A stretch of DNA of 64,000 bases. Source: Arcuatula senhousia. Taxonomy: Eukaryota > Mollusca > Bivalvia > Mytilida > Mytilidae. The notes under the pieces were generated by a model. The model was not told the origin of the DNA and searched no databases. It saw nothing but the letters and a program-made list of their open reading frames with translations. Where the stretch lies: the NCBI GenBank assembly GCA_963971305.1, contig OZ020317.1, positions 18,928,001 through 18,992,000 on the forward strand, in the 5' to 3' direction. Both the position numbers and the translations under genes were made by a program. Shown here in pieces: positions 1 through 64,000 of the stretch (positions are counted from its first letter, which is position 1; each line of letters starts with the position of its first letter).

Positions 1-170
1 CGCCATAAAACCTGGTTTAACCCACCATTTCGTTTGAAATGCCTGTACCAAGTCAGGACCATTGCGATCCACCAGTTCTCCGGTATGACTGATTCGTTTT
101 TGTCATTTTCTCTGGACTATGAGATTGATTATTCAAGTTCGGTAGTTTTGTTATTACCTTTATTAGAAAA
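1..170 (+). repeat. Dispersed repeat A (ACCAAGTCAGGACCATTGCG), cut by window edge
   Basis: Same sequence as minus-strand copies at 22085-22425, 35500-35850 and 63455-63770. Ends at GGTAGTTTTGTTATTACCTTTA. No coding capacity; the 90-codon frame over it is shared with the other copies. Confidence 0.7.
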
Positions 171-650
171 TAGACTTATCGACTACGGATTTGTATTTTT
201 TGTGTTTATTAAAAATACTTACAAAATGTGTACGCTGGTTTTACATTTAAAAGCCACAAATAATTTCGTTTTAAATGTTTTGATTTGCAAACATCTAGTA
301 TTGTAATTGAACAACGTTTTCCTTCAAACATCTACCATTTTCATGGATATAAGATATGCATTCCTTAAATACATCTTCGCCAGAGAGATTGTGATAACAC
401 CTATATTGATTTACCACTAGTTTGAGACATTTATCTAGAAAAAAGACTTTTGAAATTGTGTTAAAAATACTTGACGAAACTTAATTTTGCTAAAGTACTG
501 ATATGGTGTAATACATATAATGTGCAGTAATTTTTGGATTTAAACATAATTCGAAATGTCTATCAGCTAATCAAAAAAGAAGATTTATAAATTATTCTTT
601 TCAACTTGCTTTTAAAATTTTGAAACGATAAATGGACAACTTGAAAATAT
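171..650. other. Upstream region of GPCR gene 1, nothing recognised
   Basis: AT-rich, no convincing exon or repeat apart from the flanking ones. A non-coding first exon of gene 1 could lie here or outside the window. Confidence 0.4.
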
Positions 651-661
651 ATGATGATGAA

Positions 662-694
<33 letters not shown>

Positions 695-695
695 G
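651..695. repeat. GAT trinucleotide microsatellite
   Basis: About 14 GAT units with two A-for-T interruptions, upstream of GPCR gene 1. The poly-Ser frame on the other strand is an artefact of the repeat. Confidence 0.9.
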
Positions 696-878
696 AGATG
701 ATAATGATAAAAAATAAAACATTTGTTACATCGCAACAGTACGACATAAGGACATTAAAGTCAATAAAGATTTTATTATTATTTATGGAACAGAATATAC
801 AATAGAGTGAAAGATATAACTTGTTAAATACATGCATCACATTACTTTTATTAGGTGAACACAGGAAGCAGGATAGAG

Positions 879-1673
879 ATGGACGAACTTCAAGATTTGA
901 AAAGCTTATATGACTTCTCCTATTTAAATATAACAGATGAAATTATATTATCAGATATTGAACAACTTGTTGCTAACAATACTATATCTCCTATGATTGT
1001 AAAAGTTTCGAAGGGAATATTAGCTCTTTTTATTATTCTTTATGGGAGTATTTCGTTGCTTGCAATTATTGGAAACTCATTGGTGATTATAGTTGTGTTA
1101 CGCCTTAGGACGATGCGGACCATAACAAACATTTTTATAGCAAATATGGCAATAGCAGACGTTTCGATAGCATTATTTAGTATTCCGTTCCAGTTCCATA
1201 CTGCCGTTTTCCAGCGTTGGGTAGTGGCAGACAGCATGTGCAAAATAGCACCGTTTGTAAAAGATCTATCAGTGAACATAAGCGTTCTGACACTTACCAT
1301 TATAGCAATAGATCGATACATAGCAGTTATCTATCCATTAAAAGCTGGCTTTCGAAAGCGTATTGCCGTTCTTGTTATAACCGTGATTTGGGTTGTTGGA
1401 ATAGCATCAAGCCTGCCTGATATCGTTTTCTTTGATGTCAAAATTACATTTGACGTCATCACATGGAACAGAAGACCCATATGTGATTCAAAATGGCCAT
1501 CAAAAACGTTTGCATCGGGCTACTCTCTGTACTTATTTTTATTACAATACTTTATACCTTTACTTATTATCAGTGTGACTTATTGTCGGATTGTTTGCAC
1601 AATTTGGAGACGAAACAATTCAGCATCTGAAATTGGAAGGTGCCATCGTTCAAGGACTCGGCACAAGAAAAAG
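879..1673 (+). CDS. GPCR gene 1, coding exon 1 (N-terminus to intracellular loop 3)
   Basis: Encodes residues 1-265, covering the extracellular N-terminus, TM1-TM5 and the basic third intracellular loop that ends in HKKK. The donor is AAG|GTAAGC at 1673/1674. An in-frame GTG at 855 directly follows TTTTATTAG, which looks like a 3' splice acceptor, so a non-coding 5' exon upstream of the window start or within 1-840 is likely. Confidence 0.92.
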
Positions 1674-4600
1674 GTAAGCTATTATCATCTACTCATTTAA
1701 GTTTTACGTTTTAAATAAAGAAGCCACGATGAAAACTTCCGTTACATGTATTTAATGCAAGTCATATTTTCTAAGCAAATTTTAAAAAGGGTAGGTGTCA
1801 ATAAGACCCATTTCTGACCCCAGAGTTACGATGAAATTTATACGGAGCATATATATTTCTTAGGTTGCATAGACATTGATAAATCAAAGTACCGCTGGTA
1901 CTGACAACTCGGAAGTCAGAATGTTTTCTTTTATAATGGAACTTTATATCCAATGGATGAAGAATGTTTGTCACCATATAACATGGTTTAACCCACCATT
2001 TTTTCTTAAAATGACTCAACTAGGCAGCGTACCATATTTCATATCTTGAAAATATTTTAAGGATTTCTTGTAGCATGTCTTTGAGTTGCATAAATTTGTT
2101 TATTTCTGCTGGGTATTCTGTTGCAAATCAATGCGACACATTTTAGTTTCTATTGAATGCTGATTTCAAGGATGGATATTTCGTTAATCTGGTGTTTGAT
2201 AAAACAGTTCCTGTTTTGTGGGGCTTTGTCTTATGTTGCACATTTAATCTATATCTTTTTTTATACTTAATTTTGGAAAGCATTTCCTGTTTTGTGTATT
2301 TGGACAAGGCTGTATATTTATGATATAACCCTTGTGTGCAGTTCATTTTATGGTATTGGAGTAAAAAATTAGCTTTATAATTATGTACTCTGGTAACAAA
2401 TGATTTGTTGCAACAGATACAACTATAAGTGTTATAATTCCTCAATTCCAAGTTCTATGGAATTCTGTTTTGTTGTTCTTCAAGTTGGTATTTTGGTAAA
2501 TTTAATTGTGTCCCAAATTTGGGGCTAATGAATACATGGTAATTTATGCACGATTTCATATGATGAACTTCTTGCATACCAAGTTTCGTTAAATTTTGTT
2601 CAGATGTTTAAGGGTTGTGTTGACTAACTTGACTAACAGATGGGGACAGCCTTATCACCATTTGTACATGTATATCAGGATTTCAGTTTAATGGGTGATT
2701 ATTCACACTATAATTTGCAGATGGAATCCTGGTAGAAAGCACAACATATGATGTACTTTTTAGAAATATCCGTTTACTTGTTCATGAACTATTATCAGGG
2801 TTTTCAACATAAATATTGGGTCAACAGTCCGACAAAACTTTGCTTTTCTAGATTTTTTTGGTAACATGCATATCTATATATGGTGTAGTTCTTGCAAACC
2901 ATGTTTTGTTTGTGTTCAGTAGTATAAGTGGAGTTTCATTTATAGCTTTAAATTATATGTTTAATTTTCAATATTGTCTAAACCCCTAGATTCTTCTTAC
3001 CCCAGACATTGTTAGATAAATTAAGTAATAATTTTCTTCCCCTGTTTGGTATTTTTGGTTTTATTGTTTTATGCTCATCATAATTATATTATGTTTGGCA
3101 TTTTCAATTTTTTTGGTAGAGCGCCTCTGATGAGTCTTGGTGCGTCAGGCGGAGCAATATTTATTGTCTGGAACTTTGTCATTTTTATTATAACAAAGTG
3201 ATGTGTAGGACTGATTGATGGACCAGAGACATAAAGCTCTGCAACTTTTTTGTGTGGGAAATAGATTGATATAACAAAACAAGTTATCTTTTATTATTAC
3301 TTTTGTAGAATAACTAACATTTTTACAGACATAATATTCTTATAGCAGCAATTATGTTTGAAAATATGCATTTTCTATTGAACACATACTTGGTATTTTG
3401 GACAATATTTCTAGACATTAATACCATTTCAATGGTAGCATGTTTATTATTGTTCAATAATTAGTTAAAGTAATCTTTATAACATTACATAGCAATCATC
3501 ATATCAATATTACATATTGATTCACTAAAATGCATCAAAAATGTCACCAACATGTTATATGTAAAAAGAAAATGGGTACAATGATAAAAATAACCCTATT
3601 GGACTTATATGTAAATATTATTTAACCCAATGTTTTGTTTTTAATAAACAATTACTAGTGATTTTTTTTAAATGATAGGGGGCATAATCTGCCTCTAAAT
3701 AATCTTAATTGGTCAAATGTCATTTCATTGACAAGGTTACATTCATAATTGAAACTTATAACATATATTGAAATACATGTAGACAATCTTTAACATGTCA
3801 AATAGTATAATCATTGCTTATGATATTTGTCAGTCAATCTATTTACATTGGATAACTTGTAATATATATCTATTGTAAACAGCTGAGGAATAAGATGCTT
3901 GTACTATGATGAATTGAAAGGATAATTTATAAAATACTTTGTTACAATGAATTGAGTAAATATGCATGCCACAAAATCTTATTAAATACATGAAATAAAA
4001 AAGACTTATGGAGCATTTACAGCTTTCAACTTTTGTTAGTCTTTTATCATTTTTTTATAGACTTCATTTGGCAAATAAATTGGAACTATTTGATTTTATT
4101 CTTTCTTGCACTTGAGCTGTTACACATGGTATGTTGCATTGACACTTGCATGTGTTTTCTTTTTCTTTGTGTGTCTAGTCAACTATTATACTTGTATGTC
4201 CAATATGGGTCCAGACAAAGCTTTCTTCATTAATGTATTGTTCTGCTCTGTATTTGCCTTGATGTTTATGAAGATATGATGTTGTGTGGATCCATCATCA
4301 ATAGAAAATATATAGAGTAACAAACAAACAAGAGGCTCCCAGGAGCCTGAATCGCTCACCTGGTCTTGATGTTGACCCTATACTTTTGTAGAGCTAAATG
4401 AGCTGAACATTTAAGCAAGCAACAGCTTTTCTCTACCTGCAATAGTTTTCATTCTATAGGCCAAAAACACCATTTTTCACCTATAAGGGGCCATAACCCC
4501 TATAAGGAGTCATCTGACAACTTCGACCCTATGGAGACTTTTGTACAGCTAAATGAGCTGAACATTTAAGCAAGCAACAGCTAATCTCTATCTGCAATAG

Positions 4601-7600
4601 TTTTCATTCTGTAGGCCAAAAACATGAAAAAAATCGCTTTTTTCAGGGGCCGTAACCCCTATAAGGGGTCATCTGACAACTTCGACCCTATGGAGAATTT
4701 TGTAGAGCTAAATGAGCTGAACATTTAAGCAAGCAACAGCTAATCTCTATGTGCAATAGTTTCCATTCTGAAGGACAAAAACATGAAAAAACGCTATTTT
4801 TCAAGGGCTGTAACCCCTATAAGGGGTCGTCTGACAACTTCGACCCTATGGAGACTTTCGTAGAGCTAAATGAGCTAAACATTTAAGCAAGCAACAGCTA
4901 ATCTCTATCTGCAATAGTTTTCATTCTGTAGGCCAAAAACATGAAAAATGGCTATTTTTCACCTTTAAGGGGCCATAACACCTATAAGGGGTCATCTGAC
5001 AACTTCGACCCTATGGAGACTTTCGTAGAGCTAAATGAGCTAAACATTTAAGCAAGCAACAGCTAATCTCTATCTGCAATACAGATGGGTCCAAACCTAA
5101 CCTGTATGCAAAGCAAACTAAAAAAGCAAACCAGCAGTTTGGTCTAAGTTCACTTTTCACTTTGTTTGGTTTACTTTTAGCAAACCAAATTTTACTTTAA
5201 TGTTTACTCGAAAAATAAACTAGATGGCTTGTTTGGTTTGGTTTAGTTTGGTTTGGTCAGAGCGAACCAAACTTTAAAAAGCAAACCAAACCAGCGCCCT
5301 AGTTTGATCTGCGCAGATGATTCATATAATCGATGTGAAAGAATGTCCGAACTATTTCACAATTATTACATTTCATGAACAAATATCATTCACTAAATGT
5401 CTCAATCGAATTACAAATTCTGATTTAAACATTTAACATCATATTAGATTGGTATTTTATTAGTTAACCAAACAACCATTAAAGTTTTCTATTTTTAGAG
5501 CAAACCAAACCAGCGGCCTGCTTTGGTTTGGTTTGCTAAGAGCAAATCATGAGCATGCGCAGATGATTCAATGAATCGAAGTAATACGGCACCCGACATC
5601 ATTTCATAATATTTGTTCTCGTAAAACAAATATGTTTTACTTGAAGAATTTATTATGATTTAGATATTAACCATCATTTAAGATTGGTTTGGTAAGAGTA
5701 AACCAAACCAGCGCCCTAGTTTGGTTTGGTCAAAGCAAACCAAACCAGCACCCTAGTTTGGTTTGGTCAGAGCAAACCAAACCAGCGTCAAAGTTTGGTT
5801 TGGTCAGAGCAAACCAAACTAGCCGCCTAGTTAGGGTTGGTTTGCTGTTCAAACCAAACCAAACTAAAAAAAGCAAACCACGGTTTGTTTTGAGTAAACT
5901 GTAGTTTGCTATTTTGTTTGGTCAAGCAAACCAAACCAAACCAGAAAAGTAAACTAGATGTTTGCTTCCGGTTCACTTTTGTACAGGTTAGGTTTGGACC
6001 CATCTGTAGTTTTCATTCTGTAGGCCAAAAACATGAAAAAATGCTATTTTTCACCTTTAAGGGGCCGTAACCCCTATAAGGGGTCATCTGACAACTTTGA
6101 CCAAGTGCAGACTTTTGTAGAGCTTTTGATGCTGAATCAGTAGCGTGGCCTCAGATTTCCTCTATCTCTTATACTTTTTGATTACTAAGCCAAAAACAGT
6201 AGTCTCACCCCCCTAGTCTATTTTTAGTACTCGTGGCCATGTTTTTTGACAGATCAAAAATCGAAACACAAGTTTGGTGCAGGACACCCTAAGGATCAAT
6301 CATACTAAGTTTCATTCAATTCTGTTTAGTAGTTTCAGAGGAGAAGATTTTTGAAAAATTGTTAACGGACGACGACGACGGACGCCAAGTGATGGCAATA
6401 GCTCACATGGACCTTTGGTCCAGGTGAGCTAAAAAGTTCTTATATCACATTTATTTTTTAATATTTCACTTGATATTAAATTCACCACTGAACTCATTCT
6501 TTTACACAACATATTAATTCATGATTTTTACTCAATCTTTTTCACATCATCCTAGGATGTTTATATATTTTGTAGCTGCTCAAAACAAATTTTCATAATT
6601 TCTATAGACTTTTGGACTCCTTAGTTAGAAGAAAAAAGCTCTCTATAAAGGTAAACACTATTTTGATGCTAGATATATCCAGTTTCAGTGAGAATTATAT
6701 ATGCACAGTCAGCATTTATCCATATCTTGAAATTGCAGATGCTGATGACTTTTATCAACTTTTAGCTTTATATGGCTCTTTGTCTGAAAGAAAAAAAAAC
6801 ATTTATACTTAACTTGCTAATACACACACATATTAAACATACAATGTAGGACACGATTCACATATAAATCCACATTTAAATTGATATTTTGCAAATAAAT
6901 AATGTTATAAAAATAAACATCAGCTTACAATAATGTATTTTTTATCAACAATAATGATCAATAATAGTCTTGCAATTTCATATGTCCTAAAGTTGCAGCA
7001 ATTCCACTATAATATTATCAATCAATCAATCAGTTTATTGGATAAAGCTCATGAATTAACAATGCAATGTAATCCCCAAAAGACATATATATATATATGT
7101 ATTAGACATAAGTATAAAATGTAAATAAGATGAAATAAAACATTTTTGTCCCAATATTTCAAGTTATAATATTGCAACATTTAAGGGCTGCAAATTTAGA
7201 ATACAAGGAAAACTGAAGTTTCTTTGCTTTTTTTGTAAGATCAAAGATATTTGATGATAGATTTCCATTGCTTCCAAGTTATTACAATTTCTAAACACAG
7301 TTTCCTATCAACCAGAAGGTTCATGCAATAAACATGAAACCCAGAAAATGTAAAATCAAAACAAATATAAGGTGACATGTGACCAAATTGGCCATGCTGT
7401 TCTTTGAAGATATGTCACATTAATCATTGTTAATATTTGTTTAATTGTTTTAAGTAATAAATACATAACTATTTAGTAGGTCAGAAAATATTGTCAGATA
7501 TTGCTTTAATTTCTTTAAGTCATATACACATGTACATTGTCATTAAAAATCTAAAAGGTCTTCAGGAGGGGGGTAGCTTTCCATAAAATGGTGAACAGGG

Positions 7601-10600
7601 ATGTGCCAAAGAGTAGGCCATGCCCATAAAAATAACTTTTTTATAATTTGTCCGATTTCAAAATATTTTTTCATTGGATACCTTATGAAAATCCCTGCCC
7701 TTTTTTGCAATCTGATTAACAATATTTCTTACATTTTTTTTTTAAATTAGGGGTCAAAGGGCAAAAAATGTAAATTGATATATGTATATAAATAAGGCTT
7801 TTTGTATGAGATGTTGATGTCAATATACATGTATATATGTCAAAATGCATTTGAAAGTCCACCATAGGATGTATCATGTCAAAAAGCTTTGTAAGTCCAC
7901 CATGGGCTTCATGTGACCAAAGCAATAGACTATCCATATTGGGCCTCCAGCGTACAGGGTTCAACTTGTATCGGTCGTATCATGCTGCGCTCGGCGTAGC
8001 TTTTTATTCTATGAGGGCAAACATATCGAAATATTGTACATGATGACAGCTGTACAGAACCTCAGGACCTGTCCTGCAAAAATCTGTTCAGTCCTGCAAG
8101 ATTTGGTGTGTCTGACAGAATTACTGGCTGATCAGACCGTAATTTTGTATGAACAATCCTGGTATCTCGTTATATCATGGTACGTAGCTATGTAGAAACA
8201 GTGACGTCACAGTTGAATATTTGGTTTTGAAATGAAAGTAAATACCACGATAACACAGAACCCATGATATAATGAGAACGGAGTATATTAGTAAATTGCA
8301 GACAAAAAAACGCTTGGGTCAGACACAATTTTCAGATTCACTGGACCGAATGTCCGCTTTTAAAATTTTTCGATATGTCTGCACTCTTGAGTGAAGACAA
8401 CAACCGAGCAGCAACATAACCTTGTGTAAGCAATTTTTGATTTAAAATAAATTAGATTCATATTAGACTCTAATATATTTTTACTAAACAGGTGGCAGTG
8501 TTTTACATTCTATAATAAATACATGTACACAGAGTTCAGCATTGACCTGTAGTAACATATCTATTATTTGTTGTACATGTAGAGGAAAAGAACATAATTG
8601 ATTGAAGAAAAGAACATAATTGATCATGTTGATAGATTACACATAAAATACAATAGACAACATGGTGATACAATCAATATACATGTACAATGTACAAGAT
8701 GTTAATGTATGTAATCGTAAATTAAACAAAACTCTTTAAAATAACATAAATGCAAGACTTACTTGTCACGTCAACTTTTACTTCCGCAAGTCTTGATACA
8801 TCACAGAACCATACCAGATCATTGGGAGCGAGTTTCTCAATAACAAAATCACTATTTTCCTCTGTCGAGACTCCTGGGCATTCATACAAACCGAGATCGT
8901 CAGGTTTGAATTCAGTTTCTATAGTTGTTATGTCGATATTTTTTGATATCAGTTAAAATCAGGCTGCCGTCGCCATGTTTGCCGCTTACGACCTTACAAA
9001 GCAATCGCTTTTTCTCGTCTGGTCCTATATTTTATTTCTACGAGAGTTAGCGACGTGACAACGAGTTGTAACAGTTTGCCGCGCTTCTTCCATTTCATCT
9101 TTTCTCCGACAATACTCGGAAGCCGAAGACTTCCGAGTAAAAAGTAGACCTAATGAAAATGATAAGCTTTTGTTAGATCAGTTCAGTTGTCATGCAAATC
9201 AGTTTACTCGAAAGCTACATATTAAAGATATTGTCATAATTTCATTGGTTTTTGCTGATATTTGCAAACTTGTAAGTCTGGTAGGAGGCGGTCGCATCTA
9301 AATAACAACTTCATACTTGCTACAAATGTATATTGTACTATTTCGGAAAGATCAAGAATTTTTTTAAAAAAATGATAATATCTTAATTTTTCTAGGACGG
9401 TTTGGAATTTTGCTTTTTTGTATTGACATCTACCTAATATCACATTGCAAGTTTTTCACTGAGGTTGAATATAAATATTGTTGAAATATATTGAATTATG
9501 GTTACTCAAATATTTTATATATGTTGTGTACAAGTTTTACTTTGTACAATGTAGAAATATTGCTTGCTTGTACAGTCACAAAATAAAAGTAATAACATGT
9601 ACAAGAAAGGACAAAATCGGACAATGGCATATTGTTGAAAGTGATGAAGATTCAAAATGGTACTTACCTGATAGACGCATTTCAATAAGGATAATTGTAA
9701 TAGATAATGTCGATGAGATGAAGGTTTTAGCTCGCAACAAATTTTCTCTATCTGCAACAGTTTAAATTTAATAGACAAAGAACATTAATAAATGCTATTT
9801 TTGACCTTTAAAGGGATTTTCCGTCCGCTCCAGCTGATGGAGTTTACGTATCTCAATTGATTCGTTACTCCAGAGCGTGCGGGACTTACATCGATTTCCT
9901 TAGCAGAGCGACACGTCTGACGCAAAAATTGCTCACACAGGGTTATGTTGCTCCTCGGTTGCTGTCTTCACTCAAGAAATTTTACGGAAGACATCATGCA
10001 CTTATAGACAAATATGGGATTTCGATCTCTCAGATGAGTGCAGATGTTGGTTTGTCATAGGGTGTTGTTTTGTCTTCCTTTACCGGATTTGACACACTGA
10101 ATGGACTATTGGCAACGCGACGGGTGTGCTATAGCAAGCAGGAACTGCTTACTCTTCCGGAGCACCTGAGTTCACTCTGGTTTCGACTAGAGTTCGCGTT
10201 GTTGATTGATATTCAGTTGTTTTGTGTTTCCATGTTTTACATGTTGTCTGTTTTTGTCCCGTTCTTGTTGGTGTTTGCTGGTTTTGTCTCTGCCCTTTCG
10301 GACTTTTGATATTCGGATACCCCATTGGTACCTCTGCTTCTTGTATACGAAAAATTAAATTTTTGCACTATTAAAAAAGGCCAACAGACAACCTGTTGTG
10401 TCTAAATTTTAATATATGAACAGCAAAAACAAAGTTTTAGTCATCTTTCAATCTACAAATCGTAAAACATTCATCACTAAATAATACTTTTAAAGCTTTA
10501 CAAAAAATCCTATTTATGAGCTCTAATGCCTCCTTTAGCATGCGCACTGTATTTAATTGTGTTAAACTTTATCTCGATGTTTAAGCCCGTGTAGAAATTT

Positions 10601-13600
10601 GATGGCGACGAAAAAAACCAAAGCCGCCAAACAAAGAAAATGACAATACTGGCTCCTATTAAAGATGATCAAGATAGTTTACATTGAATTTGTTTAATTG
10701 GTCTCCATATTAAGACTTCACGAACAAAACACCCCAGAGCCCGATTGATGGCTGTATTAAATACCCTTAAAATGTATCTGTCATCGCTAAGGTAAACAAA
10801 TAATCAATCAACATGGTCGAATAATTTTGAGCGAAATAAACCAATTTTCAGGTAAATATGGTAATAAATGTATGTTCAAGAAAAAAAATGTGATTTTGGT
10901 AGGCAATATACCTTTAAAGCACCATAACCCCTTAACAAGTCATCGTACAACTTTGGCCAAAATTGTTCATTTCTGGAGCTTTAATGCTGAAGAATAAATA
11001 TGCATTAGATTGACTATTCTTTATCCGTTTTGAAATAGAAGCAAAAACAGGAGTTTGATCCCCTGGACTTTTTTCAGCAAAGACAACCACGTTAGACGGA
11101 TCGAAAATCAAACTGTTGTGCAGCACACTCTCTGGATCAATTATGCCAAGTTTCATTGAATTCTGTTCCAGGGTTTTAGAGTTTATTTTTGATAAATTGT
11201 AAACAAAAGACGACACACGCTAGACAACTTCGACGATCGACGACTAGGGAAACGATAGATCACACAGATTTTTGGTCAAAATAAACTCAAGAGGGATCAA
11301 TAAAGCTTTTTAACAGATTTTTAATTTAATAAGCCAAAATCAATCCAGCAGATTCATTAGAATGAAAATTTTTGGTCAGTCGTGAATTTTTATTTAAAAA
11401 CAAAATATCTAATGCAATTGCTTTTGATACATAAGTTCTACAAGTTAAAACTTTTTTTGCCGTTTTTTTTTAAATAGTTTTAACATCTAAAGGTTAAGGT
11501 TTGCCCCGACAAGCTATTAACAGTTTGTTCATGAAAAGTTGTTTCAACTCGTGCAAAATTACAACTTGTTCACAACATCTCTATTATCTGCAAACTTTAA
11601 ATCCATAACCATTAATGATATATTATATACATGTATAGATATCCATCTGCCTATCTTATTGTGAAATTACGCAATATCAAGATGAAATATAATTTATATC
11701 GTTTTCCTTTCCTTTTTGTGGCTTTGTACATGTTGTAAGTAAAACGATATGATCACGTGTCGCTCTGAAAACGATGAATGCAGCATTAGATTAATGCGGT
11801 GAAAATGTAATATTGAACCATTAAAGAGCAGTTTAATGATAAAATTAGCTATGTTTTTTTTCTTTTTGGGTTGATTTGCATTTATTTTTGTTTCAGTTCA
11901 AACTTTAAAAACTTAAACAAAAAACGAGTTACTGCGTAGAATGTGTGCAATTTACTTTTATAAAATAACGGTTAGCAGAGAATTATGTAAGATACACTGA
12001 AAACCTATATGTTTTGTTTTAAAACAAGATATTTTCATTATCTTTCGAATAGCCCTAATGATCAAATCGTGTAAGACTTATTGGACTGCTTTGTCTGGTA
12101 AGAACAACATGTATTGCAAATTGGTCTGCTTTTAATAATTAAAAGTATTTATCTATGAAAAATGTTCCACATTTATGACAGAGCAATGCATTTCCGTTGA
12201 AATTCAACAAAGCAAATACAAGATTTGTCAAGTTTATTAGGTCAGAGTTTTATAAATGAACATTTGAAACAAATATCAGAAAAAACAAAATAATTGTTTT
12301 AATTTATATCATCTCTCTACTTTGTACTGTAGTTTGCGCTAATTTGGATTGTTCATTAGCATTTCATATCTCGGTTTTCATGCAATTGTATAGTTACTCT
12401 TTTAATAGTTTATATCTACTTTTTTGGTCTTAGTGAACAATCCAACACAACGCGTCAATTAATGATTTGGGGATACACATATTTTCATGCATTTTTGCAA
12501 ATAATGATTCTTCATTTCCATTCGAGAATTCGGTCTAAAAAAATTTTTTTCAAGTAACTGAAATATTTGTTGTTGTTTCAGGTGGTCAAGATGTTAATTA
12601 TAGTGACCAGTCTGTTTGCATTCTGTTGGCTTCCTCTTCAAACTTACAACTTGTTAAATGCCTTTTACAGAAAGATAAATCGGTGAGTTTTTATTATTGA
12701 AAGGTATTTTCATTCCTTTTGTTGTTTTGTTTTTGATTCATATGATTTTTTTGATCACCCTACTTCTCATATTTCTAATTTATTCGTATCTTATTGTGAC
12801 TATCGATTTCGAAATGTCTTTCATATTTTGTATTTTCATAACCTTAAGTTTATGACTATGGATTGAGATTATTTCAATACCTGATTTTTTTCCTTCTTGT
12901 TATAATTAAAATTTTCTTTTTCTTTGGTTTTCCTACTATGTTTCTTTAAAACATCAGTACGTATTTTTACACTGACAAGCAATGATTTACTTTAATTTCA
13001 GGTTTAAATACATTAATATAATATGGTTCTGCTCAAACTGGCTGGCTATGAGTAATTCTTGCTATAATCCATTCATTTATGGTTTGCTGAATGTAAGTAA
13101 ACTACTGATGAATATTTAGTCTACGTGCAATTGTTCATGCCAACATTTATTTATTATTCATTTTCCAAGGGGTTCTTGTTGATATCTCTTGGTTTAACTG
13201 CACCGGGAGCAACGGCCACTAGTCACATGTTTTTATGCTGACCATTGTTTGACTTTTAAATGGCAGAGACTTTTAAAAAATTATTAATTTTTATGTAAAG
13301 TAAAAAAGTCGTGTGCCTGTGTTTAAATCATCCATTCGTCAATTCATTTAGTAATGTTGTACTTTTAGGAAAAATTCAAACAGGAGTTTAAAAACCTGTT
13401 TAAATGTCACCAAATTTGTAAACGGATGAAATTTGGTAGACACCACTGTTTAACGTCAACCGAAGTTACTTCAACCAAAACCAGCCATTTTTACCAGAGT
13501 TTAACACTGAGCAAGAGGCGAAGCAGCGGCGTAAAAACATGTTCTGCTGATTCTAAGAAAGAAGGCCTTCATTCCAAGTGGTCCGGAATTTCACAAAAGT

Positions 13601-13620
13601 CCGACAGAAATATGATCTAA
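879..13620 (+). CDS. Kinin-type (leucokinin/lymnokinin receptor-like) peptide GPCR, gene 1, four exons
   Basis: Spliced coding region joining 879-1673, 12582-12682, 13002-13092 and 13369-13620; 412 aa, no frameshift. All introns are GT-AG with phases 0, 2 and 0. It should be a plasma-membrane receptor that senses a neuropeptide and signals through G proteins. Visible motifs: N-glycosylation sites N17 and N33 outside, TM1 GN at 65-66, TM2 AD at 93-94, Cys121 and Cys202 for the TM3-ECL2 disulfide, DRY 145-147, CWLP 280-283 in TM6, NPFIY 321-325 in TM7, then a basic helix 8 with Cys342 and Cys346 as palmitoylation candidates. The blocks IPFQF after TM2, CWLPLQ-YN in TM6 and WLAMSNSCYNPFIYG in TM7 resemble arthropod and mollusc leucokinin receptors; GPR83-like receptors are the main alternative. 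The ATG at 879 is chosen because it aligns with the start of the paralogue at 40960. Intron 1 is 10.9 kb and full of transposons. Confidence 0.92.
1700..4328. other. Intron 1 of GPCR gene 1, proximal part
   Basis: Mostly degenerate repeat-like sequence. 1960-2000 resembles repeat A, and 3100-3165 is the hammerhead relic. A 102-codon minus-strand frame at 2143-2451 has a CICCNKSF stretch but no complete zinc finger. No exon supported. Confidence 0.4.
3100..3165 (+). ncRNA. Relic hammerhead ribozyme with core deletion
   Basis: GCGCCT, then CTGATGAGTC (3126-3135), then a shortened centre ending CGTC, then AGGCGG. Stem I (CGCCT/AGGCG) and the 5' core survive. The stem II return strand, GAAA and stem III are missing. 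The upstream TTTGGCATTTTCAATTTTTTTGG resembles what I recall of mussel hammerhead repeats upstream of CTGATGAGTC. That comparison is from memory. Confidence 0.4.
4329..6437 (+). repeat. 159-bp-period repeat element with terminal hairpin, interrupted by a nested insertion
   Basis: The left end AGAGGCTCCCAGGAGCCT is a perfect hairpin followed by CGCTCACCTGG. The right end TTGGTCCAGGTGAGCT carries the inverted counterpart of GCTCACCTGG. Between them, units starting TTAAGCAAGCAACAGCT recur at 4411, 4566, 4725, 4883 and 5048, each with GGGGCCATAACCCCTATAAG and CATCTGACAACTTCGACCCT. The last unit is split by the element at 5082-6006 and resumes at 6009. A unique 3' part with GACGACGACGGACGCCAAGT follows. 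No ORF; looks like a non-autonomous DNA element. Confidence 0.75.
5082..6006. mobile_element. 925-bp inverted-repeat element (MITE-like), TA target duplication
   Basis: Perfect 25-bp terminal inverted repeats begin CAGATGGGTCCAAACCTAAC at 5082 and end at 6006. TA flanks both sides (5080-5081, 6007-6008). Neighbouring array units give the empty site CTGCAATAGTTTTC, so the insertion and its TA duplication are directly visible. The interior is made of imperfect palindromes of CAAACCAAACCAGCG and TTTGGTTTGG. No transposase; the TA duplication fits Tc1/mariner-type mobilisation. Confidence 0.85.
6438..8384. other. Intron 1 of GPCR gene 1, middle part
   Basis: AT-rich with TACATGTA words. A 43-bp segment at 6608-6650 sits between TTTCTATAG and GTAAAC but has no supported coding sense. 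An imperfect inverted repeat (TCTCGTTATATCATGG near 8165 and its inverse near 8263) may mark an eroded element. Confidence 0.35.
8385..8435 (-). mobile_element. Tiny fragment of the YIDD-type RT (C-terminus)
   Basis: Minus-strand GTTATGTTGCTGCTCGGTTG followed by TTGTCTTCACTCAAGA matches the segment that encodes GYVAPRLLSSLKK in the 9.9-kb copy. Confidence 0.45.
8763..8976 (-). pseudogene. Possible broken first exon on the minus strand, in intron 1 of GPCR gene 1
   Basis: On the minus strand an open frame from 8952 to 8763 reads LISKNIDITTIETEFKPDD, continues GLYECPGVSTEENSDF and DLVWFCDVSRLAEV, and ends ACAA|GTAAGT, a strong splice donor at 8762-8757. It is acidic and protein-like in composition. 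An in-frame ATG at 8976 (MATAA) is cut off by TGA and TAA before the open stretch, so the exon looks broken, or its true start lies in another exon. The upstream side (9000-9140) is unusually CpG-rich and ends in a perfect hairpin. I do not recognise the protein and see no following exon. It may be a gene fragment captured by a transposon. Confidence 0.3.
9113..9139. other. Perfect 10-bp inverted repeat (hairpin)
   Basis: TACTCGGAAG, a 7-nt loop, CTTCCGAGTA. It bounds the CpG-rich stretch upstream of the minus-strand exon candidate at 8763-8976 and could be a transposon end. Confidence 0.55.
9725..9813 (+). repeat. Left part of an old copy of the 159-bp-period repeat
   Basis: TTTTCTCTATCTGCAACAGT and TGCTATTTTTGACCTTTAAAGG match the unit; the copy is cut by the RT insertion and continues at 10910. 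Confidence 0.5.
9814..10909 (+). mobile_element. 5'-truncated YIDD-type reverse transcriptase retroelement with likely 10-bp target duplication
   Basis: 9820-10060 encodes the RT C-terminus: PSAPADGVYVSQLIRYSRAC, a TRLTQKLLTQGYVAP segment, LLSSLKKFYGRHH and KYGISISQMSADVGLS, then stop. A conserved untranslated tail with ACTGCTTACTCTTCCGGAGC runs to about 10345. The remainder to 10909 is unassigned. ACCTTTAAAG occurs at 9804-9813 and again at 10910-10919, and the two sides are halves of one older repeat, so the insert split it. The family resembles Penelope-like elements in RT motifs, but no GIY-YIG endonuclease is seen. Confidence 0.6.
10910..11285 (+). repeat. Right part of an old copy of the 159-bp-period repeat
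   Basis: CCTTTAAAGCACCATAACCC, GTCATCGTACAACTTTGGCC, GTGCAGCACACTCTCTGGAT and CCAAGTTTCATTGAATTCTG track the 6050-6370 part of the fresh copy, strongly diverged. Confidence 0.55.
11286..12581. other. Intron 1 of GPCR gene 1, distal part
   Basis: No ORF, repeat or RNA gene recognised; ordinary AT-rich intron sequence up to the TTGTTTCAG acceptor. Confidence 0.5.
12582..12682 (+). CDS. GPCR gene 1, coding exon 2 (TM6)
   Basis: Preceded by TTGTTTCAG and followed by GTGAGT. It is 101 nt long, entering in phase 0 and leaving in phase 2. It encodes VVKM then TM6 with FCWLPLQTYN. 28 of 34 residues, counting the split Arg codon, match the same exon of gene 2. Confidence 0.93.
13002..13092 (+). CDS. 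GPCR gene 1, coding exon 3 (TM7)
   Basis: Acceptor TTAATTTCAG, donor GTAAGT, 91 nt. It completes the split Arg codon and encodes TM7 with WLAMSNSCYNPFIYG. 28 of the 30 whole codons give the same residue as in gene 2, which makes this the most conserved exon of the pair. Confidence 0.94.
13369..13620 (+). CDS. GPCR gene 1, coding exon 4 (helix 8 and C-terminal tail)
   Basis: Acceptor ACTTTTAG, stop TAA at 13618-13620. It encodes helix 8 (EKFKQEFKNLFKC) and a Ser/Thr/Lys-rich cytoplasmic tail. Helix 8 matches gene 2 closely, while the tail has diverged in length and sequence as expected for a regulatory tail. ATTAAA at 13805-13810 is a possible polyadenylation signal. Confidence 0.9.
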   Translation, partial: EKFKQEFKNLFKCHQICKRMKFGRHHCLTSTEVTSTKTSHFYQSLTLSKRRSSGVKTCSADSKKEGLHSKWSGISQKSDRNMI

Positions 13621-14499
13621 ATGTAAAGTGAAATTCTTAAACATTCTTATAATTTAAACTATTTGAGATTTTATGTTATTATTTGACAAGTTGAATCAGC
13701 CAATATGCATAACATATGTAGATATTATTTTTTTTATTCCATAGATCAATATATTTTTTTCAAAAATAAGATAGTTGTTTATAATTATAGTTATGTCAAG
13801 TGTTATTAAAAATTAAAAACATCGACGTCATGGCTTTCAACTGTTTCTTTATTCAAGACATGCTAAAAACGAAATATAAATTATGAAATCTGCATTTTTG
13901 ATGTTTAGCATATGAATAAGTGTACGGTGTGATTAAAAGGGATGAACAACTTAATTGATCGTCAACCATTTGCGCAGGTGATAGGATCGAGAAAAAATCT
14001 TTGATTTCAATTTCTTATTAATACATGTATATCAATGATTTTGTGATATGCACTTTATAGATCGTAATGAAACGAAGTGTATTTTGATTTCAGTTCATAA
14101 ATAACCATAGACATGGACCTTTTATCAGGATATTATGCTTCTTTATATTTATTGTATATGCTAAAATCTGTGTTGTTTATTATTGATACTTCTACAATCT
14201 ATTGGTCTTACTGATTCAAGGGGTAATAATAACTAGTTATTTATTCTTTCGGTGAGGGTTTAATTTCATGTATATATTGGGGTTAATATTAACAGAAATG
14301 GAGATTTAGCCACTATAGAACATGGCTAAAATTAGCTTCAGGTGCAAAACAGTGTATTTGTTACGAGAAAAATAAAAGACATACAAAATACTATTGCTTT
14401 TTACCTTTGACATTTCATAAAAAATACAGATTGCAGTTGGACGATCGACAGAATTATTTTTTAGCACAATTTAGAATTTTTCGTTATAATATTATTGTT
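13621..14499. other. 3' flank of GPCR gene 1
   Basis: Probable 3' UTR then intergenic sequence. ATTAAA at 13805 is the first plausible polyadenylation hexamer. Nothing else recognised. Confidence 0.4.
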
Positions 14500-15790
14500 C
14501 TTAAACTACAAAGGGGGGCATATATATTCGCGTCGTAATATTTTTGCGCTAGTAATGTGAACGCGAAAATCACAAAACAATAAAACAACACACAACAAAA
14601 AAAACCAAAAGACAAATACAACCGAACGGAAATCAATAACGCGAAACGAGAGTCAAAATTCGTCGTGTCGAAATTGATAAAAGAAGACAAAACCTAACCC
14701 TATGATAAACCAACATCTGCACTCATCTGAGAAAAGCAAAGGTGTACCAAAGGGGTATTCAACATCATAAAACCGTAAAGACAAAGACAAAACCGGTAAA
14801 CAAAAAATCATCACAACGAAACAAAACACGCAACAACATAAAACATACACACACACATTATAACACCAGATAGAAATACCATATTTGTCAATGAGTGCTT
14901 GATGTCGACCGTTACATTGTTTTGTTGAAGACAGCAGCCTAGGAGCAACATCACTTTCTGTTAGTAATTAAAGTGTCAAACGTGACGCTCTGGCAAAGAC
15001 ATTGATGTAATTCCCAAAGCTCTCGAGTAACAAATCAATTGTAATAAGTATATTCCATAAACTAAAGCGGACTGAATGTTGCTAAACAAGAATGAAAAGT
15101 TGACAATTGGAAAATTGAGGACATCATGTTTGTCATTGAGCTTTGTAAAAATTGTCCTTGAGAGTTTATTTTGAAATGTAGATCTAAATATGAATCAGAT
15201 TTCCTAAAATATGTTGTTTTCTTTACCTCAAATTCCTGAGTATATATGGGGGGAAGAAATTCACCAAATGATGAATTGTTCAGTGAAAGGACATCATTAA
15301 TAGAACGGAAAATAAGGTGAAAAGAAAAAGTAAGGGTATGATTTTTTATGTCCAGAAAAAATTGTAAGAAGTCTGCGTCATATGAATGAAGCAAACCAGC
15401 ATGTAAAGGCGCATTATTAGTGCCAATTGGAATCCCTATTGTTTGCTGAAAGAAAAGTCCACAAAACTGAACAAATATGCTGTCGATAAAAAAATTAAGG
15501 CTGTCAATTATTAGAATTCTGTGAATTTTTTTTCTTTAACTTATTGAAGACCAGGTAAGTCTTAGTATAAGCGACAATTGAATATTTGTACATGCGTTTT
15601 TCATTCTTTTTGAAGAAAACTGCGTTTAATCAGTTGTCCAAACCGTGATTTCAGTTGTTCATGTGAAAAAGAAGTATAAAAAGTGGAGAGATCGAAAGTT
15701 TTGATAATGCTACAAGATGAATATGGTGATAATTGTGGAATTTTCACTACTGCCAATACTAATGAACATGTATAAAAGAAAAGCAAATAT
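14500..15790 (-). mobile_element. YIDD-type reverse transcriptase pseudogene, longest copy
   Basis: Read on the minus strand from 15790 down: motif A region (KTFDLSTFYTSFSHEQLKSR), motif B region (FFQQTIGIPIGTNNAPLHAG), motif C mutated to SINDVLSLNN, a DLHFKINSQGQ segment, a C-terminal LLSSL block at about 14910-14960, then the AT-rich 3' tail to about 14500. The frame is broken several times. The first catalytic Asp (FDLS) is kept; the YIDD pair is damaged. Confidence 0.6.
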
Positions 15791-16232
15791 GAAATGAGGA
15801 GAAGGGTTTTTATGAAATATCAGATTAAATTTAATGCTCTATAATGTATAATGTATTCAAATTAGTCCATTTACTGCTATCTCTTTGGTTGAAACACTAT
15901 TTTATGAAATTTTATATTTAATAAGTTATGGCTGTTTTAAATTGTTACTACTGGGCGATAACCGCTGCTGGTGGACCAGAGGTCCCCGAGGGTAATCACA
16001 AGCTGGTAGTCAGACTGTCTGACACGAATTACCATAAAATTTCTAATATATTGTCGCTGAAATTTCCGATTGTTAAATTCAAAATTTATGAAAACACCAG
16101 GTTTCTTTCCTTGTAATGCACATGGTCAATATCCTCGGTGCTGGATTTGGCTTCCTTGTTCGAACGTTTTGGTTTTGAGTACTTTTCGTTTTCAACTGTT
16201 TTGGATTTTGACCTTCCAATGTTTTGGTTTAA

Positions 16233-16278
16233 ATGCTACTGATGAGAGGTTACTCCTTGAAATATCGATATATAGCAT
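16233..16278 (+). ncRNA. Type I hammerhead ribozyme, monomer 1
   Basis: Stem I ATGCTA (16233-16238) pairs with TAGCAT (16273-16278), six perfect pairs. Core CTGATGA 16239-16245. Stem II GAGG/CCTT with loop TTACT. GAAA 16259-16262. Stem III is a three-pair hairpin with loop TCGA. The cleavage triplet is AUA, with the cut expected after A16272. All invariant core positions are present. The short stem III and open stem I are typical of retrozyme hammerheads. Confidence 0.85.
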
Positions 16279-16613
16279 ATCCAAATTAACCGTTTATACC
16301 CGCGTTTTGGTATTTGTAATTTTGAAACCACTGGGCGATAACCGCTGCTGGTGGACCAGAGGTCCCCGAGGGTAATCACAAGCCTGGTAGTCAGACTGTC
16401 TGACACGAATTACCATAAAATTTCTAATATATTGTCGCTGAAATTTCCGATTGTTAAATTCAAAATTTATGAAAACACCAGGTTTCTTTCCTTGTAATGC
16501 ACATGGTCGATATCCTCGGTGCTGGATTTGGCTTCCTTGTTCGAACGTTTTGGTTTTGAGTACTTTTCGTTTTCAACTGTTTTGGATTTTGACCTTCCGA
16601 TGTTTTGGTTTAA

Positions 16614-16659
16614 ATGCTACTGATGAGAGGTTACTCCTTGAAAAATCGATATATAGCAT
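16614..16659 (+). ncRNA. Type I hammerhead ribozyme, monomer 2 (stem III weakened)
   Basis: Same fold as monomer 1, but the T after GAAA is replaced by A. This breaks the second pair of the already short stem III. Core, stem I, stem II and the AUA triplet are intact. Reduced activity is predicted. Confidence 0.75.
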
Positions 16660-16994
16660 ATCCAAATTAACCGTTTATACCCGCGTTTTGGTATTTGTAA
16701 TTTTGAAACCACTGGGCGATAACCGCTGCTGGTGGACCAGAGGTCCCCGAGGGTAATCACAAGCCTGGTAGTCAGACTGTCTGACACGAATTACCATAAA
16801 ATTTCTAATATATTGTCGCTGAAATTTCCGATTGTTAAATTCAAAATTTATGAAAACACCAGGTTTCTTTCCTTGTAATGCACATGGTCGATATCCTCGG
16901 TGCTGGATTTGGCTTCCTTGTTCGAACGTTTTGGTTTTGAGTACTTTTCGTTTTCATCTGTTTTGGATTTTGACCTTCCAATGTTTTGGTTTAA

Positions 16995-17040
16995 ATGCTA
17001 CTGATGAGAGGTTACTCCTTGAAATATCGATATATAGCAT
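16995..17040 (+). ncRNA. Type I hammerhead ribozyme, monomer 3
   Basis: Identical to monomer 1 across the whole fold. Stem I is ATGCTA/TAGCAT and the cut is expected after A17034. Confidence 0.85.
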
Positions 17041-17375
17041 ATCCAAATTAACCGTTTATACCCGCGTTTTGGTATTTGTAATTTTGAAACCACTGGGCGA
17101 TAACCGCTGCTGGTGGACCAGAGGTCCCCGAGGGTAATTACAAGCCTGGTAGTCAGACTGTCTGACACGAATTACCATAAAATTTCTAATATATTGTCGC
17201 TGAAATTTCCGATTGTTAAATTCAAAATTTATGAAAACACCAGGTTTCTTTCCTTGTAATGCACATGGTCGATATCCTCGGTGCTGGATTTGGCTTCCTT
17301 GTTCGAACGTTTTGGTTTTGAGTACTTTTCGTTTTCATCTGTTTTGGATTTTGACCTTCCAATGTTTTGGTTTAA

Positions 17376-17421
17376 ATGTTACTGATGAGAGGTTACTCCT
17401 TGAAATATCGATATATAGCAT
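17376..17421 (+). ncRNA. Type I hammerhead ribozyme, monomer 4 (G-U pair in stem I)
   Basis: Same as monomer 1 except C to T in the 5' strand of stem I (ATGTTA), which converts a C-G pair to a U-G wobble, so pairing is kept. Core, GAAA and AUA are intact. Confidence 0.82.
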
Positions 17422-17462
17422 ATCCAAATTAACCGTTTATACCCGCGCTTTGGTATTTGTAA

Positions 17463-20400
17463 TCAAAAAGAGCATGTGCTGTTAATAGATGTAGTAATTT
17501 ATTGGGATGCATTAAAATAAGTAATAATGAAACAGTTATTGCCTGTCGTTCAAGGGTACCCCCTTAACCAAAATGTATTACTCAATATCACACTTAGATA
17601 TAATTAGCATCATGAAAACAACCAAGATTTGAGGGACGCATGTGCAGCCATGATATCAAAATTCATACTTATGTATGCTTCATGTTGCACTTTTGCAATG
17701 TCATTTTTTTTTAATATCAAGCACAATTAACGACATGGTCTTAATAGCTCTATTTAAAATCAAAAAGATAAACTATATACTTTGATGTTATTTAAATGCA
17801 ACACACATGCTTTAATCTCAGATCTGTATAATGAAAAAGTACAAAATATATTTTTTAAACGTCAAGACATAACAGTACCCTTTTTTAAATCTGGATCATA
17901 CTTTTATCAAATGAAAGTTGTAAGTTGTATCATTTTTATAATTATAACTTTATTAAAACATTCAATGAAAAATATGAGAGAGCATAATGCTAAAAACAAT
18001 AATCAATACATTGAAAGGAGATTAGGTTTATGGAAAACCCTGAAAAAACAGGTTAGTGCCATATGGTCACAAAAAAAATGAAGTTGATTAATTAAAATAT
18101 TTTAATGATGTACATGTAAATGAATTGGAACGGCTGATTGAACCTTTAAAACAGTATTTAATAGTACCACATAAGGTTCTCGGTACTTCTGATCGATTAC
18201 GGGCATAATTTATAAAATATGCTAAAATTATCTCTAATCATATTTTCTAATTTTATCATTTTGTCAAGCAAAACCACCAAAGTATCTCAAATGCAAATTT
18301 AAAACTTGCCCTTTTTCCCACGTAACAGATTTTTTTTCTAATTTTGGTTGCTTTTATATCTATTATATCAATATTAAGAATATTACATTTTAATAGATTG
18401 AAATTTGCATAAAATGTTACAATGTAGATATTCATTACTCAAAATCAGTTTTAATCGATGAAAAAACCCAACCCCTTCTGTTCCTTATCGAACTAGCAGG
18501 CAAAAATGCATTAAAAATAGTCGAAGTAAGCTTTGATTCTTGGACATTATTATGGATTATTCAAATTTGGTTTAACAGTTGAACAATTAAATAATAAGCA
18601 ACATAACTTAAACAAATTAAGCATATAAAATTCAATTGTCCTAAAATATGAATAACACAACTAACTTTACGATAGGACAGACTGATATTACTTTTTTCGA
18701 AATAGAGTAAAATCTTACTGTATTTGATAGTGTCACAGAAATCAATTTATGAAAGTACAATAACCACATGATATATACGATTAGAACCGAGGGCTAAGCG
18801 ATTAGAAAAGCAGGACTTCGAAAAGCTGCGAACCGATTACGAAGTTGTCACAATGTTGTCAAGATTAGTCGAGAAATAGATCAGAATGTTGTGTTTAGCA
18901 TACAATGGGTCTATGATGCATCACGATTGGTATACGATGTAAGAAATGTAATAACGCGATTTGGAATAAATTATATAGTTTACTCTCTATAAATGGTTGC
19001 TTCTAATTAGAATGTAGGGAACAAAGCTCGCACAGTATAACCCTGCTGTCTCTGATGTCGATCAGTAAGAAAAGATGAGACATTTGCTCTAAAGCTAATA
19101 TATAGAGACTTAAGATAGAATAGAAAAAGGTGATATTACTTATTCCTGCTTTTCGTGCCTTGTATTAGTTGAACGAAGCACACATCTTCTGAAAACAGCA
19201 AGTATATAGTGTGAGTATGAAGAAACATTACTCCAAAGCATACATTGTTATTGCAAACCGTGTTAAATATGACAACCCGTTTTGTAATAAAGTGTGAAAT
19301 GTAATTAAGCGTTTTGCAAAAAAAATCATAGTTCAGTCTACAATTTGCCCGTCTTATTGATTTGTTTAGCTCTGCCAAAATTTAATGTCATTACTCTATG
19401 CAATTAAACTAGTTGCGACGGATATTCGAATACAAGGCAAGGTATTCGCGACTCCGTGTTTCCTTCGCACCACCTTTGGAGACCTCATCGTTTTATTCGT
19501 TTCGCCATCATGGGATAAATGAACCAACGACACTTCGAAGGCAACACGAAATCAGAAGATGCTGTTACGACGGCATTACGTAAAAAAGGATAGAGTAACG
19601 AACAAAACACGAACAAGGACCTTCGCACGAACATTTGGCAATGTTTTAACATGTTAAAAATTCAGGAGGCAGTGCAAAGTTTACCCCGAAGTCAGAAAAT
19701 TTCCACAGAAAGCGCTACGACGGAATAAGAAGGCAACACGAATAGCGCGATCTGAAAGCGATCAGTCTCGATGCTGAAACTATCCATAATCGTGTTTCGA
19801 TCAGGGACTAAATCGGGATAGTGTGAGGCAAGCATTAAGAATTCTCCAAAATAATGTTTCTTTATCCGGAGTTGCTTCCTAGTAACTCTCCTAGGTTTAA
19901 TAAAATTATCTCTTAAGATTATAAGTATTGTTTTGAAAAAAAGTATTTATGCTGCAAATGAGAGGTCTCTCATCTTAAGATACAATGTAAAACTAGAAAT
20001 TAAATTATTTTATAAGTTCAAGCATTTGTTCATTCGAAATCGGAACCAAGCTTTATCCTTATTTCAATCCATATCTAGCTTTCACTTTCGAGTATTGCCT
20101 TTTATTTGTAGCTGATCCTACATTATGTACCAAGTCAACTCTTATTGAACTCAACATAAATGTGTTAAAACGTGCACAAAGGTATTAGTCTCTTCATACA
20201 CGGGATGACCTTTTTCATCATTTCTGAAGATGAAAACATCGTTTCTTGAGGTCATCTCCACTCATGATTTCAAGAGACGGTCAGATAATTGTTCCGTGAA
20301 ATTGTCACGCCATACAAAAATCAAACTACGACTCTTTTGTTGACACCGTTAAACGCTAATAAATTGTAAAAGTGTTGTTGCATTTAGCACTAGTTTGCTC

Positions 20401-20584
20401 TCATCTGTAGCAAGATGTAAATGCATCTTCCGTTAATTGATTTTATCCTTGCATTACATTTTAGTCTTAGAAGCAAGAAATTAATTGCTATAAGTATTAC
20501 TACATGACATGAACGTTTGTGTTTAAAAGCAGAACATAAAAACTCTTTGGCGCTTAAGATGACTCATTAGCCAATAGTGGATCT
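17463..20584. other. Intergenic, no gene recognised
   Basis: AT-rich, with a 99-codon frame at 17782-18081 lacking any recognisable domain. 19400-19830 is less AT-rich, with many CGA/TCG words, and may be an old DNA transposon. 20208-20262 contains a GATGACCT..AGGTCATC hairpin. Confidence 0.35.
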
Positions 20585-21180
20585 CCAAGTGGTTCCGTGA
20601 TCTGGAATACAGATGGATATATTTTTACTGTTTATTTATTTCCTTTTTGTAATTATCATTCAATTATTACTAATCATGACGTGTTTTTTTATTATCATAG
20701 ATAATCACATCGCTTCAGACTCGTTGACAATGGTTATTTGCTGTCCCTTTCGAAGAATCAACAGTAAATAATACAGAAGTATATTGATATTTGAATTATG
20801 CTAAATGTAAAATAAAAAAAAAAAAGAATTAATGAAATATGGAATAAGTGTTCGACTCAACTTACAATATAAAAAATCCACAATGGAAAACAGCCAGCGG
20901 CCTTCAATGTGACCAAAGGTCACTGTCTAATTCTAAACTGTACGACGAAATTGAAACATAAATTTTGATAAAGATTCCTGGCTAAGGACAGACCCATTTA
21001 AAATGATGCGGTGTTTCATTAGTTCTTTGGTGCCAACCTAACCACTACTGATAATCAATTACAAAGCAAACACTAACAAACAGTAAAAATCAAATCGATA
21101 GAAGTTCAATTCAACAAGAGAGAACCTGAGACAAAAGGACAACAAGAAATTAACGGGACGTAGAGATACTCTCTACAGAA
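20585..21180 (+). repeat. Dispersed repeat B, copy 1
   Basis: Runs from GATCTGGAATACAGATGGAT through CTGTCCCTTTCGAAGAATCA, CACAATGGAAAACAGCCAGC, CAAATCGATAGAAGTTCAAT to GACAAAAGGACAACAAGAAA. The same blocks in the same order occur at 60170-61410. Confidence 0.65.
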
Positions 21181-21596
21181 CACTCGAAGTTACTGACAGC
21201 TAGCTAAGAAGCATCTATCGACTGATGTAAAAAGTCAAGTATGTCGATTTTAAATCAGACCCAACACGTCAAACAATTAATAATTTTGTGGTTCATCACA
21301 CAAAATCGACACACTTGACCACTGTGAAGCTCCAAAATGACAAAAGTATAAAAAATCAATTAACATTTTAAACATATTTGCTTTATAAACAACATTGCCG
21401 TAAAGATTGGGATGGGATATTCCCTTAACAATCAAAATTCGACAGGTAAAGTTCAATTAGGGTATAGATATGTTTGATAAAACTTAGTAAACTACTTCAC
21501 TACTTTGTAGTAAAGATAAACTTGTTTTAGTAATTTTTTTGTAATACACTGGTATTTATCATTAAAATCAGACACACCAATGCAGATCCGAGCATA

Positions 21597-22060
21597 TCAT
21601 ACCAACTGTAAAATATATACTCCGTAAGACGGAGCAAGTGATACATCTCCCTCTAGAAAAGGAAAATTAACAACCGTAACGGAAAAGTCATCCCGTTTAT
21701 CATATATTTTAGTGTGTAATTTTCCATTGATACTAAATAAATCTAGATCTTCAAATGGGCATCTATCAACAGTAAGGTTACAATTGTTCAAAGTTAATTC
21801 CATAAGATAAATTCCCGAAATAGAAAATGTGAGATAGGTTAGTGAAAGAATGTCTAAATATCTGTATGTATTATTTAAAGATTCAAAGATATGTTATTTG
21901 TTGGGGTCTTTTTGAAGTATTGCCATAATTTGGGATTCAAAACAACATAAGAGAAAGTCAGCAATAATTGGAGCACAATAAGTTCCTATAGGGATATCAA
22001 TGACTTGGCGATAAATTGTGTTCCCCAAACGATTTTAAATGTTTTCCAAAAGATAATGGA
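21597..22060 (-). pseudogene. Degenerate RT fragment of a second lineage
   Basis: Minus strand: FGNTIYRQVIDIPIGTYCAP (motif B), then NTYRYLDILSL (motif C with the second Asp lost), ELTLNNCNLTVD, KLHTKIYDKRDDFS, NFPFLEG and LAPSYGVYILQLV. The wording (ELTLN, GDVSLAPSYG) differs from the other copies in the window, so it belongs to a separate branch of the same RT family. It is frameshifted and truncated. Confidence 0.6.
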
Positions 22061-22084
22061 GAAGAGTAATCATTTCTGCATCAG

Positions 22085-22425
22085 TCCAATTGACGTACTA
22101 TGTAGTTTTTGTACTTAAATAAAGGTAATAACAAAACTACCGAACTTGAATGATCAATCTCATTGTCCAGAGAAAATGACAAAAACGAATCAGTCATACC
22201 GGAAAATGGGTGGATCGCAATGGTCCTGACTTGGTACAGGCATTTCAAACGAAATGATGAGTTAAACCAGGTTTTATGGCGCCAAACCTCCCTCTTGCAT
22301 TGCGATCTTAGGATCCGGTAATGACCATAGAACACAACATAGTTGTGAGACACAATAGAGATATTGAGGTGATCATCTCAGTACAGCAGACCAGTCAAAC
22401 ACTAATTAAAACCACCATATCTTTT
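22085..22425 (-). repeat. Dispersed repeat A, copy 2
   Basis: Minus-strand match to 1-170, extended by AACACAACATAGTTGTGAGA and the CACAATAGAGATATTGAGGT block. It lies between two RT fragments of different lineages. Confidence 0.7.
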
Positions 22426-22510
22426 AACTCAATTTTGAACTTTTCTACTAGTGGCTGATAACGAAAAAATGTTTTTTTAGGGATCGTATGAGACGTATTT
22501 TCTTATAGCC

Positions 22511-22915
22511 CTACTCCAAAAGTCGGTCACGATGAAATTGGTGTCTGATCAAAAATCTGTGAAATGTGTTCAAGCTCTGGTATATCGAATAAGTTGTGAA
22601 ATATAAACACCGTATGCAGAGGAAGTAGATATTATTGCTCTGCTGTAGATTAGGAAAATTAATAATTTGAAAATTAAAATCGTCTGGTTTATCGTAAATT
22701 TTTGAACAGAGATGACCACCAGGGTCAAATTCGAGGTGCAAATCCAAGAAAGACTTGAAGCAATTCGATTCGATGGTCTCTTTAATCTCCAATTCTGGAG
22801 GATATATTGAAGGAATCCATCTACCAAATGAAGTGTTATTGACAGAAAGGACATCATCAATATATCTGATTGTAAGATTAACTGACCTTGACTCTTTCAT
22901 CTTCTAACTATATTT
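22511..22915 (-). pseudogene. RT fragment with intact YIDD motif
   Basis: Minus strand: IRYIDDVLSVNNTSFGRW, IYPPELEIKETIESN, FLDLHLEFDPGGHLCSKIYD, DDFNFQIINFPNL, then drift after a frameshift. Motif C is intact, but motifs A and B and the C-terminus are missing. A different dispersed repeat (22085-22425) separates it from the neighbouring RT fragment. Confidence 0.6.
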
Positions 22916-23639
22916 AAAGTTAGTATTAAGCAAAATGTTTTTTTTTTATTTTCAAAGCAGTTTCATATGTTTTTATTTGTTTTTAATCAAAACTATTGAT
23001 CTATATTCATTCATATTGTACTTAATAAAATTCATCAGTTATTAGACATAAATTTTGTAACTATATTAATATATTAAAAACATTTTGTAAATCGTTAATA
23101 TTTACTAATGACCCACGTAAGATGGACAACAGTCTGGAGGAATTGTCTTTTAAGTCAAAATAATAATTGTCCATTAAGTCTCGTTTGAAGGACTGAACTA
23201 CATTTCAAAAAGACACGTATGGTGTTGCCTGATATAAGTCTATAGATTTTTGAATTAAAAGATATTTAAAACTTCAAAGGGAAGGGAAATAATTTTAAGC
23301 AAATGCTTATTGTGACCATGCAAATTGGCAAATTTTGACGTTAAACTCTGACTTTTATTTAATAGAGTTAAGCAAATGCCCTTTTTTCAGGAACGAGTTT
23401 AAGTAATATTATTTTTGTATTGCTATGAAAGACTGCTTCCGAATCATCTTAATGAGGTTTTCTTATTAAGAAGATTTGAATTAAAACTATGCTACTATTG
23501 TGACCATACAATATAGTTTATGAGCACAACTCATTTGCTTAAGTTGGTGTCGGTTTGCACTCTAAATTCTTTATATCTTGCTAGCACATATACATGTAGA
23601 ACGTAGAAAAAATATGAAAGGTGTTACTTTCATGCGTGA

Positions 23640-24490
23640 TCTTCAGAAGTAAATTTTCTAATCGACAACATATTTGTACAGTTTAGCGGACGTGTTTTTC
23701 AACAAACAATTGGTATCCGAATGGGCACAAATTGTGCACCATTGCTTGCCAATTTGTTTCTTCATTCATATGAAGCAGACTTCTTACAATCACTTCTAGA
23801 CAAAAAGGACCGCAAACTTGCTTTATCCTTCAATCTATTATTTCGTTATATTGATAATGTCCTTTCACTAAACAATCCTCAATTTGGTGACTATTTACAT
23901 CCCATATATCCGAAGGAACTTGAGATAAAGTACACTACAGATTCTAGGACGTCCGCTTCATATTTGGATCTATTTCTCGAAATTGACACACAAGGAAGGC
24001 TTTGTACAAAGCTCTATGACAAACGTGATGACTTCAACTTTCCAATAGTTAACTTTCCCTTTCTGTGTAGCAACATTCCGTCCGCTCGAGCATATGGAGT
24101 TTACGTATCACAATTGATTCGTTATTCCAGAGCATGTGGGGAGTACAACGACTTCCTTGATAGAGCTTCACGGCTGACAAGCAAATTGTTAACACAGGGG
24201 TACGTTGCTCCCAAGTTGTTGTCGTCACTCAAGAAATTTTACAGACGACATCATGTGCTTGTATACAAATACGGGATTTCTATCTCTCAGATGAGCACAG
24301 ATGTTGGTTTGACATAGAGTTTTGTAATGTCATCCTTTCCAGATTTGACCAACACTTAATCGATCTTTGGCAACGTGACGGGTGTTCTATAGCAAGCAGG
24401 AACCGCTTACTCTTCTGGAGCACCTGAGTTCACTCTCGTTTCGACTTGAGTTCGCGTTGCTGAATGCGGTTTTGTTGTTATGTGTGTGTG
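23640..24490 (+). mobile_element. 5'-truncated YIDD-type retroelement, RT half almost intact
   Basis: An open frame from about 23640 to 24317 begins NFLIDNIFVQFSGRVFQQT, runs through MGTNCAPLLANLFLHSYEAD (motif B), RYIDNVLSLNN (motif C with the second Asp changed to Asn), the LYDKRDDFNFPIVNFPFL block and the C-terminal SLKKFYRRHHVL and ISISQMSTDVGLT. It has over 220 codons without a stop. The 3' tail (GGGTGTTCTATAGCAAGCAG and on) breaks off near 24490 at a different repeat. Motif A and everything upstream is missing. The Asp to Asn change predicts a dead enzyme. Confidence 0.65.
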
Positions 24491-24934
24491 GCCATGTCTT
24501 CTCGGGTCTGCTATAGCAGACATCAAAGTTAACTTGCGTTTACTCATGACTGGTCAAAGTAGACTTGCGACAGCGTTTCTATGACTGGTCATAACCAGTC
24601 CCAAATCATGACTGCTTTAACCAGACCAGTCATTGTAACAAGTCTGCTGTACCTGGATTCTGTATAAGAATACAATGGTTTTATTGAATATTAAAAATGT
24701 TTATATCAGTCTTTAAAGCAGACCTGTCACGAAGTTAACTTGACCAGACCTGTCAAAATTACGCAGCTGCTTTTAAAAGCAGACATTGAATTATGACTGC
24801 TTTTCAAGTTAACATGGAACCAGTTGCGCGTCTGCTAAATGCAGTAGCAGGACTAGTCACAAGTGAACTTGGAGTTAACTTGATGTCTTCTTCTCAAGTT
24901 AACTTACCGTACAGGTTATGTTTGCATCCATCTG
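24490..24934 (+). repeat. Truncated inverted-repeat element rich in AGTTAACTTG and ACCAGTCATGACTGGT motifs
   Basis: The right end GTACAGGTTATGTTTGCATC + CATCTG followed by TA (24935-24936) resembles the ends of the 5082-6006 element with substitutions. The interior is built from short self-complementary words (AAGTTAACTTG, ACTGGTCA, GCAGAC). No matching left terminal repeat is found; it seems to start inside the tail of the adjacent RT element. Confidence 0.45.
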
Positions 24935-25649
24935 TAGTCTCAGTTTCAGCCTGGTTCAAACAATATCTACAGAAGCATTGGTCTGTGGGAATAGGTGGTA
25001 AATCATACCTTACTGTGTCAATAGTTGAAGGATACACACTCCTTATAAATGTTGCTAAAATTCCACGGATTTTTTTCTGTTAGCAAAAGAGAAGATATAG
25101 TTCGAACCCGGAACATATTTTGCTGTCATTGTTTTCCAGCTTAATTTTAATTAAAATGCGATTGTCGATTTCTACTCTTTTTCAGAATAATATATATCTT
25201 CAAACAAAAAATATTTGGTTGTACACATCTGGTACATGATAGAAAATTCATGTTCCAAAATGTTTTGTCATTCTTATATGCTGAATGTTTAAACTATAAA
25301 CATTACTCTTATACACATTTTGTTATAAGTTTTCTAATATGGTATTACTTTATAGAAAAAAGTTTAGCAACAGGAAAGCAAGGATCTATATTCTAGTTCT
25401 ACATATATTGCTAAAATGAAGTTCTACCAAAATCACAAAGAGCAGATTTAATAGTTTTAATGTGTATGCTCTCTTACCGTACAAGCTGTGTGTGCAACCA
25501 TCTATATCTTGGGACATTCTAACAGCGAGTGGAGTATTAAATTAAAAATGCAGTACTATTAATATCAAATATTTGCAAAATATTAAAACAATATAACAAT
25601 ATGTAAAAATACAATGTACAAGATTATCATAATGGAAAATGTTCATTTT

Positions 25650-27352
25650 TATGTCGCCTGCAACGTGTTGCAGAAGCGACATATAGGGGTTACTTTGGCA
25701 CTATCCGTCGTCTTGCGTCGTCCTGCGTCGTCGTCCTGTGTCTTCCTGCGGCGTCAAAAAAATTTCCGTCGCAGTTTTCCAGGCAACTATATGTCACAGC
25801 CTCTTGATATTTGGTATGTAGCTTCATCACATAGTACTTTAAAGTGTAAAGCGATTCTATGCCCGAAAAATTACTACTTCCTGTTTGACGAATACTTAAT
25901 GTTTTATATATAATGGACATAGATGCCAAATTTTCGTCACAGTTTTCCAGGCAACTACATGCCACAGCCTCTTGATATTTTGTATGTAGCTTCATCTCAT
26001 TGTACTATAAAGTGTAAAGCGATTTTATGTCTGAAAAATAATTACTTCTTGTTTGACGAATACTTAAAGTTTTATTTACATGTGTATAATGGACATTGAT
26101 GCCAAATTTTCGTCGAAGTTGTCCAGGCAACTACATGCCACAGCCTCTTGATATTTGGTATGTAGCTTCATCTCATAGTACATTAAGGTTTAAAGCGATT
26201 TTATGCCCGAAAAATAACCACTTCCTGTTTGACGAATACTGGACGTTTTGTATCTAATGGACTTAGATACCAAATTTTCGTCGCAGTTTTCCAGGTGACT
26301 ACATGCCACAGCCTCTTGATATTTGGTATGTAGCTTCATCACATAGTACTATAAGGTGTAAAAGGATTTTATGCCCGAAAAATAACTACTTCCTGTTTGA
26401 CTGTCGCCTGCAACGTGTTGCAGAAGCGACATATAGGGGTTACTTTGGCACTATCCGTCGTCCTGTGTCGTCCTGCGGTGTCACAAAAATTTCCGTTGCA
26501 GTTTTCCAGGCAACTATATGTCACAGCCTCTTGATATTTGGTATGTAGCTTCATCACATAGTATTTTAAAGTGTAAAGTGATTGTATGCCCGAAAAATAA
26601 CTACTTCCTGTTTGACGAATACTTAATGTTTTATATATAATGGACATAGATGCCAAATTGTCGTCACAGTTTTCCAGGCAACTACATGCCACAGCCTCTT
26701 GATATTTGGTATGTAGCTTCATCGCATAGTACTATAAAGTGTAAAGCGATTTTATGCCCGACAAATAATTACTTCCTGTTTGACGAATACTTAAAGTTTT
26801 ATATACATGTGTATAATGGACATTGATGCCAAATTTTCGTCGCAGTTTTCCAGGCAACTACATGCCACAGCCTCTTGATATTTAGTATGTAGCTTCATCT
26901 CATAGTACATTAAGGTTTAAAGCGATTTTATGCCCGAAAAATAACCACTTCCTGTTTGACGAATACTTGATGTTTTGTATCTAATGGACTTAGATACCAA
27001 ATTTTCGTCGCAGTTTTCCAGGTGACTACATGCCACAGCCTCTTGATATTTGGTATGTAGCTTCATCACATAGTACTTTAAGGTGTAAAAGGATTTTATG
27101 CCCGAAAAATAACTACTTCCTGTTTGACGAATACTTAACGTTTTATATTTAATGGACATAGATGCCAAATGTTTTTGTCATAGTTTTCCAGGCAACTACA
27201 TGCCACAGCCTCTTGATATTTGGTATGTAGCTTCATTGCATAGTACTTTAAGGTGTAAGGCGATTTTATAGCTGAAAATTAACTACTTCCTGTTTGGCGA
27301 ACAAACATAGATAGGCAGGCGACATATGCCTTCCGGTGAAGGCTCCATCTAG
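25650..27352. repeat. Element with about 170-bp internal repeats in a 727-bp higher-order duplication
   Basis: The unit CACAGCCTCTTGATATTTGG starts at 25795, 25963, 26139, 26307, 26522, 26690, 26866, 27034 and 27204. The first four and the next four positions differ by exactly 727 bp, and the second set includes a second copy of the left end TGTCGCCTGCAACGTGTTGC + AGAAGCGACA, itself a long hairpin. The right end reads GGCAGGCGACATATGCCTTC, inverting the outer GTCGCCTGC, with its own GCCTT..AAGGC hairpin. No coding capacity. Confidence 0.75.
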
Positions 27353-28654
27353 TTATTTCGCTGCACATTGTTCAAAACATTTTATTATTTTCTTAATAAC
27401 TTACACATGTTACAAATAAAATTAAGTAAGAATATTATTTAAATCAATCAAAACGTGAAAACAGCAGCGGCCATTATGACACTGTTTCTTTTGCAAAATC
27501 TTTGATCGCATTTAACTATTAAATAAATGAATGGTCCGAAATAGCAATACTTTGAAACATATATAATTGATCACCATATCTTTATAATATTGATAATTTG
27601 ACATTTTTGCAGATTTATATCAAAGATTTTTTTGTCTCTTATGTTGAGAAAATCTATTTGAAATACAATATATTAACCTGTCATTCATCTTAATAAGCTT
27701 TTAAGTGATTTCTTTTACTATCTCAGAAATCTAATCTTACATTCTATTTGCTGCAACTAACAATTTCCCTTCTGCAAAATATTTCCAAAAGATGATTGTA
27801 GCTTTTAGTTCTGCTAACACAACACAGAAAATTTGATTTAAATCTGACAGTTCTTTGAATTATTAGTACATCTGATTGATCAACCCAAAAGGTATCTTTC
27901 TTGTAAAAAACGAGTAAACAACTCAGAATATAGTAAAAAGTGCAGCACTTATTTTACTCCATATATGCATAAAGTGTACATGAAAAATTATATACATGTA
28001 TTTATATATGAACATTTACTCAATCATGAAATGCAAAAAAACTAAATTTATAAGATAACATTGAATATAAAAGTCGTATATTCTTTCATATGTGTTGAAT
28101 ATATCGATAACAAAATTAATTTTGATGTGCCAAGTGTGCTTTATCCTGTAAAGCTTAAACAAATTATAAGTAAGTGTGCATGTCGTTATTAATTTTGTCG
28201 TACAGTTGCTTTAAAAGACAACACTAATATTGGTTCCCCTTAATTTGATGTAGATGCACTGTTTTCCGTGAAATCAGAGTTTCCAATAGACAAATAAAGA
28301 CATCGATGTTTAATGTGAAACATTCGTCATTGTATTAGTAAGGACTCTCATGCAACAGTTTAACGGTAGACGCACTACACTATTCCAAATTGTTCCAAAT
28401 CCATTTATCTTTCTTCTTTCCATGAAATGTCATTTTAGATAGAATGTTTAGCAAGGGAGTTCATTTTAGAAATTGATATTTTGAACAGTGCCAATACAAT
28501 TTTTACTTGTTTTTATTTAACAGCTTTGATTTAAGTTTTTTTAATATATTTTTAATTGGCACCTTAAGTATTGAGTTAGTATGTATTCATCCATATATTT
28601 ACACAAAACGTGTTTATGATTGATTGTTCGAGAAAAACAATGGCCCAATGCTCT
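27353..28654. other. Intergenic, nothing recognised
   Basis: AT-rich sequence without repeats shared elsewhere in the window and without a plausible exon. Confidence 0.45.
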
Positions 28655-29290
28655 CAGACTGTAAGAAGCAAAGAGGCACCAATGGCAAAAGTTAAAACGG
28701 GCAACGACATAACCGGTAACCACGAAAAAGAGCAGCACAAAGAAACACAAAACGCAAATCAAGCGAACGGAAGTCAACAACGCGAACTCAAGTGAAATTT
28801 TTGTAAACTCAGGTGATCCCGAAGAGTAAGCGGTTCCTGCTATACATGTAGCACACCCATCGTGTTGCTAATTTCAAATTCAGTGTGACAAATCAAATAA
28901 ATGAAGACAAAACAAATCTCTACGACAATCAGCATCTGCACTAATTTGAAAGAAGCAGAGGTATCGATGGGGTATCCGAATGTCAAAAGTCCAAAAGGGC
29001 AGAGACGAAACCAGCAAACACCAACAAGAACGGGACAAAAACAGACAACATGTAAAACATGGAAACACAAAACAACTGAATATCAATCAAAAACGCGAAC
29101 TCCAGTCGAAACAAGAGTGAACTCAGGTGCTCCGGAAGAGTAAGAAGTTCCTGCTTGCTATATCACACCCGTAAATTCCATATTTGTCTTCGAGGTGACG
29201 GTGTCTGCTGTACAATTTCTTGAGTGAAGATAGCAACAGTGGGGCAATATAACCATTTGTTAGCAAGTTCTTCCAATTAATCTATTTATC
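28655..29290 (-). mobile_element. Two overlapping 3' ends of YIDD-type retroelements
   Basis: Minus strand. At 29180-29290 the RT C-terminal LLSSL segment is recognisable, followed by the ACTCTTCCGGAGCACCTGAG tail down to about 28895. A second tail copy of the same kind follows at 28655-28890. Open frames here are tail sequence, shared with the other copies, and not genes. Confidence 0.5.
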
Positions 29291-29679
29291 AATGTCTATT
29301 GCCTTTACAAAATTGAATACTTTAAATTCATTTGGTATTAAAAACGAAAGAATATGGAATATGTGTCAGAAAGACACGATCCACATATTGAAATGTTACT
29401 TTAGATTTAGGTTTTTGAAAAAAATCCGGAATGCAGGTTAATATCTTATGCCTTGAAATCTTAAGTATACAGTGTCTGAGTGTGTTAATGCATAATTTAT
29501 CCTACTGTTATACTAGTCTTCAAAGCGATCTTTAACAACATTATCATGATCATTCAATTTAATGCAGCTTTTATCTCTATAGATTGTACTAAACAGACTT
29601 TTCAACGATAGGCTTAACTTTTTTTTTTTCATTTATTTGAAACATTGGGCTTGAATCACATGTAGTATATTTTCAATCC

Positions 29680-29830
29680 AGGGACAGGTGTAAAACAGCG
29701 AGAAGCGACCACTGGTCACATTGAAGCTGCTTGTTTTTTTCATTGTGGATAATTTTAAATTGTCGTTTATATTGCAGGTTGTGTCGTGTACGCTTACATG
29801 GATTCCACATCTCATTATCGTCTACTTAAG
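29680..29830 (-). repeat. Dispersed repeat B, fragment
   Basis: Minus strand holds TGAGATGTGGAATCCATGTA, CGACACAACCTGCAATATAA and the GCGGCC..TCACATTG-like block found after it in the other copies. Confidence 0.5.
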
Positions 29831-30457
29831 ACGATTATTCGTACATACTTAGAAATTAAGAATTTTTACCAAAGAGTCAACCTCTGAATACTGTTGTCAT
29901 ATGCTGATAAATTATTAAAAAATAGCCAAAAATTAAAAGCTTTATATATTTTTAAACTTTAAATGATTTTTACGGGGTAAACAATGTAAAATGAAACTTA
30001 CCTTCATTAAAAAATACCTACCATATACATTAATTTTCAGCATTTTAAAGATGCATTTTGGACTAGAAAAGCATCCGCGCACAATACAAATAACTAAATA
30101 TTTTTTCAGATTGTTAATATTGCTTATATAGTCCTTCTCTGAAAATATGAACTTTTATTACGTGTGCAGACGATATTTTCTTGTCCAAAATGTAATTTAA
30201 AACGACACAAGTTTCTTAATTTTTGTCAGATTTGCTAAACTTGCTAGAATTATGACATCATTATGACACTTCTATTTTATATTTGATGCCATTAAATGTT
30301 TTTAAATAGTCTAACTTGCTTGTGTTTCTTTTTTTATCTCAATAATAATCAACAACATGGCTTTGATCAAACTCTTATAAAAAATGACTTCATGAGACTT
30401 TATGCAAATCTAAAATTATTCTCTAAATTAGGAATACACAAATAAATTGATTAAACA

Positions 30458-30789
30458 TTAATTGTTCTCTACACTGTGACGAATCTTTAGAAAGGCTGTT
30501 CTACCAAACTTCACTGTCACTGGATCACAGACTGTCAATTGCAAGCTATTGTCATCTGTACATTGCAATATGGTCTGAAATATAAAAAGATAAGAACATT
30601 TCAGGCAATTAAAAAATAAAGTATTAAAATGATTTACATTTATAAAGGCATTTTAACGACCAAGTAAATGAAAACATTTTTATCATTGAAAGCTGAACGG
30701 CAAGGTTTTTGATCTTATTTTCGATTTTAATAGATGAACTATAAAGTTTTAAATACCTTGGAAAAGGAAAATAGATCAGCTTCTTGCAT
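30458..30789 (-). CDS. Candidate two-exon small gene, 49-aa protein of unknown function
   Basis: On the minus strand, ATG at 30789 opens an 11-codon exon (30789-30757, MQEADLFSFSK) ending in AAG|GTATTT. After a 182-bp intron ending TTTTTATATTTCAG, a 39-codon exon (30574-30458) reads TILQC... to ...VENN and stops at TAA. Both exons are phase 0 at the junction. The second exon is closed by stops in the other two frames, and an in-frame TAG lies upstream of the ATG, which has A at -3. The product has no signal peptide, no membrane segment and two Cys. I do not recognise the protein. It sits alone in the interval between the two GPCRs. It could instead be the surviving end of a larger gene or of a transposon ORF. 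Confidence 0.42.
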
Positions 30790-30974
30790 TTTAATTCCAC
30801 AGGATTGGTTCGTCTCCCTCGTTTTTATTTGTATCTTGTCGTCTATCTAATTGTCAGTGCCTAAAGTTGTTAATCGCGATCTGGTTTTTTAGCGTTAATT
30901 CTTAATCCAGTTTAGTCGAAATGATCGGGGAACCAGTCAATGGGAGATAACTTAGATTCAAAATAAAAAAGAGG

Positions 30975-31215
30975 CCCATGGCGCTAAATATTTACGACGA
31001 AAAGGCCATGGCGCGAGGGAAACAGAATAAAAAGGGCATGGCGACACAGAAAGGGCGGCATGGCGCAACGCCATGCTAAACATGCTTGGGAGAAAGTGTT
31101 TCCCATAGCCTTCAAAAAGGGCATGGTAAAATATTTCAAAAAGGGCACATGAAACACCGTAGCCACCCTAAAGGGCACATAAGTCATGCACTCAACCGTT
31201 ATTACGGCACATTCA
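30975..31215. repeat. Cluster of degenerate GGGCATGGCG words
   Basis: CCATGGCGC, GGCCATGGCGCG, AAGGGCATGGCG, GGCGGCATGGCGCAACGCCA, AAGGGCATGG and AAGGGCACAT recur at 15-40 bp spacing, with hairpins such as CATGGCGCAACGCCATG. The spacing is irregular. No gene; the minus-strand frame over it is a by-product. Confidence 0.5.
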
Positions 31216-31219
31216 AAAA

Positions 31220-32171
31220 GACGTAACATTGAAAAGCCTCAAACCATAAGAATTGAATGAAAATTACTCAAAACCAAAAAGGTCAAACAGAAAAACCAAA
31301 AGCAATCGGGAATTTCATTGACAAAAACATTAGAAAAAATGGTAAAATCGTGCGAGACAAGTCCGACGACCAAAGCTTTTAAAATAACAAACACATTTTT
31401 ATGATGTGTAAAAATGCAACTTATAATTTTTTAATTCAAATACATTGAGGGGTTTTGCTTGATAAAATGATAAAATATTAATGCATAACATGAGTTAATT
31501 TGTAACATATTTTATAATTCATGCCCTAAAACGAAAATATCCAACGTTACGTGTGTGTCAAGGATCGTTTGTTGCACTATCAAATATTTTTACTGGTTTA
31601 ATCAGCCGTTAAAATTCAGTAATATCTTTTGAATATCTGTATTCATTAAACTTCATATGACAATTTGACAATCATCTGTTATCTTCTGGTTTTCCAATTA
31701 CCAAATTTTCTATCCATATACTTTAAAGCGTTTTGAACCATTTTTTTTTCTCGCATGCTTATTCCAATGTCGTTTTTACACAAAACACACATTATATGCT
31801 TTAAATGATGATGCATTATTCAATTACATGATTACAAAAAGCTTTAACTATGTTTAGACGTTACAAAACACGTTTCGTAGTTTCTCATTCTCATGATAGT
31901 AAAGCATGCATGTTTCTATCAAATCATTTTCTTTGATTTTAAAAAAGCAACTTATGTCATGTCCCGTTTGATATTTGAAAAGTTGTAACATTGCAAAATT
32001 GCATCATCATTCGGCACATCAGCGTGATTTTTCGATATCATTTATAAATTTATATTTTTTTGATAGTCATTATAATCCTAATAGCATTTAACGAATTATC
32101 AGTGTCAGTGAATTACTCATTTTAATTACCTGTGCGTGTCAACTACGCCGGGGTACCTCATTAGCATGAAT
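31220..32171. other. Intergenic, nothing recognised
   Basis: Plain AT-rich sequence between the GGGCATGGCG cluster and the CAGATGGG element. It lies upstream of the 49-aa gene candidate. Confidence 0.4.
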
Positions 32172-32173
32172 TA

Positions 32174-32973
32174 CAGATGGGACAAAACCTAACCTGTACA
32201 AAAGTAAACCAAAAGTAAACATTTAGGTTACTTTTCTGGTTTGGTTTGGTTTACTTGACTAAACTAGGTAGTAAATCATGGTTTACTCAGAGTAAACCGT
32301 GGTTTGCTTTAATTTCTAGTTTGGTTTGCGTTCCGACGTAAACTAAAGTTAATAGAGTAAACCAAACCAGGCCATAGTTTGGTTTACTTTTAATCGTGTT
32401 TAGTTTACTCAGAGTAAATTAAACCAGCGTCCTGGTTTGGTTTACTTTTAATATTGTTTAGTTTACTCTGAGTAAACTAAACCAGCGGCCTGGTTTGGTT
32501 TACTTTTAATCTTGTTTAGTTTACTCTGAGTAAACCAAACCAGCGGCCTGATGAAATAATAATAAAGTAGAGATGCTGAATTAAATTAAATTTATGAATT
32601 AGATTGACGCACAGATCGGCTATTAAAGAGTTTATTCTTTACTGCGCATACTCGCTCAAAGTAAACCAAACTAGCGGTCTGGTTTGGTTTACTTTTGGCC
32701 TTGTATAGTTTACTCAGAGTAACCCAAACCAGCGACCTGGTTTGGTTTACTTTTAATATTATTTGGTTTACTCTGAGTAAACTAAACTTGCAGCATGGGT
32801 TGGTGTACTCTGACGTAGTCAGATAGCTGGTTTGGTTGACTTTTGAAAGTAAACTTAGTAGTAAACCATGGTTTACTCAGAGTAAACCAAATCAAAATGA
32901 CAATAAACAAATAGATAACTTTTGGTTTCCTTTTTAGTTTGGTTGGCATACAGGTTTGGTTCGGACCCATCTG
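32174..32973. mobile_element. 800-bp inverted-repeat element, same family as 5082-6006
   Basis: The left end is CAGATGGGACAAAACCTAAC and the right end is the inverse of CAGATGGGTCCGAACCAAAC. TA lies on both flanks (32172-32173, 32974-32975). The interior repeats GAGTAAACCAAACCAGCGGC / CTGGTTTGGTTTACTTTT many times in both orientations, giving a strongly self-complementary single strand. Confidence 0.8.
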
Positions 32974-32975
32974 TA

Positions 32976-35499
32976 GAACTCGTAAAAAGAAAATCAAAAC
33001 TGTCTTTGTTCAGGAAAAGGAACAAAAGCAATTACTTTTTTGTGAAATTTTCGCTGAGTGTATTATTCGCGGAAACCAAACGCGACAATAGCAAAAATAA
33101 GACACACTCGAAAAAAAAAACTGATATACGGTATATTATTTGTTCGATAACATTCGCTAAATACATTTTTTTCATTTTTCGTTATTGAACATGTATAAAC
33201 ATTGCTAATCTATCATTTATATTATTTATTTATTAAGGTTTGTCTACTTTTCCAACAGAATTAATAGTTCATTCTCATGTTAATGTCCTTAGAAATGATA
33301 TGTTATCATCAGTCACGTTCCAGCTTCATTTTACGTTTCATCACACAGCCGCAAGGAATTGTGGATTTAATTAACACTCTATATATATAACATCATATTA
33401 CTCCTGTATCAATGTATTAATCCTGATATCAAACAACGATGATTTATCCTGAAGATAGTTTGCAGGATAAGCTTCATTTTAGTATAATGAAACATGTTTT
33501 ATAACCTTATATTAATGTGGGTTTAGGTTAAATAATAGATATTCGCTCTTACAAAAGAATTTTTCAGAAGTTTAATTTTTGCGCCGTCTCTCTACTTCAA
33601 ATAAAGCGAAACAAAGCAAATAATTGTATAAAATGAAAAGAGTAATATATGTACATGTATTCGAAGACTTTGCCTGTGTCCCTGTCCATTACCGATCACT
33701 AATAATATACCTTTTTAGAATGTTGGATCGAGTTCCCGTTTTCAAATAACAAAAATTGGACTGTTCCACCTGTATGTAGATAGTTTTGTCAGTTACTTCT
33801 CATTCATTAAGGAATTTAAATCCGTATGACTTTTAGAACATGTGATACTATATGTGATGAAATTAAATTTAAATTTTATGGTAAGGATTGACATGAACTT
33901 CAGACTTAAGATGAGTATAACTGTATTTTAATGAATTTAAAACGGTATCAGGCAAATCTTTTATTTTTTCATCAAGATGCCCCGTTTTGCCCCTGAAGTC
34001 CATTCTAGCCATGTGCTAAAATGGCCGAAACTATGTCCACAGAAATAGACAGGATACCCAAAATATAATTATAACTCATAGATAGTTACCATTTTCTATA
34101 ATTCCTTGAATCAGTAATAACAAAAATCATAATAACAATAAACCATAAAACAGCAAAAGTTACTGTTCAATTGATTTTTGCATACACACAAGATATGAAC
34201 CATTATAAACCTAATACAAAATTTGTTTCCCTAATAGTTTTTAAATCTGAAATCATTATACACATTGTATCCTGATAATCTCATGGATATTGCATATCAG
34301 AAAATATTGTAATAAAAGACCTTGAAATCATAGATTGTTCTCGATCCTTTCTTCTTGACTAAAATTTTTCACCATTCGAAATTCATGATTCTTTTAAAGG
34401 GGTGTTTTACGTTTGAGTCATCTTTATCGAATGAGGAAAACAGCTTTGAAAGCGGTTTCTATGGTTGGAAATACAAAATACAAATATTTTAATCTTAAAA
34501 AACAATCATCTTTAAATTGCATTTATTTTTTGTTGATTTACAAGTATTTTTTTCTACAGTAGAGTCGAATAATGAAATAACAAAGAACGAAAGAGACGTT
34601 GACTCTTAATATCGATGCATACATTTTATATGTTTATATTTTATTTAAATTTCAAATATATCTATGATACATAATATGCAATATTCAAAACCATTAGAAA
34701 GTTTTAAAAGTGTTATAATTTAAAGTACAAACTGAAACTTAATCTAATGCATGTCAACCTTAAAAAGAGGGCAATACTCAAACGAAAATGCTAATGCACA
34801 AATAATTTCCTAAAAGGTACACCAATGTTTTTAATTTCAACGCATTATTCATAAAAAAGGTACATACATCTTTTTCAGAGCGACACATCATAATCACTTT
34901 TAATTTACAAGGACACAAAGTAAAATGATATATAATTTATATTTCATATTGATAAATACTGCATAATTACAAGATTCGTAGGCACAAAAATATCGTACAA
35001 TATATATATGTTACATAAGCGATACAGGTCACATAACAAGCGGCAATTTACAACACCTACAACGGGCAACCGCCAGCAGCCTTCAACGATGCCAGTAGAC
35101 GCTGCTCGCCCTTCTGCAATTGGCCCACGGTCTAAATAAATTGCATTCAATTCAAATCAAGTCCTGAAATAAAAAAACTCTAAATCTAACACTATCAAAA
35201 TTAATTAAAAGTCTGTGTAATGAGAAAAAAGGAAGTCTATAATTCTCAATAAAGATAACTTCGACAAATCTTTCATCATAATCCAAGATCAGAAAAATCC
35301 TTGTAACATGTTTATTTTTTCGCATCGTTATTGTTGGATTGACTAAAGTACATTTATAGCTATTTATCGTGCACCTTCTGTCGCACTTGCTTAACAAGGG
35401 ACATGTGTGTGTTGCATGATCATGTATAATGTATTTCAACTACTGTCGTGTTTGTCAAATCAACCGTTCAATAAGATTTATATCACAATGTTTATACAT
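32976..35499. other. Intergenic, nothing recognised
   Basis: No gene supported. A 95-codon minus-strand frame at 35152-35439 has no recognisable domain. 35050-35110 has a short stretch like the tail of repeat B (CAGCAGCCTTCAACGATGCC). Confidence 0.35.
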
Positions 35500-35850
35500 G
35501 AAATAAAGGTAATAACAAAACTACCGAACTTGAATGATCAATAGTCCAGAGAAAATGACCAAAAACGAATCAATCATACCGGAGAATTGGTGGATCGCTA
35601 TGGTCCTGACTTGGTACAGGCATTTCAAACGAAATGGTGGGTAAAACCAGGTTTTATGTCGCCAAACCCCCCTCTTCCATTGCAATCTTAGAATCCGGTA
35701 ATGACCATAGAACACAACATAGTTGTGAGACACAATAGGGATATTGAGGTGATCATCACAGTGCAGTAGACCAATTAAACACTAGTTAAAACAATTAACC
35801 ACCATATCTTTTAACTCAGTTTTGAACTTTTCTACTAGTGGCTGAAAACG
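35500..35850 (-). repeat. Dispersed repeat A, copy 3
   Basis: Near-identical to 22085-22425, with a single short insertion (AACAATTAACC) near 35790. High similarity suggests recent spread. Confidence 0.7.
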
Positions 35851-37353
35851 AAGAAAGAAAATATAATTTAATGTGATTTTAAGGCAATCGTCTGTCTTGT
35901 TTAGGTTTTCTCTAATTTACTTACATGTACATGTATTAATTTACCTCTGATTCCATTTTGCACATGCTCGCGAGTTTCACTTAAAAAGTATGATGATGTT
36001 TGAAACTATTATTTATTTGCAAACAAACACTTTCATGTTAAAAGATTCTCTATTGTATAGGCGCTTTGAAATATATCAAATATTTAATTCATTCTTATAA
36101 TTCGAAGTCAGCTACATAGCATAATGGAATCAAAAGTAAATTGATACATGTATCAGACTAGGTAAATTAAAAATTCCGTATCCATGTCGATGTCGTCTTT
36201 AAAAAACGCTTTTGTTCAGTTTTTATATCACTTGTCCAACAAAAAAGATACATGTACCTTAAGGTGTGTGTGCTAATCACGTTTTAGAGGGCCGTAAATT
36301 AAAAGCAATCAGTCTTATTAGTTGGCTTCATGTTACTATCCTTTACGGCATGTTCTAAGTTAACCACTAGTGTCGTCTACAAATACTTGGAGACCATGAT
36401 AAAAAAATTTAGTACCTTATGTATGTTATAAAATAAAGATTGTATTACCATATGATTATAACACGTTTTATATATTAATTGAAAAACAGCCTACCCATAC
36501 ACAAATAGATTCACACCGAGAAAAGATTATCAACTCGTAAACTATAACGCCTGACATCTCTGACAACAACGGGCACATTAATAGCCTCATAGAAGACTAG
36601 GTTGTTTGACAACGGACATTATGTCAGTGATTTGTGAAAAAATACACCATGTATAAAAAAGTTTACAGATATTGGTGGCATTTTATATTCATATGATTAA
36701 TTTGCTTTGCGGTTTTAGAATAGACATATGCATTTAACATGGAACTAAGAATATGTCATTAAGAAAAAATAATACAATTTATGTTATTCAAATCCCAAAA
36801 AACAAAAAAAATGTACGAAAAAAAAAGTAAACGTAACTGCATTTAATATCGAGAATACGAAGGATGACACAAGTGATTGTATTTTTAGATGTTAATAATG
36901 ATGTAAAATTCGATTATTAAATGTGTTACAAGTCACCCTTTTTAATCTTTTATCATGGATTCTGATTTAAATATGATATGAAACAAAACAACCAAATTAT
37001 CTTTATTGGAAATTTATAAGCTTGTTCTTTCTTCCGTTATGCAGATTGTCAGATCATTTTAATATATTTTTAAATGCATTCACGTTGGATTCAAATGGAT
37101 ACACCCAATTTCATTTTAAAATTAACTTAAAACGTAATGCATACATTACTTTATATATGATAAACAGTTACAAATGAATGTCGATAAAATTTAGTAGAAA
37201 ATGAAAGGGCAACTTAATTACTCTTTGAGAAACCACACCGTACTGCTACAAGTAAAAAATATATCTAAAATATATAACGACAATCAATAATGATTAGTGA
37301 AGTATATTGAAGGGCAAGTGGAATGATTCTACATCAAAAGAGAAAGTTGATGA
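35851..37353. other. Intergenic, nothing recognised
   Basis: AT-rich, with scattered TACATGTA words and no shared repeat or exon. Confidence 0.45.
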
Positions 37354-37737
37354 TTAGAAAGTTAAAGTCATCGCGTTAGCCATAGGGCTTTGTTGAAAGA
37401 TTTCCGTGATTATTCTTTTTAACTCAGATTTAAACGTCGAGCAGATGTCCTGAAATCCGGTGTCTTTTAATTGACGTTCTTGGAGATTGAGCGAGTCACC
37501 AAATCGAGAATCATCCAGTGGAAGAAAATCATCAATATGAAGGAATGTTGTGTTTAAAGGAAAAGCTAGTCTACGATTTATGTATAGAAGTGATTGTAAG
37601 AAGTCTGCTTCATATGAATGAAGCAACAAAGCAAAGGAACACAATAAGTGTCCATTAGAAATAAGAAATGTTAAGCTTTCCTTCAAGTAAGACTTATTGA
37701 AACGATTGCATCGACATGAATCAAGAGATTCATCCAC
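37354..37737 (-). pseudogene. Degenerate YIDD-type RT fragment
   Basis: Minus strand: LLHSYEADFLQSLLYINRRL, HIDDFLPLDDSRFGDSLN, then drift into unrelated sequence. Motif B is lost before LLHSYEAD. Confidence 0.5.
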
Positions 37738-38614
37738 ACTGTAGATTATGTCAGATTTTTGTTAATTTTCAATGGCGTTAGTTTATATTTTTACAAATGA
37801 AATATCTTAAAAATAAATGTTAAAAATAAATGTTAATACTATTAAAATTTGAACAGATGAATGGAAAGTGTAAAATGGTATGTTTTGTATTGTTATCGGT
37901 TACTAGGTACAACTTTTTTCCTTGTGGATATTAGTGAAAGCAAGGCAAGTAATGAGATGAAAAAACACTCCATGACCGGTTATACTTTAACAATGATTAC
38001 AAAGAGGACATAAATAAATAGCGCAAACATATGCATCGATGATATAGGTCGTGGAAAAAGTTGAAGGTCGTTAACTGGTGTATTAGAAAGAATAAAGGGT
38101 CAAATAATCAAATGCCTCTCTATAACCAGACACATAGTCTTTGTCATGTTGTAATACTTAAAGCACTTAATGATAATCACTACTTCTAATCTTTGTCACA
38201 GATTTGAGAATACTTTAAGTACTTAATTAATCAATATATTTTTTATTTTATTTTATTAAAGCATACAGTAAACCACATTGGTTATAGCTTTACAAAACTT
38301 AAAACATATACATACGTTAAAATTTAGTGTCAATTGACCTTCGATGCAATTGTAAACTTAACATGGTTTACATTATTATTTCTAAAAGAAGTATCTCATC
38401 AGCAGCCCTTATACTGGTTTGAAGCCGATTTCTAGAAAGATTTTTAAGGTATTGAGTACATATTATCTACTGGAATATTCATATAACGCCACGAATATTT
38501 ATGAAATGCAGGAAATGTAATCCTAAGTTGGACGGGTGATGTGGTTTTAGATATCTTTTTGATTTTCGCATCTGCCCATTCCCAGATAAAACCATAAAAT
38601 GAGCAAAATATCCA

Positions 38615-38925
38615 TTTTTGGCATTAGTATTTTGTTTTAAAACCACTGGGTCGATATCCACTGTTGTCGGACCAGAGCTCGCCAAGGAAAATCAAAAGCC
38701 TGGTCCTCATACTTGTCGACACGAATTTTCAATTCATTTTAATACATTTTTGTCGTTCAAACTTCCTGTTGCTAAATTCAAAATTGTGTAAAACACCTGA
38801 AATTGTGGGTTTCAACCTTCCAATATTTGATTCAAATGCTGCTGATGAGATTACTACTTCAAATATGTATATATGGCATCACCAAATTACCCGTTTGTAC
38901 CATTTGGGTATTTTATATATCAAGT
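38615..38925 (+). repeat. Solitary, diverged monomer of the 381-bp hammerhead satellite
   Basis: It starts around TTTTAAAACCACTGGGTCG and runs through the monomer in order: a GTCGACACGAATT block, GCTAAATTCAAAATT, GAAATTGTGGGTTTC, CTTCCAATATTTGATTC, the hammerhead, then CCAAATTACCCGTTTGTACC and GGGTATTTT. The middle has lost about 60 bp relative to the array. It ends at the same monomer position as the array. Confidence 0.78.
38836..38879 (+). ncRNA. Decayed hammerhead ribozyme (G12 lost)
   Basis: CTGATGA (38842-38848) is intact, and stem I still pairs as ATGCTG/TGGCAT with wobble pairs. GAAA has become CAAA, replacing the catalytic G12. Stem II is degraded. Inactivity is predicted. Confidence 0.65.
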
Positions 38926-40959
38926 CAGTTAGAATCATATTTTTTTTTCAAAAAGTCATACATACCAGCCTCTGTTTAATATCATAGAAATAAAAGTTTT
39001 AAATTGTCCAGTCAACATTACCTGATAACATGAGTAGTATTGTTCGTCTTTAAATACATTTTTTTCAGAAACAGTTAACTAAACTCTAAAAAAAACAAAT
39101 TGTTCTCGTCGTTGTGTATATAAACATTTTTATAGACTTTGAAATAGGACTTACGGTAAAAAAAAATAAAGGCGAATTTTTATGTTTTGGACTTTTTACT
39201 TTTCAATGATAATTAATGTGATATGTATTAAAGTGAACGTTGAATCCTTGTGCAAAGTTACGGAACAAAGGACAAGCGAAATAAAAAATAATTTTAATTT
39301 GGCCTTAAAAACCATTATTTACACATTTAATCTTGTTAACTAGGTCTAGATGAACTACCAATCGTGTTAACTGTATAAAAAATATTGTCACATGGTCTTA
39401 TAGAAAAAATACAGAAAAGGATTGATTTTATACTGCCAATTTTTGTTTTCTTTGACGTGATATATTCTCATGAAAAGACATGTCTCCTACCTGTTACGAA
39501 ACATAAATGGTTAGCTACCTTATCATGGTCTATAGAATTATAAACAGTTTTCAGATAATGTTAAATTCCATGTTTCATCTGAGTTAAAGTTCAATTGATG
39601 CACTTACAGAACATTATGATGTGTATTTTGCTTTCACTTTGAATCACAGCATGTTTGTTGCCATAGTGGCTATAATAAACTTCACACAAATAACTTTTCA
39701 ACTTCAGTTTTGTTTAATGGAAACACATTGTGATGGACATAATTATGATGTCTATAGGAAGAATGTATTTTGTCATATTTTGCCAAATAATATTTTTCTT
39801 GTGTATATTTATGATGTTTATTTTTTTCATAGGAAGACCCTCGTTAGAACGAAATTTTAAATTTACATATTATTTCAAGCAATTTGGGAGTGATATTTAC
39901 ATTCTAATTTAGAAATTGCGGATAATAAATGTATAATAGCAATAATAAACATTATGTAGGGAAATTCTTATGGTTTTTTTTTGTTTAACACGTAACATTT
40001 TTAAAACAGTCTACATATCATACAAAGTAAATGATACGCGCAGTCCAGGTTCTCACAAAAAAATAGTTATCTTTTTAATAAAATGGGAAAACCAACATAT
40101 GGCAACCATTTCTAGTGTGGAAGATTAAATAAAGGACACCGGGAAGAATTGCAGTGGAATTATTTCTTGTTTTTTATACTTTTGAATCCTTATATAAATG
40201 CTGAACATTAGCAATAAATGAATAACTTAAAAAGTACTTTTATCTGTCAATTAGTTGGTAAAATTGTTATCAATTATTCACGTTACTTTATTATTCATTA
40301 TCACGGGTAATGGTTTAAACGTTCTGTCACATAAAGCCACTTAAGATAATCATCTAGATTTATGACCGTGCTTTTTTCTTGAAAGTTTATGATCTTTTCT
40401 TATTTGAAACAGTCTAAATGTATTCACAAAGGAAAATGCTAAGGCAAGAAGATAAGGAGAGAACATTTTATTAGGGCACCTTTTATAAAGTGGGTTTATT
40501 ATCATCTATTTTAGCTTTGTTATCTTATACGAATTAAGCTTATTCTGAATGAGTCAAAGAGACACTCTACATCAACCTTTATTGATTCATAATGCTAGCG
40601 TATATAGGAGTCAAGCTACTCCAGATGATACAGTTAAGAAACAAGACTATAATGCGTAAGACAGAAGTATTTATTATCGTTCATTCTAATACTTGTGATA
40701 ATTTTACATTAGGACAGTGTATTATTTTATTTTTTTAAAACATAACATTATGTTTTTAATAAATGTGAAGACTTAATGGGGAGATATTTCAAGTTGGAAA
40801 ATTAAAAAGGGAGAATTTCATCAAATTGAAATTTTGTGCTTTAACAATCCGAACTGAGTAGAACATAGTAGACGACACATTAGACGTTTATTTACTCGAT
40901 TAGAATACGGAAACTTGTGTGAAGTCACATCGTTCTACGACGTCTAACATAACAACCTC
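38926..40959. other. Upstream region of GPCR gene 2
   Basis: No repeat or exon recognised between the hammerhead monomer and the gene. It should hold the promoter of gene 2; only the TATA-like motif at 40601 stands out. Confidence 0.4.
40601..40607 (+). promoter_or_regulatory. Possible TATA box upstream of GPCR gene 2
   Basis: TATATAG in a GC-flanked context about 350 bp before the ATG. It is the only TATA-like motif near the gene that stands out by eye. A 5' UTR of roughly 330 nt would follow. In DNA this AT-rich a chance match is quite possible. Confidence 0.2.
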
Positions 40960-41739
40960 ATGATGAATAGACTTCAAGATTTGGAAAGCTTATATGATTT
41001 TTCAGGAATTAACATTACAGATTTTGAAAGATACTTTGCTAATAATACTGTATCACCATTGCTGGTAAAAGTCTCGACAGAAATATTAGTTCTTCTTATT
41101 GTTCTCTATGGTACTGTATCGCTACTAGCTATCATTGGAAACGCTTTAGTTATTTTAGTAGTGTTGCGAATACAGGCAATGCGGACCGTTACAAACATTT
41201 TTATAGTCAACATGGCCATAGCAGATGTAGCTTTAGCGTTATTTAGTATTCCGTTTCAATTTCACACTGCAGTTCTGCAGCGTTGGATAGCAGCAGAAGC
41301 CATGTGTAAAATAGCACCGTTTGTTAAGAATCTTTCTGTGAATATTAGTATACAAACTCTCACAGTTATAGCAATAGATCGCTATATAGCAGTTATCTAC
41401 CCCTTCAAAGCTGGCTTCCGCAAACGTATTGCTGTTTTCGTTATCATGGTTATTTGGGTGATTGCAATAGCCTCGAGCCTGCCAGATCTCATTTACTTTG
41501 ATGTGAAAATGTTATTTGATGTAATTTCATGGACAGAAAGACCTGTGTGTGATTCGAAATGGCCATCGAAGACGTTTGCTACTGTATATTTCCTGTACCT
41601 ATTTTTGTTGCAATATTTTGTGCCGTTAATAATTATCAGTTTGTCTTATTTTCGAATTGGTTGCAACATTTGGGGAGGATCAATATCGGGATCTCAAATT
41701 GGAAGATGTCATCGTTCGCGGACTGGCCACAAGAAAAAA
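40960..41739 (+). CDS. GPCR gene 2, coding exon 1
   Basis: Encodes residues 1-260 (N-terminus, TM1-TM5, intracellular loop 3 ending HKKK). Donor AAA|GTAAGC. Intron 1 is only 702 bp, against 10.9 kb in gene 1. Confidence 0.92.
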
Positions 41740-44700
41740 GTAAGCTGCATTAACTTTTCATTTTTTATTTGTTGTAAGTGTCTTTGGATTTTAAGTTTTA
41801 AAACTAACATTAACTATTTGTTTTTTATATGTTATGCCCTGTTTTCAGGATTGATGATGTTTGCTTTTAACTGATAACATCTAAATGTTCGTTTTATCGT
41901 GTTATAGCATCCTAGAGCGTGTCTATTAAAAATCAAGAATTTTCGTCCAAAACCAAGAATTTCGTATCAACGTCAAGAAATGGTTCAACTAAATGTTTTC
42001 CCAAGACTTTTAAAAATGTTTTTCCCTGAGGTTCAATAAGCAAGTAACAGGCGTTAAACAGTATAACTAGGTTTTTGGCAGAAATATCCTTACTGAATAC
42101 AAAACCACGAAAACTGTTGCATGAATATAGGGCATTATGGTCTCGAGTAAAGTTTTAATCACACGAGTTTACAAGTGCAATAATTATTCTACAAGAAACA
42201 AACTTCCACAATATTCATGCAATAACCACTTTCTTGTACAACGAACACCAACACCTTGCTTTAAATTTGGTTTATAGTTGGTGACGTCCGAAACGTTGAA
42301 TTTTATATTGTACGCTTATGTATGTTACTTTCTTTGGTGAAAATATAATACTATATATACAAATCATTGTTTCAAATCATTTTTTTAAACATCATAAATT
42401 TATCAATGTAACGCTATTCTGTTTATGTGTTTTCTTTTCAGGTAGTTAAGATGTTGATCACAGTTACCTGTCTATTTGCCTTCTGTTGGTTACCACTCCA
42501 AACGTATAATGTCGTAAATGCTATTTATAGACCTATCAATAGGTAATTATTAGAATAAAAAAATCTGATATGCCTCTGATCGAATTAATTTCTCATAAAT
42601 ACTTTTTAGAGAAAATTAGTAAAAGATATCGTTTTATTGAGGATGTCCTTTTACTATAGAATCCTCCATTTTGTGACACATCCACATCTCTTTATCGTCT
42701 TTTTTTGCAGTGTTTGTCGCATGTGCTGTGTGCATGCAGTCAAACGTATCCTTGTGCTATACATGTAGGTGTATTCTTTTATATATTTTCATGACGGTAT
42801 ACTTGTACACGAGATAGCTTTCATAGGTTTGTTCTACCTCATATTAAATTGCCGTTTCTTTAATGTTGGTTGTGTCGCGTACACTTATTTTTTTAAAGAT
42901 ATATACATAATTTATTCACAAACTCCTGCAATACCTTTACCCTCTACGCCCAGGCTACCAGTAAAGGGTTTCCCTGCTTTCTCTTTGCGTACACTTATTC
43001 TACATCTCTTTATCGTTTACTGATTGCATGAATCGAATGTTTAAATCATTCCATACAAGTCATTCCATAGTCTAATAGTAGCAGGGTTACATTTTTTTTA
43101 GTTAAGGATAATCTTCAATAAGGGAAGATAATGTCTTCTCCATTTCTAAAGGGATACGTACATGTACGAATACTATGGACTTGTGGCGGGATAAGATTTG
43201 TAAGATACGATGGGGCATTATTGTTAGAAATATTGTAAAACATATTAAGTTTTCGTTTTCTTCGTCTCTCTTAATTGAATAAGATGCTTTCTGTGTTTGT
43301 TTACCTATTAATTTACATATGAAAATATCTTTATGCATGTATATGTAAAACTCAAAATAGCTTTATATACATTGGGCTAACAATAAGAAATATTTTTATT
43401 GTTTAATTATATTTTATCGTTTCGTATATCGTATTTTTTTATTTTTCAGGTATAAATATATAAACATAATATGGTTTTGCGCAAATTGGCTGGCAATGAG
43501 CAATTCCTGTTATAATCCATTTATTTATGGCTTGTTAAATGTAAGTATTGAGAACTAAGGAAATCATTTTTTTTAAGTTGGCAATTGCAAAGGAAAGAAA
43601 CAGGCCATGAAGAAAGTTCAAATAAAATCTCGTTTGGTATGAAATAATCAAATACGATTGTCATTTAATCTTCTGAAATATTATGTTGTATTCAAAGAAA
43701 GATAATAAAAACCGACCTGGGACGATCAACATTAAATACCCAACAAAAAATAAAACACTAAGAAAAAGACTCAAAATGAAAACTTGATTAATACAGTGTA
43801 TATGTTACAGAGAATGTTTGTAATTAGGGATTACGTGTAATCTCTGCATAAGTTATTCCTGAAATTTCTAGGGATTATTTCTAGGGATTACTCGTAATCC
43901 CTGATTTTGGGATATTTTACACGCTATCAAATCTGATGATAAATAGGGCTTGTGTACAGCTATTTCTGAGGTTTGACACTTTATAAGTATGTTATTTAAA
44001 ACACTAACACAATTAAGAACGACCCTGTCATACTGCAATAGAACATTAAAAGTTGGTTTATACATAATAACGCGTTTTACTTATTATACAAAACGATTAA
44101 ACATGAATCTGGAACATTAAGATTAACTTATTATTATTTTGTTCATTTATAACGATTCTCTAATTTCCATTTGCTTCTTGGATTAAAAATAAACACCATT
44201 ATTGATGCTTTTAGCTCTTTGAGATATACCAAATTTGGGTAAACTTTGCCTTTGTTTTGCATGTACATATCTTATGTTAGACTAACATTTTTTCAAAACA
44301 TTTTAACATTTTAAAATTCGTTGCTTCATATGTCGCATTATTAGTAAAATGTTGACAGTACAGCTTAAAAATGAAAGATCGAATCAGATATTTCACCCTT
44401 TATCTTTATATTAAGCTTACATGATCACCCATACAAATGGAGATACAATATCCCGTTGTTTTCCCCAATAGCCACATAGTCATATTATCGAGTCTGGCTC
44501 CCGAGAACCTCATTGTTACAAATTTTATACTATTACATATCTTTCATGGTCATGTTATCAATATTTCAGTAAAATAAAAAAAATGATATTTAAAGAAATC
44601 TTTAGAAATACATGTATGGAAAACAACCAAAAGGACAAAAAGTTATCTGAATTCAATCTTTTTTTAAATTAATGTTTTTGATATTGAAAAGGTTAAGAAA

Positions 44701-45064
44701 AAATAATGATTTTTAAGTCATTTTGATTTTTCAGGGATTTTAACACGTAATCCATAACTAGACACACTCCCTGTAACATATATACAAATAAAGTTTAGCG
44801 TCCTTTTTTTAAAACATGTTTTGGATTCTATTTCAGGAAAAGTTCCAACAAGAGTTCAAGAACCTCTTTAAATGTCAGTCAGATTGTAAATGCAATAAAT
44901 CTAGCAGACAATTGCATAAAACCAGTTATTTTTACAACAGCTCAGAAACATTTAATAAGAAGCGCAGCAGATGTGTTAAAACAGGAATTCCACATTATAA
45001 GAAAGAAAGCCTTTGCTCAAAATCATCCGGAACCTCAAATAGGTCTGGTCTAAATTCTTTCTAA
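40960..45064 (+). CDS. Kinin-type (leucokinin/lymnokinin receptor-like) peptide GPCR, gene 2, four exons
   Basis: Spliced coding region joining 40960-41739, 42442-42542, 43450-43540 and 44837-45064; 399 aa, intact. Introns are GT-AG with phases 0, 2 and 0, at exactly the positions used in gene 1, so the two arose by tandem duplication of a spliced gene. Visible motifs: N-glycosylation sites near residues 18 and 28, Cys116 and Cys197 for the conserved disulfide, DRY 140-142, CWLP 275-278, NPFIY in TM7 and a Cys-rich helix 8. The N-terminus is six residues shorter than gene 1 after the NIT site. Ligand-facing blocks (IPFQFHTAV, MCKIAPFVK) are shared with gene 1, so both probably bind related kinin-like peptides; the divergent tails suggest different desensitisation or trafficking. 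The start could be either Met of the ATGATG pair. Family assignment is less certain than the GPCR call. Confidence 0.92.
42117..42222. other. 12-bp inverted repeat in intron 1 of GPCR gene 2
   Basis: TTGCATGAATAT at 42117-42128 and ATATTCATGCAA at 42211-42222, perfect, with an 82-nt loop. It may be a small eroded element or an intronic RNA stem. Confidence 0.4.
42442..42542 (+). CDS. GPCR gene 2, coding exon 2 (TM6)
   Basis: Acceptor TTCTTTTCAG, donor AG|GTAATT, 101 nt, phase 0 in and phase 2 out as in gene 1. Encodes VVKM and TM6 with FAFCWLPLQTYN. Confidence 0.93.
42840..43025 (-). repeat. Dispersed repeat B fragment inside intron 2 of GPCR gene 2
   Basis: AAATTGCCGTTTCTTTAATG then GTTGTGTCGCGTACACTTAT is the inverse of the ATAAGTGT..CGACACAACC block of repeat B; GCGTACACTTATTC recurs 90 bp later. 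It accounts for part of the length excess of this intron over gene 1. Confidence 0.4.
43450..43540 (+). CDS. GPCR gene 2, coding exon 3 (TM7)
   Basis: Acceptor TATTTTTCAG, donor GTAAGT, 91 nt. Encodes TM7 with WLAMSNSCYNPFIYG; differs from gene 1 at two of the 30 whole codons. Confidence 0.94.
43803..44778. mobile_element. 976-bp inverted-repeat element in intron 3 of GPCR gene 2
   Basis: The left end TGTTACAGAGAATGTTTGTA, then GGATTACGTGT, matches the inverse of the right end (TGTTACAGGGAGTGTGTCTA, then GGATTACGTGT). TA lies on both sides (43801-43802, 44779-44780). The terminal repeats are about 45 bp and imperfect. No coding capacity. Removing it leaves an intron of about 320 bp, close to the 276 bp of the same intron in gene 1. 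Confidence 0.7.
44837..45064 (+). CDS. GPCR gene 2, coding exon 4 (helix 8 and tail)
   Basis: Acceptor ATTCTATTTCAG, stop TAA at 45062-45064. Encodes EKFQQEFKNLFKC and a Cys/Ser/Lys-rich tail. ATTAAA at 45144-45149 is a possible polyadenylation signal. Confidence 0.9.
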   Translation, partial: EKFQQEFKNLFKCQSDCKCNKSSRQLHKTSYFYNSSETFNKKRSRCVKTGIPHYKKESLCSKSSGTSNRSGLNSF

Positions 45065-45325
45065 AAATATAAAATGTTTTCAATTCTTTTAAGAATGTTT
45101 GTTTGTTTGTTTTGATATTTTTTGTGTGAAGTTGAATATCACAATTAAACAATATCGACAAAAGCGAAAACTGTTGTGTCCTATACATTTGCCATGTGTA
45201 AACATACTTTAAAAGTGTTGAGATACTTACCTGGTATTCCATTGATAGCTGCTCCTAACTTTGGCAAGGATTGATGATATTGAAAATGAAAAAAACATGT
45301 ATTTCCTTGGTTACCAATTACTTAA

Positions 45326-45861
45326 GGTTCATCTTTACACTTCGGAAAAAATGACCGATATTTTACGTCTTTTTTCAGTCTATGTGGAGCCTAAACTACG
45401 CATTCAATTGCTTAATAAGGCGTAGCAGCGTCTAGATAAATATGTTTTGCATAAACTTTTAGTATTTTGTACGTGTACACTCGATCCGTATTGCCGGGGC
45501 ATTTTCTTTGCGTTTTTCAGTTCACCAAAATATAGCCAAATATCAACAATGCCCTGTCATTTGGCCTCCACGTGCAAGGTTATTTCATTATTGGTGTTAT
45601 TAAATCTACTCACAATCGGTTTCATGGAAGGTTATTTAAGGGTAATTCATGCTTTATTTATGGGACAACTTGAACAGAAAGAAAATGAATAGAGAAAACA
45701 ACAAAAGTATTCTTGTAAACTGGAAGGGAAAATGATTGGCGATTTTTATATCAAGGCGCTGCTACACTTTATTTTCTGTTTCTATGTGTCGTTTAAGTCG
45801 TACATAGACTAGAAAAATAGGTCAAATATCGACCATTTTATTCAAAGTGTAAGCAAGAACC
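45326..45861. mobile_element. 536-bp element with long imperfect terminal inverted repeats flanked by TTAA
   Basis: TTAA (45322-45325) precedes GGTTC and TTAA (45862-45865) follows GAACC. The arms run about 70 bp with mismatches: TTTACACTTCGG / TTACACTTTGAA, TGACCGATATTTTACG / TGGTCGATATTTGACC and CAGTCTATGT / TAGTCTATGT. An 81-codon frame inside has no recognisable product. TTAA duplication is typical of piggyBac-type transposition, but the termini do not show the usual piggyBac CCC start. Confidence 0.55.
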
Positions 45862-46379
45862 TTAAACATGACATCATTAATTCAATAAAATTTGGCGTTT
45901 GACATTTTCCGAAATTTTAACTCATAATTTAGAATTGATAGCTTTACCAATGGATGCATGGAGAAATGAAACAGAATATCGATGTTTAATGTATATTATA
46001 ACGCAAGACGGTCAAAATGCCTCCAAACATTTAAGGAATCCTTAATCCGTAAGAAAAAGCGGATGACCTATGATTTATCGTTTTTAAACCAGCAATAGAG
46101 CCTTTTCAAAGTCAAAACATGACAAAAACGTCAATTTTATCATGTTTATAAGGCGAGTAGTATAAATCTTTATATTTTAGTCTGATAGTTATGCTTTTTG
46201 AAGACAATAACGCATGTTTAAAGACATATCAGTGTAAAGTGTAAAGAATTAAATTCGATTTCACTGATATTAAAACACCTATAGTTATACTTATGTAGTG
46301 TGAAAAATATTCATATTTATACAATGAAAAACTACTGTTTACACTAACCAGATATATTTGTTCTATAGGTTTATATTAC

Positions 46380-46765
46380 ATGTGGAAAAATATTAATACA
46401 CAGAAGCAAAGGTGTACCAATTGGGTAATCAAACATCATTATTCCGAAAAAAACAAAGACACAATCAGTAGTCAAAAAATAATCACAACGAAACAAACCA
46501 CACAACAAAAATACGAATAACAACTTAACCGAATTAGCAACGTGAACTCAAATTAAAATGAAAGTGAACTCAAGTGCTCCGAAAGTGTAAGCATTTATAG
46601 AAAACCCATCACGTTGACAAGGACCGATTTAGTGTTGGTCAAATCTGGAAAAAAAGCGTTCATCATTCGTCTACCAGCACATGATGCTTAATGAAGTTTC
46701 TTGAGTGATGACAACAACATTGAAGCAACGTACCCTGTGTTAACACTTTGCTTTTCAGTCGTGTT
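46380..46765 (-). mobile_element. 3' end of a YIDD-type retroelement
   Basis: Minus strand: RT C-terminal LLSSL block (46680-46760), then the Ser-rich tail with the degraded ACTTTCGGAGCACTTGAGTT signature, ending near GTACACCTTTGCTTCTG at about 46400. Confidence 0.5.
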
Positions 46766-47209
46766 TATCTATCGGAAAGTCAAAATATTCCTCACAAGAA
46801 ATACAACACTTCCAAACTATTATTACTACCTCTACCCCATTAATGTATGCCCAAAAAAGTATTGAAAAATACAAGACAAACTTCACCTGTAAAATTGAGG
46901 ATATTAATGGTCCTTACATCGTAAAGGCATGTCAAAAACAACGTAGGGTTATGACAGGTTTGATGGCACCAAATCTCCCTCTTATATGTAAAATTATCGG
47001 AATTCAATTAAAGTGGTTATATTTTTATCATCTAACGTAACCATCTATAAAAAAAATAACAGTATATTTAAAAGTAAAATAAACATTTTACATCAATAAT
47101 AAGCAATAATCAAATAAAATTTTTAACCTTCTCAAATTATAAAATTATTATGAGTTATAATAAGTAAAAATTGATAAGTATATTTGACATTGTTACCAAC
47201 GCAACCGAG

Positions 47210-47410
47210 CGATTGAGCGAGCGAGTTGGTGTTTTACGCTCTTGCAATGCTATATATATGTTATTTAAAGGCAAGGGTAATAAATTAATATGAAATAATG
47301 ATGATAAATGAAACATGGGGTGGGATGGGAAACAAAGTGACCCATATTTTGAAGACCGAGAAGAATGGAGAAGTGGGTTGGGGTGGAAAGCCTTTGGTCT
47401 ACTTGGCAGT
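47210..47410 (+). repeat. Dispersed repeat C, copy 1
   Basis: GAGTTGGTGTTTTACGCTCT, GTTATTTAAAGGCAAGGGTA, GATGATAAATGAAACATGGG and GGGATGGGAAAC recur at 62315-62480 and in part at 62800-62990. Confidence 0.6.
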
Positions 47411-47529
47411 CTACATTTTGTACTTTGTAATAGGTTTAACGAATGAGTTTCATTATATTCATTATATTCGCTTTCATTCGATTGCAAATTATTTTTATTA
47501 AAAAACAGTTTGCACGTTTCATGTTTTAT

Positions 47530-48120
47530 GACAAACATGTTCTATGACAAACGTGATGACTTCAACTTTCCAAAAGTTAACTTTCCCTTTCTGTGTAGCA
47601 ACATTCCGTCCGCTCCAGCATATGGAGTTTTCGTATCACAATTGATTCGTTATTCCAGAGCATGTGGGGAGTACAACGACTTCCTTGATAGAGCTCCACG
47701 GCTGACAAGCAAATTGTTAACACAGGGGTACGTTGCTCCCAAGTTGTTGTCATCACTCAAGAAATTTTACGGACGACATCATGTGCTTGTACGCAAATAC
47801 AGGATTTCTATCCCTCAGATGAGCACAGATGTTTGTTTGACATAAAGTTTTGTAATGTCATCCTTTCCGGATTTGGCAACGTGACGGGTGTGCTATAGCA
47901 AGCAGGAACTGCTTACTCTTCCGGAGCACCTGAGTTCACTCTCGTTTGGACTTGAGTTCGCGTTGATGAATGCAGTTTTGTTGTTATGTGTGTTTGTTTT
48001 ATGTTTTTATGTGGTTTGCTTTGTTGTGATGATGTTTTGTCTGCCGGTTTTGTCTTTGTCTTCACGGTTTTATGATACTGATTACCCCTTTGGTACACAT
48101 TTGCTTCTTTTAGAAAATCA
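47530..48120 (+). mobile_element. 5'-truncated YIDD-type retroelement, C-terminal RT and tail
   Basis: Begins at FYDKRDDFNFPKVNFPFL, continues PSAPAYGVFVSQLIRYSRAC, LTSKLLTQGYVAPKLLSSLK and RISIPQMSTDVCLT, stop at 47845. The tail GTGACGGGTGTGCTATAGCA to TTTGGTACACATTTGCTTCT ends near 48110. Very close to the 23.6-kb copy, so it is from the same young lineage. Confidence 0.6.
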
Positions 48121-50811
48121 TTATTTGTTTTCTTATTTTACGGAAATTAACCATAATCGCATGTTATGCACATAATTAAGATGCGGAAAGATTTAAAAAC
48201 GCTTTGAATTCTGATTGTTTCTGAAAAAGATCTTTTTTTGTTCTGTTTGATTTTTTCAACAAAATTCTAATCAATGTGATTTTTTCATAATATTCATTTG
48301 TATTTCCCATTCTCATGTCTATATTTAAGTTACAGTCATGTCTGTAAAGTACAAATAACAATTGATGAGTTTTTCCTTTTCTTACTCGATTAATGTCATC
48401 TGACATATAGATATCCATATTTATAAATATTACAAGTTTTTTTCATGTATAACAATCATTTAATCAAATATTTTTTCAGACAATCGTCTGTCACAATAAG
48501 ATATTATATAAAGTACTCGTGCCAATGTAACATCAAAGTTTCTTCGATACCGAATAAAACTACATGAAATCATTTATAAAAATGATTTCCGATTATTGTT
48601 TCATATTTTCTTTAAAAGAATGTTGAGAATAAAACTTTTATGTAAGATGGAGTTAAACAGATTGTTAATGGGTATCTGCAAATTGTTAGTACTTAGATGA
48701 TTGCATTTTATATATTTTCTACTATCATTTGTTTATGGGATTCCGGTTGTCGTTATAATTTTATTCAAAATTAGCAATTTCTTCGCTAATGACTTTACTA
48801 AATTAATGCTATTTAAGGTATTATAAAAAGAAACCTAAAGTTCAAATACCCGATTGAATATATTACACTGCCCTAAATTAAGCGGCAATTCAGTAAAAAA
48901 CCGCAATGGATTATTTTGATTAACTACATTGTTAATTAATCCATAACAGGATATCTTGCTGAGTGCATTAATTTGCACATCAACATATTTAAAAATGAAA
49001 CTTAACGGATTTTCTCCCCTCATCATCTTGTTCGTATGTGCTCCGTTCGGTTGATTTTTTTGTTTTGTGTTTCTTCGTGCTGTTTTTGTTCGTGTTTACT
49101 GGTTTTGCCGTTGCCCTTGTGGACTTTCAACACTTGTGCCTCTTTGCTTCTTATATATAAGCATAAATGAAAACAATAAGCAAGAAAAACACTACTTTTT
49201 ACTAAATGAAACTTGTTGAACTTCCCCCAGATGTTTCAGATATGCTTCAGTTAAATATAAAATTACGATGATTTGAAAACTTTATATTGTTGCTCGTAAT
49301 CAACTCTTATTTATAGAAATAACATTTGTAGAGACAAGTTTTATCAGGTTAAATGGACCAAAAAGGGTAATGTATATTTGAATATGGCAAACTGGAAAGG
49401 TGTTCGTTTTATCTTATAGATTGTGCTACATAAGATATAATCATTACTAAAACTTATCGTGGAATTGATTAACAAACATTGCATATACTGCACATAAGAA
49501 CGCACGTTAAAAAAATGAAATAACCCACAACAAACAAGGTAAATTGTTGCGAAAATAAATATAAGGAATGTTCTGTATATAAAAAGCAAAAGATGACAGA
49601 AGTGTTCAAACATCGGAAGTTAAATCGAATGCCATGTTTGATATCAAAACCGGTGTCATAACATTTACATGATATGTTGCGTAAATTGTTAATGGGGTGT
49701 CGATTTAATATTAGACTGAGCTTTACGTGGAATCACAATGAAATGGTGGACATTCTGTTTAAATATTAATGCAAATAAAATAATCTATTTAGTTCATTAT
49801 AAGTTATGTTTAGCATTTCATCTGAAATGCAAATATCAAATTATCCATTTGATGTTTCCTGTGAGCAATACATGTTTTATCATTGATAGGTTTTGTTATT
49901 GATTGAAAAGTTTCACCAAAGAAAGTCACGATATGAATTAAAGTATGGTAAAATGATGACATATGTGTTCAAGTATCGGAAGCTAAATCGGAAAGTGATT
50001 TTATGTATGATATCAAAACCGGTGTCATAACATTTCCATAAGATCTTAATATGTTATGTAATATTCTGGTATGTCATTTAAATATAAGAGATGGCTTTAC
50101 GTGGAATCACAATATCTCGCTGTCACTCTAGAATGTCGCAAGTCAAGAAAGTATATTTTCCACATACAAAAATGAATAAAACTACAAAACTTGCAAAATC
50201 TGCTAGCAGACTCGGAGTAGCTCACAAGGACTTTGTATTAACTACTTTAAGTCCCATAAATACATGTACTATCAGATTTGTCAAATAAATAATGGTGATG
50301 CAATAAAATGAACTGGTTATTATGAAAAAAAAACTTACACATTTTTGGTTTAATCCGTGGAGTTTGTTCCAGAGAAGTTGCGCTCTCAATGTGTTCATTT
50401 GACCTATAAATTATAAAGTTGATAACTCCTACAGAACTTGTCGAATAACAATGGCAATATGATCAAATGTGTATTATGACAAACACTCTTACAAATTTCC
50501 TAAAATCTGTTGAGTAGTCTAAGAGGAAATGTGTCCACAAAACGTGCGACGAACGGACTCACAGACGAAGACTATTTCTAGGTCTCTGCTTCGTTAGACA
50601 ATAAAATTGCTTTATAAAATGTAAAGAAAAGGTCGAAATCTTTTTCTTACACAGAAGTATTGATACTTTAACGATAAGTAGAGTTTACAATACAGGTGGT
50701 CTGTATACAAAATTGAAAAAAGTGTTGAAGGTATAAGTTGTTGTTTATCTTTCATTAGCATGTACCAATCAAACAAGAGTTTTAAATATGTAAACACGTG
50801 CATTATCGAAC
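48121..50811. other. Downstream intergenic, nothing beyond a retroelement tail
   Basis: Apart from the tail at 49040-49160, a pair of related segments at 49600-49760 and 49975-50115 (ATATCAAAACCGGTGTCATA, GCTTTACGTGGAATCACAAT) forms a direct repeat about 370 bp apart. No gene supported. Confidence 0.4.
49040..49160 (+). mobile_element. Short 3' tail fragment of a YIDD-type retroelement
   Basis: GTGTTTCTTCGTGCTGTTTT to TGCCTCTTTGCTTCTTATAT matches the distal tail of the 10-kb copy (TTGTTGGTGTTTGCTGGTTT, CTCTGCCCTTTCGGACTTTT). Confidence 0.4.
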
Positions 50812-51641
50812 TTTGAAATTCAAGATTCGAAATTCAAAATTCAAAATTCGAAATTCGAAATTCAATATTCTAAAAACCCAATATGATTGACCATCAGGAA
50901 ATTCAAAACACCCCCAATTTCAACTGTGTATGATTTAATTTTGGTTTAAGATGGTAAAACCAATATATTTATAATTTTGATATTGATAATTTAGACATAC
51001 ATGCATATACCCATCATGATTTAATGTTATATTTTGTCAGATAATGTATAAGTCTTGGTCAGTCTTGAAAAACGGATTCAATTAGTTAATATATATGTGT
51101 ATTTTCAATGTCCTGACTTTCGATTTTAATTAGTTTGAATAAGATGCTGCAGTGGTTATCCAGACAGGGTTTATAGTTGGACTCCTCCCTTTCTTTTGGG
51201 TTAAAATAGTCATTTGGCCGTCAATTAACACATAAAACATACCAATCAATGTGAAGTTTATAGTCGTGACAAAAGGCTAGAAGCCCATGAAGCGACTGAT
51301 AACTAACGACTCGCTGTTTCCCATGAGCCGTCATAGTTAACAACCACAAGAGTCTGCTGCATCAGCTACAGTTGAACCGGAGACGATACCTTCTCAAACC
51401 GCGTGGATTAGAGAGAGTATGAATCACATTATCATCTCTCACGTATAATATATTACATTACAAACAATAATGACAAACCCGTTTGACTAACCACGAATTG
51501 AACAATTCATGAATTTTATGACAAGTGGCTACAACCCGCAACATTTATAATTACTATTCTGATTTAAAAACGATTATGTAATAAGCAATTTGTTTGATAA
51601 TTAGTATATTGAATTTCAAATATCGAATCTCGAATTTCAAA
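50812..51641. repeat. About 830-bp inverted-repeat element with TTCGAAATTC-rich ends
   Basis: TTTGAAATTCAAGATTCGA (50812-50830) is matched at 18 of 19 positions by the inverse of 51623-51641. Between the left arm and 50870 the motif AAATTC(A/G)A repeats about six times; the right end repeats GAATTTCAAAT-like words. No target duplication could be defined and no ORF is seen. Confidence 0.5.
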
Positions 51642-52808
51642 TCTCAAATCTCTTCTTGGCTTTTGTAGGTAAATTGTTCTAAATTTGTAGACAAATTTAA
51701 AAGTATATCGCCTTGAACTTTGATGTCATCTTGATAAATAGTTTTGAATGACTGCTTAATTCTTTCTAACGCTTTTTTTGCATTTTAAACAAACAATTAA
51801 CCAGTCTTATTAAAATAGGAGTGCATGTAACCATTTTGTTTAAAGTACAATTAACAAATGTAAGTTCAAGGTAAAAGGGGAAATGTTATCAATATAAAAC
51901 AATTTTAAACTGATGAAACAAAAATGAATATGTAAAATGTATTTGACTTAAACTTAATCTCAAGCAATATAAACTGCCCCTATGTAATTAATTTATGCAA
52001 TGTTTATTGTATAATATAGCTGTTTATATTTTTTGTCTTTTAAATATATTTATTTGCAATGGGTTAAAGCGTACAGGTATTCCAAAGAATTTTTTATGAC
52101 TTTTTTATGATTTTGTGTTCATTAAAAAGAGTGATCTAAACGTTGATTGCTTCAACACATATACCGATGTATAAAAGACGGCTAAAAACATTGTGATTTT
52201 TGTAATTGGGTCACAACATTTTTACAACATCCTTTCAACCTTAACTTTATGCGTTATGTTGTCTAGTTTCCCTCTGAAATGAGTTAACCTTGGAAAATTA
52301 ATCAATAAATATATTTGTAGTTTCTCTTTGACTAAGTTGATGAAAGAAGCTCTACAACAAGTAACTTTATTTGACGATAAAATATTTATAAAGACATTAT
52401 CTCTTGATTTCAAATAAAAATTATTTAATATTTGTAAAAGGTTTGCATAATGTAAGAACAAAAAAAGGGAATCAATCATTCATGATTATGTGATGGTGCG
52501 AAAAAATATATATAAGCTATGATACGGGATAAATAAATGTAATATAAAATTGCTCACAGTACTTTTATTTAATTGACAAATAGAAATATATCTATGTTTT
52601 GCAATTATTCTTTTAGTTATTCTTAAAACACAGTTATGACGTCATGCTATTGTTTGTACAGTTCTTTATCTTACCGATAAGTACTGTTTAGTCTTAATAT
52701 TGGACTGATTTCTACTTAATATTGGATTGCTTTTATCTATTATTGGACGGTCAGTAATAGTATTTTTGTGACTTTTACATTTTGTAAGTTGACATTATTG
52801 ATAATTTA
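51642..52808. other. Intergenic, nothing recognised
   Basis: AT-rich, with no exon or shared repeat between the inverted-repeat element and the tRNA-like pair. Confidence 0.4.
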
Positions 52809-52881
52809 TGCCATGCTTGGATTCGAACCCGCAACCTTTATCTTCTAAGGCAAAGTCATTCATCCTAAGGCTATCGATAGC
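52809..52881 (-). repeat. Second tRNA-like sequence, same strand, 150 bp away
   Basis: Minus strand: A box TAGCCTTAGGATGAAT (from 52873) and perfect B box GGTTCGAATCC (52829-52819) at tRNA spacing. The T-stem shows the same two mismatches as its neighbour, suggesting common descent. Confidence 0.5.
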
Positions 52882-52957
52882 TTGATACAAAAGTGTTTGA
52901 ATTATTCTGATTGTATAAAAGTGTATAATAAATCTAAATCGACAACAAAATTTGTTT

Positions 52958-53031
52958 TTTCCATAGTTGGAATCGAACCCGTATTCTCTCTCACCACAGT
53001 CCGTAACACTTACAATTCAGCTATTGAAGAC
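52958..53031 (-). repeat. tRNA-like sequence with A and B boxes (pseudo-tRNA or SINE head)
   Basis: Minus strand: A box TAGCTGAATTG (53023-53013) and B box GGTTCGATTCC (52979-52969), with the 44-nt separation found in tRNAs. T-stem and anticodon stem do not pair properly, so it is not a functional tRNA. Confidence 0.5.
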
Positions 53032-53034
53032 TTG

Positions 53035-55019
53035 ACAAACAAGTATTTAAATTATCTGAAAGTATTAATGTATATAACATAACGGATAAAAAAATATATA
53101 TATACATTTGATCGTATTATGCCTGAATATAAAATTTTGTCTGCACACACGGTGTTTAAAGTAAGATATAAGCCAATATCCTTTACATAAAGTTAAACAA
53201 AATAACATAGTGATATTACCGAATGCGTTAGCCTTGTCCATATTTCTAGTGAGACTTATTTCATCTACTGTGCTCAACTTAATTTCATTATGACATTTTT
53301 AGGTTTGGTTTTATCAGTAATATTATGATATACATGCATAAACATCGTATGCATGTATCGATTACTTTTCTAGGAAAAAGAGACTATAGAGCAACATTTT
53401 TTCCTCTTGTTCGTATATAATGTTTAATAAATTAATGTACATTCATCTTTATTATCAGCATTTTAATTGATATCATGTTAATATCAAATCCAAATTCATT
53501 TGGTATGGTATGGTATGTCAAATTAAGATACCTTATATAAAGTCTTTCTGTTGCTTTTCAATTTTCTTGCAAAAGGAGTACACATCAAGAAAAGTGTACC
53601 AAATATTGTATATAGGTTTTCCTTCAATTGAGAGTAGAAAAAAATAGTCCTCTATCCCGAAAAAGCAATTTTTATCAACATTCTTTGCCAAATTAGCTTT
53701 ATTATAAACAAAACTTCAATTATTCTAATGTTCATTTTGACCCAATATCGTCTGATGTCAAATATTGAGCTTGAATTATTTTAAGAGTCATGCCTTCACT
53801 TTCAATTCCAATAGAATCGTAGGCCTCTTGAATGAAATAATCTCTAATATTCAAAAAGGTAAGGCTTCCAAGGGGAACATGTTAATCATGCAACCATGGA
53901 TCATGTTTTCTATTTATTCTAACTTACGAACAAGTCTGTGAAATGGATTTGTTTGGATTTTGTTAGAAAAATTTTGGTTCTTGGACAACTTTTGTAAAAC
54001 ATGAAGGTGTCTGATTTGCACAAAGCACAAAAATGATGAATTGATTGCAAAGTTTTAAGTTTGTTGAAATGAGTATCCTGTAAAACAAAACTTACCTCGA
54101 AGTATTTTCAACACTATGATGATACCCAAAATGAAAAAAATAAAAATAAGTACAAACCTGATTTTTAAACAAAATCAGTATTGGTGTAGCCGAAGATCAA
54201 AGACTGATATCTTGAACATAATATTAAATCTCACCGATCGCAAAGATTCAGGCTTTGAAAGTTTTGAAGCCGTCACGCTACGAAGAAAATGCACCACGTG
54301 AGAAAAAATATAGCTCTTTGGCAAAAAAAAGATATCTTATGTCAACGAATAAAAGATACAATGTATCGACCATGTGAAGCACAAGGAAAGAAACCTGGAA
54401 TTTTAAAAAGTTTGAATTTAACAATCGGAAAATTCTAAGACCAATAAATTATTTGAAACAAACCCATTCTATTTGCTACATTTTTTATGCACTCGTGTAC
54501 TGTAAGATAAAATTAGACATTTATATATCATTCTATGATTTGTCATGTTACAATATTTCTCATTCAGAAACTGTTTTTACAAATTCAATAATAAAAATCT
54601 AATTGAGAAAAAAATATCAGTGCTGGAGCTGAATGAAAAAATCAAAATTAGCTAGTGTTAATCTTAACTTAAATTTAATGTCAAGAATACAGTCTCATCA
54701 AAATTTCCTATATATAATCCAAATTAAAAAATATCGAGGAAGCCATTGAAATTTCAAAACTATAAATATTAAAGCTATTTCTTAAAATATTAATTGCAAA
54801 TTAGGTTTTTTTATCATGCATCTTAAATGAAGTAATATCTTTGATACAGGGAAGTTGAGTATAACTGTACTAATGTTTATCATATTCTGATTTAATGTAG
54901 GATGCAACCAACGTTCTGTTCATTTCTAATATATACAAATGGTATATAGTCATGGAAATATATTGTAATCCCAAAATTGTGAGTTGACATATTCCCGGTC
55001 AAATGTATTCTTTAAAATG
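53035..55019. other. Intergenic, nothing recognised
   Basis: AT-rich. A 61-codon frame at 54116-54301 has no recognisable domain. Confidence 0.4.
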
Positions 55020-55165
55020 CATTATATCACAGAAGATAATGAGATGTGGAATAGGTGTACATGAGACAACCTACATATAAAACGGAAATTTAAAAATTCC
55101 TTAATGTAAAACAGCCCGCAGCTTTCAACGTGACCAGTGGTCGCTGCTCTCGTCTTAATTTAATC
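55020..55165 (+). repeat. Dispersed repeat B, fragment
   Basis: GATAATGAGATGTGGAATAG, GACAACCTACATATAAAACG and CAGCTTTCAACGTGACCAGT match the same block. Confidence 0.5.
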
Positions 55166-55502
55166 TAATTCTTAAAATGTCAGACCATGTTCACAAAAAA
55201 ATATGACTTGTCAATTGGTGTTCTATTGAAATGCTCATCATTTCCATTTTACTGTGCTCATTCCGTGACGTGACGTGTATCATTCGTTCCTTTCGTTCTA
55301 TTGTTTTGTATGCTAACTTAATACATCATGCGTTCTTTTTGATCTCACAAGATTTTATTTCTTTCTACACGAACAACACAATTCGTTCTTAAACGATTCA
55401 TTTTGTGTATACACTTAAGAAATGGTTTACTCTCGTCCCTAAACTAGTATTTGATCACATGAGATAGTAACGTGATCGTGCAAAAACGAAATGGGATTTT
55501 AC

Positions 55503-56085
55503 CAAGAATGATCCTTAGGGTGTCCTGCACCAAACTTGTGTTTCGATTTTCGATACGTCAAAACACATGCCCACCGTTACTAAAATAGACCAAGGGGGTC
55601 AGACTACTGTTTTTGGCCTGTAATTCAAACAGTATAAGGGGCAGATGAAATGTGATGCCACCTTACTGCTTCAGAATCACAAGTTCTACAAAAGTCTTCA
55701 TTTGGTCGAAGTTGTCAGATGATCCCTTGTAGGGGTTACAGCCCCTTAAAGGTGCAAAATAGCGTTTTTTCATGTTTTTGGCTTATAGAATGAATGAAAA
55801 CTATTGCAAATAGAGAAAAGCTGTTGTTTGATTAAATGTTCAGCTCATTTAGCTCTACAAAAGTCTTCATAGATTCGAAGTTGTCAGATGATTCCTTATA
55901 GGGGTTACAGCCACTTAAAGGCGAAAAATAGTGGTCTAAGCCTATAGAATGAAAACTATTGCAGATACGAAAAAGCTTTTGCTTGCTTAAATGTTCAGCT
56001 TATGTTGCTCTACAAAGTTCTTCTTAGGGTTGACATCAAGACTAGGTGAGCAATTCAGGCTCCTGGGGGTCTCTTGTTGTCTAAA
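55503..56085 (-). repeat. Minus-strand copy of the 159-bp-period repeat element
   Basis: Ends in GGTGAGCAATTCAGGCTCCT at 56045-56066, the inverse of the hairpin end at 4329. It contains GTTGTCAGATGATCCCTTGT, GGGGTTACAGCCCCTTAAAG and ATGTTCAGCTCATTTAGCTC. The CCAGGTGAGCT end is missing; it starts at GATCCTTAGGGTGTCCTGCA. Confidence 0.7.
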
Positions 56086-56844
56086 CGTAATGACATACTA
56101 CGAGCATGCTGCAGAAACAGTGTTGTAGAACTACATTATGCACCATGTTTATTGGCAAAGGCCTTTGTTGAATTTGTCTACTGTTACGGAACATTGTGAT
56201 TCAAAAAACGAAAGATAACTTTTCAGTCTTGTTGTGTGGTTAAGTCTTTTATTTCATTTGATGATATTAAAGGTTTGGTATGATTCTTGGTCGGTAAATG
56301 CATAATCACGTTGAATAAGAATCGTTTTATCCTGTTTATTTATAATATGGGCATGCTAACAACATTAAAACAAGTGTAATCTTTAAAACACTTTTTTATG
56401 GTGGATTAGAAAACAAATTAGATGCTTAAGTACATGTAAATCCCTCTCCAACTAACAATGTTTTTAGACTGACATTTGTTTGCAGATGCGCACCTCGAGC
56501 TTTCTAATAAATGTATCGAACTCTACAAAGGGATTTTATGAGCAATTCTCCTGAGACCCAAAATTGCTCGGACATATTATATCACAGAATTTTATTATTT
56601 TCACAATGTATTTTGGGCGTACTTTTAACAAAATTTGCTACAGTTTACATTTATTGACTATTGTTGTAATGGTAACCAAAGCAACCGTTTGAACACTATA
56701 TAATATCCTAAAATAGGTTATGTTTCATTCTGACTTTTAATTAAAAGATGAAATCCTTTAAATCAAACCTAAGGAATGAAATAAAATATGAAATTATGAT
56801 TGTTACATATAAATGACATCGTAATAAAGCTTATTGCATGTTTT

Positions 56845-57445
56845 TAGGTCATCTGGACCTAAAGTCCATGCGAGCTATTGCCATCACTTGGCGTCCGTCG
56901 TCGTCGTTAACTTTTCTTTGAAAATCTTCCCTGAAACGACTGAAGGGATTACTTTGACACTTTGTACACTTCATCTATGGGATATCCTCTATCAAGATTG
57001 CACAAATGGTGACCGCTGTTCAAACAACATCCCTTCGTTTAGCTCTACAAAAAGTTTACATATGGTCAAAGTTGTCAGATGAGCCCTTATATGGATTACA
57101 GCCCCTAAAAGGCGGAAAATAGTGGTTTTTTGGCTCATAGAATGAAAACAATTGCAGTTGTAGAACAGCTGTTGTTAGTCTAAATGTTCAACTCATTTAT
57201 TTCTACAAAAGCATTCATAGGGTTGAAGATGACCCCTCATAGACATTACATCCCCTTAATTAACATGTTTTCCTGTTTTTGGCTTATTTAATGAAAACAA
57301 TAGCAGATAAAGAATATGTGTTGCTTTCTTAAATGTTCAGTTCATCTAGCCCTTACCAAAAGTCTGTATAAAGTCAAAGTTGGCAGATCGCCCTTAAAAT
57401 AACATTTTGCACGTTTTGGGCCTACGGAATGAAAACTATTGTTGT
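56845..57445 (-). repeat. Second minus-strand copy of the 159-bp-period repeat element
   Basis: Starts with AGGTCATCTGGACCTAAAGT and GCCATCACTTGGCGTCCGTC, the inverse of the 3' end at 6437, and continues with diverged unit repeats until about 57445 without the hairpin end. Together with 55503-56085 it looks like two truncated copies in the same orientation, 760 bp apart. Confidence 0.65.
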
Positions 57446-58604
57446 GTTGGTCTTTTTAATATATGGGAACCTGTTTACATCACCTTTAGAATACTAGAAT
57501 CGTTTCTTGGGATAATTCTTGCAAATGGTGTCTTGAGAATCGGAAAAAAATCATGGATTTTTCAACACTGACGAGGATCAAACCACAAAAAAAGGCTTAT
57601 TGTTACAACAAATTTGTAAATCAGTTGGTAATATAATTATTAAGTGCTTTAATCTCTAAAAAAAATATGTACATTCATTTATTTGATCTTATTACATTTG
57701 TGTATTTTAGAATAAGAAATCATGAAGCTATGTAAGTGCTTTAAGTATTACATCATGCGAGAAACTACTATGTTGTTATGCGGATTTAGGATATTATGTA
57801 TCGCTTATATTGTCTTTGTTGATAAAAGTAATCAACCTTCAAGTGTTTTGTGATCTTTTACATAGATTCACGTTTAAGAACGACTTAATCTTGCTTCTTT
57901 GTAATAGGTCTTTAGACATTGCAATTACTAATCATGAAGTTTTATAGCAAAATGCCAATTGCATTGGTTAAGATGTGATGAATAACTGTACATTACGAAA
58001 GCACAACAACGCAGTAATAAATTGATTCTTTTAATTAGATATTGTAGAAAGGAGGAAATAAAGCTCTCTATTGTCTTGTTGAACCACTTTACTTAAGTCA
58101 AAACAATATATATGATTTCAAAATGCTTTCCATAAATGATCTTTCCAAATTAAACTCTTTATATCTTGGATAATAAACACGTAATTAAATTAACTATTTG
58201 GATCAACTAGAGTGAAAGTTATTAATGATGCATTAAGGAGTATGTTAGGAAATTAAGAAATGTGTCCTTTTGTTTTAAATTGAAAGACTCATTCATAAAC
58301 GATCTTCTGGATAATGAGTCGTATTCTAAAACAACTATTTTCCTCTTTTGTTGCTAAAAACCTTAATGCATGAACTCTTATCTTTAAATTTTAGCTTGTA
58401 AGTTCCAATGGTAAATAGGAATTATTAAAGACATGTTTGTTATTTTTAAAAGTTAATAGAAATGATCGATAAAGAATTGAATACAATTAAATATGATAGT
58501 AAACAGTCTTAGATTGTTTATTCAAAATAAAACTTTTATCTGTTGCAGTTACATTGGAAGCTCTATTAATTATATAAATCCATATTTTTATCCTATCTTG
58601 GCCC
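57446..58604. other. Intergenic, nothing recognised
   Basis: No exon or shared repeat visible. Confidence 0.4.
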
Positions 58605-58755
58605 TTATGGTCTCAGGAGATCGGACAACTTTTTGCGCCATTTCTGTCTTTCATTTGCCACAGCTTCAGCCCTTTGCCATGTTCTAATTTTTGTTCTTTC
58701 CTGCCACTTTATATTTTTTTCGCCTGTTTTTTTAGATTTTTTCCTCGAACCGTCA
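58605..58755 (-). pseudogene. Possible LINE ORF2 C-terminal fragment
   Basis: Minus strand reads IKWQERTKIRTWQRAEAVAN, ERQKWRKKLSDLLRP, stop. The spacing TW...A...A..R..W...L matches the C-terminal end commonly seen in non-LTR retrotransposon polyproteins. It is short and basic, with no catalytic domain left. Confidence 0.35.
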
Positions 58756-59937
58756 TGTTAACGCAATTTTGATGTTGCAGTTTTTATCTGTGCACAGATA
58801 ATGACCAACTTCTTTCCATCTAGTACGTACTTTAGAGGAAATAGACAGTGTTTTAGACTTAATATCGCGTTGGAATGAAATATACGAAGTTTGTATCATG
58901 AGCTATAATTTGATAACTTCCATAGTTACTGTACTTAGTTGGCGAACGAAAAATTTTGCAAAGAACAGTCTTATTAGGTCTACCTCAAAACCATCATGTT
59001 TATCCATGGGTTTAAAACGAGTCTTTGTCATCGATATGGGTGTCTGTCTACACTTTCTCGATGGATTGATGTACAAATATAGAAATAAAACAAATATGCA
59101 TATAACGTAACGCATTTAGAATTGGTTCTCACATCAGACATGTTGTGGCATTCCAATATACTGCCGATTTTTAAAACGTATAGGTATATGTCATGATTTC
59201 ATCTGATAGCAAAGATTACCAGATTAGCTACAAAGTACGATCACATGATATTGAAGACATTATATGTTTTTAAGGCTGGGGTAAATATAGTTTTTATTGT
59301 ATTTTACTGAGTCACTGTTAATGTTTTTACTGGTTTGCTATTTTCGAATCTGACAATGTGAAACAAAATATTGGCTATTACAAAATGCACTAGCTTTTAT
59401 ACATCCACTTCTGTTAAAATAATTTTGTAACTTTATGACGCAATCTATTTCATAAGATGCTGGCAAACTTTTTTGTTTGTTGGACAGTTACAGAGGCTCC
59501 GATTGGAAACTTGCGTGTTTGTGTTAAACATTTAACCTTTCTTTCACTATAAATATTAATTTATTTTTAAATATGGTTATACCGTCTTAAGTTTATTGCA
59601 CAGTTGATGTAATGAATTTTAGGGCACGAAAATATTTCTTGTGAACACAACTATCCTATTAAATTGTTCCCATAAGTGGAAGTTTACATAAGGCATTCTA
59701 TGTCAGACTAATTGGTTTTTAATGCCTTTTTATATGGAACGTTCTGTTAGCATACATCTCAAAATTCAATGTCTAAGAATTATTTCTTAGGAGTAACATA
59801 ATGATAACTTTAGTTTTATCTGACAAATTCTGAGAACACAAACGAAATCACCACGAAGAAACAGATAACTTTAAAACATATAGAACCAGCTGAACAGCAA
59901 ATCAATCAATTGAAGTGTTTTTGTAATTGTTTACTTA
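58756..59937. other. Intergenic, nothing recognised
   Basis: Complementary 70-codon frames at 58898-59115 exist on both strands, with no recognisable product on either. Confidence 0.4.
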
Positions 59938-60146
59938 AATGTTTACTCGAAAAGTAAACCGAACGGCTGGTTTGTCTTGGTTTGGTTTAGTTTGGTCAGA
60001 GCGATCCAAACTTTAAAAAGCACACCAAACCAGCGCCCTACTTTGGTTTGGTTTTGTTTGCTCTGAGCAAACCGCTTGCATGACCAGATGATTCATACAA
60101 TCGATGTGAAAAAATATCGAAATATTTCACAACTATTACATTTCTT
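59938..60146 (+). repeat. Internal fragment of the CAGATGGG element family
   Basis: ATGTTTACTCGAAAAGTAAACC, TTTGGTTTAGTTTGGTCAGA, CCAAACTTTAAAAAGC and GATGATTCATACAATCGATG follow the order found at 5205-5370. Neither terminal repeat is present. Confidence 0.65.
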
Positions 60147-60169
60147 TTTTAAAGTTTTTCTTATTAAGA

Positions 60170-61410
60170 AAAGTGGCTCCGCTATCTGGAATATAGATGC
60201 ATATGTATGTACTATTTATTTATTTCCCATTTGCTATTATATTTTAAGTATTACCCATCATGATATGCGTTTTACTGTCATAGATTATAATATCGCTCTA
60301 GACCCAATGACAATTATTGTTTGCTGTTCCTTTCGAAGAATCAACATTAATAGTACAAAAGTAAATTCATATTTGAGTACTGCTATATGTAAAATGAAAA
60401 AGACGATGAGATTTGGGATAAGTGTGCGCAGCACAACCTACAATATAAACGACAATTTAAAAAGAATCCACAATGAAAAACAACCAACAGTTCCTAAAAA
60501 ACCAGCTAATAATCCTGTCTCAAGTCAGCTTTTTGTATTATTCTTTGAATATTTTATGTTATAACCCTGCGTGTCCTGGTCTGGTGACAATGTTCATGGA
60601 TTGTTAAAAGTCTGACTGAAAAAAAAGAAAAAAAACTTATAATCCTGCCTATCATAGTGACATGCCTATGGATTTTAGCTCAAGAAACATACCTCAATGT
60701 CAAATGAGAGGCAGAGCAAGGGGCAACTGATGTTACCCCAGGGGTTATCCTAGAGGGTAGCGCCAACCATCAAGAAACAATTACAGTCGTTTGATGTTAC
60801 AAAGGTGAGAAAATAAGATTTTTTTTCCAGAATGGAACAGTTGAAGTCAGATCCATGGATTCTAGACACTGTTCGAACTGTTTATAAAATTGAGTTAAGT
60901 TTTTTCCTGAACATTCTTCGTCTATGAATGATTTTATTCTAAAGATAAAGCTGATATTGTGTCTGATGAATTAAAAAAAAATGGAGATAATGACTTGTGG
61001 AATTAGTGTTCGCGACACAACCTACAATATAAACAACAATTTAAAATATCCACAACGGAAAACAGCCAACAGCCTTCAACTTTGCCAGCGGTCGCTCATC
61101 GCTACTACGATTAAAAATAGGCTACATATGAATAAAGCCTTATCATTAATTCAAATGAAAGCCCATCTTCTTGACAAAATACAAGTAACATAAATTCGAC
61201 GAATACAAACATCAGCATAAATAAAGATTACTGGGTTAGGACAGGACACTTAAAATGTGGCGGGGTGAACTAGTTTTTTGGGTGCAACCTCCCCCTATTG
61301 ATAATCAATAACAAAGCATGAATTAACACACTGTTAAAATCAAATCGATAGAAGTTTAATTCCACAAGAAAGCATCTGGGACAAAAGGACAACAACAAAA
61401 ATAATATGTT
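60170..61410 (+). repeat. Dispersed repeat B, copy 2, internally duplicated or interrupted
   Basis: Blocks CTATCTGGAATATAGATGCA, CTGTTCCTTTCGAAGAATCA and CACAACCTACAATATAAACG match copy 1. A second start of the CACAACCTACAATATAAACA block at 61016, then CAAATCGATAGAAGTTTAAT, follow after about 500 bp of other sequence. A 162-codon open frame at 60076-60564 overlaps this repeat and is not taken as a gene. Confidence 0.6.
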
Positions 61411-62089
61411 GTAATGATTTCGACATTTTAATGTAAATCTCATTTTCACTATTGCAAGCAATTCTTTAAAATAAGTTTACGAAGTAAAAAGACGCATTGA
61501 TTGTTACTTTTGAGAATGTCCGTCGTTTTTAAAAGCATGAAAAGAAAATCCGATGCTCCACCTATTAAAATACATATATTCAATGAAACGCGTGAGTTTT
61601 GTTTTCTATTTCTATTGAATTGAAATGTCACTGTCATCGATGTGATGATCGTAACTGCAGTTGATCATCCTACCAATATGGCGGAAAATTCGGACAATTA
61701 TTTAAATCATCAATTACTACCATAAAGTCCTCTTTTGGGGTAACTTTTATGTTTCAAAGGTGGCCTCGTTGGTGCATTGTTTGAATGGTTTGCTATAATT
61801 AGATCTCTAATTCTTAAGAACAAAGAAAACGAGGAAAATAAAAATCACGATGATTGAAACTAAATATAGTTTTGGCTGAAAATTTTATAATAGTTAAAAA
61901 AAAATTGGATACGATAACGTAACTCTCTGTTCACTGTCTTCCCGTGAGGTAATCACCACGTCACCACTAACGAACACATTCTCATAGGTAATGGAAAATA
62001 TATTATGGAAAATAAAGGAAACAAGAAAATTTTATCAAAGAAAAAACAAAACATGATAAAGACCTACCAGCGAAAGTGAAAATCGCAAC
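61411..62089. other. Intergenic, nothing recognised
   Basis: No exon or shared repeat visible before the retroelement tail at 62090. Confidence 0.4.
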
Positions 62090-62260
62090 GGTCCTGACTG
62101 GAAACTGCTTATCCTCCTGGAGTTTGCGTTGATTTCTGTTTAATTATTTTATGTTTTTTCATAATGTTCTCGTTAATGTTTACTGGTTTTGTCGCTGTCG
62201 TTTTGAACTAATGACACTGAAATGACCTATTGGTGCCTCTTTGCTTGTTGTTACAGGCAT
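62090..62260 (+). mobile_element. Short 3' tail fragment of a YIDD-type retroelement
   Basis: AACTGCTTATCCTCCTGGAG, GTTTACTGGTTTTGTCGCTG and ATTGGTGCCTCTTTGCTTGT are tail signatures seen in the other copies. No RT codons remain. Confidence 0.4.
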
Positions 62261-62309
62261 TTCAATGAAAATGGCGGACTGACGTATTTTTTTTTTCAAT
62301 TGAATGAGT

Positions 62310-62480
62310 TAGTTGGTGTTTTACGCCCCTGCAACGCTATATAGGTTATTTAAAGGCAATGAACATGAAAATGATGATAAAATAAACATGAAATGATGAT
62401 GTTAGATGAAATATGGGGGTTGGATGGGAAACGAGGGAGCAGTAAATTTTGAAGAACCACAGGAAAAGGGAAAAGATGCG
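62310..62480 (+). repeat. Dispersed repeat C, copy 2
   Basis: GTTAGTTGGTGTTTTACGCC, CTATATAGGTTATTTAAAGG and GATGGGAAACGAGGGAGCAG match copy 1 in order. Confidence 0.6.
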
Positions 62481-62765
62481 TAGGTGCTATCCCCAAAGGG
62501 GTCTTTCACGAACATGAAGCGTGGCACTCTCCACACACGTTGGCCCACTATGGTCAGCGGTCAGGGTTTCCGTATGACCGGTATACACCTTACAACCCCC
62601 ACGGTCGATCGCTTCCCCATTCAGCCATTTAGGGTAATCACTTGGTCGCTTTGTGGGCTGAGCTCTGACCCGACGTCAGAATTCCAAGACCCTTAGTCGC
62701 CTCATACGATAAACTAGGTTTTGCGGTGGACCTATTCGCCACCCGGGCCCCGCACGGGACTTTTT
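62480..62765. repeat. GC-rich block of unknown type between two copies of repeat C
   Basis: Far more GC-rich than anything else in the window, with AGTCGCCTCATACGATAAAC, GGTGGACCTATTCGCCACCC and GGGCCCCGCACGGGAC at its right end. A 70-codon frame inside has no recognisable product. It may be a SINE-like or tail module; I cannot assign it. Confidence 0.4.
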
Positions 62766-62799
62766 TTCAAAAACTTGTATGGTCACTAGGGTGAGTGGG

Positions 62800-62990
62800 T
62801 TGGGGGGTTTAAACCCTTGTTACACTATATAGGTAATATAAAGGCTATGAATATGAAAATGATGATAAAATAATCATGAAATGATTATGAGTAAGTTAGT
62901 TATTGCTTTACTCCCAAGCAGCGTGATTTTGGCTATATCCAGGAGATTAGCATAAAATGGGTGATACAATGAAGATTAAATGTCTATGAA
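62800..62990 (+). repeat. Dispersed repeat C, partial copy 3
   Basis: ACACTATATAGGTAATATAA then AAAATGATGATAAAATAATC, and TTAGTTATTGCTTTACTCCC, are diverged versions of the 62.3-kb copy. Confidence 0.45.
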
Positions 62991-63454
62991 GGGGTGGAAA
63001 GGGGGACACAAGGCTAATCGGGAAACAAGGCTAATCGGGAAGGAGAATTTTGACTGTCATGCACCGAAAAAAGGAGTGACCGGAAGAACCGGGTAATTTA
63101 GCCTCCTTTGGGTCCTACTCTTACAAACACCTGCAACAGAGGTGCGTTTTTGGAATTCGATTAAAAGGACCACTCAAACGTTATGAATGTATTGGGAATA
63201 ATTAAACTGGAAATTATCGTTTAATATCAGGGTATAGGGCTAAGTAGTTTTCTTCCAGTTGTTCGACACATACATGTATGCAATGGGATTTAAAAAATCT
63301 TGGTATGATTTGAATCGGAGCAGGATAGAGAACATGTCAACTAATTTGTGTGCCCAATTCTTCTTCTGTCTTATCAAAATACATGCTTCCAAATGTTGCC
63401 GACGGTAAATATTTAAAACTCAATTAAGCGGCAATATCATAATTGTCTAACTGT

Positions 63455-63770
63455 ATTAAATAAAGATAATAACAAAATTACCGAACTTGGAGAATCAATC
63501 TCAAATGTCCATAAGACGAGACAAAACAAGGAATACAAACCGGAAAAATTGAAGACCACAATGGTCCTGACTTGGTACAGGCATTTCAAAAGAAATGGTG
63601 AGTTAAACTGTGTTTTCAGGCGCAACTCCGTCTTCTATTGCGATCTTTGGGTCCGTTAGTTACACAAAACACAACAGGTTTGTGATGACATATTAGGGAT
63701 ACTAAGTTGATTATCTCAGTACACCAACCAGCCAAATACTAATTTAAGCAAGAACTAACCATCTGTTATA
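63455..63770 (-). repeat. Dispersed repeat A, copy 4 (diverged)
   Basis: Contains GGTCCTGACTTGGTACAGGC and ATTTCAAAAGAAATGGTGAG with many substitutions elsewhere; the oldest copy in the window. Confidence 0.6.
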
Positions 63771-64000
63771 ACTAGATATTTTTTTAAACTGACGATAACT
63801 CAAACTTTCTTTTTAAATTAATGTACAAAACTGTAAATAAATATTAAATGTATTGTGAGATTTAAAAAAAAAACATAAAGATACCCACAATTTGGATAAC
63901 CATTCCGCAAGTTCATGTAATCATAGTTATTCATTAATATATTTTTTATCACTAAATTTGAAAGAAGAAGAAATAATGTCAGCAATATAGCAACTAATAA

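Follow-up and report, generated by a model that had tools for sequence, protein, structure and literature searches.

How the metazoan retrozymes return to DNA, and whose machinery they borrow in doing so, is stated to be an open question in the available parts of two accounts of these elements (PMC7761336, PMC7229834). A tandem array in a 64,000-nucleotide stretch of the genome of the bivalve Arcuatula senhousia (contig OZ020317.1, positions 18,928,001 to 18,992,000, hereafter the window) raises this question in a concrete form: is the array a retrozyme, and what do the ends of its relatives say about how such an element is inserted? In Mytilus galloprovincialis, non-LTR retrozymes of ~350-390 bp come with about 5,000 hammerhead ribozymes (HHRs) and abundant circles, and circularisation of the mussel retrozyme RNA by a host ligase is reported in vitro; the same text, as far as it is available, does not decide between target priming and small-RNA priming for metazoan retrozymes (PMC7229834). 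In the accessible part of the other account, the repeats are described as having no conserved motif that points to a mobilising element and as seemingly being without promoters (PMC7761336).

The array and its ribozyme

Tandem Repeats Finder places the array at 15950-17463, with a period of 381, 4.0 copies and 99% matches, which confirms the tandem 381-bp array that the first-pass annotation had seen at 15950..17462 (Table 1). The exact 381-bp spacing that it had given for the hammerhead copies is borne out too, the four cores starting at 16239, 16620, 17001 and 17382. The unit size (381 bp, four units) lies inside the 150-450 bp range of metazoan non-LTR retrozymes, and the GC content of window positions 16001-18000 (array plus flank) is 0.352, below 50% as in those elements. 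The longest stop-free stretch of the circular 381-bp unit is 104 codons, in a check that covered its length and left its conservation aside, and the array appears to be without a protein-coding region, as expected of a metazoan non-LTR retrozyme.

The HHR core pattern matches the window four times, as against 0.04 matches expected in shuffles. When a descriptor that demands the core together with all of stems I, II and III was run over both strands, it recovered three of the four cores (16239, 17001 and 17382); the minus strand of the window and 40 Markov-shuffled windows gave no match. The earlier claim that every monomer holds a complete HHR stands for copies 1, 3 and 4 and goes slightly too far for copy 2, where a T>A change in stem III breaks one of three pairs; in copy 4, a C>T change in stem I leaves a G-U pair. 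In this family, here termed family A, stem II is closed by a G-U pair, and stem I extends past an internal loop as TTTGG/CCAAA. The predicted cuts after 16272, 16653 and 17034 agree with the positions proposed previously, and that after 17415 is an additional fourth.

The match to a hammerhead covariance model, which had been proposed as a check, was not obtained from Rfam for the window array: a search of the window and of the array gave no match for the family A HHR, even at E 10, and the threshold of RF00163 Hammerhead_1 (34 bits) was not reached. The HHR scores in Table 1 come from R1, a model of the HHR built from family A itself. Folding energy does not set the HHR segment apart (z -0.24), and the hammerhead pairing has -7.0 kcal/mol, as against -11.0 for the minimum-energy fold, which pairs the core otherwise, in an energy model that contains no HHR tertiary contacts. 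Since Rfam is empty and the folding energy ordinary, the case for the HHR rests on sequence and comparison and not on energy. In the alignment of family A HHRs (the 32 of 42 distinct rows that are exactly 65 nt long), nine cells have both sides of a pair changed, which none of 500 shuffles reached; the number of pairs changed on both sides (two) is not above that in the shuffles. Older copies have a G-C pair beside the cut where young copies show A-U.

The window array is almost certainly a retrozyme. Its reading as a metazoan non-LTR retrozyme, which the first-pass annotation had put forward, is well supported by the unit size, the HHR type, the dispersed high-copy arrays, the lack of a long frame and a sister family that Rfam does call, although Rfam misses the family A HHR itself.

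Table 1. Positions of retrozyme and reverse-transcriptase features; positions are those of the window unless a locus is named.
Feature	Position	Strand	Evidence or remark
Retrozyme family A insertion	15950..17463	+	four tandem units (380+381+381+372 bp)
Structured box copy 1	15948..16011	+	model R2, 79.2 bits
Hammerhead type I copy 1	16223..16287	+	predicted cut after 16272; pattern, descriptor, model R1 99.2 bits
Structured box copy 2	16328..16392	+	model R2, 87.5 bits; fold; pairs
Hammerhead copy 2	16604..16668	+	predicted cut after 16653; one stem III pair broken; pattern, model R1; fails strict descriptor
Structured box copy 3	16709..16773	+	model R2, 87.5 bits
Hammerhead copy 3	16985..17049	+	predicted cut after 17034; pattern, descriptor, model R1
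Structured box copy 4	17090..17154	+	model R2, 83.1 bits
Hammerhead copy 4	17366..17430	+	predicted cut after 17415; stem I C>T with G-U kept; pattern, descriptor, model R1
Fixed 3' end of element, GGTATTTGTAAT	17452..17463	+	putative site at which reverse transcription begins
Old diverged family A copy	38616..38913	+	HHR damaged, with CAAA in place of GAAA; internal deletion; ~75-79% identical; R1 61.8 bits, R2 49.7 bits
Diverged family A fragment	31225..31382	-	without HHR
Family A fragment	54364..54451	-	without HHR; 84% identical
Old copy of retrozyme family B	2944..3182	+	
Fragment of retrozyme family C	29336..29395	-	95% identical
Family C	L040 2451-3250	-	units 397 bp apart
Family C	L045 6043-6463	-	units 397 bp apart
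Reverse-transcriptase element fragment	9746-10090	+	
Reverse-transcriptase element fragment	14866-15759	-	
Reverse-transcriptase element fragment	21465-22903	-	
Reverse-transcriptase element fragment	23553-24356	+	
Reverse-transcriptase element fragment	37166-37797	-	
Reverse-transcriptase element fragment	47489-47881	+	

Copies in the genome and related families

Genome-wide (1.036 Gb, 1,803 contigs), there are 5,710 exact matches to the HHR core, and the exact pattern of another part of the unit, a structured domain here called the box, occurs 4,382 times in the same 1.036 Gb; the reversed control gave 0 in both cases. Family A copies are present in 4 of 18 arbitrarily placed 10-kb stretches, with none in the two stretches that flank the window, and they take the form of small arrays and single truncated copies, dispersed at thousands of sites on both strands.

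The same genome holds retrozyme family B, found through distant boxes, whose hammerhead differs from that of family A. Rfam Hammerhead_1 matches it with 36.5 bits at two places in locus L033 that are 357 bp apart (gathering score 34), and five other family B places match below the gathering score. Retrozyme family C has a 397-bp spacing and its own hammerhead-like core with A-A at the base of stem II. Two minor observations belong here: at L044 8729-9050, a piece of a family B hammerhead is followed nearby by the 3' tail of a reverse-transcriptase element, the two being either neighbours or a chimera, and in the window a weak hammerhead-like match lies at 38354-38418 on the minus strand (23.6 bits, E 0.13).

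Ends of the insertions

Insertion ends were mapped on a circular unit in which position 1 begins ACTGGG and the ribozyme cut falls after 324. The mapping reference was a tandem without ends, and a preferred end is therefore not created by the method. The mapping took 33 of 54 places, in loci mostly picked by the box and from the first 30 Mb of one chromosome; left out were three places of at least 90% identity cut by the end of the locus, 13 that were uncut but below 90%, and five that were below 90% and cut or interrupted.

In 31 of these 33 clean insertions, the 3' end lies at unit positions 368-381. The common 3' end is ...TTTGTAAT, 48 nt downstream of the ribozyme cut, and the usual text there is GGTATTTGTAAT, followed by the flank. 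One exception, L067, has an internal deletion, yet TGTAATTTTGAAA can still be read near its end; the other is a 31-nt piece in L084. Around the unit, the 3' ends of the 33 insertions are far from uniform (Rayleigh p 9e-13) and the 5' ends are scattered and indistinguishable from uniform (Rayleigh p 0.44). None of the 33 has its 3' end at the ribozyme cut, and one has its 5' end at 317-333, where a 5' end made by the ribozyme is expected. Most clean insertions (28/33) exceed one unit, the longest reaching 2,581 nt, under a box-based selection that favours long ones, and their array lengths are not whole multiples of the unit.

A later set of eight loci was made up of the first unfetched HHR places on the same chromosome, one of which was cut. 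The 3' end lies at 368-381 in four of the seven uncut insertions, and in six of the seven when 2 nt extra are allowed; one insertion of this set ends at 337. As for the other families, nine of the ten family B copies with a 3' end inside the query end at B positions 420-442, between the cut (390) and the box (453), the tenth (in L059) ends at 409, and four family C copies end within 343-352, all of these being uncontrolled alignment ends of older copies.

Junctions and target sites

The flank right after GTAAT matches the next bases of the template, TTTG, over a mean of 1.52 nt, as against 0.52 nt in the control, which was the same flanks read further out. Homology to TTTG of at least 3 nt is found in 10 of 31 junctions, compared with 5.3% expected, and none of 20,000 permutations equals this. 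The junctions are those of the 31 of 33 insertions with a recognisable end, and they include the spurious 31-nt piece in L084, which counts against homology.

At L068, family A is inserted into a family B copy, and the empty site, CCCCAG^TTTGG, is present exactly in four places (three in L033 and one in L080), with no loss and no duplication at the insertion. L061 and, weakly, L080 agree with the L068 pattern. Duplications of the target were seen in L054 (6-9 bp), L079 (6 bp), L057 and L069 (5 bp each) and L059 (about 5), and the junction of L051 has small changes and extra T; over 30 insertions, target duplications are not above chance (p 0.15). In family A insertions, they are mostly absent or short; in metazoan non-LTR retrozymes generally, such duplications, where they occur, are expected to exceed 4 bp. 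Junctions of this kind, with TTTG homology and little duplication, are to be expected if a nicked target pairs with the UUU(G) stretch of the RNA. Separately, a 10-nt inverted repeat brackets the insertion at L066 366-1421, its two arms being TTACGAGGAT and ATCCTCGTAA.

A structured domain beside the fixed end

The box begins about 10 nt past the fixed 3' end and combines a stem and a variable hairpin with two strands that hardly vary, CTGCTGGTGGA and TCCCCGAG. In a collection of 84,980 species, the box pattern was found in one record, a contig of a Bathymodiolus symbiont assembly (L022) with five matches, which is probably host DNA. At 4551-6307, this contig has a tandem repeat of the box by itself, with a period of 74 bp and 23.5 copies. 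The Mytilus retrozyme may carry the box as well. A model built from the boxes of family A and L022, R2, finds distant boxes in samples of the genome at 24.6, 22.5 and 21.6 bits, which belong to family B, and another at 16.5 bits (E 0.15). In family C, the box was not recognised.

Folding of single sequences gives one shared box architecture in family A, the Bathymodiolus contig and family B. In an alignment of 15 hand-picked boxes laid out by structure, the 17 pairs are formed in 92.5% of cases, and in four of the 17 both partners have changed, a result that 0 of 2,000 shuffles equalled (another set, of 11 boxes, was also hand-picked). When halves are exchanged, the 5' half of an A box with the 3' half of a B box forms 12 of 17 pairs, as against 16 of 17 for A itself, and the 5' half of B with the 3' half of A forms 15 of 17, as against 17 of 17 for B itself; the exchange between the Bathymodiolus contig and A forms 16 of 16, and an exchange is thus not always harmful. 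Between family A and the Bathymodiolus contig alone, one pair is changed on both sides. Independent covariation events in the box are few because there are only three lineages. That the box acts as a recognition signal is an evenly balanced proposition.

Two segments of the Bathymodiolus contig were looked at beside the box. An HHR-like segment at L022 4486-4538 is unconfirmed, the best scores of the family A HHR model being 13.7 bits (E 0.45) and 12.8 bits (E 0.7). A strong inverted repeat at L022 2192-2268 matches microRNA-precursor families below their gathering scores.

A proposed cycle of insertion and its alternatives

The best reading is, with good probability, target-primed reverse transcription of circular retrozyme RNA, with a start beside the conserved structure. 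Transcripts of tandem copies would cut themselves at the type I hammerhead, as its motif suggests, and the unit-length RNA would be closed by a host ligase into a putative circle, which the first-pass annotation had put at 381 nt. A reverse transcriptase, presumably that of some autonomous element, would begin at a single site on the circle, ...UUUGUAAU^UUUG, with the 3' end of the nicked target paired with UUU(G) there. Copying would then run toward the 5' end of the RNA, often for more than one round, and stop at random, and the structured domain ~10 nt past the start point may hold the RNA on the enzyme. The target-primed start at a fixed site is highly probable. A circle rather than a linear multimer is a fairly likely template, judging from genomic DNA: it fits the multi-unit arrays, the one fixed 3' end, 5' ends that do not pile up at the ribozyme cut and the near-identical units. 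Folding did not find the circle more stable than chance (z -0.3). A wider proposal, which is tentative and somewhat doubtful, is that a conserved, covarying RNA domain of bivalve retrozymes positions the circular RNA on the reverse transcriptase, with a fixed UUUG-primed start next to the domain, and that this is common to families with different ribozymes.

Within arrays, the units are very alike. The 76 units that reach 340 nt show a median difference of 1.0% within the same locus, as against 5.3% between different loci, and in 14 of 18 arrays the mean difference within the array is below that to the closest other array; in the other four (L050, L036, L073 and L056), it is not. This likeness is explained by a circle copied several times, and later exchange within the array could explain it too. 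The mixed units of those four arrays would suit a linear multimeric read-through transcript of the array, primed internally at UUUG, with HHR and circle uninvolved; such a template would also yield multi-unit arrays, a fixed 3' end and a random 5' end, and would agree with the absence of HHR-made ends from the insertions. However, it sits badly with the near-identical units of the other 14 arrays and with an exact HHR core that is kept in thousands of copies and would be useless under this explanation, which is unlikely.

Tandem arrays with homogeneous units would also arise if unequal exchange had multiplied the repeat locally, which would make it an ordinary satellite and its hammerhead a relic. 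This is very improbable: family A is spread over thousands of sites on either strand, as short arrays or as lone truncated copies, and the fixed 3' end and the exact empty site contradict it. One fixed end and target duplications within chance could also be those of a non-autonomous DNA transposon, for example of the rolling-circle type, with internal tandem repeats, but the opposite ends fall all around the unit and the junction homology is to the bases that come next in the element itself, as when RNA is the template for priming, and a transposon of this kind is hardly credible.

The fixed start, the primer homology and the adjoining structure together favour target priming, and they offer a testable signal and a handle on the partner enzyme. 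Should the template be the circle, target-primed reverse transcription would give a natural route for writing circular RNA into a genome; if the domain does position the RNA, it would be a defined initiation signal for the target-primed reverse transcription of RNA circles.

Relation to known elements

Like family A, the Mytilus galloprovincialis retrozymes come from a bivalve, have units of ~350-390 bp with a type I HHR, and are tandem, non-coding and present in thousands of copies; the fixed 3' end, the junction homology and the box seen in family A go unmentioned for them in the available part of that account (PMC7229834). The retrozymes of Acropora, axolotl and Nematostella share with family A the type I HHR, the short tandem units and the lack of a long frame (PMC7229834, PMC4918200, both in their accessible parts), whereas their unit sizes and sequences are unlike those of family A. 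The 15-bp target duplications of the Nematostella retrozymes, given in the accessible part of their description (PMC4918200), contrast with duplications that are mostly absent or short in family A. Penelope-like elements, as the available parts of two accounts describe them (PMC7229834, PMC7761336), resemble family A in that they tend to be tandem and have type I HHRs, but stem III is of canonical length in family A. Target-primed reverse transcription of the LINE type likewise has a fixed 3' end, 5' truncation and short primer homology; unlike LINEs, family A has multi-unit products and mostly no target duplication, and its 3' end is tailless save for a few extra T in some copies.

Within the literature searched, which left supplements, preprints and most subscription papers outside its scope, no description of a fixed 3' end, of primer homology or of a conserved domain in retrozymes was found. 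Family A is thus a retrozyme of a kind already known, and its insertion anatomy and its domain are, as far as this literature shows, undescribed. Among the viral contigs scanned, the HHR, the box and a mussel pattern each gave 0 matches; a loose HHR pattern matched 21 contigs.

Reverse-transcriptase elements and other features of the window

The reverse-transcriptase fragments of the window (Table 1) are, by their motifs, probably Penelope-like. Pfam gives a weak RVT_1 match, below the cut-off, in their homologs, and no solved structure in the PDB matches the fragments. Several copies have a common 3' tail that ends near GCTTCTT, and incomplete tails follow one another in tandem at 28600-29180 on the minus strand. 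In those 3' tails of the window elements that were read, neither HHR nor box was found. A short string common to these tails and the box, spotted by eye, was dropped as probably due to chance.

The window also contains two related rhodopsin-type receptor genes (7tm_1), at 855-1700 and 40948-41874, with 76% DNA identity over ~800 bp. Their relatives are bivalve neuropeptide-type receptors, and for one receptor gene of the window the first eight relatives named by organism are all from bivalves (Mytilus, Mizuhopecten, Pinctada, Crassostrea, Ruditapes and Mercenaria). A 158-bp tandem array (4382-5081, 55682-56033 and 57035-57441) has diverged relatives at other places in the window, on the opposite strand, and 168-bp tandem arrays form two blocks within 25706-27301. 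Finally, arrays of 37- and 58-bp units, at 5684-5841 and 32354-32809, consist of the complementary arms TTTGGTTT/AAACCAAA.
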